Shown one piece after another: positions 1 through 64,000 of a DNA stretch of 64,000 nucleotides. Source of the DNA: a virus; IMG/VR virus record IMGVR_UViG_3300030331_006142, positions 1 to 64,000 of that record, one strand, 5' to 3'. A program made the translations under genes and the position numbers. The notes beneath the pieces were generated by a model. The model saw only the letters and a list, made by a program, of their open reading frames with translations, was not told where the DNA came from and searched no databases. Numbering within the stretch: the stretch's first letter is position 1; each line of letters begins with the position of its first letter.

Positions 1-3000
1 TAGATTATAATCAAATCCTCCGGGGACCGGGCGGAGATTGTCTTCATGAATAACTCTGGCTAGCCTTAGCATATCTTCTCCATTTGTTATCAAAACAGAG
101 TACCTATCGTTATCAGTTTTGGTCAATTCTACAAAATCTTTAAATGCATTAAAAAACCTACTTGAAGCTGCTGTTGGGGTGCCGCTTCCCAGCATTCCGC
201 CGGAAAAGACTGAATTATATAGATGATTTTTATAGTTAACTATAGATTCGCCTTCTGCATACTCATCAATATCATTTAAAAACAAGTCCCTCTTAAATGA
301 TATTATTCTTCTTTTTCTAGTTATAAACCTTGAAGGGGTCCTTCTTATTACTTCTGATTTTCCATCTGCTTCTTGGACATTTGTGTTGAGTGCGGACCCT
401 CCGGGGGCGGTATCAGGATTAGGGTCATATGTTAACCTCATTTGCAAGTGGTAAAAATACTTTCTTATATCGTCAGCACTAAGAGCATTTCTAATGCCTT
501 GAATGAAATCCTTTACATTAAAAATTTCATGGGAAGCATTATGGTCTCCCCTGTTGCTGACCTCATTTCCCTCTTCATCATAGACCGGGTGGGATTCCAG
601 TGAAGAACCGGCAGACTGCAAAAGCGGGTCACCGTCGTCTTCGCCGGCAGGCTGAAACGGTCTTTGAGATATCCGATAAGAAGATATGTCAACAGGGAAA
701 ATACTGTCTTGGTCAAACCTGTTTCTTGCGGACAGTACGTTCATCTGCTGCGGGACCCTTGGCTGAGTCGGGTTGGTTATATATCTATTATCTTCTAAGT
801 TATCGTTTGCAAGAGCTTCTTCAACATTTAAATTGATTATATCTTCGACTATCTTTCTAACTGGGAGCACTATACTTTCCAATCGAGCCAACGGGCCCGT
901 GACCTCTATATAATGCTCAATATGAAAAAAGTTATCTCCACCATTCAATAATATGTCGTGAATACTTTCTGTGTCTGGAGGTAACAACCCTGATAATTCA
1001 TAATTTCTATCGATAATAATATTTCTGGAGTCTTCTAGAGGGTGTGACCAATAAAATTTATCTGGTCTGTTTATTCCTTGTTCTCCCAAATCTCTGCCAA
1101 AAATCCTAAAGTTGGCGCCGGCGCGTCCGTGGTCTCGGATTTGACGGCGGTCAAAAATTAAGTTATCGCTATTCTCAGGGTCTACAGAGGCACTCGTGAA
1201 AGCAAAATCACTATCAAAAGAAATTTGCTCAGATGTAGAAACCACATATTTTCTACTTACATCTGCCTGCGGTATTCCATACTTAACAAACCAGTTGTAA
1301 TAATCTATGTCTAGGGGGTTTTCAAATATGGTCTTCGAGGTGCCTATCAGTCCTAAGAACTGTTTCTTGACCACATCTTTTAGTGCCGCTACTGAGTTCT
1401 CAATCCCTGTGATTCTTTCTATTGGCTTTTTCCAGTGTTTTGTTATTGACTGCCCTTGTCTAAAGGTCAATTCCTCGTGGACAAAATGGTACAAATAATC
1501 ATGTATTAGGGGTTCTTCCGCGACGCCTTCTACATCCCACACTGAAAATGGGATTGCGCCCTTTAATAGAAATTCCACTATGCAAAGTCTTATATACCCT
1601 ATGACACAAACATTTTGTATCGCTTTTTCAAAAGGACCTAAGTCATCAAAATCCAAATTTTCTGGTGCGTTTTCAGGCTTAGCTAGCTCTGCTTGCAGTT
1701 GCTCTGGAAATTCGTCTGTTACTATCTTTTCGAAAGATAAGGCGCCTAACGATGATATATTAAATCTGTTTTTATAACAGCCATCTTGAGTAACTTGAAT
1801 TCGACCCTTCACCCTTCTGATGAAACCATCAAAATACTCTTCGTCAAATAGTCTTGACCTTCTAAGGGCAAAAAACATTTGCTCAAATATGCCTTCTTTA
1901 AAACTAGAAAACTGGTTATTGTAAAACTCATTTCTCAGAATATTATCACGGAATGAGCCCAAGAAAATCTTTTCTGACATGATACCGTCTGTTTGGAGGT
2001 CCCACGGTTGGTCAAACACCCGGTCGACCGCTTGATTTACAGGTGCCCAATATTGCCGAGACATAACCTCTCTTCTTGTGTACAGCCCTGATGGTATTCC
2101 TTGGATTGCCGCATCGTATATTCCGCTTTCTGATAACTGTGCATCAGTGGCAGAGTCTCGATTTAGGCCCGGGCCAGGTAAAGAATCACAATAAGTAAAA
2201 TTAACGGGGCCACCTCTCAACAAAGAAGAGCGCGCCCGATAATTGCTGGGCGAGCCTGGCATAATTTCTATAGTGTATGGGTCAAACTGGTTTGTTGTAG
2301 CAGTACTTGGAAACTCTCTAAGATAGATAGTTGGATTTGAATACCCCAGATTCATAGTAAGGAACATTGTGTTATATCCACCTGCATCTCCACCTATCCC
2401 GCGGGATACATTAACAACTTCAGAACTCAGGCCGCCGGCTAGAGCTTCTCTCGTGTTTTCAAAAGAAGCGTCAAATTTGTCCTTAATGATGGCAAGAAAT
2501 TGTTCCGTAGGTAAGGGAGTAAACATGTTTTCCATTTCTCGGCTCAAATCTTGCTGCATCTTATTGAGTCTTTCGTTTACAAGTTGCTGCAAAAACTTTA
2601 TTGCTTCGTCTTGGCCTACACTATTTGCATCGACATCAGCCGGGTCTTGTTGTGATATTGCCTTTTTTAAAAGTTTGTAGAGACCCACTGAGCCGTGATT
2701 TGACAATGGAGAAGTTTTAGAGTTCAAATAGTTGCTTGGTGAAGCCATTTCAGCTATTGATAAGGGCACTTTTCCATAGTCAATATCATCGTCCTCTTCA
2801 CTTTGCGGGTCTATAGGCTCTACAATAGCTGGGCGTTGAGTTTGGCTGTCGATGAACATGTAACCATCTAGAGAATACCCCACTGGCCGTAAAAAGAATC
2901 TATCTCTTATCTCTAAGTCGTCGTATGAACTTCTAGAATCATAACTAACTGTTGAAAAATTCTCAACCGCGGTTTGTGGTAGTCGAGTGCGGTCGTCGGA

Positions 3001-6000
3001 TGGCTTCAAATAAACTTTACTTATTAATTTTCTTCTCTCTTCTATTAAGTGAGGATAATACTCTAAATCGTAAACTTGATGCAGCAAGTAAAGTTGTGTG
3101 TGAAGACTACCCTCTGTGACGGCGCCGGCGCTTTGTTTCGAATAGGTACTAAAAAGCTTTAAATTCTCTAAAATAGTCTCCACGATTATTGCTGATTTTT
3201 CATTATATTTTTCATCGTTTGGGTGTGGCAGCCTATTATAGTTCAAGAAAAAAGAATTTCTATATGTGGTAAGACTTGTTAAGTAGCTTGTTTTGGCAGC
3301 GTCGAATATCTCAGCCGCTGTCCTTTCTGAAGACCCCTTAAGATTGCCAGGAATAGTAGAAATTAAAGCATTTTCATTCCCAAATTCATAGGCCGGAGGA
3401 ACTATAGCACTAATTCCTCCATCTGCAAGTGCTTCGAATGCTTGGGCTTGGTCCATGAGGTTTGTATTTGCCATATCTACAGCTTGTTGTATCTCTTCAT
3501 CTGTCGCTTCGTTCGCCAGCATCCTTCTTCTTACCTGGCTTATATAATCAGCTGTGTCTTCGCAAGAGGCGCGCCCAGGAATAAAAGTAGCTTGTTGTAA
3601 ATTTTCACAAAAACCATCAGGAATAAAAATAGATATGACCTCGAAAAACTTTGTTAACGCTTCTTCATCCGAAATGCTAGATATTCCTAACCTTTCTGAA
3701 ACTTTTAATATCATATTAACAGTTGCTGCGTCGAGCTTTTCTCCGTTAAAGAGCCTACAAAGTTCCTCTCCTGTTAAAAACAGACCTACCTCGTCGATAA
3801 GCTGCTTTGATGCTTCTCTTTCCTTTTTTTTGATGTCCATTTCCAATAGACCTTCGGCTAATGCGGCTTGGACCCCGGGCGTAGCCATGCTTGCAGTACC
3901 ATATAAGTCATCAATAAGTTGGTCTCTACATATTGGACTTTGTAATAAATCTAAAATAAATTGCGCATAACGGCACAACATACGTGTGAGGATTTCAAAA
4001 AACCTATCAAGCATAAATTTTATAAGCCACCACCACCAGCCGAATATTGGCAACTTTGGTAAATCAGGAACTCTAAAATTAGGTATCGAGATATTGACTG
4101 CAGGCAATTTTAAGCACTTAAATATATCGCACAATATCGCCCTTAGCGACACCTTGTCTAAAAATTGAGTAAAAATTGTCTCGATGGACTTGCAGTTTTT
4201 TCCTATTGTGCCCAATAGTTCATCTGTGCCGAACTTCTCATCATACTTAAACATGCCCCCTTCACCATTTTTCTTGAGCCACTCACTAGCAGGAGTTGCA
4301 AAATTTTCAGAATACCACTGGTGTATTGGATTAGCATCATCTAATTGGCCAGATAGGCCTAAAGTATGCTTGACAAGAAAAGCTAAACCTTTCTGGCCGG
4401 CGCCCAAGTCGTCACAAGAGCCGTCTGCGTCGCCAAAGAAAGATTCCCCTATTTGCTTGTACCAATCTCCAGTGAAGAGGCGGCGACCCGACATAGCCCT
4501 TACTTGCGCCAAATATCCAACTGTTCTTGGGCGTGCCAGTGATGTACCAGGACGAAGCTTTGACTCTATATTACTTACTAGTGCTCCGCCGGCTGTAATG
4601 CTTTTTATTTTTAGCCCCCCTGAAGTGTGGGCATATTCAATATTTATTCTGGATGATGGAGTACCGATGGTGGCGAGAAGTGGATTGAAGCCTTCTGTTG
4701 TAAGTTTCGTATTGCCGGCAGAATCAGTTTGTGCAAAGCCCCCAGAACCAAAATTAAAATTCTTAGTGTTAGGGTCCTGCCTTATCACTCTCTTTAGGTC
4801 CCCCAAAACTTCTAGAAGTTTTGCTGATTCGAGGGCGCCATTAAAACCCTCTATTCCCTTGAAAGAAACCTTGTCCTTAACACACTTTTCGTATGCTCCT
4901 TTTATTGCTTTTGAAGCGCGCTGAAGCATTTCTCCAAGCTGCTCATATGTAAAACTATCAGACATTGGGGTATCTTCCCCGAATGGCTTACCTACACTTC
5001 CTGCTCCACGATTTTGAGGACCATCGGCCAACCACCCAAGAGTATAATCATATATTGGCATGCCAAGATTGTCAACTAGTGTGTTTCGGAACTCAGGAGA
5101 ATCTGTTTGCCAGTTTCCAAAATTTAAATTGGGGTTACCAAAAACGCCTAAGTCAACACGAGCAGATGCAGCATTAGCCTCTGTCTGGTAAGTCTCAAGG
5201 GCCTTTTCTCTTAAGATTCTAGAAATCTCTCTCCTTCTCTTTGCAGCTAAAGCTTTATATTCTTGAAACCTTCTTTTTTGCATTTCGGGTGAAGGTGGCG
5301 TATCGTCACATGTCGGAGTAATTACGCCTGGAGACATTTGTTCGACTTCTTCTGGTCTAGCATCTGGCTCTTCTCTTTGTTCCTCTTCTCGATGGAAGTA
5401 TCCTTCGTTTATGAAATCCAGCTTCTTTTTATTAATCAAAAATTTTGCTCTATAGAAATCGCCCGGGCGGAGAGATGGTGTCCTGAATTCAATAAACTGA
5501 ACTAGTGGTCTTTCAGATGAGTTATATATAATATTTTCCTGATATGAAGAGTATTCCATATCTTCATATGGATGGTAAGCGCCGCGGGTGTGCTCGTTGA
5601 ATCTGTTTGTTATTTCTCCTCTGTTGTTCCTATCATAACTTGTAAGCGGACTCCCTATGATACTAGCATTAGTGCGGGTCGTAATCGCGTAATTATCTAA
5701 ATCTGTATATTCTTCATTGTGGTATGTCGACATGAAAGGGTTTCTATTGACGCCATAATAACCTTGAAAAACGGGGTCGTTTTCTTTGTGGAACCAAACA
5801 TGAGGCTTGCCATAAAATCTTAAAATTTCTGTCAGTGCGGCATCTTCCATCTTGGAAACAATTTCTCTGTATTCGTCGTCTTCTTGTCTTGGTGGAAGAT
5901 TCGACAGTGTATACTCTGTAGTTGTAAAATGACCTATCAACGTATCATCAATTATAAAAGGGTCCGGGTCAGTAAGTGGGTCCGGCTCGAACGCTCGACG

Positions 6001-7098
6001 CGTCGCATTGGCATAGTCTTGGTTACTCATGTTGTGAGTTCCAAGTTCCCTAGGGTCAAACTCAGAAGCGGTCTCGAAGGCAGAGTATAGCATGCTTTTT
6101 CTTTCTTTTGGAATTATTGCATACTTTAAAACGCCAAAATGCTCTGACTTAAAATAATAGTCATCGTCATCGATATTAACATCTTCAAATGAAGAAACCT
6201 GTTGTTTATATTTTTCTAAAAATTGCTTCGCCTTGGCTCCTATCCCTTTGTAAGCGTCGAGGGCGCGGCCGAAGTCAGCAAATTGATTTGCAGTAGGTTC
6301 AACAATCGAGCCATCGTTATCTGCAAGAACAAACTTTTGTTGCAAGTCATTGTTTATAAAGGACTCCCAAAGGCCGCGAATCACAAGGTCATATGCACCA
6401 TCTTCGTTTTCAAAAACCTGCTCATCGTGATAGTAAGAAGTGTTTCCGATTGATGAGCGAGGGCGCCAGCCATGCATGACTGCCAAGGTTGCTTCGGAGA
6501 TTGTGCCGAAATCCCTAGCAAACATCTCTAGCATAACATCGATTTGCAATGCCATGAAAAACTGTTCATCCTCTTCAGTCATCGTCCCCATGACCTCATC
6601 GCTAGTGAATTCACCTAAAATAGTTGCCCTTGCTGCTGGCCAACCGCGGGAGGCAAATTCGCCAACAGCTTGGACTATGCGGCCGCCGGTCTTCCACGAG
6701 GGTTCATCGATACTTCCTCTTCTCTCTTCGAAATCTTCTCTTTTTTCTAATGTCTCAGCGATATTGAATTTTATAAAATTATAACAAAGTATATAAAATT
6801 GATTATCTAGCTGGAATTTCATTAAGTAATTTTGCAGGTTACTATCAAAAGTTGCCGCTTCGCGCGAGGTAGAAATCTGACCTGTGATACAGTCAAACCA
6901 ACTATTAGGGTCTTCTCTCTCTAAAGAGGGGTCCTCATCATTTTCTTCTATCAGTTCTGAATAGGGAATTATTTGTCCTAGGGCCCTTTTCACTATCATT
7001 ATGTCTCGGCCTATTTCACCGAATTGGCGCGGACCGAAACTAACTTTTTGGTCGCTTTCTTCTTTAATTAGTTCGATTTTGAAGGGTCTAATTGCCAT
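1..7098 (-). CDS. Giant virion structural protein (3' part off the window)
   Basis: One open frame runs from an ATG at 7098 to the left edge: 2366 codons with no stop, so the protein is longer than 2366 residues. It begins MAIRPFKIELIKEE. No enzyme motif was recognised. The composition is soluble and acidic with many aromatics. The one striking segment is a tetra-tryptophan at about residues 1021-1024, followed by an amphipathic/hydrophobic helix (LIKFMLDRFFEILTRMLCRY), which could insert in a membrane or anchor a hub. It lies directly downstream of a baseplate-like gene, so a tail, baseplate or other virion role is inferred. Plus-strand open frames inside it are shadows. Confidence 0.8.
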   Translation of the reverse strand, partial: MAIRPFKIELIKEESDQKVSFGPRQFGEIGRDIMIVKRALGQIIPYSELIEENDEDPSLEREDPNSWFDCITGQISTSREAATFDSNLQNYLMKFQLDNQFYILCYNFIKFNIAETLEKREDFEERRGSIDEPSWKTGGRIVQAVGEFASRGWPAARATILGEFTSDEVMGTMTEEDEQFFMALQIDVMLEMFARDFGTISEATLAVMHGWRPRSSIGNTSYYHDEQVFENEDGAYDLVIRGLWESFINNDLQQKFVLADNDGSIVEPTANQFADFGRALDAYKGIGAKAKQFLEKYKQQVSSFEDVNIDDDDYYFKSEHFGVLKYAIIPKERKSMLYSAFETASEFDPRELGTHNMSNQDYANATRRAFEPDPLTDPDPFIIDDTLIGHFTTTEYTLSNLPPRQEDDEYREIVSKMEDAALTEILRFYGKPHVWFHKENDPVFQGYYGVNRNPFMSTYHNEEYTDLDNYAITTRTNASIIGSPLTSYDRNNRGEITNRFNEHTRGAYHPYEDMEYSSYQENIIYNSSERPLVQFIEFRTPSLRPGDFYRAKFLINKKKLDFINEGYFHREEEQREEPDARPEEVEQMSPGVITPTCDDTPPSPEMQKRRFQEYKALAAKRRREISRILREKALETYQTEANAASARVDLGVFGNPNLNFGNWQTDSPEFRNTLVDNLGMPIYDYTLGWLADGPQNRGAGSVGKPFGEDTPMSDSFTYEQLGEMLQRASKAIKGAYEKCVKDKVSFKGIEGFNGALESAKLLEVLGDLKRVIRQDPNTKNFNFGSGGFAQTDSAGNTKLTTEGFNPLLATIGTPSSRINIEYAHTSGGLKIKSITAGGALVSNIESKLRPGTSLARPRTVGYLAQVRAMSGRRLFTGDWYKQIGESFFGDADGSCDDLGAGQKGLAFLVKHTLGLSGQLDDANPIHQWYSENFATPASEWLKKNGEGGMFKYDEKFGTDELLGTIGKNCKSIETIFTQFLDKVSLRAILCDIFKCLKLPAVNISIPNFRVPDLPKLPIFGWWWWLIKFMLDRFFEILTRMLCRYAQFILDLLQSPICRDQLIDDLYGTASMATPGVQAALAEGLLEMDIKKKEREASKQLIDEVGLFLTGEELCRLFNGEKLDAATVNMILKVSERLGISSISDEEALTKFFEVISIFIPDGFCENLQQATFIPGRASCEDTADYISQVRRRMLANEATDEEIQQAVDMANTNLMDQAQAFEALADGGISAIVPPAYEFGNENALISTIPGNLKGSSERTAAEIFDAAKTSYLTSLTTYRNSFFLNYNRLPHPNDEKYNEKSAIIVETILENLKLFSTYSKQSAGAVTEGSLHTQLYLLHQVYDLEYYPHLIEERRKLISKVYLKPSDDRTRLPQTAVENFSTVSYDSRSSYDDLEIRDRFFLRPVGYSLDGYMFIDSQTQRPAIVEPIDPQSEEDDDIDYGKVPLSIAEMASPSNYLNSKTSPLSNHGSVGLYKLLKKAISQQDPADVDANSVGQDEAIKFLQQLVNERLNKMQQDLSREMENMFTPLPTEQFLAIIKDKFDASFENTREALAGGLSSEVVNVSRGIGGDAGGYNTMFLTMNLGYSNPTIYLREFPSTATTNQFDPYTIEIMPGSPSNYRARSSLLRGGPVNFTYCDSLPGPGLNRDSATDAQLSESGIYDAAIQGIPSGLYTRREVMSRQYWAPVNQAVDRVFDQPWDLQTDGIMSEKIFLGSFRDNILRNEFYNNQFSSFKEGIFEQMFFALRRSRLFDEEYFDGFIRRVKGRIQVTQDGCYKNRFNISSLGALSFEKIVTDEFPEQLQAELAKPENAPENLDFDDLGPFEKAIQNVCVIGYIRLCIVEFLLKGAIPFSVWDVEGVAEEPLIHDYLYHFVHEELTFRQGQSITKHWKKPIERITGIENSVAALKDVVKKQFLGLIGTSKTIFENPLDIDYYNWFVKYGIPQADVSRKYVVSTSEQISFDSDFAFTSASVDPENSDNLIFDRRQIRDHGRAGANFRIFGRDLGEQGINRPDKFYWSHPLEDSRNIIIDRNYELSGLLPPDTESIHDILLNGGDNFFHIEHYIEVTGPLARLESIVLPVRKIVEDIINLNVEEALANDNLEDNRYITNPTQPRVPQQMNVLSARNRFDQDSIFPVDISSYRISQRPFQPAGEDDGDPLLQSAGSSLESHPVYDEEGNEVSNRGDHNASHEIFNVKDFIQGIRNALSADDIRKYFYHLQMRLTYDPNPDTAPGGSALNTNVQEADGKSEVIRRTPSRFITRKRRIISFKRDLFLNDIDEYAEGESIVNYKNHLYNSVFSGGMLGSGTPTAASSRFFNAFKDFVELTKTDNDRYSVLITNGEDMLRLARVIHEDNLRPVPGGFDYNL

Positions 7099-7126
7099 TA
7101 TCTATAGTATACCTTTTGTCTTCTAA

Positions 7127-8668
7127 TTAGTTAGTCGTATTATATCTGCTTAATATATATTTATCTGTTATTGGGTTAAAATAATTAATTCTATGAGATA
7201 CATTATTTACATCTTGGAAGAAAACCTGAAACCTTTCACTTATCTTGCTGAACGCGGTGGCGAAACCCATGACCCTGGTCATTGGGTCGATTATAGTTGG
7301 GGCGCCTGGCGCAGCAATTTGGAAGTGATTTGTTAGAGCTAAATTAAAATTATGCTGAGATGCTATCGCTGCATCTAGAGTTTTAGTAACGTCTGATATT
7401 ATTTCCATCATCTTTTCCAAGCACTCAATTAGGTTATGCCCCAGCACTAGAGGCTGCTGTTGCGACATATTTTCCTTGTCTTTAAATTGTCCGTTTTCCG
7501 CAATTAAATGTATGCCATTATTTTGCTTGATTCGGTTTCCATTAGAATTGTAAATTTCGTTTGGGCCACCAGTTACAATTTTTATATCCTGCCTTGAGTG
7601 AATCCTAACTTTATCTGCTTTTATCATGATTCCAGAAGTAGGCACAACTGATTTTTTGTCGGACCTACCAAATACAGGGTCTTCAATATTTTCATCAAAC
7701 AAATTTTGAGTTATTTTAAAGTTTTCATCTATGTTTGTCATTTGGCTAATATAGATTCTTGCTGCATCCATTACCATGCCCGGGTGGCGGCCATTAAAAA
7801 GACGGGCATCCTGTATCTCTGGTGGAGTTGTCGTGTTGAAGCTCGGCGCGACGACTATATCTCTGATTATAGGTACGTCTTGTTCAGGCTTATTTTCGCT
7901 ATTTTGTGAATAATCTTTTCCAATATTCTCCAGCGGAAATGGTGCCATAAGACCAACAACAATATCTATGGCGCCTGCACCCATGTGGTCAGAATACCCA
8001 GAGCTTGTTTTTATTTTTGTTTGGTTTTTGCTGTATATTAAGTCTTTTTCAGGCGCAAAATCTCTTCCCAAAACTATTCTTGCATTATTTTTGTTTTCAA
8101 TAACCTTGTCGCCCGGGCGTGTAAAGTATCTAGGATGTGGCTCTTTAAGCTTTGTGCCATTAAGCCCATCTGACTTTTCCTTTGAACCCCTTATTGTGTC
8201 ATAGGGGATATGATTTTTGGGTTTACCTTTTATCATCAATGGGTCTTGTCCATCATCGATGTTTTTCTCTTCTGCGGATGCTTTGGCCAAATCTCTCTGC
8301 TCATCTTCTGTTAGGTTTCCGCTTACTATATTAGCTAAATCAGCTGCAAATTCTTGCTCTTCTGGGGACAAATTTTGATTCAACTCTTCACCTGTTGCTT
8401 CTAGGAACGCTGTGCTAGCTGCGTCTTGTCTTTGGGGTCGGCCTACTAAATTATCTATGTTCTCCCCTCTTGGGATATCAAACCTGTTTCTTATGGTTCT
8501 GTCAAACCTGCCGCGTGCTCCCGCGATGGCATCGGAGGCATTTGGTGAGGAAAATTCACTAATTACAGGGCGGCCGTTTATCTCAACAGTATACCGAACC
8601 ATATACTGATTGTTGCTTTGTTTCTCTATTGAATACTTTGGCTCTTTTGTAACATTAAAATCTGACAT
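7127..8668 (-). CDS. Putative baseplate/tail virion protein
   Basis: 513 residues; the ATG at 8668 has an AAGG ribosome site 8 nt upstream. It contains a segment near the middle reading MGAGAIDIVVG, then GRHPGMVMDAARIYISQM, then a stretch (IMIKADKVRIHSRQDIKIVTG, GIHLIAENGQF) that resembles the beta-helical gp5/VgrG-like spike repeats of contractile tails. The C-terminus is helical. Its place between the giant structural gene and small virion genes fits a baseplate part. The assignment rests on pattern memory of similar marine phage proteins; the family name is uncertain. Confidence 0.55.
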   Translation of the reverse strand: MSDFNVTKEPKYSIEKQSNNQYMVRYTVEINGRPVISEFSSPNASDAIAGARGRFDRTIRNRFDIPRGENIDNLVGRPQRQDAASTAFLEATGEELNQNLSPEEQEFAADLANIVSGNLTEDEQRDLAKASAEEKNIDDGQDPLMIKGKPKNHIPYDTIRGSKEKSDGLNGTKLKEPHPRYFTRPGDKVIENKNNARIVLGRDFAPEKDLIYSKNQTKIKTSSGYSDHMGAGAIDIVVGLMAPFPLENIGKDYSQNSENKPEQDVPIIRDIVVAPSFNTTTPPEIQDARLFNGRHPGMVMDAARIYISQMTNIDENFKITQNLFDENIEDPVFGRSDKKSVVPTSGIMIKADKVRIHSRQDIKIVTGGPNEIYNSNGNRIKQNNGIHLIAENGQFKDKENMSQQQPLVLGHNLIECLEKMMEIISDVTKTLDAAIASQHNFNLALTNHFQIAAPGAPTIIDPMTRVMGFATAFSKISERFQVFFQDVNNVSHRINYFNPITDKYILSRYNTTN

Positions 8669-8692
8669 GGATAACCTTCTTTTTTTTATTTT

Positions 8693-9289
8693 TTAATCTT
8701 TGATGTAGTCCAGAATTACACATTTTGAATAATCGTAATCTCTTTGAAATTCTACTTGAACCGGCTGCATTGGTGGAGGAATTTGAGCATCGCCGGCTAG
8801 CAAAGAAAACCCAACAGGAAACCTTGATATTCTGTCAAAGTCTAATTTTGCTTGAGGGTTGTTGTTTACTTTTAATTTTTTTCTAATGATTTCCGCTTGC
8901 TCTTTTAATATATCTTGCTTTTTACCACCTGATGAAACCTTGGGCTTGAGAGCAAGCAATTTACCCACAAAGCCCCCGGATGGCATCGGCAAACAAGAGC
9001 AAAGCTCGGGAATAAAAATAATAGATTTTATCACTAAAGGTTGGGATGTCTTTTTGTCGACATCGCCGGATGGTGGTGTGTAAATAGTGCCTGTAAAAGA
9101 CTCATCATAAGCTTTCATAAACTCTTTTAGGGTCATCAAGGTGGATAAAAATATTGCCCCTTTCATCTTTACGGGCTTCTGCTTTCTTGATGTTTTCTCT
9201 TTTAGTAGGCTTGTAAGTTGCGCTACCATCTTTCCCGGGTCTGTACTGATTGCGGTACCGGGTACCATTGGTGTTGTTGAAGTAAACAT
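8693..9289 (-). CDS. Hypothetical virion-region protein
   Basis: 198 residues from an ATG that shares a TAATG with the stop of the preceding gene, with an AGAGGG site 7 nt upstream, so the start is well supported. It is basic and proline-rich; it has SFTGTIYTPPSGD near residue 65 and a C-terminal stretch ending VILDYIKD. No recognisable fold. A second same-strand frame (9105-9311) overlaps its first 60 codons; if that frame is the real one, this protein would instead start at 9118 (MKAYDESF), where AAAGAG stands 5 nt upstream. Confidence 0.6.
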   Translation of the reverse strand: MFTSTTPMVPGTAISTDPGKMVAQLTSLLKEKTSRKQKPVKMKGAIFLSTLMTLKEFMKAYDESFTGTIYTPPSGDVDKKTSQPLVIKSIIFIPELCSCLPMPSGGFVGKLLALKPKVSSGGKKQDILKEQAEIIRKKLKVNNNPQAKLDFDRISRFPVGFSLLAGDAQIPPPMQPVQVEFQRDYDYSKCVILDYIKD

Positions 9290-9311
9290 TAGGAACCCTC
9301 TTCTTCTGCAT
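9105..9311 (-). CDS. Alternative overlapping small ORF (68 aa)
   Basis: Basic 68-residue frame, NVYFNNTNGTRYRNQYRPG at its start and DERGNIFIHLDD near its end. It overlaps 8693-9289 by 185 nt in another frame of the same strand and overlaps the end of the previous gene by 23 nt. There is no ribosome site before its ATG, but the sequence looks protein-like and its stop would sit next to the alternative 9118 start of the neighbour. Either this or the first third of the neighbour is spurious, or both are made. Confidence 0.35.
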   Translation of the reverse strand: MQKKRVPNVYFNNTNGTRYRNQYRPGKDGSATYKPTKRENIKKAEARKDERGNIFIHLDDPKRVYESL

Positions 9312-9591
9312 TATTGTTTATAATATCGAATATATCTTGTTTCTCTTCTTCAGAAATGGAAACGTTTATGTTTTCCTTTTTTTGAACCAGTGCTGCCAAC
9401 TTTACAAGCTGTTCATTTGACCTTTGAAGGGTTTCTAGGTACTTTGCAGCCACTAAACCTACTTCTCTATGCCTATCGTCGCCGGATTGCATATATTTCA
9501 TCAAGTTCATTAGCAAAGTCTTGGTCGCCGCGCGGTCTTCAGTAATATTATTTTTCGCTTGCTCAATAAAGTCTTCTGTTTTTTTTCGCAT
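9289..9591 (-). CDS. Conserved-looking small helical protein
   Basis: 100 residues, almost wholly helical and charged, with HREVGLVAAKYLETLQRSNEQLVKLAALVQKKE in the middle and an acidic tail. It looks like small proteins carried next to the late sigma factor in T4-like marine phages (memory, not a search). Function unknown. No clear ribosome site before the ATG. Its TAA overlaps the next ATG, so the two are translationally coupled. Confidence 0.7.
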   Translation of the reverse strand: MRKKTEDFIEQAKNNITEDRAATKTLLMNLMKYMQSGDDRHREVGLVAAKYLETLQRSNEQLVKLAALVQKKENINVSISEEEKQDIFDIINNNAEEEGS

Positions 9592-9618
9592 ATTATAAAT
9601 ATTTTTACTTAAAAAAAA

Positions 9619-10371
9619 TCACTCTTTAATCCACCTTGTTTTCCACGTTCTATATTTTTCTCTGATTTTATTTAAGTTATTCACAACCTGCTTCGTGTTC
9701 AGGCCTGTAAGTTCTCTAAGATAAAGGTATACTGCTTTTTTGTTAAAAATTTCGATATCTTCAATATTATGGAACAAGACCCTAACCGCATCTAGGACTA
9801 TTTTTTCATTTTTCTTCAAATTTGGGACATCCCATGAATCCATGGTTTCTAGCAGGGATTCCCAAAATTCTTTTTCTATTGTTTGATACAAATATGATTC
9901 TGAATTATCTGTTGTGCCCAAAATATCTGGGCCTCCATTTTCTACTAAATTCTCAAAAGATACTTCTCTTTTCATCTTTTTAGAATTTTGCTTTACTTTG
10001 TGTATAAACCAATTTTTTGTCACAACCGAAAAATAAGAAAAAGCCTTTGAACCTTTATTCGGGTCATATTTATTTAAAATTGTAGTTAGCCAAATTTTAC
10101 AGTCGTCTTTTAGGAAATCTATATTGGGAAGTATGTTAAATTTATAAGTAAAAATTATCTTATCGACCATCTCGCTAAACGCTGGTTGTATTAAGGACTC
10201 GTAAAGTTCTGTTCTTATTCTTATATCTTGCGTTGAGCAGTATTCAATTATTGCCCTTTCATGAACTTTGGTAAAATATAAATTTTTTGTCCTCTTTCTT
10301 CTTCTTCTTTTCGGCCTACTACTAACCACGCCGGATGGGGGCTGAGTGTTTACGTGGTTTTCTGCTTTCAA
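9619..10371 (-). CDS. T4 gp55-like late-transcription sigma factor
   Basis: 250 residues. In the T4 family gp55 binds host RNA polymerase core and directs it to late promoters. The Lys/Arg-rich N-terminus (PKRRRRKRTKN) leads into the gp55 core: ERAIIEYCSTQD, IQPAFSEMVDKIIFTYKF, then DDCKIWLTTILNKYDPNKG and SKAFSYFSVVTKNWFIHKVK, a region 2-like helix set. The start is TTG, sharing TTGA with the upstream stop, with a GGAGG site 8 nt before it. The long minus-strand block of structural genes would be its regulon. Confidence in the family is high. Confidence 0.9.
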   Translation of the reverse strand: MKAENHVNTQPPSGVVSSRPKRRRRKRTKNLYFTKVHERAIIEYCSTQDIRIRTELYESLIQPAFSEMVDKIIFTYKFNILPNIDFLKDDCKIWLTTILNKYDPNKGSKAFSYFSVVTKNWFIHKVKQNSKKMKREVSFENLVENGGPDILGTTDNSESYLYQTIEKEFWESLLETMDSWDVPNLKKNEKIVLDAVRVLFHNIEDIEIFNKKAVYLYLRELTGLNTKQVVNNLNKIREKYRTWKTRWIKE

Positions 10372-10670
10372 TTCTCTGCCTCCGTTTCAGAGGGTAAACT
10401 GTCACTTTCACCTTCGTACATTATATAATCTAAATCTCCAACTTCGTCTGTTAATGCCTTGCCATGCTCTATCAAAGCTAGCAGGGTCTTGTCTCCATAA
10501 AACATCTCCATTTCGTGGACAGATTCAACATGACTAACATACTCGGAAATAATTTCTGATATTCTGACAAATTCATCTTCTTTTGTTTTTATAATTTTTA
10601 TTAACCACCTTGCATATAAAAAGAAAACAAGGTTTATAAATAAACTTATGCCTATTATTGCCCATTCCAT
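10368..10670 (-). CDS. Small membrane protein upstream of late sigma gene
   Basis: 100 residues. One N-terminal transmembrane helix (WAIIGISLFINLVFFLYARWL) followed by an acidic soluble domain with EMEMFYGDKTLLALIEHGK. It overlaps the sigma gene by 4 nt, so the two are coupled. Such a membrane-anchored protein beside gp55 recurs in T4-like marine phages (memory). The function is unknown; a regulatory or membrane-tethering role is possible but not shown. Confidence 0.75.
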   Translation of the reverse strand: MEWAIIGISLFINLVFFLYARWLIKIIKTKEDEFVRISEIISEYVSHVESVHEMEMFYGDKTLLALIEHGKALTDEVGDLDYIMYEGESDSLPSETEAEN

Positions 10671-10671
10671 A

Positions 10672-10926
10672 TTATTCTAAAACCTCATCTTTCAATTGTT
10701 TTTTTTGCTTTTTTAGTTCGTCTTTCGCTTCTTCAATAAAAGAATCTACAATTTTGCCGGGGCGCTTGTTATTTTTTTTCTTTACTTTTCCAATTGAAAA
10801 ATTTGGTAACTTAATTAGCGTGTCTTTTCTGTGGCAGAGGGTACAAACTTCTTGCACAAAAAACATGCCATGGTTAATTTCAAATGTGCCATGGCACGCT
10901 TCGCACTTGTATGCATACCTTGGCAC
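10672..10926 (-). CDS. FmdB-like zinc-ribbon protein
   Basis: 84 residues from a GTG whose G overlaps the upstream TAG. Two Cys pairs, CEAC near residue 9 and CTLC near residue 33, around a short beta hairpin (YAYKCEACHGTFEINHG) form a zinc ribbon of the FmdB regulatory type. The Lys-rich C-terminal half is a helix. Likely binds nucleic acid or a protein; no catalytic motif. Confidence 0.7.
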   Translation of the reverse strand: MPRYAYKCEACHGTFEINHGMFFVQEVCTLCHRKDTLIKLPNFSIGKVKKKNNKRPGKIVDSFIEEAKDELKKQKKQLKDEVLE

Positions 10927-11144
10927 TAGTCTGAACCGGATGGGTAATTAGGCTTAGTTTTTTGTTCTGGATTATTTTTTATCTCTACAGGTGGAGGGTT
11001 CTTAACTTTTAAGAAAGTGTAGTCTTCATTCTCTTCCGTGATAAAGTCAAATGATTCCAAAACTGGAACAATATCACTCTGCTCTAGTAAGGACTTTTGA
11101 AGTGCCATCATAATCGCACCCATTGCTTGTTTCGATAGTTTCAT
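10926..11144 (-). CDS. Conserved hypothetical protein (72 aa)
   Basis: Begins MKLSKQAMGAIMMALQKSLL and ends in a Pro/Lys-rich tail. The ATG has a strong AAGGAG site 6 nt upstream. Helical N-terminal half, then FITEENEDYTFLKVKNPPPVE. Similar short proteins are familiar from T4-like marine phages, without known function. First gene of the small-gene group leading to the late sigma factor. Confidence 0.7.
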   Translation of the reverse strand: MKLSKQAMGAIMMALQKSLLEQSDIVPVLESFDFITEENEDYTFLKVKNPPPVEIKNNPEQKTKPNYPSGSD

Positions 11145-11163
11145 TTTTTCTCCTTTTGTAGCA

Positions 11164-12024
11164 TCACACTCTAACTAAGATGCCTTTATTAATCTTTTCT
11201 ATCAAAGACGATGCCTCAAATACATCGTTCATACATTTTTTATTAAAATTAACATTATTTACAAAATATTTTAACTGTTTTGTGTAATCTATATTCGATG
11301 GTCTCACATTTTGTCTATATATAGTCCCATCTTGAAGTTCAAATTCAAAAAACCTAGTGTACTCTTCTTGGATATAATCTAGTGCGATATCAACTTCTAC
11401 TCCTGACTTGAAAAAAACTTTCCCTGAGACAAAGTCTTCTGTGTTTACTGTCACACCTGTTCTCTTTTCTTGTATCAGTCTCATGGAGTCTACTTCTCCG
11501 AACATGTTGTAGATATAGTCAAATTCGTGAATGCAGTCAAAAGTTATGCCGCCATGCATGCTTTTGTTGGCACTGTATGACTTGAGATGTTTGCCGTCAT
11601 TATGCCATTTTTTTAAGTCGTAACCAAACCTAACAAACCCCTTGCTTACGCTTTTTGACATGAGATTTGTAAACTTTTTTATATTTGGCTCAAATCTAAG
11701 ATTGCAGCCAACCATGTTTATGAGATTCTGCTCTTTTACTAATACTTTTAGTGACGTCAGTGTTGAATCTTCGTCTCTAACATAAAGAGGCTTTTCGCAA
11801 AAAAAAGGCACCCCAAAAGACGCTAAAATGTTACAATGCTTTAAGTGATAACAGTTAGGTGTACAAACTAGGCCGAAGTCAAACCTACCCTTTGAGATTA
11901 TATCTTCAACATTACCTATCTCGTCTACATCGACGGTCCTTACAAAGATACCCATGTCTCTTAAAATGCTTGTATGCCTTTTTCCTATCGAGCCATGCCC
12001 AATAACTATTGCTCTATTTTTCAC
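11164..12024 (-). CDS. Gfo/Idh/MocA-family oxidoreductase
   Basis: 286 residues from a GTG at 12024 that overlaps the end of the cytidylyltransferase gene by 11 nt, with GAGAAG upstream. The N-terminal Rossmann motif is VIGHGSIGKRH, followed by the family signature FCEKPLY near residue 110; the C-terminal half is the usual alpha/beta substrate domain (HGGITFDCIHEFDY). It should oxidise or reduce a sugar nucleotide or free sugar with NAD(P). Its place after the CMP-sugar synthetase gene suggests it tailors a nonulosonic acid or related sugar. Substrate unknown. Confidence 0.85.
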   Translation of the reverse strand: MKNRAIVIGHGSIGKRHTSILRDMGIFVRTVDVDEIGNVEDIISKGRFDFGLVCTPNCYHLKHCNILASFGVPFFCEKPLYVRDEDSTLTSLKVLVKEQNLINMVGCNLRFEPNIKKFTNLMSKSVSKGFVRFGYDLKKWHNDGKHLKSYSANKSMHGGITFDCIHEFDYIYNMFGEVDSMRLIQEKRTGVTVNTEDFVSGKVFFKSGVEVDIALDYIQEEYTRFFEFELQDGTIYRQNVRPSNIDYTKQLKYFVNNVNFNKKCMNDVFEASSLIEKINKGILVRV

Positions 12025-12703
12025 TAAACATCTTCTCGGCAATATCAAATTGCCATGGCCAGTCTATATCAAAGGCTTCTATTTCGTCCATAACAAACAA
12101 ATCCGGGTCTCCATGGCGTGTAAAGCTTCCCATATATATATCTTTACCTATATCTTCTAAAGTGCCGGCATAGAGTGAATGAGCAGCCTCATACAAAGGC
12201 TCGACCAGTTTTGTTTCCAATGTTGCTTTGAACTTGTCTGGTCCGTTAAATCTGCTTACCATTTTTCCCTCTTTATCAAAAAAGAAAGTCTTCTTTTCCA
12301 TAACAGCGAATTGACCTCGTGAATCAGACTTTAGAAAGTTGCTAACAAATGAAGTTATGGTACTGCTTTTCAGAAGAGGGTTACAGGCATTTATGATTAC
12401 AAAATACTTGTATTTTAATTTGTCATGCCACTCAAATGCTTTTTGAAGAGTCAGTGGCTCAACTACAGAATCCGGACTACGAATGAAGACATTCACCCCT
12501 CTTTCCTCTGCAATCTCTTTGAACTCTGGGTCCATTATTGAAACATAAAAATTTTCTTTTGGAATTATCTTTGTTGAAAGCACTTTATCAATTGCTATTG
12601 TGAAAAGATTTGAGTTCGCAAAAGGTCTCAACATCTTATTTGGAACTCTAGTTGATTGTTTTCTGGCCTGCACTATAAAGCAGACCTCATTTATATTTTT
12701 CAT
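12014..12703 (-). CDS. CMP-nonulosonate / SpsF-type cytidylyltransferase
   Basis: 229 residues. The N-terminal VQARKQSTRVPNKMLRPF is the nucleotide-binding loop of the NeuA/PseF/KdsB cytidylyltransferase fold (AR..S.R.P.K). Further motifs are NACNPLLKSSTI near residue 106 and a closing FDIDWPWQFDIAE, like the FDIDTPEDL end of acylneuraminate transferases. It would activate a sugar acid to its CMP form. With the NeuB-type synthase five genes upstream it gives the last two steps of a sialic, legionaminic or pseudaminic acid route. Starts in an ATGA overlap. Confidence 0.8.
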   Translation of the reverse strand: MKNINEVCFIVQARKQSTRVPNKMLRPFANSNLFTIAIDKVLSTKIIPKENFYVSIMDPEFKEIAEERGVNVFIRSPDSVVEPLTLQKAFEWHDKLKYKYFVIINACNPLLKSSTITSFVSNFLKSDSRGQFAVMEKKTFFFDKEGKMVSRFNGPDKFKATLETKLVEPLYEAAHSLYAGTLEDIGKDIYMGSFTRHGDPDLFVMDEIEAFDIDWPWQFDIAEKMFSEK

Positions 12704-13284
12704 GATAACCTATAATAAACCACACCTGGTGATTTTTGTGAATAGCCCGCGGGCTTTATTATATTAAAAGATTTAGTCGGTATCCCAAACACCCCATCCG
12801 GCCTTTTGGACTCTGGTTCGTGCTCAAAAAAAGCAAAATTGCTACAAAAATTGTCTTGCATTTTTTTTAAAAACAAATTTTGTGTTTCTGGGGTAACATA
12901 CATCAGTGTTCCTGCTGTCATAACCAAAGAGTTCTTAAGTGAGTCATGGAACTTGTAGCTTTCTTCACACACTTTTTGAATCGAAGCTCTAGTATAGTCT
13001 ATATCGACAAAGTTATAGGCCCACTTAATTTCCTCCTCTGGATGAATATCGTAGCCCTTTAGTTTAAACTTTCTGTCAGATTTTTCAAATGGTATAAAAT
13101 TTCTGCCATTTCCGCAGCCAAAGTCATATACTGTATCAATATTTTTGGGAAGCTTTTTTAGTACTTCAGCTACCCAATCTGATGGCTTCATCAGCCACTG
13201 CTCTTCTTTGCAATCTGCATAGTAGCTCCAGTTTTTCCAAGAGTCTTGTATCACTCTTTCCTTGTCTGTAAAATCTATGAACAT
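12700..13284 (-). CDS. SAM-dependent methyltransferase
   Basis: 194 residues, class I Rossmann methyltransferase: VYDFGCGNGRNFIPF near residue 55 is the SAM-binding motif I and YDIHPEEEI the acidic motif II. TAATG coupling to the aminotransferase gene and ATGA coupling to the cytidylyltransferase gene place it inside the sugar operon, so a sugar or lipid acceptor is likely. Target not known. Confidence 0.8.
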   Translation of the reverse strand: MFIDFTDKERVIQDSWKNWSYYADCKEEQWLMKPSDWVAEVLKKLPKNIDTVYDFGCGNGRNFIPFEKSDRKFKLKGYDIHPEEEIKWAYNFVDIDYTRASIQKVCEESYKFHDSLKNSLVMTAGTLMYVTPETQNLFLKKMQDNFCSNFAFFEHEPESKRPDGVFGIPTKSFNIIKPAGYSQKSPGVVYYRLS

Positions 13285-14543
13285 TATGTATTTTTTCTAA
13301 AAATGCTAACTGGCATTTTGCCCTTTATCACTTTTTCTGGATTTTTTATGTTTTCTGCCACTTTCCTAAAGGCAACTTGTGAGGCTTTTATTGTTTCTTG
13401 TATGTCTTTCATCGTATGAGAAAATTGTATATATATTACATTTGGAAACAATATGTCTTGAGTTACCATTTCTTGGTAGAATAGTGCTTTTAGGGCTTCG
13501 GCATTTTCATATTCAGAAGAAAAAGTCAAATTGTGACGTGGTGCAGAGCCAGCAAAGTTTATTTTCAAGCCAAACTCTTGGGCTGCTTGATTTATTCCAT
13601 CTTCTAGGGTCTTGCCAAGTTTCCATATATGGCTATAGTCTTTGGTTTTAAGCTCCTTTATTGTGGCAATTGATGCAGCGAGAGATAAGCATTCCCCACC
13701 AAAAGTCATAGAAAAGAAAACATGATTAAGCTCATCCATAATCTCTCTTTTCCCAGCTATAGCACTCAGCGGTAAACCATTGGCCATTGCTTTGCCAAGG
13801 CAACATAAATCGGGAGTTACACCGTACTTTTCCTGGGCGCCTCCAAGAGACCATCTAAACCCTGTGACGACTTCGTCAAAAATTAAAACACTGCCATACT
13901 TGTCCGCTAAGGCTCGAACACCCTCAAGGAATCCAGGTTCTGGCGCTGTAAGTGCCTGAGCCTCCATGATGATTCCAGCAACCTCCTTTGATTTTAAAAT
14001 AGCTTCCAAGCTTTCGAGATTGTTGTACTCAAACTCGTGTACATAATCCTTTAACACACTTGGGATGCCATATGGCCGGAGGGTTATTCCATGCCAATCT
14101 CCCCATCCATGATAGCCACATTTAGCAATATGTTCTCTGTTTGTGTAAGAACGAGCAATTCGAACCGCTGCGAGGTCGACATCTGTTCCGTTCTTTGCAA
14201 ATCGCACCTGCTCCGCGCAGGGAACAACTTCACAAATCAATTCAGCCAACTCTTGCTCTAAAGTAGTCGGTAGGGAAAATATAATTCCTTCTTTCATCTG
14301 CTGAGTTACAGCTTTGTTCGTATTTTCGTGATTGTACCCTAAGATGATTGGGCCCAAGCCACACATATAGTCTAGGTATGTCTTTCCATCTAAGCAAGTG
14401 ATATGGGCGCCCTGTGCAGACTTAGCAAATTTAGGGTAAACGCCGTCGACAAATTGGTCTGGGCACTTACTCATTGTCTGTGTTCCTCTTGGCATTAAAT
14501 CTAGTGCTTTTTGCCATAAGTCATTTTCTAGTTTAGTATTCAT
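13284..14543 (-). CDS. Class III PLP aminotransferase, glutamate-1-semialdehyde aminomutase type
   Basis: 419 residues, full family length. PLP fold type I with the class III pattern: FAKNGTDVDLAAVRIARSYT, KCGYHGWGDWHG, IFDEVVTGFRWSLGG (PLP-ring Asp) and the Schiff-base Lys in CCLGKAMANGLPLSA. It resembles HemL but the phage sugar context argues against tetrapyrrole synthesis; similar enzymes occur in flagellin-glycan and nonulosonate gene clusters, where they aminate a sugar. Substrate inferred only. Confidence 0.85.
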   Translation of the reverse strand: MNTKLENDLWQKALDLMPRGTQTMSKCPDQFVDGVYPKFAKSAQGAHITCLDGKTYLDYMCGLGPIILGYNHENTNKAVTQQMKEGIIFSLPTTLEQELAELICEVVPCAEQVRFAKNGTDVDLAAVRIARSYTNREHIAKCGYHGWGDWHGITLRPYGIPSVLKDYVHEFEYNNLESLEAILKSKEVAGIIMEAQALTAPEPGFLEGVRALADKYGSVLIFDEVVTGFRWSLGGAQEKYGVTPDLCCLGKAMANGLPLSAIAGKREIMDELNHVFFSMTFGGECLSLAASIATIKELKTKDYSHIWKLGKTLEDGINQAAQEFGLKINFAGSAPRHNLTFSSEYENAEALKALFYQEMVTQDILFPNVIYIQFSHTMKDIQETIKASQVAFRKVAENIKNPEKVIKGKMPVSIFRKNT

Positions 14544-14548
14544 ATATT

Positions 14549-15400
14549 TTAACTCTCCAAGATATCGTTAATCCCAGATTCACCGGGGCCCACTAAAGAA
14601 TAAATCTTCATATTATGATATTTATACCATTCTTTTGCCCAAGTATTAACAATTTTGCAGACTGGATTTGAAAAAAAGTCTTGTTTTTTTACGTCAAATG
14701 CGTGAAGGCTGTTTTCGCTGTAAAACCTAGGGCCTCCGAAATCAAAACCAACAACACCAAGAGACTTACACCCCAAATAAGTCATCATAGGAAACACGAA
14801 AAAACTGACTTTGTTTTCCCTTCCCCAGACATCAACATAAGAATTATCCGTTGTATATTTAAATGAGCCTATTACTGGTTTATCAAGGATAAATCTCTCA
14901 ACCGGATTATTAAATATATTTTGGCAATCTTTTGTTAAAAGCGGCTGCTTAGTTATTAATTTTGATGTATAAACATCTATTACCTCAACATTTACACCTT
15001 TTACTTCTTTTATTTTTTCCAAGGAGCTGTAGTAATACCTTTCCATATCAATATTTCTCCAGACTGGAGAAGTTCCAGAATAATCTTTATATTTCTGTTC
15101 GCTTCTGAAGTGCGTATCTACAAAATTTGGTATAATAATTTTGAGACCTCTTTCGCAAAAGAGAGCCTTGTTGTCTAGAATGAAGGATAGGCCCTCTAGT
15201 GCCGCGTGGGGGTCAGACCAGGTCCAAACATCTGGAATGAAACCGTATTTTTCATACCCATAATAAAACGACGCTTGAAAAGAAATCGTAGTATTTGATT
15301 TAATAATTTTTTCTTTTTCAGGATTTTTAAAAAAAGTATCTACAGAATATCCTGTTCCTATAACAATCGATTTATTAAATGTCATTTCTGTTTTTGTCAT
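14549..15400 (-). CDS. MAF/DUF115-like glycosyltransferase domain protein
   Basis: 283 residues. The N-terminal SIVIGTGYSVDTFF loop, DVWTWSDPHAALEG in the middle and the C-terminal MTYLGCKSLGVVGFDFG match the pattern of MAF flagellin nonulosonic-acid transferases and GT42-like sialyltransferases (the GxGxS loop and the LG...V...G.DFG strand). The gene neighbours make the activated sugar, so a CMP-sugar transferase is the favoured role. The start at 15400 has AAGGA 10 nt upstream and overlaps the formyltransferase by 26 nt. Confidence 0.6.
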   Translation of the reverse strand: MTKTEMTFNKSIVIGTGYSVDTFFKNPEKEKIIKSNTTISFQASFYYGYEKYGFIPDVWTWSDPHAALEGLSFILDNKALFCERGLKIIIPNFVDTHFRSEQKYKDYSGTSPVWRNIDMERYYYSSLEKIKEVKGVNVEVIDVYTSKLITKQPLLTKDCQNIFNNPVERFILDKPVIGSFKYTTDNSYVDVWGRENKVSFFVFPMMTYLGCKSLGVVGFDFGGPRFYSENSLHAFDVKKQDFFSNPVCKIVNTWAKEWYKYHNMKIYSLVGPGESGINDILES

Positions 15401-16184
15401 TTTGTGCTAATTCCTTCAAAAGTTTGTTTACTTCTGCGTCGCAAAACTTTATTTTTTTAAAAATATCCCTTGCTTCGATAGGACTCTCTCTAAAGGCAAG
15501 TCGGACGACATCCATCCAATGTGTGTTGTTTTGTTCTCTGATGCTTTGTATATCATTTATGATATCATTATCTTTCCTGGGGTTGTTTATAAAACTTACA
15601 ACTTTTTGTTCCCACTTTTCACAGTCTAGGGAGATTTCTTTAAATTTCTCTAGGCTTTCTTTTATTGTGTGGTGGGAGCCTGGTTCTTCAAGTAAATCTT
15701 GTGATTGTGCGCATATGTTTTGGTACTTTATATCTTGCCAATTTTCAATGAAAATATCCTCAATTTCCAAAGATAACCTCTCATAAGTTGTAGAAAATGT
15801 ATGCTCAGATAGGTTGTTAAAGTTCACTAGCTTTTGGACCAGTATAGCACCTGTGTCTATGCCCGAGTCGATAAAATGTATTGTTACCCCTTTCGGCGTA
15901 TTGTCTAAAAAACTCCATGCGTTAGGGTAGGCGCCTCGATTCCAGGGTAAGTAGGACATGTGCAAATTTATGATTCTTTCTTTAAACTTGTTGATAATTT
16001 CTTTTTTTATTATTTTTCTATACCCATATGAAACAATAAAATCTATCTTATTCATCATTAAGAATTTTTTTTCTATGTCTCCATTTGGGCCTAAGTAAAA
16101 TACATTTTCTGTTTCCGCAAGAAAGGATAAAGCTTTGTTGTCTGCCTTTCCCAAGTAAAGAACATTAATCTTGTTTTTTTGCAC
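15375..16184 (-). CDS. Formyltransferase-family protein
   Basis: 269 residues from a GTG. The middle holds the formyl-transferase (GART/Fmt N-terminal) signature: NLHMSYLPWNRGAYPN then GVTIHFIDSGIDTGAIL. The expected catalytic set is visible: the N-x-H of NLHMS and the Asp of GIDTG. In sugar clusters such enzymes N-formylate an amino sugar with 10-formyl-tetrahydrofolate. The C-terminal 90 residues are charged and unassigned. The substrate, presumably the amine installed by the neighbouring aminotransferase, is inferred. Confidence 0.75.
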   Translation of the reverse strand: MQKNKINVLYLGKADNKALSFLAETENVFYLGPNGDIEKKFLMMNKIDFIVSYGYRKIIKKEIINKFKERIINLHMSYLPWNRGAYPNAWSFLDNTPKGVTIHFIDSGIDTGAILVQKLVNFNNLSEHTFSTTYERLSLEIEDIFIENWQDIKYQNICAQSQDLLEEPGSHHTIKESLEKFKEISLDCEKWEQKVVSFINNPRKDNDIINDIQSIREQNNTHWMDVVRLAFRESPIEARDIFKKIKFCDAEVNKLLKELAQNDKNRNDI

Positions 16185-16242
16185 TTCTAATATTATCCTT
16201 TTTTTATTTTTCTTGTTTTTTCACACATCATCTGCCTAGAGG

Positions 16243-17229
16243 CTATATAAAATCATCTTGCTCATAATCTTTAGTAGCTGAATGGCCAATGAGACTGTAA
16301 TATTCCGATGAATGAATGTTCCCGGGGAGAAAAGGCCTCTTCGTGGTGATATTTTTTTCTGTAAACACTTCTCCTTCTCTAATCTCCTTTAAAGCCACTA
16401 CTGACCTCATGGCCTTCGAGAAGGGCTCTTCGCTCGACGTTAAGCACTTATTGGAGTCCGCACACATCTTCTCTGCAATCCTTATTTGTTGTATCATGTT
16501 TTTTAAGCTTTCTGGCTCTAAAGCGAATGGATGGTCAGGGCCCGGAAGTCTCCTTGAAATAGTATAGTGCTTCTCGATACAGGTTGCCCCTTTTGCTACA
16601 GCTAGTGCTGGTGCGAGAATACCTTCTGTATGGTCCGACAACCCAAAGTTGGTGCCTGGATATTGCTTTATAAGTGAATCGATTCTATTAAGGTTTATAT
16701 CGCCATCAGGCGTTGGATACGCGTTGTTGCAGTGTAGAATAGTGATTTCTGGGCTTGTCTGTTCCAATGAAATCCAGTTAATTATATTTTGAACTGATTC
16801 TAAATTACTGCCAATTCCTGCGGACGCAATAATTGGCAAGCCAGCTTTTGCTACCATCCTCACAAATCTTGGGTCGGTCGATTCAAAGCCAGCAATTTTC
16901 AGCCTTTTCACCCCTAAAGAGACCAATTCTTCCACTGCCTTTTCATCAAAGGGAGTTGACATAAACTCAATACCAATATCATCACAAAATAATTTTAAAT
17001 CTTTTTGCCACTCTCTTGGCAGCTCTATGTCTTTGATTAGCTTATTGATGTTTTTATATCCAGCAAAGTCTGGAGTGTTCTTAGAATAAAGAGTATCTGA
17101 AGAATATGTTTGAAACTTTACTGCATCTGCTCCTGATTCTTTGGCTATTCTAATCAGCTCAAAAGCCTGTTCTTTATTTTTGTTATGGTTGGCGCCAGCC
17201 TCAGCAATAATAAAAGTTTTGTTATTCAT
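16243..17229 (-). CDS. neuB: N-acetylneuraminate/pseudaminate-type synthase (NeuB/PseI family)
   Basis: 328 residues. Condenses phosphoenolpyruvate with a hexosamine to a nine-carbon nonulosonic acid in the cytoplasm. The TIM-barrel start IIAEAGANHNK, the substrate loop AVKFQTYSSDTLYSK, GIEFMSTPFD, and GLSDHTEG then IEKHYTISR are classic NeuB motifs. The C-terminus (SVVALKEIREGEVFTEKN) is a short SAF/antifreeze-like domain completing the usual length. Whether the product is sialic, legionaminic or pseudaminic acid cannot be read from sequence alone; the nearby 4,6-dehydratase favours the last two. Confidence 0.88.
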   Translation of the reverse strand: MNNKTFIIAEAGANHNKNKEQAFELIRIAKESGADAVKFQTYSSDTLYSKNTPDFAGYKNINKLIKDIELPREWQKDLKLFCDDIGIEFMSTPFDEKAVEELVSLGVKRLKIAGFESTDPRFVRMVAKAGLPIIASAGIGSNLESVQNIINWISLEQTSPEITILHCNNAYPTPDGDINLNRIDSLIKQYPGTNFGLSDHTEGILAPALAVAKGATCIEKHYTISRRLPGPDHPFALEPESLKNMIQQIRIAEKMCADSNKCLTSSEEPFSKAMRSVVALKEIREGEVFTEKNITTKRPFLPGNIHSSEYYSLIGHSATKDYEQDDFI

Positions 17230-17265
17230 GGATAAAGTATATCACTTAATTGTTGCAAAATCAAG

Positions 17266-18096
17266 CTAATTTAAATACTTTTTTTGCCTTTTTGATAAAC
17301 TTTTGTAGTGCTTTCCCTGTCTATTGACTGAATTTACATCCTCATCATACTCAAAAGTTGGCAACACGCCATTGACAATATGAGGTGCGGTAGACTTAAT
17401 ATAACAGCAATGAGTAGAAATTCTGTAACCTTGGGAAACTTTGCCACCGCGGTGGAAGCCATTTGCATCAAAGAAGCAAATGGTGCCTTCTGGGCCTTCG
17501 AAGTTCACGACATCTGAGTATGGTATTTTCATGGTTGCCTCAAGGTCTAAGTAGCCGTGTGGCGCTTGTCCAACATTTGGCCAAATGGAGTCATTTTTTT
17601 TACCGGATGAACTATTCTTAACATACCACAAGGCGCCATTTGATGTTCTAACATCGTTATAATAGACAAATATTTTTAATATTTTCGTATCTTCTGTGTC
17701 TCTGTGCCAATTTTGAGAATTTGAAGGTGGCATCGGGTTTTCTGGATGATAAAAAGCTAAGCAATTTCTGATTCTCGCTTCATTAGTTTCTAGATAAGAC
17801 TCTGCGACTTCTAGAAATTTGTTATCTAAATAAAACTGTATTAAAGATGAATTTTCAAGACTAAGACCTTCTCCGAGCAATTGCTTGTTTTGAAATTCAA
17901 AGTATTTTGTTCTATTGACTAGCGGCCTTCCTTCTTTTAAAAGTTCTGCCTGGTGGACTATCTCAGGTCTGGTTGTCCATGACCTAAAATCATTTGCCGT
18001 TTTCTCATAATTAACATTTCGGCCCAAAAATTCTTTTACATTTGTAATTGAAAAGCCGGTGTTTTTTAAATCTTCAACTATCTTGGAAGTATCCAC
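17266..18096 (-). CDS. PhyH-like Fe(II)/2-oxoglutarate dioxygenase
   Basis: 276 residues from a GTG with GAGG 8 nt upstream. The Fe-binding pattern is visible: NWHRDTEDTK gives H-x-D near the middle and the distal His lies in FDANGFHRGGKVSQGYR, whose Arg would bind 2-oxoglutarate. This is the phytanoyl-CoA dioxygenase-like family, common in marine phages. In this operon it may hydroxylate a sugar or lipid precursor. Substrate unknown. Confidence 0.75.
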   Translation of the reverse strand: MDTSKIVEDLKNTGFSITNVKEFLGRNVNYEKTANDFRSWTTRPEIVHQAELLKEGRPLVNRTKYFEFQNKQLLGEGLSLENSSLIQFYLDNKFLEVAESYLETNEARIRNCLAFYHPENPMPPSNSQNWHRDTEDTKILKIFVYYNDVRTSNGALWYVKNSSSGKKNDSIWPNVGQAPHGYLDLEATMKIPYSDVVNFEGPEGTICFFDANGFHRGGKVSQGYRISTHCCYIKSTAPHIVNGVLPTFEYDEDVNSVNRQGKHYKSLSKRQKKYLN

Positions 18097-18097
18097 T

Positions 18098-19063
18098 TTA
18101 CACCTCTTTTGAGCCCCTCCTAATTAAAGAGAGGATACTTTCAACATTTTCATCGATGTGAAGGGCCGAGTTAAAATGTGGGCCATTGTATTGTTCTTGG
18201 TGTTTGTTGTGCTCTCTTTTAGAGTATTGTGGCCTTATACTTAAAAGGCTCTCTTCATTGACGCTATATGTGAATGGGAGCTCCGTCTCTGCTAACATAT
18301 CCTCATGAAGCTTTTCACCTGGGCGTAAGCCTACTATATTGTATTCAAATTGAGAACCATGAAGGCGCTCTATTGCTTTAAGTATTGTCTTCATGTTATA
18401 TGATTTTATCTGCGGCACAAACACTTCTCCGCCTTCAGAGTTCTCCACCGCAGCCAAAACAGAGTCTACTGCATCCTCTAGGGTAAATAAAAATCTCGTC
18501 ATTTCCAGTGAAGTAACATTAATGCTTTTGTTTTCCGATAAAAGGCCCATCCAAAGAGGTATGAATGAACCCCTCGATGCGACCACATTTCCATATCGAA
18601 CAGAAGAAAAAATAGTTGAAGGAGAATCATAGTCGTAGTTCGTAAAAAGACGCTCCGCTATAAACTTAGAAGACCCATAAACATTAACTGGTTTGCAAGC
18701 CTTATCAGTTGAAATAAGTGTGCACTTTTTAACATCTGTCATAAGTGCCGCTCTGGCTACGTTCTCAGAACCATGTATATTTGTTTTTATACACTCATCT
18801 GGATAATATTCCATATCATCCACTCTTTTTAGAGCTGCTGTGTGTATTACAAAATCCGGCCTTTCTTTCTTCATGGAAACCAGAAGTTTATCAAAATCTC
18901 TAATGTCACCAATTATTTTTTTTACGGTGTTGTCTGTGCCATATATTAAAGCCTGCTTTCCTTCGTCTCTAGAATATACTACAGTTTCATGACCCTGTTT
19001 TTGTAATCTCTTTACCAGGGCCTTACCCAGAGAGCCAGTCCCTCCTGTTATAAAATATTTCAT
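18098..19063 (-). CDS. UDP-sugar 4,6-dehydratase (PseB/FlaA1/CapD type)
   Basis: 321 residues, short-chain dehydrogenase fold. NAD-binding TGGTGSLG at residues 7-14; LISTDKACKPVNVYGSSK carries the D-K and Y-x-x-x-K catalytic set of inverting 4,6-dehydratases; FSSVRYGNVVASRGSFIPLW and GLRPGEKLHEDML are family markers. It should convert UDP-GlcNAc to a 4-keto-6-deoxy sugar, the first step toward pseudaminic or related acids. Coupled by ATGA to the downstream-listed glycosyltransferase gene and by short spacing to the dioxygenase. Confidence 0.88.
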   Translation of the reverse strand: MKYFITGGTGSLGKALVKRLQKQGHETVVYSRDEGKQALIYGTDNTVKKIIGDIRDFDKLLVSMKKERPDFVIHTAALKRVDDMEYYPDECIKTNIHGSENVARAALMTDVKKCTLISTDKACKPVNVYGSSKFIAERLFTNYDYDSPSTIFSSVRYGNVVASRGSFIPLWMGLLSENKSINVTSLEMTRFLFTLEDAVDSVLAAVENSEGGEVFVPQIKSYNMKTILKAIERLHGSQFEYNIVGLRPGEKLHEDMLAETELPFTYSVNEESLLSIRPQYSKREHNKHQEQYNGPHFNSALHIDENVESILSLIRRGSKEV

Positions 19064-21090
19064 ATCTCCACTCTTTCAATTTCACTTGGCGATTCGTTTA
19101 AACGAGAAACAATTTTAATATCTGTTCCCTTTTCTTTAATCCACCTATAAAAGCTTAACATCGAATCATTGCACATGTCAACTTCTTTTTTGAGAGTTTT
19201 TACAGATTCGTGGTTTTTTGCCACCTCATTATGGTCAATAAAATCCTCGTTTTTGAATTCGGAATCTTTTTTGTTATAAAAGTGCTGCTGATTTGCTTCT
19301 CCATCTATTAGTTTGTTATCCCAACCGATTGTTGTAACCTCGGAGAAACCTAAGTGTTGCATAGTGTAGAAGACTACTTCATACTCTATTCCAGGCCCAT
19401 ACGGCCTTAGTAGTTGCTGCTTGTCAAGTGTCCACTCATCAAAATTAAGCTTTGCAGCTATAGAGTTTCGAAAGTCTCTTTCTTGTATAAAAAATTTCAA
19501 GTCACACGGACCAAGGCGATAAGGCACCGATGAAGCTTCAAATATAATTGGATTATGTTCTGAGTAATCATACTCTTTGAAGTTTGCACAATTATAAAAA
19601 TGAATATCCGTGTCTTCCTTATACAGCTCAAAAGACTGCTTTATCGCAAGACAAACACTGTCTTTCAATAGGTTTTTTATTTTTTTAGGGTCGTGTTCTG
19701 TAAGTGTTGGCCCACAAGACAACAAATAAGCCTTTTCCCCCTTAAAAAGGTCTTTCAAAAATTCTAACTTACCAGATTGAGACAGGTCACCAGACACTAC
19801 GCTTTTTGCAAACTTAGCTCTCTCTTTTGCTGACTCTATGCTTAAAGCCTGAGCTCTCAGCTCCTGTACCGTTCTTTCTCCTACTTTTTCTTTTTTCCCA
19901 AATATGCTTTCAATATATTTTTCTTTTATACTTTCTAATTTGTGAGACTCTAAAATCTCTCTCTTCAGTGTGTCAGCCCAAGACTTATATTTTTTATAAT
20001 TGCTGTATACATTTTCAAGCTGCTTTTTGTAGCTGTCCTCCTTCACGTAGGCCCACTGGCTTTCTGCAGGAATTATGTTTTCCCATGCTGCGTTCGCTTG
20101 AATCTGCTTTAGTTCATATCCAACTTTTGCAAAAAGTTGCTTCTCTTTTCCTTTCTTGTCTTTTATACTTAAAAAATCCAAGTGTCCTGACCACTCAGTT
20201 GCGATAACCGGTAAACCAGAATATGCCGCTTCAAATATTGGCAAACCATAACCTTCACCATGAGTCGTAGACACATAAGCCTTGATTTTTGGGTGTGTGT
20301 ACAGAGAGTGAATTTCACTCTCAGTTAAGTTTCCATGAAGTAAATAAATTTTACATTTTCTGTCTACTTCTGGAATCATTGTTTTGAGTGTGTTCAAGGT
20401 GTCGTTTCTATCAATAATCGTCCCTTTTGCTTTTCCTGTCTTTACAACAAGTCCAACGTTGGGGTTGTCTTTATACTGTGAAACAAAGCCCCTTATTGTT
20501 GTCTCTAGATTTTTTCTTGGGCCCATAAGGGCAATAGTCAAAAAATTAAAATCAGTATCAAAATCAATATTTAATCCGGCGCCGGCGACGTGCTTTACAG
20601 GATAGGGAATAACATCTATTGGTGAGTTGCAATTAAGAATAGATTTTGTTTGATTTTCCTTGTTGAATATTTCATATCCCGTATGCGCATAGGTATCTTT
20701 AGAGTGGCTTGAGGGAACAATAATTTTATCAATACCCTGATGGGTTTTTGCCAGCCAGACTGCATCGACCCTGTCAGTTTCTATTCCCGCAGTCACACAC
20801 ACCGAGTAGGGCGCCTTCTTTTCAAACTCATTTGGTATGCCGACATGTATTTGCACATCAAATTCTGGATTGGATTGCTCAGACTGGCAATGACTCATGT
20901 AACTTTGCAAATTTTGTATTGCCCTCGAGACATCTTCTTTTGGTTTAAGTTGGGAAGTGGCCCCCCATGGAAGTGGGTTTATCATAATATCTAAATTTTC
21001 AATGTCTTTAATTGATTGAAAAACTAAACGAGAATGTTCTCCATATCCGGATTGAGTCAAAATTGGTGCCTCTAAAAGTATTCTCTTCAT
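19060..21090 (-). CDS. GT4 glycosyltransferase fused to a MAF-like domain
   Basis: 676 residues, two domains. Residues about 1-390 are a GT-B glycosyltransferase of family 4: GYGEHSRLVFQSI at the start, MGPRKNLETTIRGF, and HGEGYGLPIFEAAYSGLPVIA with the nucleotide-sugar-binding Glu pair. Residues about 440-676 form a second domain starting KAYLLSCGPTLTEHD and later QHLGFSEVTTIGWDN, the same MAF/DUF115-like layout as the 14549-15400 protein. A double transferase acting on two sugars is inferred. ATGA overlap with the upstream GT4 gene. Confidence 0.75.
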   Translation of the reverse strand: MKRILLEAPILTQSGYGEHSRLVFQSIKDIENLDIMINPLPWGATSQLKPKEDVSRAIQNLQSYMSHCQSEQSNPEFDVQIHVGIPNEFEKKAPYSVCVTAGIETDRVDAVWLAKTHQGIDKIIVPSSHSKDTYAHTGYEIFNKENQTKSILNCNSPIDVIPYPVKHVAGAGLNIDFDTDFNFLTIALMGPRKNLETTIRGFVSQYKDNPNVGLVVKTGKAKGTIIDRNDTLNTLKTMIPEVDRKCKIYLLHGNLTESEIHSLYTHPKIKAYVSTTHGEGYGLPIFEAAYSGLPVIATEWSGHLDFLSIKDKKGKEKQLFAKVGYELKQIQANAAWENIIPAESQWAYVKEDSYKKQLENVYSNYKKYKSWADTLKREILESHKLESIKEKYIESIFGKKEKVGERTVQELRAQALSIESAKERAKFAKSVVSGDLSQSGKLEFLKDLFKGEKAYLLSCGPTLTEHDPKKIKNLLKDSVCLAIKQSFELYKEDTDIHFYNCANFKEYDYSEHNPIIFEASSVPYRLGPCDLKFFIQERDFRNSIAAKLNFDEWTLDKQQLLRPYGPGIEYEVVFYTMQHLGFSEVTTIGWDNKLIDGEANQQHFYNKKDSEFKNEDFIDHNEVAKNHESVKTLKKEVDMCNDSMLSFYRWIKEKGTDIKIVSRLNESPSEIERVEI

Positions 21091-22334
21091 AGCTTAAACA
21101 TCTCCCAGTTTTTATAATTTTTTCTATTATCCCAAGAAGACATTTCTTCAAAAACACTCTTAAATGTCTGATACCAAAGACCAGCATATTTAGCCATGCT
21201 GTAATTTTCTAAGACGTGCTGCCTTCCTGCTGCTCCCAGTTTTTCTCTTTCACTTTTCGACATATTGTAAAATTCTACAAGAGAGGCAACAAAGTCATCC
21301 TTTGAAAGCCTGTCTTCATAAATATAAGGAACATCCTGCGAGCCAATAACTGCTTTTGAAGCAGGTTCTATCCCTATGCCAAACCAACTACTGCCGTCTG
21401 TTACCTGCTCCTGCAAGCCGCCTGTCATATTTACAATTATCGGAGTCTCGCAAGCCAAAGATTCTAAAGTGGAAAGCCCAAAACCCTCAGCATCAGAAAT
21501 ATTTATTGTGCAATCTGCAAGGTTGTATAGTGCTGCCAATTCTTCAGGCGGCATCTTAACAACGGATAGCACAACTTGTCCATCCTCGAGTCCAAGCTCC
21601 TTGACTATCGCCTCTAAATCCTGTCCATTAGGGTCTTTTGGTTCTGTGTGCATTATTAATGTTGCCTTGTCATGGCCTATTTGGTCTAGGAATTCTTTAA
21701 ACCAAAAAATCAAAGTACCAGACTGTTTTCTTCTAGCATTTCTATTGTTCCAAAAAAAGACCATCTTACCTTGAGACCCAGCTGTATCTCTCAGGGGTGC
21801 TATCTTTTCTTCTTTCATTTTCTTGAACACGTTAGTATCTACAGTATGTGGTATTCTTACGCACTTAACTCCTGGAGACACAGTTCTCACAATATCGTCT
21901 GTAACTTTGCTGATTGTGCACACCACATCGTTTGAATCATAAAAAGACTTATTGAACTTTGGATAAGGGTAATTATCCCAAACATGATAGTAAATCATCG
22001 GAACGTTAGGACGGATTTCATCCTCCATTCCCCAAAGCCAAATATAAAATCTTGGGTCAGTCATGAACCACAATACGTCTGGCTTATAAGTCTCTAGTGC
22101 TTCTCGTACTATTTTTGGGTTACCATAGCCGTCAACTGGATGTATAATCCAATCATCAGGGTATGGGTCTACTTTTATTGGTCGATAATCCCTGTGTTTT
22201 AGGGCGCCGGCGAGACAGACAAAAGAAAACTCTCCTGTTCTCAACATAGCCTCTATCATATATTTCGTTTGAGTGCCAACTCCGGAAGGGGCGAGCGGAC
22301 TGTCTGCTATTACTAATATTTTCTTTTTCGTCAT
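21087..22334 (-). CDS. GT4 glycosyltransferase
   Basis: 415 residues, starting at MTKKKILVIADSPLAPSGVG in an ATGA overlap with the nuclease gene; an in-frame upstream start is possible but would overlap 42 nt. GT-B fold: N-terminal SGVGTQTKYMIEAM acceptor loop, donor-side FFWNNRNARRKQSG, and SDAEGFGLSTLESLACETPIIV with the E-x7-E motif. Would transfer a nucleotide sugar. First gene of the glycosylation island. Confidence 0.85.
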   Translation of the reverse strand: MTKKKILVIADSPLAPSGVGTQTKYMIEAMLRTGEFSFVCLAGALKHRDYRPIKVDPYPDDWIIHPVDGYGNPKIVREALETYKPDVLWFMTDPRFYIWLWGMEDEIRPNVPMIYYHVWDNYPYPKFNKSFYDSNDVVCTISKVTDDIVRTVSPGVKCVRIPHTVDTNVFKKMKEEKIAPLRDTAGSQGKMVFFWNNRNARRKQSGTLIFWFKEFLDQIGHDKATLIMHTEPKDPNGQDLEAIVKELGLEDGQVVLSVVKMPPEELAALYNLADCTINISDAEGFGLSTLESLACETPIIVNMTGGLQEQVTDGSSWFGIGIEPASKAVIGSQDVPYIYEDRLSKDDFVASLVEFYNMSKSEREKLGAAGRQHVLENYSMAKYAGLWYQTFKSVFEEMSSWDNRKNYKNWEMFKL

Positions 22335-23197
22335 TTGCAATACTCTGTTTTGTAAAACTTGCAATATTTGCAAGAAAGTCTATTTTTAATTTTCATCCCT
22401 TTTTCAATATTTATAACAGATTTTTCCAAAAGACTTAAGCAGTTATTTGTTTTCTTTTCTCCAGAGGTGACTCTGAATATCTCTACGTTGTTTTTCTTTG
22501 CAGTCCTCTTTAGCAAAGCAAAATAAGTTTCAATACTTTCTGTCGGGATACTGTGTTTTTTTGAGAAAAAATGTTTGTACATTGTCAATTGATAGTTGAC
22601 TATTTTATCTGTTTTTTTAGAAATATTCCAGCCCCAGCTGCAGGTTTTCCAGTCAATAATGTGATATTTTTCATCAGGAGTTTTTATGACCAAATCAATG
22701 AAGCCTTTAAACTTTCTTCCGTAGGATTGAAATTCGTCTATATTTTCCATCAACTCTTCTTCAATGGATATTACTTCAAAGTTTCCAAAATATGATTTCA
22801 ACTCTTTCAAAGCATTGTTACATATTGGTAACGCCTGTTCTCTCATCTCACGAACTAGGTCTTTGTTGATGTTGTGACCCTCTTCTTTTAGAATTTTTAA
22901 TTCCCTAAGAAAAGATTGCTGAAAGACTTCATATGCATCTATTGAGTGCTCTGGTACTTTCTTTTCGCACGCTTCATGAATTGCTGTTCCGAATGCAGTA
23001 TACTCATTGCCTGAGAAGTACGGAAATTTATCTATATAAATAAGCTTGTGACGATAAGGGCATTCTGTCCAGTTTTTAAATTCAGAATAACTAATCTTTT
23101 TTTGTTGAGAGGTTTGACATTCTTTTTCTGATGGAATTGGTTGAGGCTGGTTTTTTTCTGGTTCTTGTTTGTTTTTGCTTTGGTTTTTTGTCTTCAA
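22331..23197 (-). CDS. Cas4/RecB-type PD-(D/E)XK nuclease
   Basis: 288 residues. Core motifs: SYSEFKNWTECPYRHKL (Cys followed by P-Y-R as in RecB/AddB/Cas4), GTAIHEACE (catalytic His), GFIDLVIKTPDEKYHIIDWKTCSW (the D...D-x-K site) and a C-terminal CKYCKFYKTEYCK, which with the first Cys could hold an iron-sulfur cluster. Likely a 5'-3' exonuclease for recombination or host DNA breakdown. The start is uncertain: the TTG at 23197 overlaps the previous gene by 107 nt and has no good ribosome site. Confidence 0.75.
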   Translation of the reverse strand: MKTKNQSKNKQEPEKNQPQPIPSEKECQTSQQKKISYSEFKNWTECPYRHKLIYIDKFPYFSGNEYTAFGTAIHEACEKKVPEHSIDAYEVFQQSFLRELKILKEEGHNINKDLVREMREQALPICNNALKELKSYFGNFEVISIEEELMENIDEFQSYGRKFKGFIDLVIKTPDEKYHIIDWKTCSWGWNISKKTDKIVNYQLTMYKHFFSKKHSIPTESIETYFALLKRTAKKNNVEIFRVTSGEKKTNNCLSLLEKSVINIEKGMKIKNRLSCKYCKFYKTEYCK

Positions 23198-23447
23198 TTT
23201 TATCTTCTTCTGCTATCTGAAAAACCCACACTCCTCTTGTGGTGACTTTTTTAATATTAGAGTTTCCAACCTTTGCAGTCGGCTCTTGTATGGTTTTTTC
23301 AATTACTATATTTTCTCTTGATAGAATATCAATTAATTTGTCTGTTGTCAATAAAATTATCTCTTTAGACGCGAATTCTCTTACAGAGCACTCCACTTCA
23401 ACCTTTAATTGCCTTTCCTCTTGAGTTTTTGTCATACTCTTAATCAT
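23091..23447 (-). CDS. Conserved hypothetical protein (118 aa)
   Basis: Starts in an ATGA overlap with a GGAGG site. Core reads FASKEIILLTTDKLIDILSREN and NSNIKKVTTRGVWVFQIAEED, followed by a Lys/Gln/Thr-rich tail of about 40 residues that overlaps the nuclease gene. Similar proteins beside phage exonucleases in T4-like marine phages come to mind, without a function. Confidence 0.65.
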   Translation of the reverse strand: MIKSMTKTQEERQLKVEVECSVREFASKEIILLTTDKLIDILSRENIVIEKTIQEPTAKVGNSNIKKVTTRGVWVFQIAEEDKIEDKKPKQKQTRTRKKPASTNSIRKRMSNLSTKKD

Positions 23448-24127
23448 GATAAATCCTCCATATTAAATAGAATAATTAACTTATTAAACAGAACTGGGCA
23501 TGAAGTATTTAAAAAATCACTGTCCCTATGGCAGTACAGAGCCTCAAAGCCATTTGCAAAATATTCTCTTAAAGAAGTTGCAGCGTATGGAGAATAATAA
23601 AGACCGCTAGAGAGCATAGATAAAAAAGAGTACCCTACCTCTTGATACAAAAAGTTATCAAATTCTTTAGAATATTCTGTTTTTAAAAAATCATTGATAG
23701 AGACGTCAAATCCCTCTGCGGATATTAGTTGGTACAAATTTTTTCTTTTTTGTAAGAATTCTTTTTCTAGCTTTCCATCTTCATAAATTTCTCTAGAATA
23801 AACTTCTTCTAAAGAATGCGCGATTTCATGAATTATATCATCTATCATATCCTCTTCGTCGTCTTGCCTATTGGTGATAAATATTGAAGAGTTTTCGTAC
23901 ATTGCTTGAACTTCTCTGTTGTTAAGGAACTCAAAGTCTCCAATATACAGTGTATCTAGATTTACTAGGAAGTGTTTGGGTATTCTTTTTAAAATTTCTT
24001 TTAATGCATTTTGTACAGAAACCTCTTTATTTGTAATCTCATCTTTTATGAATACCTCAACGCCTACCCATGTGAAGTGTTTTCTCTTGGCTTGGTTTAA
24101 TTTTATAGAATCAACTATCTTTTTCAT
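23444..24127 (-). CDS. Putative zincin metallopeptidase (lethal-factor-like)
   Basis: 227 residues. The zinc motif HEIAH lies at residues 100-104 in DDIIHEIAHSLEE; a later REYFANGFEALY supplies a plausible third ligand and resembles the anthrax-lethal-factor/PPEP-like zincins (E-x-F-A...F...Y). No signal peptide, so it would act in the host cytoplasm or be packaged. Substrate unknown. Overlaps the upstream gene by 17 nt. Confidence 0.7.
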   Translation of the reverse strand: MKKIVDSIKLNQAKRKHFTWVGVEVFIKDEITNKEVSVQNALKEILKRIPKHFLVNLDTLYIGDFEFLNNREVQAMYENSSIFITNRQDDEEDMIDDIIHEIAHSLEEVYSREIYEDGKLEKEFLQKRKNLYQLISAEGFDVSINDFLKTEYSKEFDNFLYQEVGYSFLSMLSSGLYYSPYAATSLREYFANGFEALYCHRDSDFLNTSCPVLFNKLIILFNMEDLS

Positions 24128-24383
24128 TATTCTTGTTTCTATTGTTCATATATTCAACATCGTTAAGGGCTTGAGTGTATCCATTTATCCAGTTCTCTTC
24201 TGCGACTGACAACAAGAATTCTGGAAACTCTTCCGCGAACACTTCTACAATGTGTTTGACTGTAACTTCTTCATTTTCTGGCTGTAGCTTGTTTCCAACA
24301 AACTCTACTATTATATCTTTCAATTCACTTTCACCCGCGGTGATGGTTGTATCAAGTTCTATATTTTCTCTTACCTGGTTCAT
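24111..24383 (-). CDS. Conserved hypothetical protein (90 aa)
   Basis: Helical acidic protein; the most characteristic part is EFPEFLLSVAEENWINGYTQALNDVE near the C-terminus, a string that recurs in memory from T4-like marine phages. No known function. Lies between phoH and the zincin in one transcription unit. Confidence 0.65.
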   Translation of the reverse strand: MNQVRENIELDTTITAGESELKDIIVEFVGNKLQPENEEVTVKHIVEVFAEEFPEFLLSVAEENWINGYTQALNDVEYMNNRNKNNEKDS

Positions 24384-24410
24384 TCTTTTTTTTATATTTT
24401 CCTTTCTTTG

Positions 24411-25712
24411 TTACAATTTAAGTGCTGCGATGGTGGCTACTTTTGACCTCTCTCCTTTTGTCAAAGTTACATGACCGGTTATTGATTCTTGTTTTAATCT
24501 TTCTACTATATAAGACAGTCCGTTATTTGTGGCATCAATATAAACATTATCAATCTGTTCAATATCTCCTGTTAGAACAATTTTAGTACCTTCCCCTACT
24601 CTTGTCAAGACTGTTTTTATTTCATGTTGTGTCATATTTTGAACCTCGTCTATGACAATGAACGCATTAGAAATTGACCTTCCCCGTATAAACGTCATAG
24701 CCTCTACCTCAATCTGCCCCTTGCTGTGATACATGTCAAGAGTCATCTTATCATCACCCATCAGAAATTGTAAATTATCTTGAATAGGAGCCAGCCATGG
24801 CATCATTTTTTCCTCTAAGGTACCAGGTAAAAATCCAATATCTTTTCCGACAGGTTCTACTGGTTTTGTAACCACCATTTTTTTGTACCTTTGGTTAGCC
24901 CCAAGAGTCTGCTCAAGGCCGGCGGCGAGAGCGAGTAGCGTTTTACCTGAGCCGGCTTTTCCTATTAGACTAACAACTGGAACCTCTGGGTCCATTAGTA
25001 AATTTAATGCGTATTGCTGTTCCTTGTTTCTTGGTTTTGTGTCCCATGCTGATATTTGGGATACCTTCTTTAAGGGATTACTCTTAGATATAAACCTTGC
25101 CAGGCCGGCTTTTTTGTGATTAGAACTCGATATGAGCATAACAAATTGATTTGGAGACAGCGCTTCTTTATCTAAAATGACTGGCTTGTTGTTGTAAAAA
25201 TTTTCAATTACTTGGTCGTCGACTAATATTTCAGTAGTCCCTGAATATAAGTCATCTGACTTTGCCACAACTTGCTCAACTTGGTAATCCTCTGTCAAGA
25301 TACCCAAAGAGTCGCATTTGACTCTCATGTTTATATCTCTAGAGACTACAATCACTTTTCTTTTTTTGTTGTTTTCCATCTCTGATAAAGCAGTTGCTAT
25401 TATTTGATTGTCGGAATCCTCCAGGTCCAAATCATCAGGTAAGCACAATGGATTATAACCTTTCACTGTTATAATTCCCTTGCCTTTATCTATTCTTACT
25501 CCCTTGGCAAGATTTCCCTTGCCTCTTAGGTTGTCTAAGGCCCTTATTGTGCTTCTTGCTTGAGTGCCTACTGAATCTTGTCTTTTTTTGTGTTTGTCTA
25601 TTTCGTCCAGTACTTTTAGTGGGACTAAAATATCGTTATTATCAAATGAGACAATGGAGGTGTGGTCTGTCAGGTAAACATTCGTATCTAAAACATAAGT
25701 TTTCTTTGTCAC
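24411..25712 (-). CDS. phoH: PIN-PhoH fusion ATPase/RNase
   Basis: 433 residues from a GTG with AAGGA 8 nt upstream. N-terminal PIN domain (TYVLDTNVYLTD with the first acidic residue, DNQIIATAL, VVSRDINMRVKC) and C-terminal P-loop ATPase: SLIGKAGSGKTLLALA Walker A near residue 252, FIVIDEVQNMTQHEI Walker B, and LTGDIEQID. This is the PhoH2 type: an ATP-dependent RNA-unwinding ribonuclease in the families studied. PhoH genes are very common in marine phages; the role in infection is not settled. Confidence 0.92.
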   Translation of the reverse strand: MTKKTYVLDTNVYLTDHTSIVSFDNNDILVPLKVLDEIDKHKKRQDSVGTQARSTIRALDNLRGKGNLAKGVRIDKGKGIITVKGYNPLCLPDDLDLEDSDNQIIATALSEMENNKKRKVIVVSRDINMRVKCDSLGILTEDYQVEQVVAKSDDLYSGTTEILVDDQVIENFYNNKPVILDKEALSPNQFVMLISSSNHKKAGLARFISKSNPLKKVSQISAWDTKPRNKEQQYALNLLMDPEVPVVSLIGKAGSGKTLLALAAGLEQTLGANQRYKKMVVTKPVEPVGKDIGFLPGTLEEKMMPWLAPIQDNLQFLMGDDKMTLDMYHSKGQIEVEAMTFIRGRSISNAFIVIDEVQNMTQHEIKTVLTRVGEGTKIVLTGDIEQIDNVYIDATNNGLSYIVERLKQESITGHVTLTKGERSKVATIAALKL

Positions 25713-25761
25713 TGTAAATCCTTAAAGCTGTAATGTTTACTTTATAACATAATAAATATAA

Positions 25762-25938
25762 TTAATTAACTTTTTTTGTCCATGAAGTGGGCGCTTTTTC
25801 ATACTTAACAGTAAAGACGGGTCTGTTACTGGTCTCTTTTTGTATAGAAAAGATTTCATACTTTACATTATTAGTTTTTGGTTTCTCTGAGATTGCGACA
25901 TTAATAAACATCGTCGCAATGGTTATTATTTGCAACAT
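25762..25938 (-). CDS. Small protein with signal-like N-terminus (58 aa)
   Basis: Short frame: ATG at 25938 with GGAG 12 nt upstream. N-terminus MLQIITIATMFINVAI looks like a short export signal or membrane anchor; the remainder (KPKTNNVKYEIFSIQKETS, then FTVKYEKAPTSWTKKVN) is polar and beta-rich. First gene of the minus unit containing phoH, facing the divergent serine protease. No family recognised. Confidence 0.6.
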   Translation of the reverse strand: MLQIITIATMFINVAISEKPKTNNVKYEIFSIQKETSNRPVFTVKYEKAPTSWTKKVN

Positions 25939-25999
25939 AATTTCTTGTTATACTCCTGTTGGGTTAAAAAAATATTCTTTTTTTGTATACTTATAATAT

Positions 26000-26773
26000 A
26001 TGAATAAAAAAATCCTCTTTTTATTAACAAGTATTGTTTTTATTTTTACTGGCTGTATTACTTCTGCGCAATCAGCACACAGAAAAAAGCCACCAAGTCA
26101 TCTTTTTGTTAAGATTTTTAAAGATTTAGAAATTAAAATATGCTCCAAAAATGGTGATAAAAAATGCGTAGTAAAAAAATTTAGAAGTACTGGGAGTGGG
26201 ATGATAGTCAGACTCTCTAAAGGGAAAAAAATAGTACTCACAGCAGGGCACGTATGCACTTCGGAAGACCAACTAGCAGCAATCGAAAAATGGAAAAAAG
26301 ATACAAAAAATGCCTATTCATGGTCTGAATTTATTACAGTTTTTGACAGAAACAGGAATGTGCACCAAGGGCATATAATTCTGGATACAAAAATTTCATC
26401 TGGAAATGCTGACTTATGTTCTCTATATGTTCCAACTTTAGAGTATATATCCAAATTTAGTTACGTCACTATGTCCGGGGCACCACCTCAAATAGGGGAA
26501 GACATAATTTATATAGGCGCGCCATATGGAATTTATCACCCACCTACAGCACTAATCATAAAGGGTGTCTTTAGTGGAAAAATTGATAAAATTTCATCTT
26601 TAATATCCGCAGCCAGCGCGCCTGGTGCTAGTGGTTCTGTAATATTATCAAAAGATTATAAAGTTTATGGTGTACTATTTGCAGTTCACCCAAAATTTCC
26701 GACCGCAACAATAATAACCTCTTATAAGGAAACTAAAAAGTTTCTAGAAGTCACGGAAAAGCTACTACAATAG
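26000..26773 (+). CDS. Trypsin-like serine protease, predicted lipoprotein
   Basis: 257 residues, the only plus-strand gene in the left 54 kb. Signal peptide with lipobox (LTSIVFIFTGC, Cys19) predicts export and lipid anchoring. Chymotrypsin-fold triad visible: His in IVLTAGHVC, Asp in SGNADLCSLYV, Ser in SAPGASGSVIL. Probably acts in the periplasm or outer membrane. No ribosome site before the ATG, and the opposite orientation suggests its own promoter and a mobile cargo history. Confidence 0.85.
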   Translation: MNKKILFLLTSIVFIFTGCITSAQSAHRKKPPSHLFVKIFKDLEIKICSKNGDKKCVVKKFRSTGSGMIVRLSKGKKIVLTAGHVCTSEDQLAAIEKWKKDTKNAYSWSEFITVFDRNRNVHQGHIILDTKISSGNADLCSLYVPTLEYISKFSYVTMSGAPPQIGEDIIYIGAPYGIYHPPTALIIKGVFSGKIDKISSLISAASAPGASGSVILSKDYKVYGVLFAVHPKFPTATIITSYKETKKFLEVTEKLLQ

Positions 26774-26785
26774 AAATTTAACAGT

Positions 26786-27088
26786 TTAATTTTTTACTGG
26801 ATGATATTTTACATAGACTTTATAGGTCATAGAGATACCATCCATTGCCACGCCTGGACCAGCAGCGGTTGGGGAAAAGTAAACATTTTGAATCTGCTCA
26901 TGCTCCATAATGTTGATTAGCATGTCTAGGGATATAACATTGACCGAAAACCTATAAACACCTTCGCCAAATCCGTGATGTGGAAATGCCCTATGTTGAG
27001 AGAAGTTTATAAATTGCTCCTTTTCCACAAGGCTTTGAAGAATCTTTTCTGATTCTTCAAGAGTTACATGTCTATTTTTTTTGCTCAT
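26786..27088 (-). CDS. Hypothetical protein (100 aa)
   Basis: HVTLEESEKILQSLVEKEQ at the start, an aromatic/His middle (FPHHGFGEGVYRFSVNVIS) and a beta-rich end (MTYKVYVKYHPV). Sits two bases after the clpP stop, so likely co-transcribed. No family recognised. Confidence 0.6.
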   Translation of the reverse strand: MSKKNRHVTLEESEKILQSLVEKEQFINFSQHRAFPHHGFGEGVYRFSVNVISLDMLINIMEHEQIQNVYFSPTAAGPGVAMDGISMTYKVYVKYHPVKN

Positions 27089-27089
27089 G

Positions 27090-27731
27090 TCAAATTATCT
27101 CATCCACAAGGCCGTATTCTAAACATTTCTCAGCTTCCCACCACAAGTCATGCTTAAGTAGATTGTCTAGCTCTCTTTTTGGTATCTTGGTGTGTTGTTT
27201 GTAAATATTTTTAATCTTATCCATCAACATTTCTGAATTTTGCATATCATCTTTCATTTCATGAAACTTGCCCCACATCAAACCTGATAGTTGGTGTATC
27301 AACATACAAGAATTCCTGTGCATATACCTTCTTTCCGCGACACAAGACATCAGTGTTGCAGCAGATGCTGCACACCCATCGATAATTGTGTGTACTGGAA
27401 CTTTTGAGTTTTTAATATAGTCGACTGCTGAAAGTCCTGCAAATACGGACCCACCATAACTGTTTATATGTAATTTGATAGGTGGTGGCGTATACTCTAA
27501 TGGGCCCGATTTCGCCAACATTGTCGTATTTAGGTTGAAAATCCCTTTATTAAGTTTCAATATTTTGGGCCGAGTGACTCCAGAGTAAAAATATATTCTA
27601 TTATGACTAAAATCAACTACGTTAAAATCTTCTGATGCGTGACCCCTTGTTTCGCTGGCAAAATCATGAGGAGTGACACCTTCCCCCTCTGGGACCGGCT
27701 CTTCCTTCGTCCCCCAATAAAAATCTCTCAC
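27090..27731 (-). CDS. clpP: ClpP-family serine protease
   Basis: 213 residues from a GTG with AAGGAG upstream. Family motifs are complete: oxyanion SYGGSV at residues 91-96, nucleophile Ser123 in DGCAASAATLMS, catalytic His146 in CMLIHQLSG, and Asp195 in KHDLWWEAEKCLEYGLVDEI. The N-terminus has about 40 extra residues without homology. In T4-like marine phages a ClpP-like enzyme may act in infection or as a head protease; neither role is shown here. Confidence 0.88.
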   Translation of the reverse strand: MRDFYWGTKEEPVPEGEGVTPHDFASETRGHASEDFNVVDFSHNRIYFYSGVTRPKILKLNKGIFNLNTTMLAKSGPLEYTPPPIKLHINSYGGSVFAGLSAVDYIKNSKVPVHTIIDGCAASAATLMSCVAERRYMHRNSCMLIHQLSGLMWGKFHEMKDDMQNSEMLMDKIKNIYKQHTKIPKRELDNLLKHDLWWEAEKCLEYGLVDEII

Positions 27732-27733
27732 TA

Positions 27734-28300
27734 CTAAATCTCCTTTGAAATTTTTTTATAAATGTTTTTTTTATTTTCATAAAAAATGTTTTTTAATGAT
27801 TTCTTGTTCAGGTAAAGTGTTTCTATGTAGAAACCTTCTTCATCCCCAACCATATAAGACTTTATTTTAAAATTTTTTGATTCCCAAAATAAAGTCCTTT
27901 TTCTCATACCTAGGTAATACAGATGACACTCTGAAGTGTAAACTAGTTCGTTTTTTAAGAAACTATTTTCTGTTTTTTGGTATGTTGGTCTACCGTATTT
28001 TTCAATAAGATTTGCAATATGCTTATTAAATTTTCCTACGCAGTTCTCCGTGGTTATACCCTTTGGACCCAAGATTAAGATGGCTTTTCTTATCTTACTT
28101 TTTGCAAAAAACAACTGAAGCTCGTTTTCCATTCCTAAAAAATTTTTAGTTCCAACATAAACCAGAGGGCCCTTCGAAATATTACCACTATAATATTTAT
28201 AGTCTTTTAATTTTGATTCTATTTGCCCCTTATCATAAGGCTTGCTCCAGTCTAGATTTAGTGGCGGAACTATAAGAAAGAAATATAATAAAAAATTCAT
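27734..28300 (-). CDS. Exported hypothetical protein (188 aa)
   Basis: Start set at MNFLLYFFLIVPPLNLDWS (28300); an earlier in-frame start would run into the tRNA gene. The first 16 residues look like a signal peptide. The mature part is Lys-rich with LVYVGTKNFLGMENELQLFF and GKFNKHIANLIEKYGRPTY. No family recognised. Ends right before clpP. Confidence 0.6.
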   Translation of the reverse strand: MNFLLYFFLIVPPLNLDWSKPYDKGQIESKLKDYKYYSGNISKGPLVYVGTKNFLGMENELQLFFAKSKIRKAILILGPKGITTENCVGKFNKHIANLIEKYGRPTYQKTENSFLKNELVYTSECHLYYLGMRKRTLFWESKNFKIKSYMVGDEEGFYIETLYLNKKSLKNIFYENKKNIYKKISKEI

Positions 28301-28318
28301 CAAACTGTATATCCTAAG

Positions 28319-28395
28319 TGGTGGGCCCACCTGGACTCGAACCAGGAACCGACGGTTTATGAGACCGGCGCTCTAACCTATTGAGCTATAGGCCC
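28319..28395 (-). tRNA. tRNA-Ile2 (anticodon CAU), CCA encoded
   Basis: 77 nt cloverleaf: acceptor GGGCCTA/TGGGCCC, D-stem GCTC/GAGC, anticodon loop CTCATAA, T-arm CCTGG-TTCGAGT-CCAGG, discriminator A, encoded CCA. There is a C-U mismatch at 27-43. The CAU anticodon could be Met, but C4-G69 and C5-G68 match the reported TilS recognition pairs of tRNA-Ile2, the D-arm resembles E. coli tRNA-Ile2, and a TilS gene starts 625 nt upstream. After lysidine modification it would read AUA. Confidence 0.85.
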
Positions 28396-28414
28396 AGATA
28401 AGAATACTATATAC

Positions 28415-29020
28415 CTATTTTACATAAAGTTCAAGCATTTTTTTACGAATTGTTGTGCGAATGCCTGGGTTTACTTTTAAAACCTGCGGTATAATATTTT
28501 TTCTTACGTGGTTTCTCATGAAATTAGTGTGCTGGTTTGAAGGGTCTTCTATCCACTCTACTTCTTTGTTTTCTGCGTATCTTTTGATAGTGGATTTTTC
28601 TGTCATAAGAAAAGGCCTAAAAATATTTTGACCCCTTTGGAAGGGTATCAGCTTGCCTAGGCCATGAAAACTAGACATTAGCCATGTCTCGACGCAATCA
28701 TCAAGGTGATGACAAGTAATGATGTAGTTGCTTTTAATCCTACCAAAGAAAGAATACCTTTCATCTCGCCAAAACTCTTCTAAAGACTTTTTTCCTTTCG
28801 TTCCTTTAACTTTCCCAATAGTTAAATTTAGTTTATTTTTTTCAGCATATTCTTCCACAAAAAGTTGTGCTTTTTTAGAGTGAAAGGTGTCGTGGTCAAA
28901 ATATGCTAGCTCAACCCTTCTCCTGCCTTTTATCAGAAAGTCGGTGAAAACCATTGAGTCAATACCCCCAGAACAGGCAACCGTAACAGTTTTAGGGATT
29001 TTGCCAATTATCCTAATCAT
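28415..29020 (-). CDS. tilS: tRNA(Ile)-lysidine synthetase, short form
   Basis: 201 residues from MIRIIGKIPK at 29020. Converts C34 of tRNA-Ile2 to lysidine with ATP and lysine, changing decoding from AUG to AUA and charging from Met to Ile. PP-loop SGGIDS at residues 17-22; CHHLDDCVETWLMSSFHG and EDPSNQHTNFMRNHVRKNIIP are TilS signatures (the RN..R..I.P block). It lacks the C-terminal TilC domain of E. coli, like short TilS forms. The tRNA-Ile2 gene lies directly downstream. Confidence 0.85.
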   Translation of the reverse strand: MIRIIGKIPKTVTVACSGGIDSMVFTDFLIKGRRRVELAYFDHDTFHSKKAQLFVEEYAEKNKLNLTIGKVKGTKGKKSLEEFWRDERYSFFGRIKSNYIITCHHLDDCVETWLMSSFHGLGKLIPFQRGQNIFRPFLMTEKSTIKRYAENKEVEWIEDPSNQHTNFMRNHVRKNIIPQVLKVNPGIRTTIRKKMLELYVK

Positions 29021-29037
29021 GCAATAAGTATATTGCA
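29020..29037 (-). promoter_or_regulatory. Hairpin at the tilS start
   Basis: TGCAATA-AGTA-TATTGCA, a perfect 7-bp inverted repeat with a 4-nt loop, covers the bases just upstream of and touching the tilS ATG, where no ribosome site is visible. It could limit initiation or bind a protein. Seen in sequence; role inferred. Confidence 0.4.
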
Positions 29038-29061
29038 ATAGCAATTAAATGTCAAGCATTA

Positions 29062-29862
29062 TTACCATTTTCTACAAGACCAATATCTTGCCTTCGTTTT
29101 TGGTCCAGGGTTCTTACAATTATGCCTTTTTCTAAAGTTTTTTCTAGCTTTTGGGTTTGACTTTCTAATTCTCATGGTTTTTTCACCCTTTCTCTTAGCT
29201 GATTTTCCCCCATGGCCAAAATTAACTTTCTTTATGTTTCCAGTTTTGGGGTCCTTGACATAAACTTTAAACTTTTTAACATCTCCACGCATAGGCTTAT
29301 TTAACTTTACCTTTCTGCCTCTGTATTTTGCTTCAGGTATCAAGTCCGGACAACCACACGATGCATCTGAAAGAATCTCGTACAAGCACTCAGGACAAGC
29401 TCTTTCGTTGTCCTCTGTTACTGCATCCTGTAAAGCTTCGTACAGTCTGTAATGTTCATTTATTTCTGTAAAGAATTCTTCTCTTTCTTGGGGAGACATG
29501 TCTTCAACTTTGTCCCTTGTGATGTTGGCAAGCTCTTTGTCTGTGTATTCCAGTTCCTCCAACTGGCCCATTTCTCGGGCTTTGCTTCCTGCTATATATC
29601 TTGCAGCTGCCGACATATAATCTCCTGCTTTTGTAATTTTTGCTTCTAGCCACTCCGGGAGGTCGTCTTCATCCTTTACCAGGTCCAACAGGACCTTGGC
29701 GTCTGCCATAAGATGAGCTAACGTTGTTCGATGCATTCTGGATTCTTCTCCGTAATGGGCATTTTTCATAGATTTCCCGGGTGAATCAGAACAGGGCGAA
29801 GGAGGGCGCGTTGCCGCGGTGGCGCATCCACCCTCCGCAATATTTATGTTTATTTTTTTCAT
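29062..29862 (-). CDS. Virion-associated Lys/Cys-rich protein (RKSNPKARKNFRKRH type)
   Basis: 266 residues. Middle helical part MHRTTLAHLMADAKVLLDLV...DLPEWLEAKITKAGDYM, a Cys cluster near residue 160 (CPECLYEILSDASCGCPD), then the C-terminal module VNFGHGG...MRIRKSNPKARKNFRKRHNC and KARYWSCRKW. That C-terminal module is a hallmark of T4-like marine phage virion proteins. Probably a capsid-associated DNA-binding or structural part. ATGA coupling to the upstream gene, with GAGG before the ATG. Confidence 0.7.
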   Translation of the reverse strand: MKKININIAEGGCATAATRPPSPCSDSPGKSMKNAHYGEESRMHRTTLAHLMADAKVLLDLVKDEDDLPEWLEAKITKAGDYMSAAARYIAGSKAREMGQLEELEYTDKELANITRDKVEDMSPQEREEFFTEINEHYRLYEALQDAVTEDNERACPECLYEILSDASCGCPDLIPEAKYRGRKVKLNKPMRGDVKKFKVYVKDPKTGNIKKVNFGHGGKSAKRKGEKTMRIRKSNPKARKNFRKRHNCKNPGPKTKARYWSCRKW

Positions 29863-30200
29863 TTTTTACCTCTCTTAGATTTTTTGCCCCAAGTTTTGCC
29901 TCTCCCTCTTTCTTTGCAGGCCCCGGGGGTTGGTCGGCATGCCGGGTATTTGGACCTCTTTTCTCCTTTTGAGCGGCCGCAAGACTTATAACCGCCTTTT
30001 CCATCAGGTGCGTTACAGTCTACCCAGCCCTTTCTTTTTCCTTTTGCTCCCTTTCTTTTGAACCAGTCTTTTAAAGAATTTTCTTTACTAGATTCAGTTC
30101 CTGCTTTTTTGCGCTTTTTGCGTTTTTTGCGTTTTTTGCGTTTTTCAAGAACTATAGACAGTTCTTCTTTAATTATATCTATGAGTTCTTGTTTTTTCAT
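29859..30200 (-). CDS. DUF5872-like basic virion protein, tag type 2
   Basis: 113 residues. N-terminal tag MKKQELIDIIKEELSIVLEK, then a poly-basic run (RKKRKKRKKRKK, from a 9-bp repeat tract), then the conserved module WVDCNAPDGKGGYKSCGRS, KGEKRSKYPACRPTPGAC and KTWGKKSK. The charge suggests binding DNA in the head; the tag suggests packaging. Function not established. Confidence 0.7.
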   Translation of the reverse strand: MKKQELIDIIKEELSIVLEKRKKRKKRKKRKKAGTESSKENSLKDWFKRKGAKGKRKGWVDCNAPDGKGGYKSCGRSKGEKRSKYPACRPTPGACKERGRGKTWGKKSKRGKK

Positions 30201-30724
30201 TTTTTCTTTTTACTCTTGTTGCCCCAGTTTTTGGCGCCAACTTTTCGACACTTAACTAGAGCCCCAGAAGCGTATGCAGAAGGCCAAACAGAGTAACGGC
30301 TTCTAACCTTATGATAGCATGCATCTTTTTTTCCAGAAGATTTCTTTTTTTTCTTTCTTTTTCTTTTTTTCTTTCTTTTTTCTAATACAAAATTTATTTC
30401 TTCTTGTATGGCCTTTATTACAACTTCTTTATCATCTGCTAGGATATAGTCGCCCTCTTCATGTTGACCAACATCATCCATTGCTTCGAGAGCATCTTTT
30501 ATTTCATTTTCGTCTACTTCGATATCTTCCGAATCTAAAAAAGGGTCCATACCTGCGGCGCCGCCTTCATCTTTTAAGATATCTCTGAGAACCTCTGGAT
30601 TAATATGTATATATCCTTTTTTGCCGTATTTTTCGTGTTCTTCTTCTGTTTTGGTGTCGACCTTATCTGATGAGTTGGGGTCGTACATCATATGTCTTTT
30701 GAATTTTTTCTTAGTATTTTTCAT
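30197..30724 (-). CDS. DUF5872-like basic virion protein with acidic N-terminal half
   Basis: 175 residues. Acidic first 120 residues (DPFLDSEDIEVDENEIKDAL), an internal tag-like helix VVIKAIQEEINFVLEKRKKK, then the C-terminal module DACYHKVRSRYSVWPSAYAS, GALVKCRKVGAKNWGNKSKK. The last module is frequent in T4-like marine phage and giant-virus virion proteins. GAGG 9 nt before the ATG; ATGA overlap into the next gene. Confidence 0.7.
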   Translation of the reverse strand: MKNTKKKFKRHMMYDPNSSDKVDTKTEEEHEKYGKKGYIHINPEVLRDILKDEGGAAGMDPFLDSEDIEVDENEIKDALEAMDDVGQHEEGDYILADDKEVVIKAIQEEINFVLEKRKKKRKRKKKKKSSGKKDACYHKVRSRYSVWPSAYASGALVKCRKVGAKNWGNKSKKKK

Positions 30725-30751
30725 AACAACAACCTCTTGTACTACAGTTAA

Positions 30752-30976
30752 TTAGTTTAAGTCTCTATTGTCAGTATATTCTTTTGCTTTGGAGACCCAT
30801 TTAAGCGTGCCATTTATATTTTTTTCTTTCGGGATTGGAATAAAAGGCAAAATTGCATGAATAAGAAAGAACATAGACCTAGAAAATAATCCGAAAAACA
30901 TTTTAAAAGCAAACCTGAAATGCGAAAAGTATGTTTCTTTATTGTTTCTAAGGTGTTTTGTCAAAAATTTCCACAT
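30752..30976 (-). CDS. DUF6356-like small membrane protein
   Basis: 74 residues: LTKHLRNNKETYFSHFRFAFK then a hydrophobic MFFGLFSRSMFFLIHAILPFIPIP helix pair and a polar tail. The HL...ETYF.H..FA...F..H..LPF pattern is DUF6356, seen in bacteria and T4-like marine phages. Function unknown; inner-membrane location likely. Confidence 0.65.
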   Translation of the reverse strand: MWKFLTKHLRNNKETYFSHFRFAFKMFFGLFSRSMFFLIHAILPFIPIPKEKNINGTLKWVSKAKEYTDNRDLN

Positions 30977-30978
30977 TT

Positions 30979-32508
30979 TTAAAAATCTAGTTTGTTTTTC
31001 CTTATGTGTGATTCCATTTGCTCTTGAAAATCCCTTATTGTTATATAGCCTTTTGTTCTATATTTTTTTTGCTTCGCATTGTTTTTAAATGCTCTGAAAC
31101 TTCTGCGCTTTTTCGAATCACTATACGGATGATTGGGAAACTGAGCATATACCTTTGCATCTCTTGCAAAAACTGGATAGTCTGGGTCTAATCTTCTGCC
31201 GATTGGATAGATAATAGAACAATATACTCGACCTAGCATAAACTCATCTTCAGGGTACCTTCCCTTAAATCTCATTTCAATATAAGCATCGACTAATTTA
31301 AGTTGTTCTGTTCTTGACATGCTTTTCAATTCTTTCTTCGTAAATGGCTTATTTCCCCTTCCCATTGCTTTACTTAAACCAACAATCGTCGCGTTTTTAT
31401 TGTTTAGTGGCCTTCCTTTCGCTTTTCGGGCCCGTCGAGCTTTTTTTGAGCCTTCCATTGTTTCAAACTGTATTAATCCGGTAAACCCCATGTGATTTTC
31501 AATCCTTGGAGACATTGTAAATGAAGTCTCGTGCCAAATTAAAGCTAGAAGTTGGGCTCGAGTCATTCGATGTTTTTTTGCGACTTTCTCAGCCTCAGAT
31601 AGAAATTCTTTGTCGTCTCTCCAGTAATTGAGTGACCTGCTAGAGAACCTTCCTGAGGCTCGGGCTGGCTTCTTTATTGAGAAGCCAGCTTTATCTAATC
31701 CTCTCAGTGCTTTAACTAGAGACCTTGAAGAAGCACATTTATCTATGTAGATGTCTGGTGCGATGACTCCATATCTAACCTCCCCTGACAAAGAGTTTTC
31801 TATAATGTGTCTAAACCCCTTGCTACCATGTGAATTAAAAATTCCTTTTATATCTGATTCTGCTACCAAGGTATTGTACTTTTTACTCACCAGTAAACAG
31901 GATGCGCCCCATGTCGCCGGGCCGCAATCTGCGTCAACTTTTAGGGAAAGTTTTTTTTGAAAGTTCTCAACTTCACCATCTGGAATCTCAATACCCTCTT
32001 TTGGGCTTGGTAACCCTGCTGCAACAATTGCTGCGCGTAGTACTAAATCCATTGAGTTTTGTATATCTTGGTCTGTTCCAAACTGTTCCATGACAGCTAA
32101 TAATTTTAAAGCACTACCCGATTTTAACCAACTGGGTGTATCCTCTCCATCATATATTCCTGAAAGTTTCGATGGAAGTGCTTCTTTTTTATTAGTTTGT
32201 TTTTTTGGCTTTTCTGGCTCCTCTGGAGGCTTTGGTTCCTCTGCGGGCTTTGGCATTTTTGCCAATTCCTTTTCTGAGTCTATATACATTTGGGCAATTT
32301 CACGCTCTTCTGCATCTAGCTGACTTTGGAGTTTTTTTAATTTTTCTAGTTTTTCTTCTGGAGTTAGATTTTCAACATCTGAGCCTAGCAGGTCTTCCAT
32401 TCCCTTGTTGTAAGTTTCCATATCTTTTGGTCTTACAAGTTTCTTAGACTCGTTGCAAGACAACTTCCATTTTTTCACTATCTTAACAAATTCTCTTAAA
32501 TTAATCAT
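30979..32508 (-). CDS. Virion lytic transglycosylase-like protein
   Basis: 509 residues. Starts MINLREFVKIVKKWK, a tag-like helix. Residues 90-115 are a Pro/Lys/Glu linker (repeated PEEPKPP). The C-terminal 220 residues hold an SLT/lysozyme-like domain: EKVAKKHRMTRAQLLALIWHE with a likely catalytic Glu near residue 326, then NHMGFTGLIQF and a helical end. It would cut peptidoglycan during DNA entry or release. An upstream segment (EIPDGEVENFQKKLSLKVDA) resembles a peptidoglycan-binding repeat. Confidence 0.7.
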   Translation of the reverse strand: MINLREFVKIVKKWKLSCNESKKLVRPKDMETYNKGMEDLLGSDVENLTPEEKLEKLKKLQSQLDAEEREIAQMYIDSEKELAKMPKPAEEPKPPEEPEKPKKQTNKKEALPSKLSGIYDGEDTPSWLKSGSALKLLAVMEQFGTDQDIQNSMDLVLRAAIVAAGLPSPKEGIEIPDGEVENFQKKLSLKVDADCGPATWGASCLLVSKKYNTLVAESDIKGIFNSHGSKGFRHIIENSLSGEVRYGVIAPDIYIDKCASSRSLVKALRGLDKAGFSIKKPARASGRFSSRSLNYWRDDKEFLSEAEKVAKKHRMTRAQLLALIWHETSFTMSPRIENHMGFTGLIQFETMEGSKKARRARKAKGRPLNNKNATIVGLSKAMGRGNKPFTKKELKSMSRTEQLKLVDAYIEMRFKGRYPEDEFMLGRVYCSIIYPIGRRLDPDYPVFARDAKVYAQFPNHPYSDSKKRRSFRAFKNNAKQKKYRTKGYITIRDFQEQMESHIRKNKLDF

Positions 32509-32605
32509 ATTGTAATCCTGTTGTTATGTGCCTCCCATTTTATAAAGGCTTATTGTACGGCAGAAATCTATCCCATATTATGTTGCCCCTTAGAAATCTT
32601 ATTTA

Positions 32606-33520
32606 TTAAAGGGAGTCTCTAGTTTTAAGCACCTCTTCTCTACTTCCAGCTTTATAAAAGCCCGCGGGGGCTTTAGTTATCTCCTCAAAGCGTGGCACAT
32701 GTTGGCCTTTTGGTAAACCTGTCTTATTAATTATTATAATTTTATCTAAATGTACCTCTCCAATCATTGCAACTTCTGCGTAGTCTGATACTGCATCAAC
32801 ATGCTTAGTATCCTCAGCTATTTTGGTAATTTGTATTCCCGGATTAGAGCCTCCAGCTCTTGTTACATATAAAACCTCTATTTGACCTGCTCCTTGTCCC
32901 TTCGTCCCATGCTGAGCATAATATGAAGCTTCATTGAATTCTGTCGACCATGATGAGGTCTTTTTGGTGCCGCCGCGTGGGACAAACTTAGACGGCGGCT
33001 TAATTACATGAACTCCAGGACCTTTTTGAAGCAAAAAATCTATAGGCAACGAGGGAAACAATTCTTTAAGCTTTTTGGCCGAAACGTGCATTCCTCTGAA
33101 TACTTTCCCGCGAGCCTTATATTTAGGCATATGTTTTGTTATTAAAGCTGCTGACCGGGAACTCATCGGTATATTAGACCTTATGTGTCTTCTTAGTTCT
33201 ATAGCCAAAGTGTCCATTTGTTTATTAATCGATTTGAGACTAGATAGCGTCGCGCGAGCAAAATTAGCCTTGCCGGTAACTCTTCCAGCTTTGCTAGATT
33301 TAGACAGCCTTGCGGCCCTGTTAGCGTGCCTGGCTACAACCAAAGGGCCTCCGAAAAGCTCAAGGCCGCTGCTAGGTATGTTTGGGTCGGAATCAACAAG
33401 GCTAAGCCATATTTTTTTATACCACGGAGCTTTGCGCCAGCGTCGGCTTCTGGCTAAGGTCTCAGCGCTCAGGCTCTCAACTTGTAAAAATCTACGCCAA
33501 TTTTCCATTATAAGCTTCAT
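32606..33520 (-). CDS. Putative ADP-ribosyltransferase with type 1 capsid-targeting-like tag
   Basis: 304 residues from MKLIMENWRRFL at 33520. The C-terminal half matches the R-S-E ADP-ribosyltransferase layout: Arg142 in KVFRGMHVSA, SSWST at 189-193, and Glu249 in SDYAEVAMIGEVHL. T4 Alt, a packaged ADP-ribosyltransferase, also has a cleaved capsid-targeting leader, so this is the best candidate here for an injected host-takeover enzyme. The first Glu of the usual E-x-E is replaced by Tyr, so activity is uncertain. Ends upstream of the lysozyme-like gene; a 97-nt gap without a gene follows. Confidence 0.65.
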   Translation of the reverse strand: MKLIMENWRRFLQVESLSAETLARSRRWRKAPWYKKIWLSLVDSDPNIPSSGLELFGGPLVVARHANRAARLSKSSKAGRVTGKANFARATLSSLKSINKQMDTLAIELRRHIRSNIPMSSRSAALITKHMPKYKARGKVFRGMHVSAKKLKELFPSLPIDFLLQKGPGVHVIKPPSKFVPRGGTKKTSSWSTEFNEASYYAQHGTKGQGAGQIEVLYVTRAGGSNPGIQITKIAEDTKHVDAVSDYAEVAMIGEVHLDKIIIINKTGLPKGQHVPRFEEITKAPAGFYKAGSREEVLKTRDSL

Positions 33521-33524
33521 AACC

Positions 33525-34073
33525 CTACATATTTCCTTGGTACATACCCAACCGGGCAGTTGTACTGGTGCGCCTTTTTCTCTTTGCGAGTCTGAGCTGC
33601 TTTCTCGCATCGAAAAATTTTCGATGACCCACATGGATTTTTTCTTTCGAGCGCACTTTTATTTTTCCGTCTTTAGAGTCATAAATAATTGAAAAAACAC
33701 CATCTGGGTCTTTATACATTACACTCGTTTTTAATTTCTTATCTCCCTTGCAATTACTATATTTAGAATTTTTCCCACTGTCATACGCGGTTGGCGAGCA
33801 GGGAACACATGTGCGCGTTATATTGCAGCGTTTTCCAGGTGGACACCACTTTTCATTATCAAACTCCCCTACTTGAGGGCCGCATTCTGGGGTTTTATAT
33901 CCTCTCGCTGCACAGGGCGATGCCTTTCCATATACTGGTTCTGTTTGTGTCATAACGCTGATTCCCGCTTTCTTGCAGGCATCTATTTGACCTTGGTCTA
34001 ACCTAGGGTCAAGCATAGGATGCTTTTCTTCTTCTTTTAAGAATTTTCTCCAGTTTTCCATTATAAGTTTCAT
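33525..34073 (-). CDS. Cys-rich cargo protein, tag type 1
   Basis: 182 residues. Tag MKLIMENWRKFLKEEEKHP, then a Cys-rich domain with ACKKAG, SPCAARGYKTPECGP, WCPPGKRCNITRTCVPC and SNCKGDKK (nine or so Cys), and a basic C-terminus (KQLRLAKRKRRTSTT). The Cys spacing suggests a disulfide-bonded or metal-bound fold. No family recognised. Begins in an overlap with the preceding tag gene. Confidence 0.65.
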   Translation of the reverse strand: MKLIMENWRKFLKEEEKHPMLDPRLDQGQIDACKKAGISVMTQTEPVYGKASPCAARGYKTPECGPQVGEFDNEKWCPPGKRCNITRTCVPCSPTAYDSGKNSKYSNCKGDKKLKTSVMYKDPDGVFSIIYDSKDGKIKVRSKEKIHVGHRKFFDARKQLRLAKRKRRTSTTARLGMYQGNM

Positions 34074-34327
34074 TTTTTAATAACACTTATTGCTCGTTTA
34101 ACTGTACTAATTAAATGTTTACGAGATATGCCAATCGGTTGTCCGGCACCTTTCGGGGTTAAAATATCTATAATATCATTAAATATTTTACTAGCATCGG
34201 CAGAATTAATCTTACCGGAGGCCTCTTTTTTTATTATTCTTATAAGTTCCGTGCCTACATTTTTACTTGAGATGTAATCTTGCTGTTCTGTTAAGAACGG
34301 CTTCCAATTTTCCATTATAAGTTTCAT
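34070..34327 (-). CDS. Small cargo protein, tag type 1 (85 aa)
   Basis: Starts MKLIMENWKPFLTEQQDY at 34327 with AAGGAG 10 nt upstream; a longer frame upstream lacks support. The rest is a helical basic protein (GTELIRIIKKEASGKINSAD and SRKHLISTVKRAISVIKK). Preceded by a decayed copy of the tmRNA-end/leader repeat. Function unknown. Confidence 0.65.
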   Translation of the reverse strand: MKLIMENWKPFLTEQQDYISSKNVGTELIRIIKKEASGKINSADASKIFNDIIDILTPKGAGQPIGISRKHLISTVKRAISVIKK

Positions 34328-34351
34328 TGTATAAATCTCCTTATAATAAAT

Positions 34352-34391
34352 AGCCTTTAAGATAAGAAAAGTTGAAAGGAATGTCGGACTG
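34352..34391 (-). repeat. Decayed copy of the tmRNA-3'-end/leader repeat
   Basis: Aligns to the block at 36466-36505 mainly through TAAGATAAGAAAAGTTG on the plus strand; the tmRNA-like part is only vaguely kept. It precedes the 34327 tag gene and follows a stop codon, like the better copies. Oldest-looking of the four. Confidence 0.45.
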
Positions 34392-35048
34392 TTATTTTTG
34401 TCCAATAGAATTTAATAATTCTGAATCTAGGTTCATCCAGTTTAGGCTCGTTGAAGTAAAGAAGTTTTCTATTCTGTCTGGTTTAACAGCCCAGCTTGAA
34501 TCTGGATGCCAATCTTCAACAAGTGAACAAGGGGCAATTTTTAAATTTGCCACTATATACATTGAATTCTCATCTAATCCTACGCTAATGTTACCTGCCT
34601 TAAGGGCACGGCGAGACTCTGTGTGAAGAAAGACCTTGAAAGCATTTACGCCATAGGTTGCTACGATTTGGGTTATTTTGTCTTCTTTTTTTGGATTCTT
34701 TTTAATTAAGGCTTCATAGGATGCGAATCCGTTATCCAGAACTCCGGTAGTAGTAAGTCCATTGTTTTTTAAAAAATTAAATCTTATATCTTTTTTACTA
34801 CCACCAAATGAAACTGAATGGAGTACACTTTTAACATCATTGCTTACATGCGTCCCCTGATTGGGCGTTTTTACAAATGTGCAATTATATTTTTTTTGCA
34901 TTGCAATCGATGCAGACCTCACACTTTTTTTGCATGAATCTAAGAAATTCGAGGCGATGGCCATCGTCAACTGGACATCCTCAGGGTCTCTCTTAGTGAA
35001 CTCCACTTCGTTTACAAATTCTCGCCAGTTTTCCATTATAAGCTTCAT
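34392..35048 (-). CDS. Cargo protein, tag type 1 (218 aa)
   Basis: Tag MKLIMENWREFVNEVEFTKR, then a soluble alpha/beta domain: DVQLTMAIASNFLDSCKKSV, NQGTHVSNDVKSVLHSVSFG and AGNISVGLDENSMYIVANLK. No family recognised. Immediately preceded by a near-perfect copy of the tmRNA-end/leader repeat (35059-35098). No ribosome site before the ATG. Confidence 0.65.
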   Translation of the reverse strand: MKLIMENWREFVNEVEFTKRDPEDVQLTMAIASNFLDSCKKSVRSASIAMQKKYNCTFVKTPNQGTHVSNDVKSVLHSVSFGGSKKDIRFNFLKNNGLTTTGVLDNGFASYEALIKKNPKKEDKITQIVATYGVNAFKVFLHTESRRALKAGNISVGLDENSMYIVANLKIAPCSLVEDWHPDSSWAVKPDRIENFFTSTSLNWMNLDSELLNSIGQK

Positions 35049-35058
35049 AATATTAAAT

Positions 35059-35098
35059 AGTCTTCAAAATAAAAAAAGTTGGTGGAGGTGGCGGGAGT
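35059..35098 (-). repeat. Copy of tmRNA 3' end plus leader
   Basis: 40 bp, 38 identical to 36466-36505. On the minus strand it reads tmRNA acceptor/T-arm half (CTCCCGCCACCTCCACCA) followed by AACTTTTTTTATTTTGAAGA and leads into the 35048 tag gene. Lies right after the stop of 35100-35585. Confidence 0.8.
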
Positions 35099-35099
35099 A

Positions 35100-35585
35100 T
35101 TATTCAAACTTGATTGTGCGTACCCAGGCGTCATCTTCAGGTTTGGCATAGAGCGTGGAACCAAAGGCGTCGAGGATTTCAGATTTTTTCAAAGCAGGCA
35201 AGACTATCGGTTGTTTAATTTCACTGAATGCCATAACAATATGTGGTATATATTCTCTTAACTTGTTTTTGACTCTTCCTAAGCGCGGGGAATAATGACC
35301 TCGACCTGTCGTATTTCCATGGTCGAATGTGGACTCTATGCGGCCGGCAGCTTCAACGAAAGCCAAAATCTTAAGCTGTACTTCTTCTCGCATATCGGCA
35401 ACCTGGTCTATTTGTCCCATTCTGGCATAACCATGGACATCGGCCAGGCCAGCTGCAACGCGTTCCAATTTTTTGACAGGGTCTGATTTATCGATGGTTG
35501 AATGTACTGCGCTGACCGCAGTTGATAAAGGAGATTCTTTTAATAGTTTTCTCCAGTTTTCCATTATAAGCTTCATTTCAGACAT
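35100..35585 (-). CDS. Cargo protein, tag type 1 (161 aa)
   Basis: Starts MSEMKLIMENWRKLLKES with AAGGAA 9 nt before the ATG; the tag itself begins at residue 4. Helical domain (KLERVAAGLADVHGYARMGQ, REEVQLKILAFVEAAGRIE), then YSPRLGRVKNKLREYIPHIV. No family recognised. Flanked on both sides by tmRNA-end/leader copies, like a cassette. Confidence 0.65.
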   Translation of the reverse strand: MSEMKLIMENWRKLLKESPLSTAVSAVHSTIDKSDPVKKLERVAAGLADVHGYARMGQIDQVADMREEVQLKILAFVEAAGRIESTFDHGNTTGRGHYSPRLGRVKNKLREYIPHIVMAFSEIKQPIVLPALKKSEILDAFGSTLYAKPEDDAWVRTIKFE

Positions 35586-35611
35586 AATAAAATTTCCTTA
35601 TAGTAATAAGT

Positions 35612-35651
35612 AGTCTGCAAAATAAGAAAAGTTGGTGGGAGTGACGGAAGT
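35612..35651 (-). repeat. Partly decayed copy of tmRNA 3' end plus leader
   Basis: 40 bp with about 34 identical to 36466-36505. Minus strand: CTTCCGTCACTCCCACCA then AACTTTTCTTATTTTGCAGA. It begins at the iscU stop codon and leads to the 35585 tag gene. Confidence 0.75.
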
Positions 35652-36031
35652 CAATTATTCTTCTTCTTGTAATCTTCAATAGCAGATTTTATGGCACCCT
35701 CTGCTAACACTGAGCAGTGAATTTTTACAGGGGGCAGTGCTAAGTGAGTTGCGATATCCTTATTTTTTATTTCTTTGGCTTCCTCAAGTGTTCTACCTTT
35801 TATCCATTCAGTTATCAAGGATGATGATGCTATGGCAGAACCACAGCCGTATGTTTTGAATTTTGCATCTTCAATTATACCATCATTATTTACTTTAATT
35901 TGAAGCTTCATAACATCCCCACAAGCTGGGGCCCCAACAATGCCTGTTCCTACCGAGTCGTCATTATTATCTAGAGACCCTACGTTTCTAGGGTTTTCAA
36001 AGTGGTCTATTACTTTTTTTGAATATGTCAT
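35651..36031 (-). CDS. iscU: IscU iron-sulfur cluster scaffold
   Basis: 126 residues, very close to proteobacterial IscU and in the same residue numbering: Cys37 and Asp39 in GAPACGDVM, Cys63 in TYGCGSAIASS, LPPVK at 99-103 (the HscA chaperone site), His105 and Cys106. All cluster ligands are present, so an active scaffold is expected that could build Fe-S clusters with host IscS. ATGA overlap with the Cys-rich gene before it suggests that protein is a client. Likely acquired from a host. Confidence 0.92.
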   Translation of the reverse strand: MTYSKKVIDHFENPRNVGSLDNNDDSVGTGIVGAPACGDVMKLQIKVNNDGIIEDAKFKTYGCGSAIASSSLITEWIKGRTLEEAKEIKNKDIATHLALPPVKIHCSVLAEGAIKSAIEDYKKKNN

Positions 36032-36456
36032 GATTTTTTTTCAAATTTATTTTTATCTTGCCATTTATGAGACTCTTTGTCAATTTTTATTGGGCCGCCT
36101 TTGGCCCAGGTGTGGCAAGAACGCGCGGAGTGGCATTTAAAATGATGCATCCAACAATATCCAAGTTGACCATCTTTATCAAAAGTATCTCCGGGTAGGC
36201 ACTCCTTCATTCTTGGTGATATATCAAAAGCTACACAATTGCCACAGTTAGACTTCTTAGCAGCTTTTTCACTAGTTTTCCAATACTTACCTATCTTTTT
36301 CCAATAATCTCCAGGTTCATCTACGTTTAACGGTCCATAGTTGTACTCTTTTATTGTTGCATCTCTGTTTTTGGTGTTGAGGGCAAGGTCTTTTGTGGCA
36401 GGAGGACATATATAATCTTTTATAGATTTAACTATTCTTATTATTATTCTGCGCAT
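36028..36456 (-). CDS. Cys-rich protein, candidate Fe-S or metal protein
   Basis: 142 residues from MRRIIIRIVKSIKDYICPPA at 36456; a longer frame would run into the tmRNA. C-terminal half: SNCGNCVAFDISPRMKECLP, then GQLGYCWMHHFKCHSARSCH and WAKGGPI, six Cys plus one His in conserved-looking spacing. I recall the same module in other marine phages. The ATGA overlap with iscU makes an iron-sulfur cluster plausible (inference). Confidence 0.7.
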   Translation of the reverse strand: MRRIIIRIVKSIKDYICPPATKDLALNTKNRDATIKEYNYGPLNVDEPGDYWKKIGKYWKTSEKAAKKSNCGNCVAFDISPRMKECLPGDTFDKDGQLGYCWMHHFKCHSARSCHTWAKGGPIKIDKESHKWQDKNKFEKKS

Positions 36457-36465
36457 GTTATAAGT

Positions 36466-36797
<332 letters not shown>

Positions 36798-37277
36798 TTA
36801 GCCTAAACCTGGAAATTCAAGTTGTCCACTTTTCTTTCCACCTCTCGTACCATACCCACTTGGAATCTTTTTCTGGAGGGGGATACTGTCATCATCTTGC
36901 ATTACTGCTGATGTCATTTTATAATTATCTCTGCTCATAGATGACCGCTCATCATCAAAATCATCTCTGGCCATTTGATGGTCGTTCATCTCGGCCCAAT
37001 CTTTTACAGCCTCCATGAAGTTACCACCGGCCATAAACCTATCTTGTTCTTCTGGGTCTGTTATATTGTCCATCCACCCAGACCACTGTTCATGCCTTTC
37101 ATGTAGTTCTTTAAAAATTTGCCTAACTGACACTTGCTCTCCATCAACCGAAACTATAAGCTCGTCCGGAGATTGGTTATCGTCATGCCACTTATACCCG
37201 TCGACATTGACCATTCCTTCATTTAAAAAGTAACGAGGGTTTCTTCTTTTTTTGTTTTGTCTATAAAATTTTGGCAT
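36798..37277 (-). CDS. Hypothetical acidic protein (159 aa)
   Basis: GGAG site 10 nt before the ATG. Basic start MPKFYRQNKKRRNPRYFLNE, then an acidic soluble domain (DELIVSVDGEQVSVRQIFKE, WMDNITDPEEQDRFMAGGNF) and a Gly/Lys end (GYGTRGGKKSGQLEFPG). No family recognised; its TAA abuts the first base of the tmRNA. Confidence 0.65.
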   Translation of the reverse strand: MPKFYRQNKKRRNPRYFLNEGMVNVDGYKWHDDNQSPDELIVSVDGEQVSVRQIFKELHERHEQWSGWMDNITDPEEQDRFMAGGNFMEAVKDWAEMNDHQMARDDFDDERSSMSRDNYKMTSAVMQDDDSIPLQKKIPSGYGTRGGKKSGQLEFPGLG

Positions 37278-37289
37278 TTTTTTTTCTCC

Positions 37290-37385
37290 TTAACAACAGC
37301 CACTCTCACAAGAACAACAACCACAACAGCAGCAGCAATGCTTTGAGTCAAATAATGTAACTAATCTATGTAAAAACTTTTTCAT
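37290..37385 (-). CDS. Cysteine-rich microprotein (31 aa)
   Basis: ATG at 37385 with a strong ACGGAGGAAAAG site. Amphipathic start MKKFLHRLVTLFDSKH followed by CCCCCGCCSCESGCC: ten Cys in the last 15 residues. The strong ribosome site argues that it is translated. Possible metal-binding (metallothionein-like) or membrane-associated peptide; no homologue recognised. Confidence 0.7.
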   Translation of the reverse strand: MKKFLHRLVTLFDSKHCCCCCGCCSCESGCC

Positions 37386-37424
37386 TGGCTTTTCCTCCGT
37401 TTTGCCATTTATATTAATTAGTCC

Positions 37425-37769
37425 CTATCTTCCATAATCATCTTCCAGTCTGACAACATCGTCTAGTTCTGGAGTGCTGACCTCGAAAAGAATCACATCA
37501 CCGTGAGGTGCACAGAAGCGATGAACAGTATTTGGAGCAATATGATATGATTGTCCAGAATTCAAGTTTAAGGTTGTTTTATATTCTTTTGCTCCAATTT
37601 CTAGCGCTAGAATTCCTGTTTGAACAAAAATTGTTTCTTCTTTCTTTTTATGAAATTGGCGAGATAGTTGATTTCCTTTTTTAATGTATAGTATTTTTCC
37701 TGCATACTTTTTAGTATTTGCCCATATCAATTCATGGCCCCATGGTTTTTCAACTTTTTTTATTTTCAT
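37425..37769 (-). CDS. Mannose-6-phosphate isomerase-type cupin
   Basis: 114 residues, a single double-stranded beta-helix: EKPWGHELIWANTKKYAGKI at the start, HKKKEETIFVQTG with the metal-binding His/Glu pattern, and SYHIAPNTVHRFCAPHG with the distal His. This is the type II cupin of mannose-6-phosphate isomerase/GMP families. May act on a sugar phosphate. GAGG before the ATG; overlaps the upstream regulator gene by 20 nt. Confidence 0.8.
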   Translation of the reverse strand: MKIKKVEKPWGHELIWANTKKYAGKILYIKKGNQLSRQFHKKKEETIFVQTGILALEIGAKEYKTTLNLNSGQSYHIAPNTVHRFCAPHGDVILFEVSTPELDDVVRLEDDYGR

Positions 37770-38124
37770 TGTTTTCCTCTTTTATATTAATTTTGTACTT
37801 TTTCATCTGCCTGTTTAAATATGACTTATTTATTCCTAGCATGACGCATGCATCTCTTCTGTTTTTGCAGACAGAAATCGCATATCTTACAAATGCTTCT
37901 TTGCATATTTCATCTAAAAATTTGTATACAGGTATGCCTAACAATTTCCCTCTTAATGAATTAGACATAGTTTGCAGTTTAATATAAAGTAAATCTTCTA
38001 TTGTTAGTAACTTTACTTTATTTATAAATTCTTTATCTACTTTTTTTTGCTTTAAAAGATTATTTATATAATTAAAATCTTTTATATCTGAAGTGTATTT
38101 ATTTTTTCTAAAAAAGCTATTCAA
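37750..38124 (-). CDS. Fis-type helix-turn-helix protein
   Basis: 124 residues from a TTG with AAAGG 9 nt upstream. The C-terminal VCKNRRDACVMLGINKSYLNRQMKKYKI fits a Fis/NtrC-type HTH (A..LGI....L.R.M...), so DNA binding is likely. N-terminal part is helical and Lys-rich. Possible regulator of the structural or cargo operon. Confidence 0.6.
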   Translation of the reverse strand: MNSFFRKNKYTSDIKDFNYINNLLKQKKVDKEFINKVKLLTIEDLLYIKLQTMSNSLRGKLLGIPVYKFLDEICKEAFVRYAISVCKNRRDACVMLGINKSYLNRQMKKYKINIKEENNENKKS

Positions 38125-38188
38125 CTTTGCTACCTTTAACGGCCAAACCCAACCACCTCAACTAAAATAGCATATTTATTTTTTTTAA

Positions 38189-41100
38189 TCAAGTACTTTG
38201 TTCTGAACTTTCTGTACCCTGAGCTGCTTTTTCGTATTCATCATTGGTAGGTTCTTCAATGTTTTTAGCCATTTCTCTGTCCCATTTATCGTGGTAAAGC
38301 TTTAAATTTGCTATTAAATAATCATAAAACATTTCTTGGTCTTCTGCGTTGTCAAGCTCTCCATAATAATCAATAATAGACTTTTCTATAGAAGGATAGA
38401 CTCTTTCAGCTTTGTTTCTCCCGGTGGTATCTTCACCTGAAATGGATGTTAAACCTTCTTTCTCTTCTTTATCGTTGGTTGGCGTTTCTTTTTCTGAGCC
38501 GTCATTAGCATCAATAAATTTTTCTGCATCAACGCCCTCTATATCTACTCCAACTTCTTCTGAAAGTTGTGCAACTGCATCAGGTGAGCCAATAGAATCT
38601 GTGTCGTTTAGCTTAACGGGCGCTAGAGTATCTTGAACCCATTGTATCATATGTGCTCTAAAGGACTTTCTTTGGTCATCAGAGGTTGTTAGAGTCTTGT
38701 AAACCTGTCTAATTGTAGAAAGGACGTTTGTATTTTTAAGTAAGTCCTTAAGAGTATTGATGCCGGTATTATCATGAATATCTGTATTTGGGTCTTCTGC
38801 AGCGGCCTCTAATATTAGCTCTCTTAGTGATAATCGCAACATATGCTCTTGAATAACATAATCGATGATTTCATTATTTTCTTTTGCTTTTAAATCAAAA
38901 AACTCTTTAATACCGATTCTTAAAGTTTTTCTAAGTTTTCTTTCTTCTTTCATATCTTCATCCTTTTTATATATTTTTCCAAAAGGCCCAGCAAAACCAG
39001 CTAAATTTCCACCAGCATTTGAACTCATCTCTTCTAATTCATCCTGCTCTTCTGCTAAGAATGCATTTGAAATATTTTTTGGCCGGCCGTGCTTGAAGGC
39101 TCCGCCATGTTTTGTTAAATCTTTTCTACCCATATCTAAATAGGTCCTGTGAGCTTTCGCAAGCCTTTTTCTCATTCGTTTCTGAAATGCGCTCGAAGAG
39201 GGCTTTGCTTTTGGGGCATGCTGTGCTTTAAAACCCTCTTGTAGCATTTTCCTTAGCGAGTCTTCAATAATTTCTCGAAGGCCGCCAGCGTCAATTTCCG
39301 GTTCCTCAACTTGGTCTTCTTCTGGTTGGTTTTTATCTGCCGCATTTATTCCTAAGATTCCCATTACTGCGATGGCGTCTTCTGGGCGAGGAACAAAATC
39401 TTTTAACATTTGAAGACCTACTGGGTCACTAGCTGCAACATCAACTATAAACCTCATATCTGAAGCGTGGAAATCAGAAGAATCTACACTAGATTTTGTA
39501 GCTGACGGAATTCGAGAGTTTATATGAGGATGAGAAGATAATGTATTCATATATTCTTCACTATGCTTAGCTGATAAGTCACAAACATGGATTTTTATTT
39601 TTAAATCATTTCGGGCCTTGCTAATTATTGTTTGGTAACGAGACTGGTCGTCCTCTTTATCGCCGCAGCCCAATATTACAGTGCTGCCTTTCGGGGCAAC
39701 CAAATCATTACCCGGTTGCGGTTCCTTCATTACAAAATCATAAGTTACGCCAACAGGACTAGCAGCAGGAGATTGAATTATCTCGGTTTTTGAACCAGCT
39801 GGTGATTTATCTAGGAAAGCTCGCCATATTTGCTCAGCATGATTTGAATCAACAATTTTTCCTGAGAGCGGCAAAGTGCGGCCGCCTTTAGTTGGTTGAG
39901 AGATAATTATGATTACCTTATCGGCAATTTCGGCTAATTGTTCAACCATATTTAAGTGGCCTTTATGAGGAGGCTTGAATGCCCCAGGCACGACAGCTAC
40001 TCTAGAAGGCCCAGAATTGTCTTTTAACGCCTCTTCTTCTTCATCTTGAGCATCGATAGGACCAAAGCGCTGAAAGCGCTCCATACCTAAAATTTGATTG
40101 GTAGGAGCAAAGTTTCCAGTAAACTTATACGTCACTCCATTAAAATCGAACACAAAACCCTCTGATGGAGTATTAATGCCTCCAACATCTTTGAGTTTTA
40201 TCATTTGCTTTTCCAGTTCGGCTTGGGCTCTTTCATTGTTCCCATTTTTTATTCTAGATATTGTACTCTCTACCTCATCTTGAAGAAACTTAATTTGCTT
40301 TTCATTATCGTTTATAAAAGAAGAATCTATTGTGCCAACCATAGCAACAGAAAAGTCATGAAGAACTCTTTGTAAATCCAGAGTGTAACTAGCATAATTA
40401 AATGCCCTCACATAAGAAGAGACACTCTGCTTAATATTAGTGGGCATGCCCCGAGTTACATCATTGACACCAGGTACCTTACCAGATGCTGCAGGAATTC
40501 TCATAACTCTTTGTAATAACAATCTACTAGTTGCATCATCAAGATTAAATTGGTCTATTTCTGGTTTTACCTGTCCAATTACATAATCGTTTATTGTGTC
40601 CCCATCAGACACACCAATATCAGACATTAAATTACTGACTTTTTCCATTGTGCTTCGTAAAACAGATTTATCCTGGAGGGGTGGTAATTTTCTAACGGGG
40701 TTTGTCTCTACGGAAAAAATACTTGGGTCCTCTGTGGCAGAATCAACAAAGGCCCTATCAAGAAGTTCAAAATTCGCGGTAATATCTAAATCTGTCTTTT
40801 TGCCAGTTTGTTTATCAAACTGGGCATGCCCAACTCTGTGAATAAGCAAAGTTTTTTTATCATAGGGGATGACGTTTGTTGTACCCGCCCCGCGCGGGTC
40901 TCCCTCTTCGGTGTCCGGGTTTCCTGGATTCATAACCTCAGTATTAAAAAACACACTAGCATCGGGCCCAAATATTTTTTCTTGAGTATCAATATCTAGC
41001 TTTTTTACTTCTTCTTCAAAGGCTCCCAACGCCTCAACGAAACTATATCGCAGCGCTTGGCTTGGGTGATTCGCGAAGAAAGAATCCAATTCGTCAGCAT

Positions 41101-41332
41101 CAAGGCCACCTTGCTTCAATTGGCCTTTATTTCTTGCAGCAACTGCTCTTCCAGTCTTTACATTAAAGGAGAGAAAAATGTTTTGACCATCAGTCTTTTC
41201 AGTTCCTGAAAGCTTTCCATCTGCCGCCATTTGTAGGAGCTGCTTTAATTCACCAAAAGTCATTTCACCATTATCGTAGATATGGTTCATGTGACCAGCA
41301 ACAGCCCCCTCTAATAGGAGTTCTTTATTCAC
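38189..41332 (-). CDS. Ligase-like nucleotidyltransferase fused to an NMNAT-like domain
   Basis: 1047 residues from a GTG. N-terminal 200 residues: GTEKTDGQNIF with Lys46-x-D-G as the adenylation motif I of DNA/RNA ligases, and FFNTEVMNP as motif III. Residues about 449-600: VVPGAFKPPHKGHLNMVEQL, the GxFxPxHxGH of NMN/pantetheine-phosphate adenylyltransferases. After about 690 the chain is acidic and helical with tag-like LREIIEDSLRKML and, at Met794, MKEERKLRKTLRIGIKEFF behind an internal AAGGAT site. Could repair RNA or DNA and use or make NAD; activity inferred. Long for either family, so a multi-module virion or repair protein. Confidence 0.7.
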   Translation of the reverse strand: MNKELLLEGAVAGHMNHIYDNGEMTFGELKQLLQMAADGKLSGTEKTDGQNIFLSFNVKTGRAVAARNKGQLKQGGLDADELDSFFANHPSQALRYSFVEALGAFEEEVKKLDIDTQEKIFGPDASVFFNTEVMNPGNPDTEEGDPRGAGTTNVIPYDKKTLLIHRVGHAQFDKQTGKKTDLDITANFELLDRAFVDSATEDPSIFSVETNPVRKLPPLQDKSVLRSTMEKVSNLMSDIGVSDGDTINDYVIGQVKPEIDQFNLDDATSRLLLQRVMRIPAASGKVPGVNDVTRGMPTNIKQSVSSYVRAFNYASYTLDLQRVLHDFSVAMVGTIDSSFINDNEKQIKFLQDEVESTISRIKNGNNERAQAELEKQMIKLKDVGGINTPSEGFVFDFNGVTYKFTGNFAPTNQILGMERFQRFGPIDAQDEEEEALKDNSGPSRVAVVPGAFKPPHKGHLNMVEQLAEIADKVIIIISQPTKGGRTLPLSGKIVDSNHAEQIWRAFLDKSPAGSKTEIIQSPAASPVGVTYDFVMKEPQPGNDLVAPKGSTVILGCGDKEDDQSRYQTIISKARNDLKIKIHVCDLSAKHSEEYMNTLSSHPHINSRIPSATKSSVDSSDFHASDMRFIVDVAASDPVGLQMLKDFVPRPEDAIAVMGILGINAADKNQPEEDQVEEPEIDAGGLREIIEDSLRKMLQEGFKAQHAPKAKPSSSAFQKRMRKRLAKAHRTYLDMGRKDLTKHGGAFKHGRPKNISNAFLAEEQDELEEMSSNAGGNLAGFAGPFGKIYKKDEDMKEERKLRKTLRIGIKEFFDLKAKENNEIIDYVIQEHMLRLSLRELILEAAAEDPNTDIHDNTGINTLKDLLKNTNVLSTIRQVYKTLTTSDDQRKSFRAHMIQWVQDTLAPVKLNDTDSIGSPDAVAQLSEEVGVDIEGVDAEKFIDANDGSEKETPTNDKEEKEGLTSISGEDTTGRNKAERVYPSIEKSIIDYYGELDNAEDQEMFYDYLIANLKLYHDKWDREMAKNIEEPTNDEYEKAAQGTESSEQST

Positions 41333-41342
41333 GTTTTAGCCC

Positions 41343-42689
41343 TTACTTAGTCCAGAGCTTAGTTAGTTTGCTAAAAACCTCTTCGTCTCTTTTTCCAAAG
41401 CGAGACTCATAAAGCATTTCTTCTTGTTCTGGTGTTTGAATCTTGGATTCATTCTTTGGTGCCTTACCGTCAGGACCTGCTCTGTCTGCAGCAGTGGCTT
41501 TGTCATAAGGTGGTCGGTTTTTAGCAAACTCTTCTTGTGACTGGTCAGCCTCTTCGAGTTCTTCAGTCTCTTCTAGGTGGTCTCGCTTGTACGCTTTATG
41601 GTCATCTCTCTTGTGTTTTTCAGCTAAAGAAGCGTTTGTAACTTGTATATCTTCTGCTGCAACATTTTCAAGAATGGTGCCGTCAGCCAGCTTCATGTCG
41701 TAGTGACTAATAAACCCGTTAGCGTCTGGTGCCACATGTTGGATTGCTTCTGCCATGGCAATGCTTCCGTTATGATTAACTCCGCCATGATGAATGCAGT
41801 AATGGCTTGCACCAAAAGCATCGTCTTCTTCTTTTACGGTTTTTTGCATGGGTGCTGCTGGGGCCACAGTATCGCTCGCGGCATCGAGACCACCTTTAGG
41901 AAGCGTCGTTTTGGGCTTGGTTCGGTCTTGCGCAAAACGCTGTGCTTGTTTGGCTGAAACAACAGCTCTGAGTGCCATCTCTGTGGCTTTATCATGTGCA
42001 GCCGCATGGTCCATAGCCGGCTTTCCGTCAGTACCCTTTCTATATTTTGCATATTTGCTAGCATAAATTTTATCGAATTGGGCTTCTTGTTTTTTAGTCA
42101 TACCAGTTGGAATTGGAACGTGCTTCGGTTTCCTGGCATTTATTCTTTTCGACCTCTCGTCTTCATTTATCACTTGGTTTTTGAGCCTTTCAGAAACTAA
42201 TTTTTTAATTAGATTCTTTAAAGTACTTTTGTTTATTTTTACAGACATATTTTTGTTCTCCTTTAAAAATTTTCTTTCTGCAACTGTAATTCTATATTGT
42301 AGTTTGTTATCTAGACTATCTTCCCAGTCCCGAAAACACATATTACCTTCTAAATAGGCTTCTTTCTCCATATTTCTCATATGTTGGTTATCTTGAGCAT
42401 AATTTTTTGTCATCATTCCTATTTTGTCTTGTGAGAGGTCACCTCGCTGGTTTTGACAGTGATGAACCAATTCATGTGATAATGACCTAAGAATATCTTT
42501 TGGGTGCCTCTTATGAGTAAATACAGTTACACTTTCGTTTTCAGGGTCGTAGTGGGCAGTCTTTCCTAAGATACAATCTGAATTTTCTTTTGAATCATCC
42601 AAAAATAAACTAGGTGGACTTCGGAATCCTAATCTTTTTTTGGAAAAAGACATCAAACTATTAATTAGTGGATTTAAATCAGATAACAT
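41343..42689 (-). CDS. Zinc peptidase-like domain fused to tag-bearing cargo module
   Basis: 448 residues. N-terminal zincin-like motif SLSHELVHHCQN (HELVH at 72-76) with EKEAYLEGN as possible third ligand. At Met148 a type 2 tag begins (MSVKINKSTLKNLIKKLVSE), and the DNA before it holds a perfect AAAGGAG site, so an internal start at 42248 is likely. Later come KYAKYRKGTDGKPAMDHAAA, the linker DTVAPAAPMQKTVKEED shared with two other proteins, and an acidic end. Looks like two genes joined in frame. AGGAG before the first ATG. Confidence 0.65.
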   Translation of the reverse strand: MLSDLNPLINSLMSFSKKRLGFRSPPSLFLDDSKENSDCILGKTAHYDPENESVTVFTHKRHPKDILRSLSHELVHHCQNQRGDLSQDKIGMMTKNYAQDNQHMRNMEKEAYLEGNMCFRDWEDSLDNKLQYRITVAERKFLKENKNMSVKINKSTLKNLIKKLVSERLKNQVINEDERSKRINARKPKHVPIPTGMTKKQEAQFDKIYASKYAKYRKGTDGKPAMDHAAAHDKATEMALRAVVSAKQAQRFAQDRTKPKTTLPKGGLDAASDTVAPAAPMQKTVKEEDDAFGASHYCIHHGGVNHNGSIAMAEAIQHVAPDANGFISHYDMKLADGTILENVAAEDIQVTNASLAEKHKRDDHKAYKRDHLEETEELEEADQSQEEFAKNRPPYDKATAADRAGPDGKAPKNESKIQTPEQEEMLYESRFGKRDEEVFSKLTKLWTK

Positions 42690-42715
42690 AAAAAATCTCC
42701 TACTAATATATAGTT

Positions 42716-43303
42716 TTAATCTTTTTGAATACCAATGAAAGTATTATAGTAGTTTTCTTCATTCTGTCCCCTGATGTTTTGAATTGTCCTCAAAGAAAAT
42801 CTAAAAGGAAGGTGTTCTGGCTTGGAGCCATTTGTTCCCCCTGTAAAATTGCTTTTCGACATTAGGGTTCCCATTGTGCCCCCTAATGATATATTCTTAT
42901 CTCCATCGGTGCCCCCAATAAGCTGCTTTAAGTTTACAACTTTTGAAGTGCCGATAATTGTTGGTACAATTGTGCCATTATGGCCATTGGCACTCTCAAT
43001 AGCTGTTTTGATTTCTGATGCAGCTTGGCTTTCATTAGTTAGGCTGTCAAGGTTGATTATAATTTCACTACCTTCCAAGCCCCCAGTCGCCAAGGAGGGG
43101 TCGTTTTTGAATACATACGTTTTAGATATACCTCTAGTATTTGTTAGGGTAAACGTTTTATTTTTAAGCGCAGATATAGAGCTCGGACTTGTTGAGACTG
43201 TTAAGCTACCTAAAGACTGAACAGGGTTTACTGTATATTCGTTTAGAGAGCCTGAGTGGAAATTTATAGTGTAATCATTTTCTATTATGTTGTCGTAACT
43301 CAT
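42716..43303 (-). CDS. Putative virion protein, beta-rich (195 aa)
   Basis: Thr/Ser/Gly/Asn-rich, low Lys, with KTFTLTNTRGISKTYVFKND and EIIINLDSLTNESQAASEIK, patterns common in phage fibre or decoration proteins. No family recognised. No ribosome site before the ATG. Confidence 0.6.
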   Translation of the reverse strand: MSYDNIIENDYTINFHSGSLNEYTVNPVQSLGSLTVSTSPSSISALKNKTFTLTNTRGISKTYVFKNDPSLATGGLEGSEIIINLDSLTNESQAASEIKTAIESANGHNGTIVPTIIGTSKVVNLKQLIGGTDGDKNISLGGTMGTLMSKSNFTGGTNGSKPEHLPFRFSLRTIQNIRGQNEENYYNTFIGIQKD

Positions 43304-43328
43304 CGTAAGTTAAATAGGTAAAAATAAT

Positions 43329-44336
43329 TTAAATATGTTCTTTATCACCAGAAAAATATGTATCTAAATCTTCATTTACTTCTATATTCAACTTCGACTC
43401 AATCCAAAATTCCATATCATCCCGGGATGAAAACTCTAAAACATGAGGGCCATTGAACGCTCTCCACATGCCTATTTCATCTAATATATCCATTTTATTT
43501 ACAACGAGTTTATTTATTCCGTTAATTCGAGAAGCCATTTTTAACATATCGAAATCAAGCCAGTTAACTTGTCTTGGCCGGCCAGTCGTGGCACCGAACT
43601 CTTGACCTAATTCTCTAATCTCTTCAAAAACCGCATCAGGGCCTTCAAAATCCTTGGCACCAACATAGGTTTCATAAATCTTAGCAACACCCCAAACATC
43701 TCTAATACATTTTGGCGGAACTCCATTTAATATTGCTGAACCGACAGTACAATGAGAAGATGTTACGTAAGGGTAATCACCCCAGTCAACATCCAGCCCG
43801 AAGCCCTGGGCGCCTTCAAAGAGTATTTCGACGTCATCAAACTCATCATTTTCATAAAGCTCATGATATAAACTTATAATATAATCACTCAAGCGTGGGT
43901 CTTCAACTGCTCGAACCCCTCTTCTTCCGTATTTGTCCCGATAAGCCGGCCCGTTACCCCTTTTGGTTGTCCCGATATCTTTATCCTTTTTATCCTCTAT
44001 TCTATGAAAATCAGTAATAATATGAGCATTTGAAGACACATAAACTAAATTAGAAGCAGGGATTCCTGCTCTTTCTAATTGCTCTATTTCTTCCAAAAAA
44101 GTGTCAACATGCACAACGCAGCCGGGACCAATTATAGATTTGATTCCAAAAAAAACACCACATGGAATATGGTGTGTAATAAATTTTTTTCCTTCATGGT
44201 AGATTGTATGACCTGCATTACAACCACCGTTATATCTTATTACATGTGTATAATCATTTTTTCTACAAAGAGCGTGCGCGACTTTTCCCTTGCCGCAGTC
44301 TCCATACTGGAGGTCGACTACTATATCCGCTAACAT
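43329..44336 (-). CDS. purA: Adenylosuccinate synthetase family (PurA/PurZ)
   Basis: 335 residues, shorter than bacterial PurA (about 430) and close to archaeal/phage forms. QYGDCGKGK at 10-18 keeps the catalytic Asp13, with Cys in place of the usual Glu14; YNGGCNAGHTIYH, IGTTKRGNGPAYRDK, the aspartate loop GATTGRPRQVNWLD and the GTP-site NKMDILDE are all present. Makes (deoxy)adenylosuccinate from a purine nucleotide, aspartate and GTP. Could serve AMP supply or a PurZ-type diaminopurine route; retention of Asp13 favours the former, but the family boundary is not clear from sequence alone. Confidence 0.85.
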   Translation of the reverse strand: MLADIVVDLQYGDCGKGKVAHALCRKNDYTHVIRYNGGCNAGHTIYHEGKKFITHHIPCGVFFGIKSIIGPGCVVHVDTFLEEIEQLERAGIPASNLVYVSSNAHIITDFHRIEDKKDKDIGTTKRGNGPAYRDKYGRRGVRAVEDPRLSDYIISLYHELYENDEFDDVEILFEGAQGFGLDVDWGDYPYVTSSHCTVGSAILNGVPPKCIRDVWGVAKIYETYVGAKDFEGPDAVFEEIRELGQEFGATTGRPRQVNWLDFDMLKMASRINGINKLVVNKMDILDEIGMWRAFNGPHVLEFSSRDDMEFWIESKLNIEVNEDLDTYFSGDKEHI

Positions 44337-44373
44337 GTTTTTTCCTTTTGTTGGGGTTTAAAATTATTATACT

Positions 44374-44547
44374 TTAATCAAGTATTTCATTTAACAATTT
44401 TCTGGCTAGTTTTGGATTTTTTATATTTGATTTTATTAGATTTTCTAACCTATCTGTTCTATCTTTTAATTTGTTTGTTCGATGCAGCAATAAGCCACTG
44501 AAAAGCAAGTTAATCAGTATCAAACCTAAATCAAAAAATTCGTACAT
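44374..44547 (-). CDS. Single-span membrane microprotein (57 aa)
   Basis: Starts ATG at 44547, just after the stop of the 44549 gene (TAGCATG). One N-terminal membrane helix (LGLILINLLFSGLLLH), then a basic coiled stretch RTNKLKDRTDRLENLIKSN. Shape similar to phage spanin- or accessory-like membrane proteins, but no function assigned. Confidence 0.65.
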   Translation of the reverse strand: MYEFFDLGLILINLLFSGLLLHRTNKLKDRTDRLENLIKSNIKNPKLARKLLNEILD

Positions 44548-44548
44548 G

Positions 44549-46558
44549 CTACTGAACCTTACCCAATAGCTTTAAGCTTGGCCCTGTACCATCAATGACA
44601 GCAACTACATTTGCATCATTCCATGGTATATAAGTATCAAATGAAATCGGCTCAGGTGAGAGAAATTTCGCACGTCGCATTCTTATATCTCCAGGCATAC
44701 CCGGGGACCCATCTGGCAATGGTTTTCGAAAATCTGTGGGTTTTTTTCCTTTTGGCATTTGTAATATGTTAACAACAAAGCTGCCTTTTTTTGGAGCATA
44801 TGTTGTAGCAGAAAGAATAGAGTTTGAAATTTCATCCGCGGTTTTTCCTGGTATTCGACCAAAAGATGTTCGAATCATATTAGTGCCTGGTTTAATTGGC
44901 TCATCTTTGCCGGTAAGTTTGCTTTTTCTATGTGTAGATGTATACCTGCCTACCAAAAAACCAGTATCTTGAATATGTTTTTGTCGACCTGCTGCAGCGG
45001 CGCCGACCGACTTCCCGGTAAACGGACTTGTCATGCCAGAACTTCGCGCAGAAGTAACTATATGAATGTAATAATCATATTTTTCCGGATTTAACCTTTT
45101 TGATAAGCCCTTTACAAAAGCAGGGTTATTTAACGCTTCACTAAATTTAAGCTTTGTTAAGACTTCTGGAATCTTTTTTTGAAACTCTTGAGTTGCCTTT
45201 GCTCTGCTGCCTTTTGACGCTTTTCCGATAGCACTAGAAAGTTTTTTAATCTTTGCTGAAAGCTTGGTTGATAATTTGCCAACTCCCCCTATGATTGGCA
45301 CCATGGAGACACCTAAAATAACAAGAGTGGTCGCTTTGGCCAATCTAGTCAAAAATGATGCTTCTTCGGGTGTAGCTTTCCAATCATTGTAAGCTTTTTC
45401 GTATTCCGTCCAAGTTGAATCCTTTAGTTTGCCGGTTTCATAATCGGTTCCCATATATTGGCCTGTAATATCAACTAATACTGCTGCAAGGTCGAAGATT
45501 TCGAAGCTGGCTTTTTTAAAAATTTCAAAATCAAACTTTCCAAAACCTTCTAGTCTAAATTGCCCGGCAAAAGCCGCTCGTTCGTATGCAGGGTCACCAG
45601 ACATATCTTCTGGATTAAATTCTTCTTCTGGTTCTTCATATGGTACTTCTCTATCAATAGAAAAGCCGCCTTCTTGTTCATTTAGATTATTTTTTTTCTT
45701 TTCGATTTTACCCCACGGGGCCGGCCCGTTTGGGTCCAAAAGGTCCTCTAAATTATATTTCCCTTCAAACTCCATGTAATCTGATTCACTTTTTTCATTA
45801 AAGTAATCTTTTATGTACATCTCATTAAGGGACAGCATTTTATCATATGAGTTAATTTTTATATTTGATAGCCTTTTAAGATAATTCGAATTTCTAAGCA
45901 TCTTAAAAGCTAAATTCTCTGGAGAGTATACTCCCTCTCTCGAAAGGCCGGCAGAACGCATTTCTGATACCTTATTTTTAATTTTAGAGGCGTATTTATA
46001 TGTTCCCTCTGGGTCTTCTTCTAGGTGCTCTTCTAGGTGCTCTATTGCTTTCGCTAATGTTTCTGCTTTCTTTTCTGCATTTCTTAAATCAATATCAACA
46101 TCTTTCTGAGGCACTGGTTCAACGTTCCAGAGGTTTTTGGTTAAGGACCATATACCTTTTGATTCATGAGGCTCACTCGCGTCTTGAAAATAAAGCTCAA
46201 CTTCGTGACCTTTTATTTTAATATCGTGTGCTTTGTTCCAGTTAATTCTAGACTGGTCTAGCATTCTTTTTACTAATTCAAAGTTTTCATCAATTTCTTG
46301 AAAATCAAAAACAATATGAAGGTCTATATCTGAAAGTGGGTGCCAATTATACCCAGCAATCGAGCCAGTCACTATTATATCTTTAATTTTAGCATCTATT
46401 TCCATATTTTTAAGAATACTATCAGCTATTCTTAATAACGCTTCGGAAATCTCTGGCAAAAGCACTTTTTCATCCCAAAAATCTCTATGCATAAATTCTT
46501 TTGGCTTTAAAAAGCATTTATTTTTAATATTGTCTTTTTTTATGGAAACATTAATCAT
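44549..46558 (-). CDS. Nucleotidyltransferase-domain virion or effector protein
   Basis: 669 residues from ATG at 46558 (GGAG 10 nt upstream). N-terminal Pol-beta-type nucleotidyltransferase: IIVTGSIAGYNWHPLSDIDL gives G-S...D-x-D, and GHEVELYFQD the third acidic residue. The middle is acidic; near residue 400 is a hydrophobic LVILGVSMVPIIGGVGKLS segment like those before toxin domains. The C-terminal 180 residues (SARSSGMTSPFTGKSVGAAA, RTSFGRIPGKTADEISNS) are unassigned and could be an effector. Common first domain in marine phage virion genes. Confidence 0.65.
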   Translation of the reverse strand: MINVSIKKDNIKNKCFLKPKEFMHRDFWDEKVLLPEISEALLRIADSILKNMEIDAKIKDIIVTGSIAGYNWHPLSDIDLHIVFDFQEIDENFELVKRMLDQSRINWNKAHDIKIKGHEVELYFQDASEPHESKGIWSLTKNLWNVEPVPQKDVDIDLRNAEKKAETLAKAIEHLEEHLEEDPEGTYKYASKIKNKVSEMRSAGLSREGVYSPENLAFKMLRNSNYLKRLSNIKINSYDKMLSLNEMYIKDYFNEKSESDYMEFEGKYNLEDLLDPNGPAPWGKIEKKKNNLNEQEGGFSIDREVPYEEPEEEFNPEDMSGDPAYERAAFAGQFRLEGFGKFDFEIFKKASFEIFDLAAVLVDITGQYMGTDYETGKLKDSTWTEYEKAYNDWKATPEEASFLTRLAKATTLVILGVSMVPIIGGVGKLSTKLSAKIKKLSSAIGKASKGSRAKATQEFQKKIPEVLTKLKFSEALNNPAFVKGLSKRLNPEKYDYYIHIVTSARSSGMTSPFTGKSVGAAAAGRQKHIQDTGFLVGRYTSTHRKSKLTGKDEPIKPGTNMIRTSFGRIPGKTADEISNSILSATTYAPKKGSFVVNILQMPKGKKPTDFRKPLPDGSPGMPGDIRMRRAKFLSPEPISFDTYIPWNDANVVAVIDGTGPSLKLLGKVQ

Positions 46559-46955
46559 TTTCAAGCTTCTCCAATACTTTTATAGCAATTTTTTCAAATT
46601 TTTTGCTTTGGTCCATCTCGCTCTTGCTATAAAAGCCATATTCTATATGCTCATCGCTTAATTTAATTTTTTTGTTGTTATATTTTGCAAAAAAGTAATA
46701 TCTATCTTTTTGTTTCTCAAAAAAAACAGGATTTTTAATTTTCAAACCAGTTTCTTCAAGAACTTCTCTTTTCAGGCCAGATATTAGATTTTCTCCCTCT
46801 TTTAAATGTCCGCCTGGCAAATCTAGTTCACCAGCAAACTTTTTGTGATAATCAGAGCGCCTTAAAAGTAAAACATCGTTGTTTTTGTCGATAATTACGA
46901 CCTTAGCAACAACATCAATATCTTTTTTGTCTTTGATTATTTGAACCCTCAGCAT
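46551..46955 (-). CDS. Nudix hydrolase
   Basis: 134 residues. Complete Nudix box at about 49-71: GGHLKEGENLISGLKREVLE-ETG. Starts with LRVQIIKDKKDIDVVAKVVI; LLLRRSDYHKKFAGELDLPG precedes the box as in MutT/NUDT-like enzymes. Would hydrolyse a nucleoside diphosphate derivative such as an oxidised dNTP, NADH or sugar nucleotide. No ribosome site before the ATG. Confidence 0.88.
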   Translation of the reverse strand: MLRVQIIKDKKDIDVVAKVVIIDKNNDVLLLRRSDYHKKFAGELDLPGGHLKEGENLISGLKREVLEETGLKIKNPVFFEKQKDRYYFFAKYNNKKIKLSDEHIEYGFYSKSEMDQSKKFEKIAIKVLEKLEND

Positions 46956-46966
46956 ACTTTAAATAG

Positions 46967-47305
46967 TTAGTTAATATCAGTTCTTAAATTTTCTAAATTA
47001 TCAGTTAAGAGCCTTCCTTCAGAGTAAACCTGCACAAAAGGGTGGTTTTCCCTAGAAGATATAACATCCATAATGTAAAAACACTCCATTACATCATCCA
47101 AAGAGACTGTTAGAATTTTATTGTTGTACAAAACTTCATAATCAAGCCTGAAGCCGCAATTATCTAGTAATTCAAAGTGATTTAGGGCATCCCAAATAAC
47201 CAAAAGATGGTCATCAGGGTGAAAAGAGTCGACCCACAAATCAAGTAAATCTTGGTGCGAAACATTATAAATAATTGGATTTATTGCTTTTGTTTTTTTG
47301 TTCAC
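46967..47305 (-). CDS. Hypothetical protein (112 aa)
   Basis: GTG start in a GTGA overlap with the YkuK-like gene. Acidic, aromatic: LLDLWVDSFHPDDHLLVIWD, NCGFRLDYEVLYNNKILTVS. No family recognised. Confidence 0.6.
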   Translation of the reverse strand: MNKKTKAINPIIYNVSHQDLLDLWVDSFHPDDHLLVIWDALNHFELLDNCGFRLDYEVLYNNKILTVSLDDVMECFYIMDVISSRENHPFVQVYSEGRLLTDNLENLRTDIN

Positions 47306-47787
47306 TTCGAATGCCTATCTGCAACAGATTGAGATGCCCATGCGTTAGGTTTTACCTTGCAAGAGAAACCATAACCTTGAACATACCCTGTTAACATATC
47401 TGAGAATTTAGAGGTTTTATGACTACTTCCAAACGGGGAAACGTCTAAATGTAACTCAATATTATTGGGTGAGATAGATAAGTCTTCTGACAATATTTCT
47501 GCTGTCTCTATAGAACGCCGCACTTCTTCTGTTATCCTAGAAGATAAAGTATGATATTTTTTTGAGGGTGTATATTCTCTATAGAAAAAGTATTTTGCTG
47601 GCACACCGGGTGATACAAGACACACAGCAGTTACAAAGCATATTCTTTTTTTTGAGGCGAAAGAATCTGAGCCTATGAAAATTTTATTTTCAGTTTTTAA
47701 ATAATTTGAAATAATATTGGCAATTTCTTTAAAGGAAAGTTGCTTTCCAGAACCAGTAATCCATCTTTTATTGCAAAGGGCCGTCAT
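47302..47787 (-). CDS. YkuK/DUF458-type RNase H-fold protein
   Basis: 161 residues. IFIGSDSFASKKRICFVTAV with an early Asp, HLDVSPFGSSHKTSKFSDML and the closing VKPNAWASQSVADRHSK match the YkuK (DUF458) RNase H-like family. May bind or cut RNA/DNA; biochemical role of the family is not established. Overlaps the end of the large gene upstream by 20 nt. Confidence 0.75.
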   Translation of the reverse strand: MTALCNKRWITGSGKQLSFKEIANIISNYLKTENKIFIGSDSFASKKRICFVTAVCLVSPGVPAKYFFYREYTPSKKYHTLSSRITEEVRRSIETAEILSEDLSISPNNIELHLDVSPFGSSHKTSKFSDMLTGYVQGYGFSCKVKPNAWASQSVADRHSK

Positions 47788-49837
47788 TTTCTAACATCTT
47801 GTTCATTATAATGACTGCAAGTTCTGGCTTTTGAGCTATTATTTCTAATATATCCTGAAGAAGTTCTGTATCTTTTATTAGTATTTTGCAAAATTGAACC
47901 GCCTGCATTTTTGTTGTGTCGTTTGACATAGTATCACAAAAATGCTTCCATTGTGATAAGTTTTTTTGTTTATCATCTAAAACATCTTCACTCGGCTCTT
48001 GCAAATGGTGCCTTGAGGAGCGATAACTGCCATATATTGAATTAACTTCTTCAAAAGCTTCTTTTATTAACTTTTTGATATCATTTTTTGTCATGTAATT
48101 ACTCTCCTTGGTAGTCTTTGTCGCCGGTGCAGTAGGTGCAACAGCATCAGCTTTTTTTTCCTCTTCTTCTTCTCTCTGGAATAGCTCGGCCCGATTGGCC
48201 TCTTTGCAGAAATTAGGCATCATCATTTGCTCCATAGTCGTGTGCATGCCTCCAGAGCTACTCTTAAATGTGTTGTACACAGCCATGGCCGCCGAGGAAA
48301 TAGTTGGCGTTGTAATGATAAATGCCGGACCTTGTTTAGCGCTGTTGTTGAGGTGACCCAGTTTTTCACCATCGTATAATACCTCCCTATCTGTGGTGAC
48401 CTGGGCCTTGTAACCTTTAATAGCACTTTCATATGAGTCTTGCATTTTCTCAATGGTATTACTCGCTATCTTAAATTCCTCACTTTCCGGGTCGCCATTA
48501 TCTCTTATTGATAAAAGTTCCTGAAATCTCTGGTCAATATTGTAAGCAACTTTAATATACTCTTTGGTTAACCTGTAAAGCTCACTTGGGTGGGACTCTT
48601 TCTTTTCCTTGTTATCATTTCCTATGCTCACATATTCTATTTTCTTTTTTATTTTAAGGCTATTATTACTATATCGACCTGAAAATGGTCTTTGCTTATC
48701 TGGCTTTCTTTTGGATTCAACTCGACTATCAACACGACGGTAAAGGTCTATTGCTTCGTGCAAGGACCAAATATTGTAGAATGCCGCAGTAGCAATATTT
48801 CCACTATCACCAGCTCCTTTAGTCTGTTCTGATGATAAAATCTCGTCGCGTATGCCCGTACGCTGCAGCCTAACGTTTTTGATATTTCTGAACATGTGTC
48901 TGTATCTTTTATGGAAAATTATCTGGTATTCTACCCAATCACCAAATGTATCTTGGTTACCATAATCGTTTGTAAATTTGGCTTTTAAATTGAAAGACCG
49001 GTCTTTTGTTAGACAGTGCCCAGGAGGACAGTGACGAGAGTTGTAAAACAGATATTTATAAAACCGGCTTATATCTTCGTCTTTGGCGTTATCTTTAAGC
49101 ATAAGGTTTTGGAAAATACTGCGCGAGGTGAATTCTCTTGCCTGGCCAGGCGTCATGTTTTCAGAACCATCGGGATTTCCAAACGTAGGCACCCCAGGAG
49201 GGTTCCTCCAGACGGTTTTAAAAGATTTAAGTAATTCATCTTCCCCGAACCATCCATCTTTTTTGATTCTCGCGCGTGTTTTTTCCACCTGCCTTCGCCC
49301 ATCAATGCCGGAGAGTAAACTGAATAGGATTTCCATCTGGCGGTTTTTGTCTCCCTTCCATCTTGCAATGGAGTCCGAGGGAACTCTGGCATAATCTATC
49401 TTTTGAATCATGATTCCTGGTAAATTTACTGCATCAACGAGAAGGTTTCTCATTTTTGGGTCGAAATCACCTTCGCCTTCAGCGCTGCCTTCGCCTTCGC
49501 CTTCGCCTTCAGCTTCGCCTTCGCCTTCGCCTTCGCCTTCAGCTTCGCCTTCGCCTTCAGCTTCTCCTTCGGGTGGCTTCGGTTTTTTCTGCTGGGGTCT
49601 CTCTCCCGGTTTCGAGTCAGTTACAGGTGGCTTTTTTTCAGTGCCACCTTCAACACCTTCGCCATCTTCCGAGCCGGTGGTTCCGGAACCGCCAGAACCT
49701 TCTCCTTTGCGGCCTCTCCATCGCAGCCCATCCCCGCCACGTTCTTTTTCAGGATTTGAGCCGCGCCGGATACCTTTCGCTCTGCCTCTTTTGCCTGGCA
49801 GCCCTCTTTCATTTAGTAGGTTTTTAAATGCATCCAT
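47768..49837 (-). CDS. Large virion protein with Glu/Gly repeats and an internal tag module
   Basis: 689 residues. Starts MDAFKNLLNERGLPGKRG, then a Lys/Arg/Gly region and an extreme Gly-Glu-Ala tract (EGEGEAEGEG repeats, from CCTTCG hexamers on the plus strand at 49468-49570). The middle 400 residues are unassigned (KYLFYNSRHCPPGHCLTKDR; YGNQDTFGDWVEYQIIFHKR). Near residue 570 is the linker ADAVAPTAPATKTTKESNY, then an internal Met582 starting MTKNDIKKLIKEAFEEVN, with a perfect AAGGAG in front (48094). Probably one fused product plus an internally started 108-residue protein. Confidence 0.65.
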   Translation of the reverse strand: MDAFKNLLNERGLPGKRGRAKGIRRGSNPEKERGGDGLRWRGRKGEGSGGSGTTGSEDGEGVEGGTEKKPPVTDSKPGERPQQKKPKPPEGEAEGEGEAEGEGEGEGEAEGEGEGEGSAEGEGDFDPKMRNLLVDAVNLPGIMIQKIDYARVPSDSIARWKGDKNRQMEILFSLLSGIDGRRQVEKTRARIKKDGWFGEDELLKSFKTVWRNPPGVPTFGNPDGSENMTPGQAREFTSRSIFQNLMLKDNAKDEDISRFYKYLFYNSRHCPPGHCLTKDRSFNLKAKFTNDYGNQDTFGDWVEYQIIFHKRYRHMFRNIKNVRLQRTGIRDEILSSEQTKGAGDSGNIATAAFYNIWSLHEAIDLYRRVDSRVESKRKPDKQRPFSGRYSNNSLKIKKKIEYVSIGNDNKEKKESHPSELYRLTKEYIKVAYNIDQRFQELLSIRDNGDPESEEFKIASNTIEKMQDSYESAIKGYKAQVTTDREVLYDGEKLGHLNNSAKQGPAFIITTPTISSAAMAVYNTFKSSSGGMHTTMEQMMMPNFCKEANRAELFQREEEEEKKADAVAPTAPATKTTKESNYMTKNDIKKLIKEAFEEVNSIYGSYRSSRHHLQEPSEDVLDDKQKNLSQWKHFCDTMSNDTTKMQAVQFCKILIKDTELLQDILEIIAQKPELAVIIMNKMLENDGPLQ

Positions 49838-49858
49838 GATTAAAATTTCCTCTTTTCA

Positions 49859-51403
49859 TTATTTTTGCGCGCCAGGCCAAAGAGCTTTTTGTGCATCGCT
49901 TACAATTCCTCCATAATTTATAAGAGGTACCCAGTGCATGGCCATATCGGCATAATTTCGCGTCGTTGAGCTAAGAAATACTGTATGCTTCCTTAGTTCT
50001 GAAAGGTATTTCACATAATTATTTACAATCTTAGTACAATCTGAAACAACTTGTTTATCTGCAATTGATTTATTAAGGTGCTTTATGAAATTATTTAGCA
50101 ATGCTATGTGACCATCAATTTTTTTATTTATAATACTAGATTGGTTTGCCATAACAGAAAATTCGCCCGGGCGATTTGTCATTGCATTAAATTTGTTTTC
50201 ATCCCCTTTTTGAATTGTTTTGACACTCAATCTTGTGCCGGCCGGCCCTAAGTCCCCAAAACCTTCAGCCCATGTCCAGTTATAAAATGCCGCGCCAATC
50301 CCTAACGCTATGCTTTGTCTTGTTCTAAATGGTATCGCTCGAACTACTACATAATCCTTGCTTGCATACTTATCACTAGCAAACATGGGATAAAGGCAAA
50401 TTACAGCAAATTCACTATTAGTTGTCACGGGCGCGCCGACTGATGAGCCATAATTAGGCCAATAAAAATAAGGTATACCAATAACAAACTCTCCGCCTTC
50501 TTTCGCCGGAGCCAATGAACGTTCTATAGTTTTTACAACTAGTTTTTTATTTTTGGCATCATTTAATGGGTGCTTGTGAAAAAATTTTTGTTTTGGCGCT
50601 ACAGTCGCGCCCGGGGCCATACCACTCGAAATGTGAGAACTCTTGTTCGAGTCAGATACTCTTTTTGAGTGCATATTGTGAGAGACGTTAATAAAATAAG
50701 GTATTCTAGGTTTAATCAGACTTGCTTGTTGAACTAGATTCTCAGCAGCCGCTGATTGATAGTCGACTGCGCCCGGGCGCATTAGCACTCTTCTCACATT
50801 TTGGTAAACTTGGGAATATCCTTGTCTGCGGTACATATCTTCATAGGGTTCCGCGGCTGTTGTATCATAATCAAGCTTGGCGTTTGTCAGGCCGCTTGTA
50901 TCCTTATCTCTCGCGCTGAATGTTTCAGTTTCTTCATAATACTCATCATCCCAGTCGACCGGCTTCTCCCACCAATTTCTATTTTGAAGCGCCATAACTG
51001 TTTTTACTTTAACTTCATATTCACCATCAAGTCGAGCCCAAAACTTGGCGCCGCCTAGGCCTGTGATTCTCTGTGCAACGGCATCTGCCTTTGCTTTCTC
51101 TTTTTTGGTTCTTTCTGCTTTCTCTTTTGCTGCTTTCTCTTTTGCTGCTTTCTCTTTTGCTGCTTTCTCTTTTGTTGCTTTTGCGGCATCTGACTTAGCT
51201 GTGGTCTTGCTGGCGCCGGAACTTGAAGTGCCTGTCTTTTCCACCGCGGTACTGGTCGGCCCAGTACGTTTTGGCGTCTTCAAAGGCTTCTTATCGCGTG
51301 CTTTGCGCGCGCGCCTATCCAAATCGCTGGCCGTTGTGTCCGATGGGCTTTGTTCAAAGATTTTTTTTATTTCTTCTATAATATCTTTTCTTGAGTACTG
51401 CAT
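49859..51403 (-). CDS. Tag type 2-like virion protein with KEKAA repeats
   Basis: 514 residues. Tag-like MQYSRKDIIEEIKKIFEQSP, a Lys/Ala/Thr-rich linker containing KEKAA four times (15-bp DNA units at 51116-51175), then a 400-residue domain rich in aromatics: GGAKFWARLDGEYEVKVKTV, EFVIGIPYFYWPNYGSSVGA, YVVVRAIPFRTRQSIALGIG. No family recognised; looks like a structural or effector cargo. AAAGAGG before the ATG. Confidence 0.65.
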   Translation of the reverse strand: MQYSRKDIIEEIKKIFEQSPSDTTASDLDRRARKARDKKPLKTPKRTGPTSTAVEKTGTSSSGASKTTAKSDAAKATKEKAAKEKAAKEKAAKEKAERTKKEKAKADAVAQRITGLGGAKFWARLDGEYEVKVKTVMALQNRNWWEKPVDWDDEYYEETETFSARDKDTSGLTNAKLDYDTTAAEPYEDMYRRQGYSQVYQNVRRVLMRPGAVDYQSAAAENLVQQASLIKPRIPYFINVSHNMHSKRVSDSNKSSHISSGMAPGATVAPKQKFFHKHPLNDAKNKKLVVKTIERSLAPAKEGGEFVIGIPYFYWPNYGSSVGAPVTTNSEFAVICLYPMFASDKYASKDYVVVRAIPFRTRQSIALGIGAAFYNWTWAEGFGDLGPAGTRLSVKTIQKGDENKFNAMTNRPGEFSVMANQSSIINKKIDGHIALLNNFIKHLNKSIADKQVVSDCTKIVNNYVKYLSELRKHTVFLSSTTRNYADMAMHWVPLINYGGIVSDAQKALWPGAQK

Positions 51404-51445
51404 AAATTCCTCTTTTAGTAATTTTATACTAAATAATTAGTTTTC

Positions 51446-51739
51446 TTAACGCAAAGTAGGGTCTTTTTGAGTATTTTTTAGTTTTGGAAGAAAATCTTTT
51501 TTCAATTTCAATAATCTTTCAAATTTTACTTTTTGTTTCACATCAGTATATAAAACTTGGGGCTTTTTGTACTGCCCGTTGATTAAAAGGTCATCAAAAT
51601 TATAAAATTTCGTTTTAGGAGGGACTTTGTTTGAAGCTTTTATGTAAATTGGGTTAAATTCATAAAATTTCTTTTTTTCTTGCCCTACAGCCGCGGCTGC
51701 CCACATAAAAAACATCAAAAATAGTATAAAATTTTTCAT
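51446..51739 (-). CDS. Exported small protein (97 aa)
   Basis: Signal peptide NFILFLMFFMWAAAAVGQ. Mature part Lys-rich: YNFDDLLINGQYKKPQVLYT and FERLLKLKKDFLPKLKNT. Predicted periplasmic. The YNFDD...G...KP pattern occurs in small secreted proteins of Gram-negative bacteria, but I cannot name the family. Confidence 0.6.
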   Translation of the reverse strand: MKNFILFLMFFMWAAAAVGQEKKKFYEFNPIYIKASNKVPPKTKFYNFDDLLINGQYKKPQVLYTDVKQKVKFERLLKLKKDFLPKLKNTQKDPTLR

Positions 51740-51758
51740 TTTTTTATTTTTTTTCCTT

Positions 51759-52097
51759 TTAAAATATTTTAACTTTGCTCAAAACACCTTGAACCAGAGA
51801 GTCTGGGTCTTCATTGGTTTCAAAGTTGTTATTCTTTAAAATTTCATAGATTTTTCGCAAAATAATATTAGCGGACCTTGAATTTTTGTGCTGATGGCCA
51901 TCGGGAAGCTCAGAAAGGACAGAATTAACAGAATCAATAATTATTTGTGGGTCAAAATCAAAATTTTCTTTTAATGAATGTAGTTTTTTTAAATATTTTT
52001 TGGCTTTTGGCACGGATTTTGAACATCCGACCTTTTTACCTTTTGTTTTATTCTTTTTTTTCTTAAAAACACACTTTTTTATTCGAATATACGGCAC
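51759..52097 (-). CDS. Small basic virion-region protein
   Basis: Start set at a GTG at 52097 (GTG CCG TAT ATT), giving MPYIRIKKCVFKKKKN, with GGGGGTG upstream, 2 nt from the previous stop; longer starts overlap that gene. KVGCSKSVPKAKKYLKKLHS is a short module I recall from T4-like marine phage genes. The rest is acidic (DFDPQIIIDSVNSVLSELPD). 112 residues. Confidence 0.65.
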   Translation of the reverse strand: MPYIRIKKCVFKKKKNKTKGKKVGCSKSVPKAKKYLKKLHSLKENFDFDPQIIIDSVNSVLSELPDGHQHKNSRSANIILRKIYEILKNNNFETNEDPDSLVQGVLSKVKIF

Positions 52098-52099
52098 AT

Positions 52100-52336
52100 T
52101 TAGCACCCCCATCCGCAATCGCAAGGATAAGAATCGCAACAATCATATAACTCTTCATCATCATGGATAGTATCACCATACTCTAGATTGATATTCTCAA
52201 AAATCATATCTGAAATCTTCTTATCGACCTCCAAGGCGTGCTCTTCTCCAATCTTTTCGACCATTTCTGTTAAGTTTCTCCTTGCTTCCCATGGAGTTAA
52301 CTTGTTTTTATCTAATTCAACGCAAATTATACACAT
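52100..52336 (-). CDS. Conserved hypothetical MCIICVE protein (78 aa)
   Basis: AAGG before the ATG. MCIICVELDKNKLTPWEARR is a signature start of a small protein common in marine phages; the C-terminus is Cys-rich (YDCCDSYPCDCGWGC), a possible metal site. Function unknown. Confidence 0.7.
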   Translation of the reverse strand: MCIICVELDKNKLTPWEARRNLTEMVEKIGEEHALEVDKKISDMIFENINLEYGDTIHDDEELYDCCDSYPCDCGWGC

Positions 52337-52339
52337 ATT

Positions 52340-52828
52340 TTACCTTATAAATCCAAAATGACTGTAAATTTTATTAATAATTATGGTGGGGCCATAATAT
52401 ATCATATCTCTTTGCTTACCTTTGTTGTGTACAATGATTAAAGCAGGCACCCCACGCAGACCCAATTGGCCAGCTATAAAGTTTACCCACTTTTCATCCA
52501 AATTTAAAACAATAATTTTGTTTTTCCAGCCAAAATCTTGAATTTTCTTTTCAACATGGCGACATGATTGGCACCATTGAGACGAAAACAAAACAAAATC
52601 AGGCATTTTTTCATCATTAAGCTTATTTATGAATTCTTTTTCGCCAGTATATCTTGAACCAGCCCGGTGGACAACTTTACCTTGATAGGTTACGACAAGT
52701 TCAGAGTTTCTTTTTTGCTCAGCAACGCAGGAAGGAGTTAAAAAACAGAGGGAAAAAGCCAAAAATACCCATGAAGCGCGAAAATTTTTTTTTCGAATTT
52801 TTTTTGCGGTATTTTTTTTCTGCTTCAT
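52340..52828 (-). CDS. Thioredoxin-fold lipoprotein
   Basis: 162 residues. Signal region with lipobox FSLCFLTPSC predicts a membrane-anchored periplasmic protein. Thioredoxin-like: PDFVLFSSQWCQSCRHVEKK has the CxxC redox pair (CQSC), later LRGVPALIIVHNKG holds the cis-Pro. Would reduce or form disulfides in the host envelope, perhaps for the exported Cys-rich phage proteins (inference). Confidence 0.8.
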   Translation of the reverse strand: MKQKKNTAKKIRKKNFRASWVFLAFSLCFLTPSCVAEQKRNSELVVTYQGKVVHRAGSRYTGEKEFINKLNDEKMPDFVLFSSQWCQSCRHVEKKIQDFGWKNKIIVLNLDEKWVNFIAGQLGLRGVPALIIVHNKGKQRDMIYYGPTIIINKIYSHFGFIR

Positions 52829-52865
52829 AGTGCTTATAACTACCTTTTATCCAATTAGCTACCTG

Positions 52866-53381
52866 CTATCTAGGAATGTCTTCGTCATTAGGAGCATCTT
52901 CGTCATCTAATACCGGTTCATCTCCATCACCAGAGTCATCGGAAGGTTTAAGCATATCTCTAACTCTATCAATAGCGTTCTTTTCACCTGCTAATGAGTT
53001 AGCAGCTTGTCGATTAACTGTAAGTCGATTAGCACCAAGCTCATATTCTATATAATCGTAATTTACACCATAACTGTTGGCAGCTAAATTAACAGCTTTA
53101 ATAAATTGATTCATTGCGCCATCGACAACTTCGCTTATTAAACCATAGTCAAGTGCTTTTTTACCAGGAACGTCTTGGTCAAAGCCTTGCGCCTCCGAAC
53201 TTAAATGATTTTTGTAAGCTTTGGCGTGTCTTATTAGCTCATTAATGGCAAGCTCTAATCGCTTGGATGAACGGTTGGGATTGACACGGTCAGCTTCATC
53301 AATTGCAACGTTTACTTCTGCTAGAACACTTGCAAGCTCTTCTTTGATTATACGTTGCAAGTTAGATTTTGTCATTTTCAT
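52866..53381 (-). CDS. Tag type 2 cargo protein (171 aa)
   Basis: MKMTKSNLQRIIKEELASVL tag; AAGGAG 11 nt before the ATG. The rest is a helical, acidic protein (LELAINELIRHAKAYKNHLS; EVVDGAMNQFIKAVNLAANS; YDYIEYELGANRLTVNRQAA) ending in a Glu/Asp-rich tail. No fold recognised. Its upstream region shares a CGTTA(A/G)TTTTTTAAC block with the 54689 gene. Confidence 0.65.
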   Translation of the reverse strand: MKMTKSNLQRIIKEELASVLAEVNVAIDEADRVNPNRSSKRLELAINELIRHAKAYKNHLSSEAQGFDQDVPGKKALDYGLISEVVDGAMNQFIKAVNLAANSYGVNYDYIEYELGANRLTVNRQAANSLAGEKNAIDRVRDMLKPSDDSGDGDEPVLDDEDAPNDEDIPR

Positions 53382-53405
53382 TTATAAAATATCTCCTTAA
53401 AAACT

Positions 53406-53419
53406 GTTAAAAAATTAAC
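53406..53419. promoter_or_regulatory. GTTAA-N4-TTAAC dyad
   Basis: Perfect inverted repeat GTTAAAAAATTAAC, 25 bp upstream of the 53381 start. Same element at 54712-54725 (one mismatch) and 56665-56678. Likely operator. Confidence 0.5.
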
Positions 53420-53513
53420 GCTTTGTAATGCACTACAAGGTAAATAGTGTTTTAAAGATTGTTTGTTATAAATGATGCGGTATTTTGTCAGCGCCGCGCA
53501 ATATAATCAGCAA

Positions 53514-53825
53514 TTATTTAGTTGTTTTTACTTGCGGAGCAGTGGGAGCAACTGCAGGACTGGATTCTTCTATTTCAGACTTTAAGGTTTCAATATCATC
53601 TTCCATAGCAAGAATCCGTCGGACTATTTCTTTATAACTTTTTTGAAAACTATATTTAACCCAATTAGCTAGCCACTTTGCGGCGGGTTCGGCATTCCAC
53701 TCTTCAGGGGTGAGGTACGGCAAGCTTTCAGGAGGGATGCGCTCATCGCTGCTAGACTCCATTGTAAGGACATGTCCTATCTCTTCTTTAATAATATTTA
53801 TTAATTTTTTTTTGGAAATTTTCAT
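53514..53825 (-). CDS. Tag type 2 protein (103 aa)
   Basis: MKISKKKLINIIKEEIGHVL tag with AGAGGG before the ATG, then PESLPYLTPEEWNAEPAAKW and a helical acidic part, ending in SSPAVAPTAPQVKTTK, the same linker seen inside two larger proteins. Here the linker is the C-terminus, as if a downstream module had been lost or never fused. Confidence 0.65.
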   Translation of the reverse strand: MKISKKKLINIIKEEIGHVLTMESSSDERIPPESLPYLTPEEWNAEPAAKWLANWVKYSFQKSYKEIVRRILAMEDDIETLKSEIEESSPAVAPTAPQVKTTK

Positions 53826-53846
53826 GAAACCCTCTTTTGCCGCTGG

Positions 53847-54689
53847 TTAATCAATTTTACGTTGTGACAGATACGTGCCCAAAACATCTTGTGCAATAGA
53901 CACTGCTGTTTTCCTAGGGAGGTCTAGCAACATGCATGCTCTTGGTGACCCATCCGAATTCTTTGGCCCGCTTCGATTTGCACAGTCGCGAATTTGTTGT
54001 CCGAATTTATTGTCGTTTTTCATTTTGCACTGGGCCCAGTTATGCCAGGCCTTTCCAAATCTTGGTGCACTATGAGTTTTGTATGCTTCTTCCTTGCATG
54101 GGTCTTCTGATATCTCTTTTATAGCAACTTCTAATTCTTCCTTGATTATTTGGGCTAACTTTTTCTTTGATATTTTTTTATTTTTAGATTCATCTAGGTC
54201 CGGTGGTAGTTCTCTGTCGGAGAATGGGGTTCCACCCGCGCCGCGGATGCCACGCGTTGCGTAATAATTTGCCACAAAAGCGAATATGGTCTCATCGGCC
54301 TGCGCGCCGTCCGAAAACAACAGGTCTACGGCTTTTTTCCACCAAGGCGTTTGTGGATATCCTTTTTGGTTCACCCATTGCGTCCATTCGCGGTATACCG
54401 GGTCTTCTTCGGAAATGACCCGAATGCTTTTTCCGAAAAACATTTCTCTCAATTCGCCGTTATTGGCTATCCCCAACTTGCTGGCTACTATTCTAAGCGC
54501 CTTTTGGGAACGCGGCTTACCCTTAACCCACTTTAACTGCCGAGCCATGGTGGCGCCCGTTTCGCGACGCGCACCGTCAACTGTGACTTTATAGCCCTTC
54601 CGGTAACTGCTGTCGACGGCGTCCTCGTTCATTGCTTTTTTTACTTCTTCTTTGATTAATTTCTCTAAAATTTTTTTCGTGATTTTCAT
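53847..54689 (-). CDS. Double-tag virion cargo protein (280 aa)
   Basis: Strong AAAGGAG before the ATG. First tag MKITKKILEKLIKEEVKKAM; a second tag-like segment without Met, KISKKKLAQIIKEELEVAIK, at about residue 172, so two tagged modules are joined. Module 1 (REMFFGKSIRVISEEDPVYREW, ATRGIRGAGGTPFSDRELPP), module 2 with Cys (EDPCKEEAYKTHSAPRFGKA, GQQIRDCANRSGPKNSDGSP). Last gene of the minus block before the intergenic hub; the upstream region shares the dyad and AT pattern with 53381. Confidence 0.65.
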   Translation of the reverse strand: MKITKKILEKLIKEEVKKAMNEDAVDSSYRKGYKVTVDGARRETGATMARQLKWVKGKPRSQKALRIVASKLGIANNGELREMFFGKSIRVISEEDPVYREWTQWVNQKGYPQTPWWKKAVDLLFSDGAQADETIFAFVANYYATRGIRGAGGTPFSDRELPPDLDESKNKKISKKKLAQIIKEELEVAIKEISEDPCKEEAYKTHSAPRFGKAWHNWAQCKMKNDNKFGQQIRDCANRSGPKNSDGSPRACMLLDLPRKTAVSIAQDVLGTYLSQRKID

Positions 54690-54711
54690 GGGCCACTCCT
54701 TTTTTAAAACC

Positions 54712-54725
54712 GTTAAAAAACTAAC
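54712..54725. promoter_or_regulatory. GTTAA-N4-CTAAC dyad
   Basis: GTTAAAAAACTAAC, one mismatch from a perfect dyad, 23 bp upstream of the 54689 start; second member of a three-site set. Confidence 0.45.
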
Positions 54726-54852
54726 GTCACAATTAAATAGTATTTTTGTAAGTTAATCGTAAAATCTCCGAAATTTTCTGTGTGGAGAGAACGTGGGCGT
54801 AGCTAGCGCATGTAGGTGCATGTAGGTGTAAGACTTACATTCGGCTACCTGT

Positions 54853-54870
54853 GGGGGGAGGGGGGAGGGG
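54853..54870 (+). other. G-quadruplex motif
   Basis: GGGGGGAGGGGGGAGGGG on the plus strand, easily split into four G3 or longer tracts with very short loops. Sits between the left gene block and the iterons. Confidence 0.6.
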
Positions 54871-54930
54871 TACCCACACCCTACTACATGTAAGTTTTTT
54901 AAATACATTTAAATAGATTTGTTTACCTTG

Positions 54931-55050
54931 CCCTACATTGTGCTCGAGTTACTTACGCTTACCCACACCGCCCTACATTGTGCTCGAGTTGCCTACAGCA
55001 ACCTAGGTTGTAGTCGAGTCGCCTACGCTTGCCTACACTGTAGTCGAGTC
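54931..55050. repeat. Four iterons, about 30-bp period
   Basis: Copies begin near 54931, 54971, 55001 and 55031 (spacing 40, 30, 30). Core CCTACATTGTGCTCGAGTT or CCTACACTGTAGTCGAGTC, followed by a shared xCCTACGCTT-like tail. CTCGAG/GTCGAG lies at the same offset in each. Iteron geometry near an A-rich tract fits an initiator-binding array. Confidence 0.6.
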
Positions 55051-55121
55051 ACCTACGTTTTAGTACAATGTATTCTGGTGTAGGTATAAGTATTATTTTT
55101 TTTACCTCGCACGACATTTTC

Positions 55122-55133
55122 CTACCGGTAGGG
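55122..55133. repeat. Palindrome CCTACCGGTAGG
   Basis: Perfect 12-bp palindrome built from the CCTAC/GTAGG pentamer. Confidence 0.6.
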
Positions 55134-55256
55134 CAAGGTAGTATAGTGTAGGTGGATGTAGTAGAAAAAAAAGTTAAAAAAAAAATAAAAAAAATAAAAA
55201 AACTTGAGATACATGTCGTTTTTTGTCGCGAAAGGTAGGATATATGCCTACACCTA

Positions 55257-55268
55257 CCTACATGTAGG
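55257..55268. repeat. Palindrome CCTACATGTAGG
   Basis: Perfect 12-bp palindrome inside CACCTA-CCTACATGTAGG-TG; same pentamer logic as at 55122. Confidence 0.6.
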
Positions 55269-55403
55269 TGCTGTAAGTAGTTGAAATTGTTGAGGTTTTC
55301 ACGGTCACGTTTTTGAAATGGGAAAAAGAAGAAATTGTCGCTCTAAGTGCTTGAAATCATTAAACTTTCGTTCCTGCCGCTGGCATGTCACGAGAAAAAA
55401 TGG

Positions 55404-55409
55404 TATAAT
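55404..55409 (+). promoter_or_regulatory. Extended -10 promoter for the plus operon
   Basis: TGGTATAAT gives an extended -10 (TGnTATAAT) with only a weak -35. It would drive the 55514-56336 operon. The 90-nt leader holds GC-rich hairpins (GGGG-GAGAAAG-CCCC and GCGGG-N8-CCCGC) before the AAAGGAG site. Confidence 0.5.
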
Positions 55410-55513
55410 ATATACATAAGCAAGGGGGAGAAAGCCCCGCGCAACTTGAACCGCGCCCCACGCGGGCGCATTTACCCGCACGCTACACGTGCATCTAATG
55501 AAAGGAGCCTCTC

Positions 55514-55750
55514 ATGGCTTTACGACGACAGAAAAACAACATTCAAAACCTTAACCTTATCATCGTCAACGAGGACGAGAAGGCTGGCATGACCATTGAC
55601 CAGACCATTCTCAATGGCAAGTCCGCGGCGGTATCGTTCCGCCTTGTCAACGGTGGGCGCAAGTCCGCGGCCGTCAAGCTGGACCGCCAGGCATGCGTGG
55701 ACCTGCTTGAAGCGGTCACCGAAATCCTCGACACTGAAGGCGACTTCTAG
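55514..55750 (+). CDS. Paralogous ITIDQT-family small protein (plus copy)
   Basis: 78 residues with AAAGGAG 7 nt before the ATG. AGMTIDQTILNGKSAAVSFR then KSAAVKLDRQACVDLLEAV align along nearly the whole length with the minus-strand 57408-57653 protein. Beta hairpin then helix; possibly a small nucleic-acid or protein-binding factor. GC-rich compared with the left block. First gene of the plus operon. Confidence 0.75.
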   Translation: MALRRQKNNIQNLNLIIVNEDEKAGMTIDQTILNGKSAAVSFRLVNGGRKSAAVKLDRQACVDLLEAVTEILDTEGDF

Positions 55751-55754
55751 TCGC

Positions 55755-55782
55755 TTGACCTGGACAGGTCAAAAAACTGTCC
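55755..55782 (+). promoter_or_regulatory. Overlapping inverted repeats after the plus paralogue
   Basis: TTGACC-TGGACA-GGTCAA overlaps GGACAG-GTCAAAAAA-CTGTCC. Two alternative hairpins share bases, as in attenuators; the second is followed by TTACATTTT. The TTGACC/GGTCAA arms recur in the operator-like site at 58791-58808. Confidence 0.45.
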
Positions 55783-55823
55783 TTACATTTTGTTAATTAC
55801 TATCGACCGACAAGGGGCTTAGT

Positions 55824-55907
55824 ATGTTTGAATTTGTTATTCCTGTTTTGATTTGTTATATTGTTGAACACATGCCAGTCTATGACTGGTCTTGCTTGGA
55901 GAATTGA
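55824..55907 (+). CDS. Membrane microprotein (27 aa)
   Basis: AAGGGG 8 nt before the ATG. MFEFVIPVLICYIVEHMPVY then DWSCLEN: one membrane span. Next gene begins 3 nt after its stop. Function unknown. Confidence 0.55.
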   Translation: MFEFVIPVLICYIVEHMPVYDWSCLEN

Positions 55908-55909
55908 TT

Positions 55910-56113
55910 ATGTCTGATTATATGCTTGATACTGCTATCGTATACGCCGGGCGGTCTTATATGGCTCGCCCAGGTTCCGCCCGGTATCGTTGGCTCGAAC
56001 GCGCTGCGATTCACCACAACATGCGCGACTATGGGAACGCGCGCGCATGCTTCCGCAAAGCGCTCGACGCTCCGGAGCGTGAAGCGTGGATGTTGTCTGG
56101 AGCTGTCCGATAA
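55910..56113 (+). CDS. Small TPR-like protein (67 aa)
   Basis: Start MSDYMLDTAIVYAGRSY at 55910 with GGAG 9 nt upstream. WLERAAIHHNMRDYGNARAC and FRKALDAPEREAW form a helix-turn-helix like one TPR unit. GC-rich. Its TAA overlaps the next ATG. Confidence 0.6.
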   Translation: MSDYMLDTAIVYAGRSYMARPGSARYRWLERAAIHHNMRDYGNARACFRKALDAPEREAWMLSGAVR

Positions 56114-56277
56114 TGGAGAGCTTACATATCAAAATCGCCGGCGACCCTGGCTATCGGACTCGACTAGCCAGGATTAAAACCCCTTGGTACTCGCGCTTGT
56201 ATTGGGCTGTGTGGCACAATATGACCGATGCTATCATCATCGCGGCCGCGGCCGTCGCTGTCTGGAGCTTCGTATAA
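56113..56277 (+). CDS. C-terminal membrane-anchored protein (54 aa)
   Basis: TAATG-coupled start. MESLHIKIAGDPGYRTRLAR, then a C-terminal helix DAIIIAAAAVAVWSFV likely in the membrane. Function unknown. Confidence 0.6.
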   Translation: MESLHIKIAGDPGYRTRLARIKTPWYSRLYWAVWHNMTDAIIIAAAAVAVWSFV

Positions 56278-56336
56278 TGGCAACACGCCGGACGCGAGTG
56301 AGTCGCGCATGGTCTAAGACCAAAAAACGAGGCTGA
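56277..56336 (+). CDS. 19-aa basic microprotein (plus copy)
   Basis: MATRRTRVSRAWSKTKKRG. TAATG-coupled and preceded by GGAG at 9 nt. It aligns without gaps to the minus-strand microprotein at 56945-57004: 10 of 19 identical and the rest conservative (R/K, S/T, S/N). Conservation at this size argues for a real product. Charge suggests RNA, DNA or ribosome binding. Confidence 0.65.
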   Translation: MATRRTRVSRAWSKTKKRG

Positions 56337-56664
56337 GTCTCCTACACCATCCCACCACCTGCGCGTCCGGCACCCCGCCGGGCAGCGCACTCGTGTATGT
56401 ATTACACTTACATTTCCCTACATTTCCCTACATGTCCTACCTTTGCTCACACCTACCTACAGGTAGGACAAAGTGGGAGGTTTAACTACATTTCCCTACC
56501 TCGACCTACCTTATCCTACCTGTAGGATATTTACTTATATTTCTTACTTTCGCCTACATCACCACACACCTCCCACATTGTGCGCGGCTGCCTACATTGC
56601 CATACGTGGTCATACATGTAGGTCTTTATACTACATCGCCCTACCTCTGCGATGGTCCCCGACC
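56337..56664. repeat. Non-coding hub, right part with second CCTAC/GTAGG field
   Basis: Begins with a long GC-rich inverted pair (CCGGACGCG near 56288 with CGCGTCCGG near 56364). From 56401 to 56660 about 14 CCTAC/GTAGG pentamers lie in 260 bp, including TCCTAC-CT-GTAGGA. No gene seen. Confidence 0.6.
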
Positions 56665-56678
56665 GTTAAGAAATTAAC
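56665..56678. promoter_or_regulatory. GTTAA-N4-TTAAC dyad (third copy)
   Basis: GTTAAGAAATTAAC, perfect arms; same element as at 53406 and 54712. Confidence 0.5.
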
Positions 56679-56944
56679 AGACAGTTGAAGTGATAATACC
56701 ACAGCGTGGCCTGCTCGAAATTCGCTTGTATATTCACGGCCTTAAACATCTCAATCACTAAATTGATTTTTTCACAGCTCATCATCTTTTTTTTTCCAGG
56801 CGTTAATTTATTTACGTTGACAACGGGGAACGAGTATGTATTAAATCGCTTCCCACGCTGTCACACTTTTTTCCACACCACAACACTTTTTTTTCTGTGA
56901 TGCCCTATGGTATAGGGAGCTGGGCGTTAATGCCCTAACACCAC
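56679..56944. other. Intergenic stretch with two hairpins
   Basis: No gene seen. Hairpins CCCTAT-GGT-ATAGGG and GGGC-GTTAAT-GCCC lie between 56900 and 56936, downstream of the minus operon; without a clean U-tract they are only possible terminators. Confidence 0.4.
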
Positions 56945-57004
56945 CTAACCTTTTTTCTTTGTTTTATACCAAGAACGATTCACTTTTGATTTTTTAGAAG
57001 CCAT
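56945..57004 (-). CDS. 19-aa basic microprotein (minus copy)
   Basis: MASKKSKVNRSWYKTKKKG. Start overlaps the end of the 56994 gene by 11 nt; GGAG lies 10 nt upstream. Paralogue of the plus microprotein at 56277-56336. Both end a small operon that begins with an ITIDQT-family gene. Confidence 0.65.
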   Translation of the reverse strand: MASKKSKVNRSWYKTKKKG

Positions 57005-57194
57005 AATCATCTGACTCCATGCTCATGCCGCTGTTACCAATCAACCGAACCTCACCCAGCAAATCAGATGTTGGCACCCAGCGCTGTTTTCCGTTCTCCC
57101 ACTGTACCAGGGTTTCATTACCGTTTCGGCGTTGCTCCAAGGCTACACCGTTCTTGTTATCATACTGAGTCTCTGTCTTACTTTGAACAAACAT
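56994..57194 (-). CDS. Small SH3/KOW-like protein (66 aa)
   Basis: AGGAGG before a TAATG-coupled ATG. YDNKNGVALEQRRNGNETLV, QWENGKQRWVPTSDLLGEVR is a small beta-barrel pattern (VxW.NG...W....L). Function unknown. Confidence 0.65.
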   Translation of the reverse strand: MFVQSKTETQYDNKNGVALEQRRNGNETLVQWENGKQRWVPTSDLLGEVRLIGNSGMSMESDDYGF

Positions 57195-57307
57195 TATTTG
57201 TTTCCTCCTTCTTGAGTGGTTCGCTGGTTAACACGTCTTGTGCTTCTTCGGTTAGCAATATAAGAAACGTCACGGACTCGATTGATAACTGGCTTACTAT
57301 AAAACAT
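57194..57307 (-). CDS. Small basic protein (37 aa)
   Basis: MFYSKPVINRVRDVSYIANR then RSTRRVNQRTTQEGGNK; AGAAG upstream. Its tail encodes the AGGAGG site of the next gene, a compact arrangement like that in the MKVGDLV array. Confidence 0.55.
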   Translation of the reverse strand: MFYSKPVINRVRDVSYIANRRSTRRVNQRTTQEGGNK

Positions 57308-57354
57308 ATTTATTCTTTTCTTCTCTTCTCGGATTGTTGTTAGTGCAAAAGTGG

Positions 57355-57386
57355 GGGGTTGATTATGAAAGGCAAGGTTCAACCCC
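57355..57386 (-). terminator. Hairpin between the ITIDQT gene and the 37-aa gene
   Basis: GGGGTTGA and TCAACCCC arms, 16-nt loop, followed on the minus strand by CCCACTTTT. Possible terminator or processing site. Confidence 0.4.
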
Positions 57387-57407
57387 TTATGAAAACCTTG
57401 TTACGAC

Positions 57408-57653
57408 TTATACCTCTTCCTTCTCCAGCACTTCACCGAGTGCAGCAACCAAGTCTGTTAGGGCGACTCGGTCCAACTTGACCGCAGCAGAGCGCTGCTT
57501 GCCATTGATAAGGCGGACACTCACGCCCTGTGAGTTGCCGTTGACCAAGGTCTGGTCAATAGTGATACCGGCTGGCTTCTGCTTGGAGTCGTCGCTCTGC
57601 TCGTTCATGATGGTGAAAGCAATGTTTTCGATGTTGCTGATTGTGCGCTTCAT
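57408..57653 (-). CDS. Paralogous ITIDQT-family small protein (minus copy)
   Basis: 81 residues; AAAGGAC before the ATG. ITIDQTLVNGNSQGVSVRLI and RSAAVKLDRVALTDLVAALG match the plus copy at 55514-55750. Preceded by the 57725 promoter. Together with the 19-aa genes this makes two mirror-image related operons. Confidence 0.75.
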   Translation of the reverse strand: MKRTISNIENIAFTIMNEQSDDSKQKPAGITIDQTLVNGNSQGVSVRLINGKQRSAAVKLDRVALTDLVAALGEVLEKEEV

Positions 57654-57724
57654 AATGTTTGTCCTTTCAAAGACAGTTTGTTTGGTATTGGAATTTGGGC
57701 CCTTCCCTCATTCTCAATATATAT

Positions 57725-57753
57725 ATTATCTCAAATAATCGAGCAAAAGTCAA
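57725..57753 (-). promoter_or_regulatory. Sigma70 promoter upstream of the minus ITIDQT gene
   Basis: TTGACT, 17-bp spacer, GATAAT. Confidence 0.7.
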
Positions 57754-57784
57754 GAACTTTTTTAGTGCTCGGTGCATTTTTATT

Positions 57785-57990
57785 TCACTTGGTCTCGCGA
57801 CCAAAAGTGTCGAGGTTCCCATCTTCCTCGACGTGGATATAGCCTGCCCTGGAAATCACTTCCACGCTTACGCAACCACGGCGCCAAACTTCGGCCAACT
57901 TGACAACAATGCGCTGCGTTTGGAGCGCTTGACAACAATGCGGGTCCTGAATTGGTACGCCTCTGGTCTATATCCCCCACGGGCTCGCAC
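57785..57990 (-). pseudogene. Small ORF broken by a 29-bp tandem duplication
   Basis: Reading from GTG at 57990 gives MRARGGYRPEAYQFRTRIVV and then loses frame. A perfect 15-bp direct repeat (CTTGACAACAATGCG on plus at 57899 and 57928) brackets 14 bp; removing one 29-bp unit restores 58 codons plus stop, continuing as IVVKLAEVWRRGCVSVEV and IHVEEDGNLDTFGRETK. Either a pseudogene, a reversible slippage switch or an assembly error. No ribosome site before the GTG. Confidence 0.5.
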
Positions 57991-58269
57991 TCATACCGGG
58001 TCGGCTGAGTACGGTTCAAGTGTGTTAACGTCTGGACGGTCTAGCCATCCCATTTGATAACACACCTCTTTGAAGAAAGTATCTGGATATCCCTTATAAT
58101 TGATGCCTCGACAAGTGGTTTCGCCGTTACTCTCGAAGCCCAACTCGCCACCATCGCCGCCCTTTGCCATGTCTTTGTACTGCCACTTGACCTCTTCATA
58201 CATAAAGACCGAGCTTACACGCGACCCCATGTCTGTATATACTTCAACCATTTGTTCAACTGTTCTCAC
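57991..58269 (-). CDS. Hypothetical protein (92 aa)
   Basis: GTG start in a GTGA overlap, GGAGG 9 nt upstream. VRTVEQMVEVYTDMGSRVSS, YEEVKWQYKDMAKGGDGGEL, YPDTFFKEVCYQMGWLDRPD. No family recognised. Confidence 0.6.
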   Translation of the reverse strand: MRTVEQMVEVYTDMGSRVSSVFMYEEVKWQYKDMAKGGDGGELGFESNGETTCRGINYKGYPDTFFKEVCYQMGWLDRPDVNTLEPYSADPV

Positions 58270-58487
58270 TGTGCATCTCCTCCGCCTGTGCCGGCGCCCT
58301 GACAAACTTCATAACAATGCTCATGCACAAAATAATGACAACTTTCGCCACAGCCAGCATCTGTCTTGTCACAAAGCATTTCAACATCCTCTTCGCATTG
58401 CATTACTTTTCGGCACGATTCACCTTCTTCACTAGGGCAACCGCATAATGCTAAAGCAAGAGATAAAATCAACATTCTTTTAATCAT
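58266..58487 (-). CDS. Cys-rich predicted lipoprotein (73 aa)
   Basis: Signal RMLILSLALALCGC with lipobox; mature part has about ten Cys (GESCRKVMQCEEDVEMLCDK, GCGESCHYFVHEHCYEVC). Envelope-directed, disulfide-rich. GAGG before the ATG; overlaps the upstream gene by 8 nt. Confidence 0.7.
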   Translation of the reverse strand: MIKRMLILSLALALCGCPSEEGESCRKVMQCEEDVEMLCDKTDAGCGESCHYFVHEHCYEVCQGAGTGGGDAQ

Positions 58488-58680
58488 TAATCACCTCATA
58501 TCGCCGATGCGGGTTGAGCTGCGAACGATAAACCTCGCTAACTCCACAAGGGCAAACAATCTTTGCTTTATACGAATCCTCGTTGGTCCTTGGCACAAGC
58601 ACCATTGCAACATTACATCGCACAGCGCCTGGTTCGCCAGCACAAGAACCCAATGGATTAACTAAGTCGCCTCGTTTCAC
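58480..58680 (-). CDS. MKxGDLV-family protein outside the main array
   Basis: 66 residues from a GTG in a GTGA overlap. MKRGDLVNPLGSCAGEPGAV, KAKIVCPCGVSEVYRSQL. Same N-terminal GDLV barrel pattern as the array at 61-63.5 kb. Confidence 0.65.
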   Translation of the reverse strand: MKRGDLVNPLGSCAGEPGAVRCNVAMVLVPRTNEDSYKAKIVCPCGVSEVYRSQLNPHRRYEVIND

Positions 58681-58748
58681 TTCTTCTCTCCAAATTCTCT
58701 CATCTTACGAAGAAGTTTCTCAAGTAGCTTTTTATTGTTCTCGGTCAT
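58677..58748 (-). CDS. 23-aa charged microprotein
   Basis: GAGGAAG 9 nt before the ATG. MTENNKKLLEKLLRKMREFG then EKK: an amphipathic helix. First gene behind the 58779 promoter, so likely expressed. Confidence 0.55.
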   Translation of the reverse strand: MTENNKKLLEKLLRKMREFGEKK

Positions 58749-58778
58749 TTCAAGTCTTCCTCGATTGTTTATGTTACC

Positions 58779-58808
58779 ATTATACCCTATCTTGACCGCT
58801 AGGTCAAG
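58779..58808 (-). promoter_or_regulatory. Sigma70 promoter overlapped by an operator-like dyad
   Basis: TTGACC, 17-bp spacer, perfect TATAAT. The -35 is one arm of CTTGACC-GCTA-GGTCAAG (58791-58808), a perfect 7-bp dyad, so a repressor or activator bound there would control the 58748-57991 operon. Confidence 0.75.
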
Positions 58809-58844
58809 AAAAAAATAGCCGCGAATGGAAAAAAAATTCGGCGA

Positions 58845-58904
58845 TTAGCGACGAGCGTCGTACTCGTACAACAGTAACCACACAAGTATTAACATCACAA
58901 TCAC
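58845..58904 (-). CDS. Membrane microprotein (19 aa)
   Basis: GTG start in a GTGA overlap with the 26-aa gene. MIVMLILVWLLLYEYDARR: one short span and a charged tail. Small, so only tentative. Confidence 0.4.
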   Translation of the reverse strand: MIVMLILVWLLLYEYDARR

Positions 58905-58981
58905 GGTCTAAGTGTCACTGTCCAAGTGAGTATTAAACATGTCACCATCGTTATTGCAAACAAGCTAAGTGCATACCACAT
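58901..58981 (-). CDS. Membrane microprotein (26 aa)
   Basis: MWYALSLFAITMVTCLILTW then TVTLRP; starts 1 nt after the previous stop. One membrane span. Confidence 0.45.
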   Translation of the reverse strand: MWYALSLFAITMVTCLILTWTVTLRP

Positions 58982-58982
58982 A

Positions 58983-59189
58983 TTAAAACCAATCAATCTC
59001 GCGCGACTTCGGTCGTGAGAAAAACTCGAACGGGCCGATACGGAGGATGCTGTATGGCGTGGTGGTATCATTCGACAACACAAGGTTATAGCGCTTAAAC
59101 GAGAACCCCCACGACGGAGAGCGACCAACAAAAGTTGTGTATGGGTATCTTAACATCAACTTTCCTTTCAGTGTTCTCCAAATCGACAT
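58983..59189 (-). CDS. Hypothetical small basic protein (68 aa)
   Basis: TAATG-coupled to 59189-59521. MSIWRTLKGKLMLRYPYTTF, FKRYNLVLSNDTTTPYSILR. No family. Confidence 0.55.
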   Translation of the reverse strand: MSIWRTLKGKLMLRYPYTTFVGRSPSWGFSFKRYNLVLSNDTTTPYSILRIGPFEFFSRPKSREIDWF

Positions 59190-59521
59190 TATTTCAATCC
59201 AAACTTTTTGAGCAAATCTTCTGCCTGGTCAAATGTCATACCAACGTCCGAAAAGGCTTTCTTCTTGCGCTTGACTGTCGGGGCATCTGCCAATGGTGTT
59301 GTTGCTCCGCGAATTTCGTCCGCAGTCCAGTTACCGAGCTGAAGCTCAAAGTCGGTGACAACCAAAGTCCTGGCTGGGAGTCGTTCGCAGCGCAAGTGCT
59401 TGGCGACCGCTCTGCGGGCCTCTGCCTTTCCTGGCATTAGTGGCACGGTAATCGCGCCGGACCAGAGCAAGTGTTCGTTGTTAGCGTCATCAGATAGTCG
59501 GTAGTAAATTCGGGTTGCCAT
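59189..59521 (-). CDS. Hypothetical protein (110 aa)
   Basis: AAAGG 8 nt before the ATG, promoter at 59554. TRIYYRLSDDANNEHLLWSG, RTLVVTDFELQLGNWTADEI, and a C-terminal VGMTFDQAEDLLKKFGLK helix. GC-richer than the left block. No family recognised. Confidence 0.65.
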   Translation of the reverse strand: MATRIYYRLSDDANNEHLLWSGAITVPLMPGKAEARRAVAKHLRCERLPARTLVVTDFELQLGNWTADEIRGATTPLADAPTVKRKKKAFSDVGMTFDQAEDLLKKFGLK

Positions 59522-59553
59522 AATTTGAGCCTTTCCTCATTGTTTGTATATAC

Positions 59554-59582
59554 ATTATGTCAAATTTTTAACCAAATGTCAA
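59554..59582 (-). promoter_or_regulatory. Sigma70 promoter
   Basis: TTGACA, 17-bp spacer, CATAAT, upstream of 59189-59521. Confidence 0.7.
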
Positions 59583-59620
59583 GAAAAAAATGACCCATTT
59601 CACAAAAAAGTTTCAACCAC

Positions 59621-59884
59621 TCACAACAGTTCCTCGCCGGCGCGGAAGATTCTAAATTTATGACGGTTGTTAATAATATTCATTCCACTAAATCCACAGT
59701 CAGGAATGTACCCTGGTACACTCGGACCTTGCCAGGTCACAAAAACCTTCTCACTATGCCCCCATGCGTTTGGTTCAATAGATGTAACAAGGCAAACATA
59801 ATCAATGTCATTGGTCAAGCCGACAGGCACCATACTCTTGACAATCAACATATCACCAAGCCGTGGAGTTCTGGTTGAGTTCAT
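59621..59884 (-). CDS. GDLV-like small barrel protein (87 aa)
   Basis: ATGA overlap. TPRLGDMLIVKSMVPVGLTN, VTSIEPNAWGHSEKVFVTWQ: reads like a diverged member of the [K/R]xGDxV barrel family. Confidence 0.6.
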   Translation of the reverse strand: MNSTRTPRLGDMLIVKSMVPVGLTNDIDYVCLVTSIEPNAWGHSEKVFVTWQGPSVPGYIPDCGFSGMNIINNRHKFRIFRAGEELL

Positions 59885-60069
59885 GGGCTGTATTCACAGT
59901 CCCAGTCATTGAGGGCGGCTGCTCTCAGCAGCTCGGTTGGCTCGTCATCATAACAAGCAAATCCGCGAGCTTCGAGATAATCAACAAGCATTGAACGAGA
60001 TGCTTCTTCAAGCTCTCTTCGAGTCACGTCGATAAAGTTACCTGTGATGGTTTCAAGCGTTAAATACAT
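59881..60069 (-). CDS. Hypothetical acidic protein (62 aa)
   Basis: AAAGG before the ATG. RRELEEASRSMLVDYLEARG, YDDEPTELLRAAALNDWDCE; helical. No family. Confidence 0.6.
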   Translation of the reverse strand: MYLTLETITGNFIDVTRRELEEASRSMLVDYLEARGFACYDDEPTELLRAAALNDWDCEYSP

Positions 60070-60084
60070 TTAATTTACCTTTCT

Positions 60085-60351
60085 TTATTTTTTTCGCGAA
60101 AGGACATCGCCTTTTGTTTCAATTTTTCGCAGCCACGTTGGATGAATATGATATTTCTGGAAATCACTCTCTTCGCCAAAACAGATAACTTCAAAAATAT
60201 TATCTTTTGTTGTTGGGATGCACTTTACAATATATCCGATTTTGCCGTGACCGGGAATGAGGGTGTTAAATTCAGGACTTAAGTCTGAATGGTCCCATAT
60301 CTGAACCATCGCTCCAGGCTTCAACTGCTCGTAGTGTGATTGTCTGGTCAT
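60085..60351 (-). CDS. GDLV-like small barrel protein (88 aa)
   Basis: AGAG before the ATG. QLKPGAMVQIWDHSDLSPEF, GKIGYIVKCIPTTKDNIFEV: the KPGxMV...G.IV pattern parallels the MKVGDLV proteins. Confidence 0.6.
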   Translation of the reverse strand: MTRQSHYEQLKPGAMVQIWDHSDLSPEFNTLIPGHGKIGYIVKCIPTTKDNIFEVICFGEESDFQKYHIHPTWLRKIETKGDVLSRKK

Positions 60352-60364
60352 AAATTCTCTTTTG

Positions 60365-60520
60365 CTAAAGATGAACCATGAGCATCATCATAAGATAAAA
60401 GGCTGCCACGCCGAGTACGCAGGCGGCGTAAATCTTAATAGCAAAAAACAGCGACCAAACTTCGTATTTCTTTTTTTCTTCATAGTGCTCTTTCCAATTT
60501 GGGTCTGCGTTGAAATTCAT
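60365..60520 (-). CDS. C-terminal membrane protein (51 aa)
   Basis: GGAGG 11 nt before the ATG. MNFNADPNWKEHYEEKKKYE then a membrane helix (AACVLGVAAFYLMMMLMVHL). Confidence 0.6.
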   Translation of the reverse strand: MNFNADPNWKEHYEEKKKYEVWSLFFAIKIYAACVLGVAAFYLMMMLMVHL

Positions 60521-60537
60521 TTTTAATCAACCTCCTT

Positions 60538-60747
60538 TTATCCTTGGTTCTCGTATGAATCCCAAATGTCAAACGCATCAACCTCGGTATCTTTGATTAC
60601 CTGATTGATTCGTTTAAGCAAATGCGCACAGGCTTCCATTATACCTTCTTGTGTATCGAGTCTATCTTCCCACTGTTTTTTCGTTAAGTCTGAATCAATC
60701 GAGAACGCGATTGATAATGCGTGATTATATTTTTTCTTGTCACTCAC
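60538..60747 (-). CDS. Hypothetical helical protein (69 aa)
   Basis: GTG start in GTGA overlap; AGGAG upstream. SDLTKKQWEDRLDTQEGIME, AHLLKRINQVIKDTEVDAFD. No family. Confidence 0.6.
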   Translation of the reverse strand: MSDKKKYNHALSIAFSIDSDLTKKQWEDRLDTQEGIMEACAHLLKRINQVIKDTEVDAFDIWDSYENQG

Positions 60748-60923
60748 TTACAACTCCTACACACATGACCGCCAAACTCTGGCTTCTTTACATTCGGGAA
60801 ATACTCGTGACAATAAATGCAGTCAACACCATAAATGTTTGCGCCTGCATAGTGACCACTGTCACGCTCGAAACGAAGTCGATTAGACCTCGCGATAAAT
60901 CTCATTCTTGCTTTGCCAGCCAT
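60744..60923 (-). CDS. Zinc-ribbon protein (59 aa)
   Basis: AAAGG before the ATG. Two pairs, CIYCHEYFPN and CRSCK, make a zinc ribbon; N-terminus is Arg-rich (MRFIARSNRLRFERDSG). First gene behind the 60960 promoter. Confidence 0.65.
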   Translation of the reverse strand: MAGKARMRFIARSNRLRFERDSGHYAGANIYGVDCIYCHEYFPNVKKPEFGGHVCRSCK

Positions 60924-60959
60924 AGAAAAATAACCTTTCTTGATTGTTTCTACTCTTAT

Positions 60960-60988
60960 AGTATAGCAGCTAAACTAATGAAAGTCAA
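60960..60988 (-). promoter_or_regulatory. Sigma70 promoter
   Basis: TTGACT, 17-bp spacer, TATACT; overlaps the end of the last array gene. Confidence 0.7.
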
Positions 60989-61179
60989 GAACTTTTTACA
61001 ATTTTTAAGTCGTAATCCCAAACATTATTTCCAATGGTTCCGTCGCGCCACAAGACTCTGTACTCATTATTGTTATATCTGTGTATCAAAAAACGAGTAC
61101 TAAATCCAAGAATGATTCCATACCTTTCTGCACCGTGGCGACTTGGATGATTGTCTTTAACTAAATCACCGACTTTCAC
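60985..61179 (-). CDS. MKVGDLV array gene 1
   Basis: 64 residues from GTG: MKVGDLVKDNHPSRHGAERY, IILGFSTRFLIHRYNNNEYR. Last gene of the array; its tail (LKIVKSS) differs from the ISESR consensus because no array gene follows. SH3/KOW-like small barrel predicted. 14-nt overlap with the previous member. Confidence 0.7.
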   Translation of the reverse strand: MKVGDLVKDNHPSRHGAERYGIILGFSTRFLIHRYNNNEYRVLWRDGTIGNNVWDYDLKIVKSS

Positions 61180-61339
61180 TGATTCTCCTGATAACGCTCA
61201 CATGATAAGAGCACCGAATCGGGCTGTTGTCGTCACAGAACTGGACAAGATAACACCTGTTTTGTTCCGCCTTAGCAACGATTATCCCAATACGATTAAC
61301 ATAAGAGTTATCGACCCTCACTAAATCACCGACTTTCAC
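61166..61339 (-). CDS. MKVGDLV array gene 2
   Basis: 57 residues: MKVGDLVRVDNSYVNRIGII, VAKAEQNRCYLVQFCDDNSP, ends RRISESR. GTG start; the tail encodes GGAG and the next GTG. Confidence 0.65.
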   Translation of the reverse strand: MKVGDLVRVDNSYVNRIGIIVAKAEQNRCYLVQFCDDNSPIRCSYHVSVIRRISESR

Positions 61340-61502
61340 TGATTAACTCCAAGGAAAAAGTGTAGTGATGAAAGACCTCACTGCCCCTATCGAGCCAAAT
61401 AACATCGCATATGTCGACGTCAACATACGTCTCGACTACAATACCCACTATGCGGTGCTTTTTTGGTATATCAATATGGTGGACCAAATCACCGACTTTC
61501 AC
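61326..61502 (-). CDS. MKVGDLV array gene 3
   Basis: 58 residues: MKVGDLVHHIDIPKKHRIVG, IVVETYVDVDICDVIWLDRG, ends LELISESR. 14-nt overlaps on both sides. Confidence 0.65.
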   Translation of the reverse strand: MKVGDLVHHIDIPKKHRIVGIVVETYVDVDICDVIWLDRGSEVFHHYTFSLELISESR

Positions 61503-61638
61503 TGATTAGCTCCAAGTCACATTGCTCGACGCGGAATTCCCCGTCAGGGAATAATACATAAAAACCATGCGGAACAACTTTGGTGATAACTCCAAGACCA
61601 TCCCAGCTAACCTGCTTTACCAAATCACCGACTTTCAT
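61489..61638 (-). CDS. MKVGDLV array gene 4
   Basis: 49 residues, the shortest: MKVGDLVKQVSWDGLGVITK, VVPHGFYVLFPDGEFRVEQC, ends LELISESR. ATG start in an ATGA overlap. Confidence 0.65.
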   Translation of the reverse strand: MKVGDLVKQVSWDGLGVITKVVPHGFYVLFPDGEFRVEQCDLELISESR

Positions 61639-61844
61639 TCTGGGTGCTTCCTCAACCATCTAAGCAAGCGAACGTCAATAGTTCTGGGGCTTGTCTCCCC
61701 AAGTAACAGAACCTTGTGGTTCTGTATGACCACACCGTCGTCACGATGAATGAAAGCCTCACCCAGATAGACAGCCACTTTATCATTGATATCGCGCGTG
61801 TGCCCGTTAATACGGTCGAACTTTACTAAATCACCGACTTTCAT
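61635..61844 (-). CDS. MKVGDLV array gene 5
   Basis: 69 residues: MKVGDLVKFDRINGHTRDIN, KVAVYLGEAFIHRDDGVVIQ. Tail (LRWLRKHPE) departs from the consensus and uses a 4-nt ATGA junction. Confidence 0.7.
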   Translation of the reverse strand: MKVGDLVKFDRINGHTRDINDKVAVYLGEAFIHRDDGVVIQNHKVLLLGETSPRTIDVRLLRWLRKHPE

Positions 61845-62031
61845 TTACCAACTCCAATGTTTGCATCCTATACGTGCGCTGACCATACTTTGTAGCCACA
61901 TGAACATCGGGATTGGGGTTCCATTTAATCTCCTCTGAGTCTTTGAAACTTTCATTCCAACCTAACGACACCACAATCCCGGTCAGGGCCGGGTACGTAC
62001 CGTACACCTTGACCAAGTCACCGATTTTCAC
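61831..62031 (-). CDS. MKVGDLV array gene 6
   Basis: 66 residues from GTG at 62031 (GGAGG 7 nt upstream): VKIGDLVKVYGTYPALTGIV, VHVATKYGQRTYRMQTLELV, ends NESR. Confidence 0.65.
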   Translation of the reverse strand: MKIGDLVKVYGTYPALTGIVVSLGWNESFKDSEEIKWNPNPDVHVATKYGQRTYRMQTLELVNESR

Positions 62032-62185
62032 TGATGACCTCCAGATTCGCCGCGGGGGCATTTTCGCGTTGACCGGTATCGACAAACATTATCTTAGCAT
62101 AACTCCGATGCAAGGCAACTAATAATGCCAGTCTGCCTGAGTCCCGGCAAAGATGATTGAGTCTTACCAAATCACCGACTTTCAT
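62018..62185 (-). CDS. MKVGDLV array gene 7
   Basis: 55 residues: MKVGDLVRLNHLCRDSGRLA, LLVALHRSYAKIMFVDTGQR, ends LEVISENR. Confidence 0.65.
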   Translation of the reverse strand: MKVGDLVRLNHLCRDSGRLALLVALHRSYAKIMFVDTGQRENAPAANLEVISENR

Positions 62186-62363
62186 TGACTACAGTTAAAT
62201 CCTTTTTCCTAATTGACAACGTAGCGCCGTTATCTTTGTTCCATCTAACTACTACCAGATAATCAGCATGAGGGTCGGGGCGAATTACCAGGCCATACCA
62301 GTTCTTCCACCTGTCGTGGACTCTTCCCTCTGGGGTATATCTTACCAAGTCCCCGACTTTCAT
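62172..62363 (-). CDS. MKVGDLV array gene 8
   Basis: 63 residues: MKVGDLVRYTPEGRVHDRWK, NWYGLVIRPDPHADYLVVVR, ends DLTVVNESR. ATGA junction with the membrane microprotein upstream. Confidence 0.7.
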   Translation of the reverse strand: MKVGDLVRYTPEGRVHDRWKNWYGLVIRPDPHADYLVVVRWNKDNGATLSIRKKDLTVVNESR

Positions 62364-62437
62364 ATTATTGCCACCGATAGCATCACGGCAAATGCAATAA
62401 CTAGAATTGGAAACATTACAGCTATAATAATTTCCAT
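62360..62437 (-). CDS. Membrane microprotein (25 aa) inside the array
   Basis: MEIIIAVMFPILVIAFAVML then SVAII; ends in an ATGA overlap with array gene 8. Entirely hydrophobic. Confidence 0.5.
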   Translation of the reverse strand: MEIIIAVMFPILVIAFAVMLSVAII

Positions 62438-62450
62438 AATTGCAATCTTA

Positions 62451-62624
62451 TCATCGTCTTTCACTGATTAACTCGCAACCACTTGTGACATACCAAACAA
62501 CTTCTCCTCTGGTGTTGAGGGCTTTGAGTGTTCCACCGTTCTGATTACTATACAGAATCACACCAATATCACTACTGTTCGGTGTGCGATATATGACAAA
62601 GTCGCCAGGCTTAAATTTCACCAT
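62451..62624 (-). CDS. GDFV-type barrel protein (57 aa)
   Basis: MVKFKPGDFVIYRTPNSSDI, ends VTSGCELISERR. TAATG start at 62624. Keeps the tail consensus (ELISERR) though the next gene has changed to the microprotein, a sign of a former array junction. Confidence 0.65.
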   Translation of the reverse strand: MVKFKPGDFVIYRTPNSSDIGVILYSNQNGGTLKALNTRGEVVWYVTSGCELISERR

Positions 62625-62854
62625 TATCTCCAAATAGTCACAAAATGACCAAATTCTCTATCAAAAACCTTCACAAGGCCCTCATAATTACCCATCATCA
62701 TTACCTTACAGATAGCAGCAATCCTTTCTTCTGAGTACCCTAGTTGTCTACCAAACGTATGCACATACGCCATAAGGGCATGGGCGTTACCATCTGGTCC
62801 TGTAAGGTCAATCTCTATTGGCCTGTGTGGCATCTCTTCTTTGCTGCGAATCAT
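62624..62854 (-). CDS. Hypothetical protein (76 aa)
   Basis: ATGA overlap. MIRSKEEMPHRPIEIDLTGP, GYSEERIAAICKVMMMGNYE; helical. No family. Confidence 0.6.
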   Translation of the reverse strand: MIRSKEEMPHRPIEIDLTGPDGNAHALMAYVHTFGRQLGYSEERIAAICKVMMMGNYEGLVKVFDREFGHFVTIWR

Positions 62855-63051
62855 CTTCCAACGTGCCTCGCGGTCTGCACCGAGCCAACATACTGGTAGG
62901 CTCCCTTGTTATAAGCAGGTGCAGAGCATTTTGCTTTACGGGCCTTTTCGCGGTTGGCAGCGTGGGCGCCACAGTCAAGACAAGTTCTGTAGCCCAGTTC
63001 GAGGCGCCTTGGGTTAAAAGATTCATAACAGATAATGCAAGTAGGATTCAT
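62851..63051 (-). CDS. Zinc-ribbon protein (66 aa)
   Basis: GGAG 6 nt before the ATG. CIICYESFNPRRLELGYRTC, CLDCGAHAANREKARKAKCS, PAYNKGAYQYV: a zinc-ribbon module also known from podophage-like early proteins (memory). First gene behind the 63079 promoter. Confidence 0.65.
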   Translation of the reverse strand: MNPTCIICYESFNPRRLELGYRTCLDCGAHAANREKARKAKCSAPAYNKGAYQYVGSVQTARHVGR

Positions 63052-63078
63052 GGTTATCTCCAGATTATTACTATATAT

Positions 63079-63107
63079 AGTATATCAGCTAAGTGCCTAA
63101 AAGTCAA
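63079..63107 (-). promoter_or_regulatory. Sigma70 promoter
   Basis: TTGACT, 17-bp spacer, TATACT. Confidence 0.7.
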
Positions 63108-63358
63108 GGCTTTTTTTTAGCATATTTCAGGTCGCGACGGTCAAAGTATGATTCCCAATAATAATAATTTCCGCGTGTTGCATATTCTCGTTTCTGCGAG
63201 TGATTAAACACAGATTTACACCAAAGAATCTTGTAAGTTCCACAGAAATATGCGCCTCGAACTTCTTTGATAATTCCAACGTCACCATCTCTAATCCAGC
63301 CTGTTCTTTTTATCTTCTTACCATAAGAAGATAATGTAACCAAGTCACCGACTTTCAC
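63104..63358 (-). CDS. MKVGDLV array gene 9
   Basis: 84 residues from GTG: MKVGDLVTLSSYGKKIKRTG, DGDVGIIKEVRGAYFCGTYK. Longer C-terminus (RRDLKYAKKKP) because the next gene has its own promoter. Confidence 0.7.
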   Translation of the reverse strand: MKVGDLVTLSSYGKKIKRTGWIRDGDVGIIKEVRGAYFCGTYKILWCKSVFNHSQKREYATRGNYYYWESYFDRRDLKYAKKKP

Positions 63359-63539
63359 TGATAACCTCCGCTTGTGATTCCCAGAGTGGACCCATCAAAG
63401 TGGGGAATGTTGGAGAACGGGCATCCCATAAGACTTTGAATAGTCTCCTGCGAGATGACAGTGGGCGAGGAACTTCTGCCACGACAATACCAACTCTTTC
63501 CATCCCCCAACTCTCTTTTACCAAATCACCGACTTTCAT
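63345..63539 (-). CDS. MKVGDLV array gene 10
   Basis: 64 residues: MKVGDLVKESWGMERVGIVV, SRRRLFKVLWDARSPTFPTL, ends EVISESR. ATG with GGAG 7 nt upstream. Confidence 0.7.
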   Translation of the reverse strand: MKVGDLVKESWGMERVGIVVAEVPRPLSSRRRLFKVLWDARSPTFPTLMGPLWESQAEVISESR

Positions 63540-63542
63540 CAG

Positions 63543-63833
63543 TTAGCTCCACGGACCTTTAACAACATTCTCTGATTTAATAATCTCTGCCTCCTTTTCA
63601 AGGAAAGCACGATACTCTTCGTTTAGGGTCCAGCCAACTTCCATAGTTTCGTTATTTAGTACGCCTTCGACGCGGCCTTCGCAAATACAGGAAAGCAGCT
63701 CACAAAAAATGGCCTGAGAGTTTGCAGCTTCGAGTACACCTCTATTGTAGGAATCAACAATGAAGTGTAGAACTTTTGTCCCCTGTCGATTGAGATTCTT
63801 TCTTGCTGTAATTGGGTCCACGTAATCAAACAT
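63543..63833 (-). CDS. Hypothetical protein (96 aa)
   Basis: AAGGAG 6 nt before the ATG; first gene behind the 63866 promoter. FDYVDPITARKNLNRQGTKV, RVEGVLNNETMEVGWTLNEE. No family. Confidence 0.7.
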   Translation of the reverse strand: MFDYVDPITARKNLNRQGTKVLHFIVDSYNRGVLEAANSQAIFCELLSCICEGRVEGVLNNETMEVGWTLNEEYRAFLEKEAEIIKSENVVKGPWS

Positions 63834-63865
63834 AAAAAACTCCTTAATTTTCAGTTACTTATAAT

Positions 63866-63894
63866 ATAATACACTATCTACGTTGTACTGTCAA
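63866..63894 (-). promoter_or_regulatory. Sigma70 promoter
   Basis: TTGACA, 17-bp spacer, TATTAT. Confidence 0.7.
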
Positions 63895-63913
63895 GATAAA
63901 AATCTATAAAAGT

Positions 63914-64000
63914 TTAATCCATACTGCGTGGGGCGAATGTCATTTTGCGAGAAAACCACCAAACATTGCTCACTGTGAAGTTGCGAAAGCGATTCTTCAA
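63914..64000 (-). CDS. C-terminal fragment of a gene entering from the right
   Basis: Open to the right edge: LKNRFRNFTVSNVWWFSRKM then TFAPRSMD and TAA at 63914. Too short to identify; nothing else visible between it and the 63866 promoter. Confidence 0.45.
   Translation of the reverse strand: MKNRFRNFTVSNVWWFSRKMTFAPRSMD

What the first reader, a model, noticed from the sequence alone, without database searches (positions are those of the whole stretch)
60985..63539. Tandem array of ten MKVGDLV genes with dual-use 14-nt junctions
Ten small genes share MKVGDLV (or MKIGDLV) but otherwise diverge, and seven adjacent pairs overlap by the same 14 nt, GTGAAAGTCGGTGA or an ATG/AATCGG variant. The upstream gene's last residues ([I/V][S/N]E[S/N]R) are encoded by the very bases that form the next gene's ribosome site (GGAG), start codon and MKVG codons. 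So the tails look conserved because they carry the next gene's control, and any gene can be swapped for another by recombination at the junction. This is a ready-made cassette-exchange architecture, with relatives at 58480, 59621, 60085 and 62451.
Basis: partly seen in the sequence, partly recalled or inferred. Interest (0 to 1): 0.85.

Follow-up and report, generated by a model that had tools for sequence, protein, structure and literature searches.

The report
Shuffled small-gene cassettes in marine phages
Marine relatives of phage T4 carry rows of tiny genes whose overlapping ends double as the next gene's start signal, and comparison of about 200 virus fragments shows that single genes are reshuffled and traded between viruses exactly at those overlaps, like snap-together cassettes without a dedicated cassette enzyme.

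Summary
The record (130,653 nt) is a T4-like myovirus with Gp23 capsid protein and a RecA/UvsX-type recombinase. Ten MK[V/I]GDLV genes lie at 60985-63539 (-); seven adjacent pairs overlap by the same 14 nt. A second array lies at about 72.7-73.8 kb of the record.

In 202 viral loci, 718 of 1,046 adjacent family pairs overlap by exactly 14 nt, against 1.6% of ordinary neighbours. The [SN]ESR tail disappears when no gene follows, and the last-strand Glu codon is GAG in 95% of 14-nt genes (59% in terminal genes), so the ribosome site is selected inside coding sequence. Substitution patterns show translation.

Between related viruses array genes are scrambled (order concordance 0.60, versus 0.88 for size-matched ordinary genes). 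Genes up to 100% identical have unrelated neighbours on both sides, and identity falls to background exactly at the junction. Two near-identical viruses differ by one cassette bounded by a 20-nt repeat.

Two predicted structures are small SH3/Tudor-like barrels; no Pfam or PHROGs family recurs. The crossover enzyme (UvsX is the candidate) and the proteins' function are inferred, not shown.

The parts
63345..63539 (-). array gene 1, MKVGDLV...VISESR* (64 aa)
   Evidence: 88% nt core identity to L137 7587-7781 with different neighbours
63345..63358 (-). 14-nt dual-use junction GTGAAAGTCGGTGA (genes 1/2)
63104..63358 (-). array gene 2, MKVGDLV...YAKKKP* (84 aa), last of its operon
63079..63107 (-). 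sigma70-like promoter whose -35 TTGACT (63107-63102) contains the stop codon of gene 2; -10 TATACT 63084-63079, spacer 17
   Evidence: sequence; class statistics
62451..62621 (-). diverged family member MKFKPGDFV...ISERR*
62451..62464 (-). degenerate 14-nt junction GTGAAAGACGATGA joining 62451 gene to an unrelated ORF
62360..62464 (-). 34-aa membrane-type ORF MKDDDKIAIMEIIIAVM placed at the junction
   Evidence: 85% identical homolog in L113
62172..62363 (-). array gene 3
62172..62185 (-). 14-nt junction ATGAAAGTCGGTGA (genes 3/4)
62018..62185 (-). array gene 4, ...VISENR*
62018..62031 (-). 14-nt junction GTGAAAATCGGTGA (genes 4/5)
61831..62031 (-). array gene 5, MKIGDLV...LVNESR* (GTG start at 62031)
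61831..61844 (-). 14-nt junction ATGAAAGTCGGTGA (genes 5/6)
61635..61844 (-). array gene 6 (ends without ESR; 4-nt overlap ATGA with gene 7)
   Evidence: 83-88% nt identity to L142 and L149 genes with different neighbours
61489..61638 (-). array gene 7 (49 aa)
61489..61502 (-). 14-nt junction GTGAAAGTCGGTGA (genes 7/8)
61326..61502 (-). array gene 8
   Evidence: 81% nt identity to L143 20553-20729
61326..61339 (-). 14-nt junction GTGAAAGTCGGTGA (genes 8/9)
61166..61339 (-). array gene 9
   Evidence: 95% nt identity to L143 20196-20369 with unrelated neighbours on both sides
61166..61179 (-). 14-nt junction GTGAAAGTCGGTGA (genes 9/10)
60985..61179 (-). array gene 10, last of the array; predicted SH3-like barrel
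60960..60988 (-). sigma70-like promoter whose -35 TTGACT (60988-60983) contains the stop codon of gene 10; -10 TATACT 60965-60960, spacer 17
   Evidence: sequence; class statistics
58480..58680 (-). possible outlying relative MKRGDLV (66 aa)
   Evidence: weak hits to L074 and L076 genes

Best explanation
The array is an exchangeable set of small SH3/Tudor-like barrel proteins carried by a large group of uncultivated marine T4-like phages. Each cassette runs from one start codon to the next. The roughly 33-nt junction (consensus TTGGAGGTNATCARTGAAAGTCGGTGAYTTRGT) does four jobs: last beta-strand and overprinted SESR tail of the upstream protein, Shine-Dalgarno site, start codon, and first residues (MKVGDLV) of the downstream protein. 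Because the junctions share this sequence, homologous or microhomology recombination between two of them adds, removes or swaps whole genes while keeping both reading frames and translation initiation intact; over time this scrambles the array and spreads single genes between viruses. Shown here: the architecture, selection on the ribosome site and on the proteins, scrambled order, single-gene exchange with breakpoints at the junction, and single-cassette gain or loss between near-identical viruses. Inferred: that the phage's own UvsX/gp32-type pathway makes the crossovers, and that the proteins are a changeable repertoire of small binding proteins, most likely host-takeover or counter-defence factors (about 35% for that functional part).
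For: 14-nt overlap in 718 of 1,046 family pairs vs 49 of 3,029 ordinary pairs. Tail in 356/433 genes with an ORF at -14 vs 6/356 without. GAG codon 95% vs 59% (terminal genes) vs 46% (core). Order concordance 0.60 (bootstrap CI 0.51-0.72) vs 0.88 for small non-family genes (0.81-0.93). 127 of 273 high-identity ortholog pairs have different neighbours on both sides, with nucleotide identity dropping to background just outside -12..+21. Single-cassette indel between 20-nt repeats in L031/L035 and an extra cassette in L159 vs L158. Only 18 of 1,888 within-cluster pairs are in the same contig. RecA/UvsX-type gene in all 13 records searched, Gp23 in 11. T4 recombines at 6-10 bp microhomologies (PMC9391042). 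Two barrel models.
Against: Only two events are resolved between near-identical viruses and their direction is unknown. Exact identity between two junctions is often short (median longest run 8 nt), below the 23-34 bp quoted for Red-beta and RecA (PMC3945230). Some 14-nt neighbours are unrelated genes with only partial junction identity. The per-contig-pair sign test alone is weak (21 vs 10, p = 0.07). No function of any member is known; no cultured member was found.
Confidence: 0.75

Rival explanations
1. Ordinary phage mosaicism: genes are exchanged by illegitimate recombination anywhere, and selection keeps only joints that preserve both frames and the ribosome site. The junction is then a constraint on survivors, not a recombination site.
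For: Would give the same breakpoint positions. Exact identity between junctions is often short. Other gene pairs in these phages are also exchanged at gene borders.
Against: Rearrangement is far more frequent than for equally small non-family genes. The nucleotide-resolved indel ends exactly in a perfect 20-nt repeat. T4-type recombination needs only 6-10 bp.
Confidence: 0.18
2. Ancient tandem duplication with divergence in place: the 14-nt overlap is a fossil of the duplicated unit, kept by translational coupling, and gene order is inherited.
For: Members share start, tail and fold; near-identical viruses are nearly collinear.
Against: Order is scrambled between related viruses. Close relatives of a gene are almost never in the same virus (18 of 1,888 pairs) and adjacent members are not more alike. 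Genes with 83-100% nt identity lie between unrelated neighbours. Duplication may still have founded the family.
Confidence: 0.04
3. A dedicated site-specific system (integron-like integrase, invertase or diversity-generating element) acts on the junction.
For: Recurrent short conserved site and cassette-like units.
Against: The junction has an obvious translational explanation for every conserved base; array genes stay on one strand; no dedicated recombinase was seen next to the arrays, though none was searched for by profile; arrays occur in many places.
Confidence: 0.02
4. The frames are not translated and the repeats are DNA or RNA elements.
For: The frames are short and match no family in Pfam or PHROGs.
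Against: Third-position and synonymous excess in 233 ungapped ortholog pairs; consistent lengths of 50-80 aa; confident barrel models; ribosome-site codon selection.
Confidence: 0.01

Closest known systems
Start-Associated Sequences (SAS) of cluster K mycobacteriophages (PMC3203893)
   Same: A short conserved sequence with ribosome-site features just upstream of many different genes in related phages; same-strand, repeated per genome.
   Different: SAS is 13 bp, asymmetric, 11-19 copies per genome as described there, in front of different gene families; it is not described there as coding for the tail of the upstream gene and the start of the downstream gene, nor tied to one protein family in overlapping arrays.
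Modular mosaicism of lambdoid and other temperate phages by relaxed homologous recombination (PMC3945230, PMC2327257)
   Same: Exchange of small segments at short stretches of similarity by phage recombinases.
   Different: Lambdoid mosaicism keeps gene order (position in the map is conserved); here order is scrambled, single tiny genes move, and the similarity is one universal dual-coding border. Few mosaics were found among virulent phages in that study; these are T4-like.
Microhomology-driven amplification and deletion in laboratory T4 (PMC9391042)
   Same: T4-type recombination at short repeats changes copy number of a small counter-defence gene (tifA).
   Different: The microhomologies there are accidental; here a conserved repeat lies at every gene border.
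Integron gene-cassette arrays (from general knowledge)
   Same: Works like one: array of small exchangeable genes from a large shared pool, one direction, cassette gain, loss and reordering.
   Different: No attC-like site or integrase was seen; the border is coding sequence and ribosome site; cassettes are one protein family.
YorP (phage SPbeta, PDB 2heq), HspQ (5ycq), Tudor/PWWP/KOW small barrels
   Same: Best fold matches of two predicted members; small five-strand barrel.
   Different: About 20% sequence identity and E of about 0.01; no shared function can be claimed.

Membership tests
T4-like myovirus (carrier) | Gp23-type major capsid protein | tested here: met
   PF07068 over cut-off in G000 and 10 of 12 relatives
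T4-like myovirus (carrier) | UvsX/RecA-type recombinase | tested here: met
   PF00154 over cut-off in G000 (105335-106135) and all 12 relatives; UvsX versus other RecA not resolved
Phage mosaicism with conserved boundary sequence | Identity changes abruptly at a shared short sequence | tested here: met
Phage mosaicism with conserved boundary sequence | Gene order conserved while modules are exchanged | tested here: not met
   order concordance 0.60
SAS-type start-associated repeat | Conserved sequence at gene starts with ribosome-site function | tested here: met
   consensus; GAG codon selection; translation function itself not tested
SAS-type start-associated repeat | The 13-bp SAS sequence GGGATAGGAGCCC upstream of the start codon | tested here: not met
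   junction consensus TTGGAGGTNATCARTGAAAGTCGGTGA is different and extends into the gene
Integron cassette array | attC-type recombination site between cassettes | tested here: not met
   the border is overlapping coding sequence with no intergenic space
Integron cassette array | Linked tyrosine integrase (IntI) | not tested
   no profile search for an integrase was run
SH3/Tudor-like small barrel | Five-strand barrel fold | tested here: met
   two AlphaFold2 models with pLDDT 84 and Foldseek matches at E about 0.01; predicted only
Known Pfam/PHROGs families | Significant profile match | tested here: not met
   54 diverse members scanned; no family recurs

The most novel reading that the evidence does not exclude
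An enzyme-free cassette system: in a widespread group of marine T4-like phages the coding sequence itself (end of one protein, ribosome site, start of the next) has been selected as a universal recombination adaptor. Single genes of a very large pool of small barrel proteins (859 sequence clusters seen) can be gained, lost, reordered and traded without breaking expression, as a rapidly changing arsenal against hosts.
Probability: 0.5. Interest if true: 0.87.

Novelty: new variant of a known kind. Interest (0 to 1): 0.76.

Why it matters
It gives a concrete, testable answer to how phages exchange single genes without breaking neighbours: each border is the same dual-coding sequence, so recombination between any two borders is automatically in frame and translatable. 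It identifies a very large pool of small barrel proteins, absent from the searched family libraries, that is under rapid exchange in marine viruses. That pattern is typical of host-takeover or counter-defence factors, so the family is a good place to look for new ones. It also contrasts with classical phage mosaicism, in which gene order is kept.

Tried and rejected
Pfam and PHROGs scans of the ten genes and of 54 diverse members found no recurring family.

Nucleotide and protein searches of 50,697 phage records found no array homolog; a 39-nt junction query returned only chance-level partial matches.

A scan of prokaryote species genomes gave 61 stretches, mostly single and probably chance occurrences; the few with several copies (L217, L252, L268, L272) were not followed up, so no host can be named.

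Recent tandem duplication as the source of the array was rejected. A fixed ancestral order was rejected. Translation artefact was rejected.

A first gene-order statistic was weakened by poor detection of short homologs and was replaced by order concordance among shared orthologs with a size-matched control.

Only one clean nucleotide-resolved indel was found automatically among near-identical loci, plus one more after reading the sequence. Polarising the L031/L035 event failed.

Literature searches for a published description of these arrays found none in the open library.
Full report
OBSERVATION. The ten genes and seven 14-nt overlaps are present as described. The overlap RTGAAARTCGGTGA reads M-K-V/I-G-D in the downstream frame and S/N-E-S/N-R-stop in the upstream frame. 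The record holding the window is a 130,653-nt virus contig with a second array at about 72.7-73.8 kb. It carries a Gp23-type capsid gene and a RecA/UvsX-type recombinase, so it is a T4-like myovirus.

EXTENT. I added 80 loci chosen independently of the array, by a backbone ATPase gene of the same record. With a simple gene caller (codon usage plus ribosome site, with a score bonus for the family start) on all 202 loci, 1,630 strict family genes were found. Of 1,046 adjacent family pairs, 718 overlap by exactly 14 nt and 130 by 4 nt; ordinary neighbours overlap by 14 nt in 49 of 3,029 cases. The base-by-base consensus is TGGAGGTNATCARTGAAAGTCGGTGA from -12 to +14. Two relatives of the same group (G008, G012) have no match to the array pattern, so arrays look like an accessory feature.

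DUAL USE. If the tail were needed by the protein it should persist in genes with no overlapping successor. It does not: xExR-type tails occur in 356 of 433 genes with an ORF at -14 and in 6 of 356 without. The Glu codon that supplies GGAG is GAG in 95% of 14-nt genes, 59% of terminal genes and 46% of ordinary Glu codons in the same genes. So the ribosome site is selected inside the coding sequence.

TRANSLATED. In 233 ungapped ortholog pairs, substitutions at codon positions 1, 2 and 3 number 638, 425 and 1,731, with 1,362 synonymous and 498 nonsynonymous single changes.

SHUFFLING. For related virus pairs I compared the relative order of shared orthologs within 6 kb. Array genes: 431 concordant, 286 discordant (0.60; random is 0.5). 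Size-matched non-family genes: 1,396 to 198 (0.88). Large genes: 0.94. Bootstrapping over contigs gives 0.51-0.72 against 0.81-0.93. With identity of at least 80%, 12 of 48 array pairs are discordant against 1 of 131. A plain sign test per contig pair is weaker (21 vs 10, p = 0.07). An example is L100 against L058: flanking backbone genes are mostly collinear at 28-75% identity, while array genes up to 96% identical are reordered.

SINGLE-GENE EXCHANGE AT THE JUNCTION. Among 273 ortholog pairs with core nucleotide identity of at least 75%, 127 have different neighbours on both sides. Aligned on the start codon, identity is 0.22-0.32 (background) up to -13, rises in the junction, and is about 0.8-0.9 through the gene; the 3' side is the mirror image. 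The window's own genes behave this way: 61166-61339 is 95% identical to a gene of L143/L074 with unrelated sequence on both sides; likewise 61326-61502, 61635-61844 and 63345-63539. Gene 63345-63539 lies, in L137, next to the ortholog of a gene that belongs to the second array of this record, so genes also move between arrays. Same-virus members of a sequence cluster are almost absent (18 of 1,888 within-cluster pairs; 859 clusters, 616 singletons), which argues against local duplication and for a shared pool.

RECENT EVENTS. L031 and L035 are 99.5-100% identical over 11 kb and differ by one array gene: a 176-nt indel between two copies of ATGAAAGTCGGTGATTTGGT, with perfect identity around it. 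L159 carries one extra MEVGDLV gene, bordered by 14-nt junctions, that L158 lacks. Direction is unknown in both.

UNRELATED GENES AT THE SAME JUNCTION. 14-nt overlaps also connect array genes to other genes: 57 of 587 family-to-other neighbours (9.7%, against 1.6% background) and 122 of 611 other-to-family. Some of these 'others' are diverged family members. True outsiders include a DNA methylase (PF01555), a GIY-YIG nuclease (PF01541), a gp32-like single-strand binding protein (PF08804) and several unnamed small genes. In the window, 62451 joins a small membrane-type ORF this way.

MECHANISM (inferred). Laboratory T4 remodels its genome by recombination at 6-10 bp microhomologies (PMC9391042). 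Published minimal segments are 31-34 bp for RecA and 23-27 for Red-beta (PMC3945230). Longest exact runs between two junctions are 8 nt at the median in general, 16 in the window's array, and up to 25 there. A T4-type pathway therefore fits; a strict RecA-type requirement would fit only a minority of pairs. Whether recombination targets the junction, or selection merely keeps in-register joints, is the main open question.

PROTEIN. Two members from different clusters give the same five-strand barrel (pLDDT 84 each). Best PDB matches are YorP of phage SPbeta for one and HspQ for the other, followed by Tudor, PWWP and KOW barrels, all at E of about 0.01 or weaker. Viral structure matches include small unnamed phage proteins. 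This fold class commonly binds proteins or nucleic acids (general knowledge). A changeable arsenal of binding proteins is the best functional guess, about 35%.

VERDICT. A real, widespread and apparently undescribed architecture that works like a cassette system without a dedicated enzyme. It is a new variant of phage mosaicism with conserved boundary sequences: the boundary feature is met, but conserved gene order is not.

Noticed in passing
window 63079-63107 and 60960-60988 (-); same class in other loci: A second dual use: the last gene of an array often ends with its stop codon TGA inside the -35 box TTGAC of the next promoter. 60 of 190 terminal genes show TTGAC at the stop and 29 of them have a -10-like TAnnnT at the right spacing, against 0 of 602 internal genes. 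This explains tails such as KKP*, KCP*, KSS*.
   Followed up: partly
record G000 about 72.7-73.8 kb (L136 9706-10811): A second array of six MKVGDLV genes with 14-nt junctions in the same record, outside the window.
   Followed up: yes
window 33497-35576 (-): Five copies of a start sequence encoding MKLIMENW at the beginning of otherwise different proteins (none expected by chance). From memory it resembles the capsid-targeting leader of T4 internal proteins; these may be proteins packaged and injected with the DNA.
   Followed up: partly
window 11164-22373 (-): A cluster resembling surface-sugar (nonulosonic acid) biosynthesis, with NeuB (PF03102) and a cytidylyltransferase (PF02348) confirmed, plus epimerase-, aminotransferase- and glycosyltransferase-like ORFs by eye.
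   Followed up: partly
window 36487-36797 and 28319-28395 (-): A phage-encoded tmRNA (tag ANDDVENFEDFALAA) and a tRNA-Met.
   Followed up: no
L057 8073-8900: A gp32-like single-strand binding protein starts (MKVGEYDANG) in the 14-nt overlap of an array gene ending ISESR*.
   Followed up: partly
L129 3745-4050, L093, L180, L186: A 'KLVRD[KG]IPEII' gene (resembles MazG-type pyrophosphohydrolases from memory; no Pfam match) repeatedly follows array genes with a 14-nt overlap that ends in TAG instead of TGA.
   Followed up: partly
L217, L252, L268, L272 (genome contigs): Several copies of the array start pattern in contigs binned with bacterial MAGs (Deltaproteobacteria, Flavobacteriales, Methylococcaceae TMED69, WOR-3); probably phage contigs, possible host leads.
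   Followed up: no
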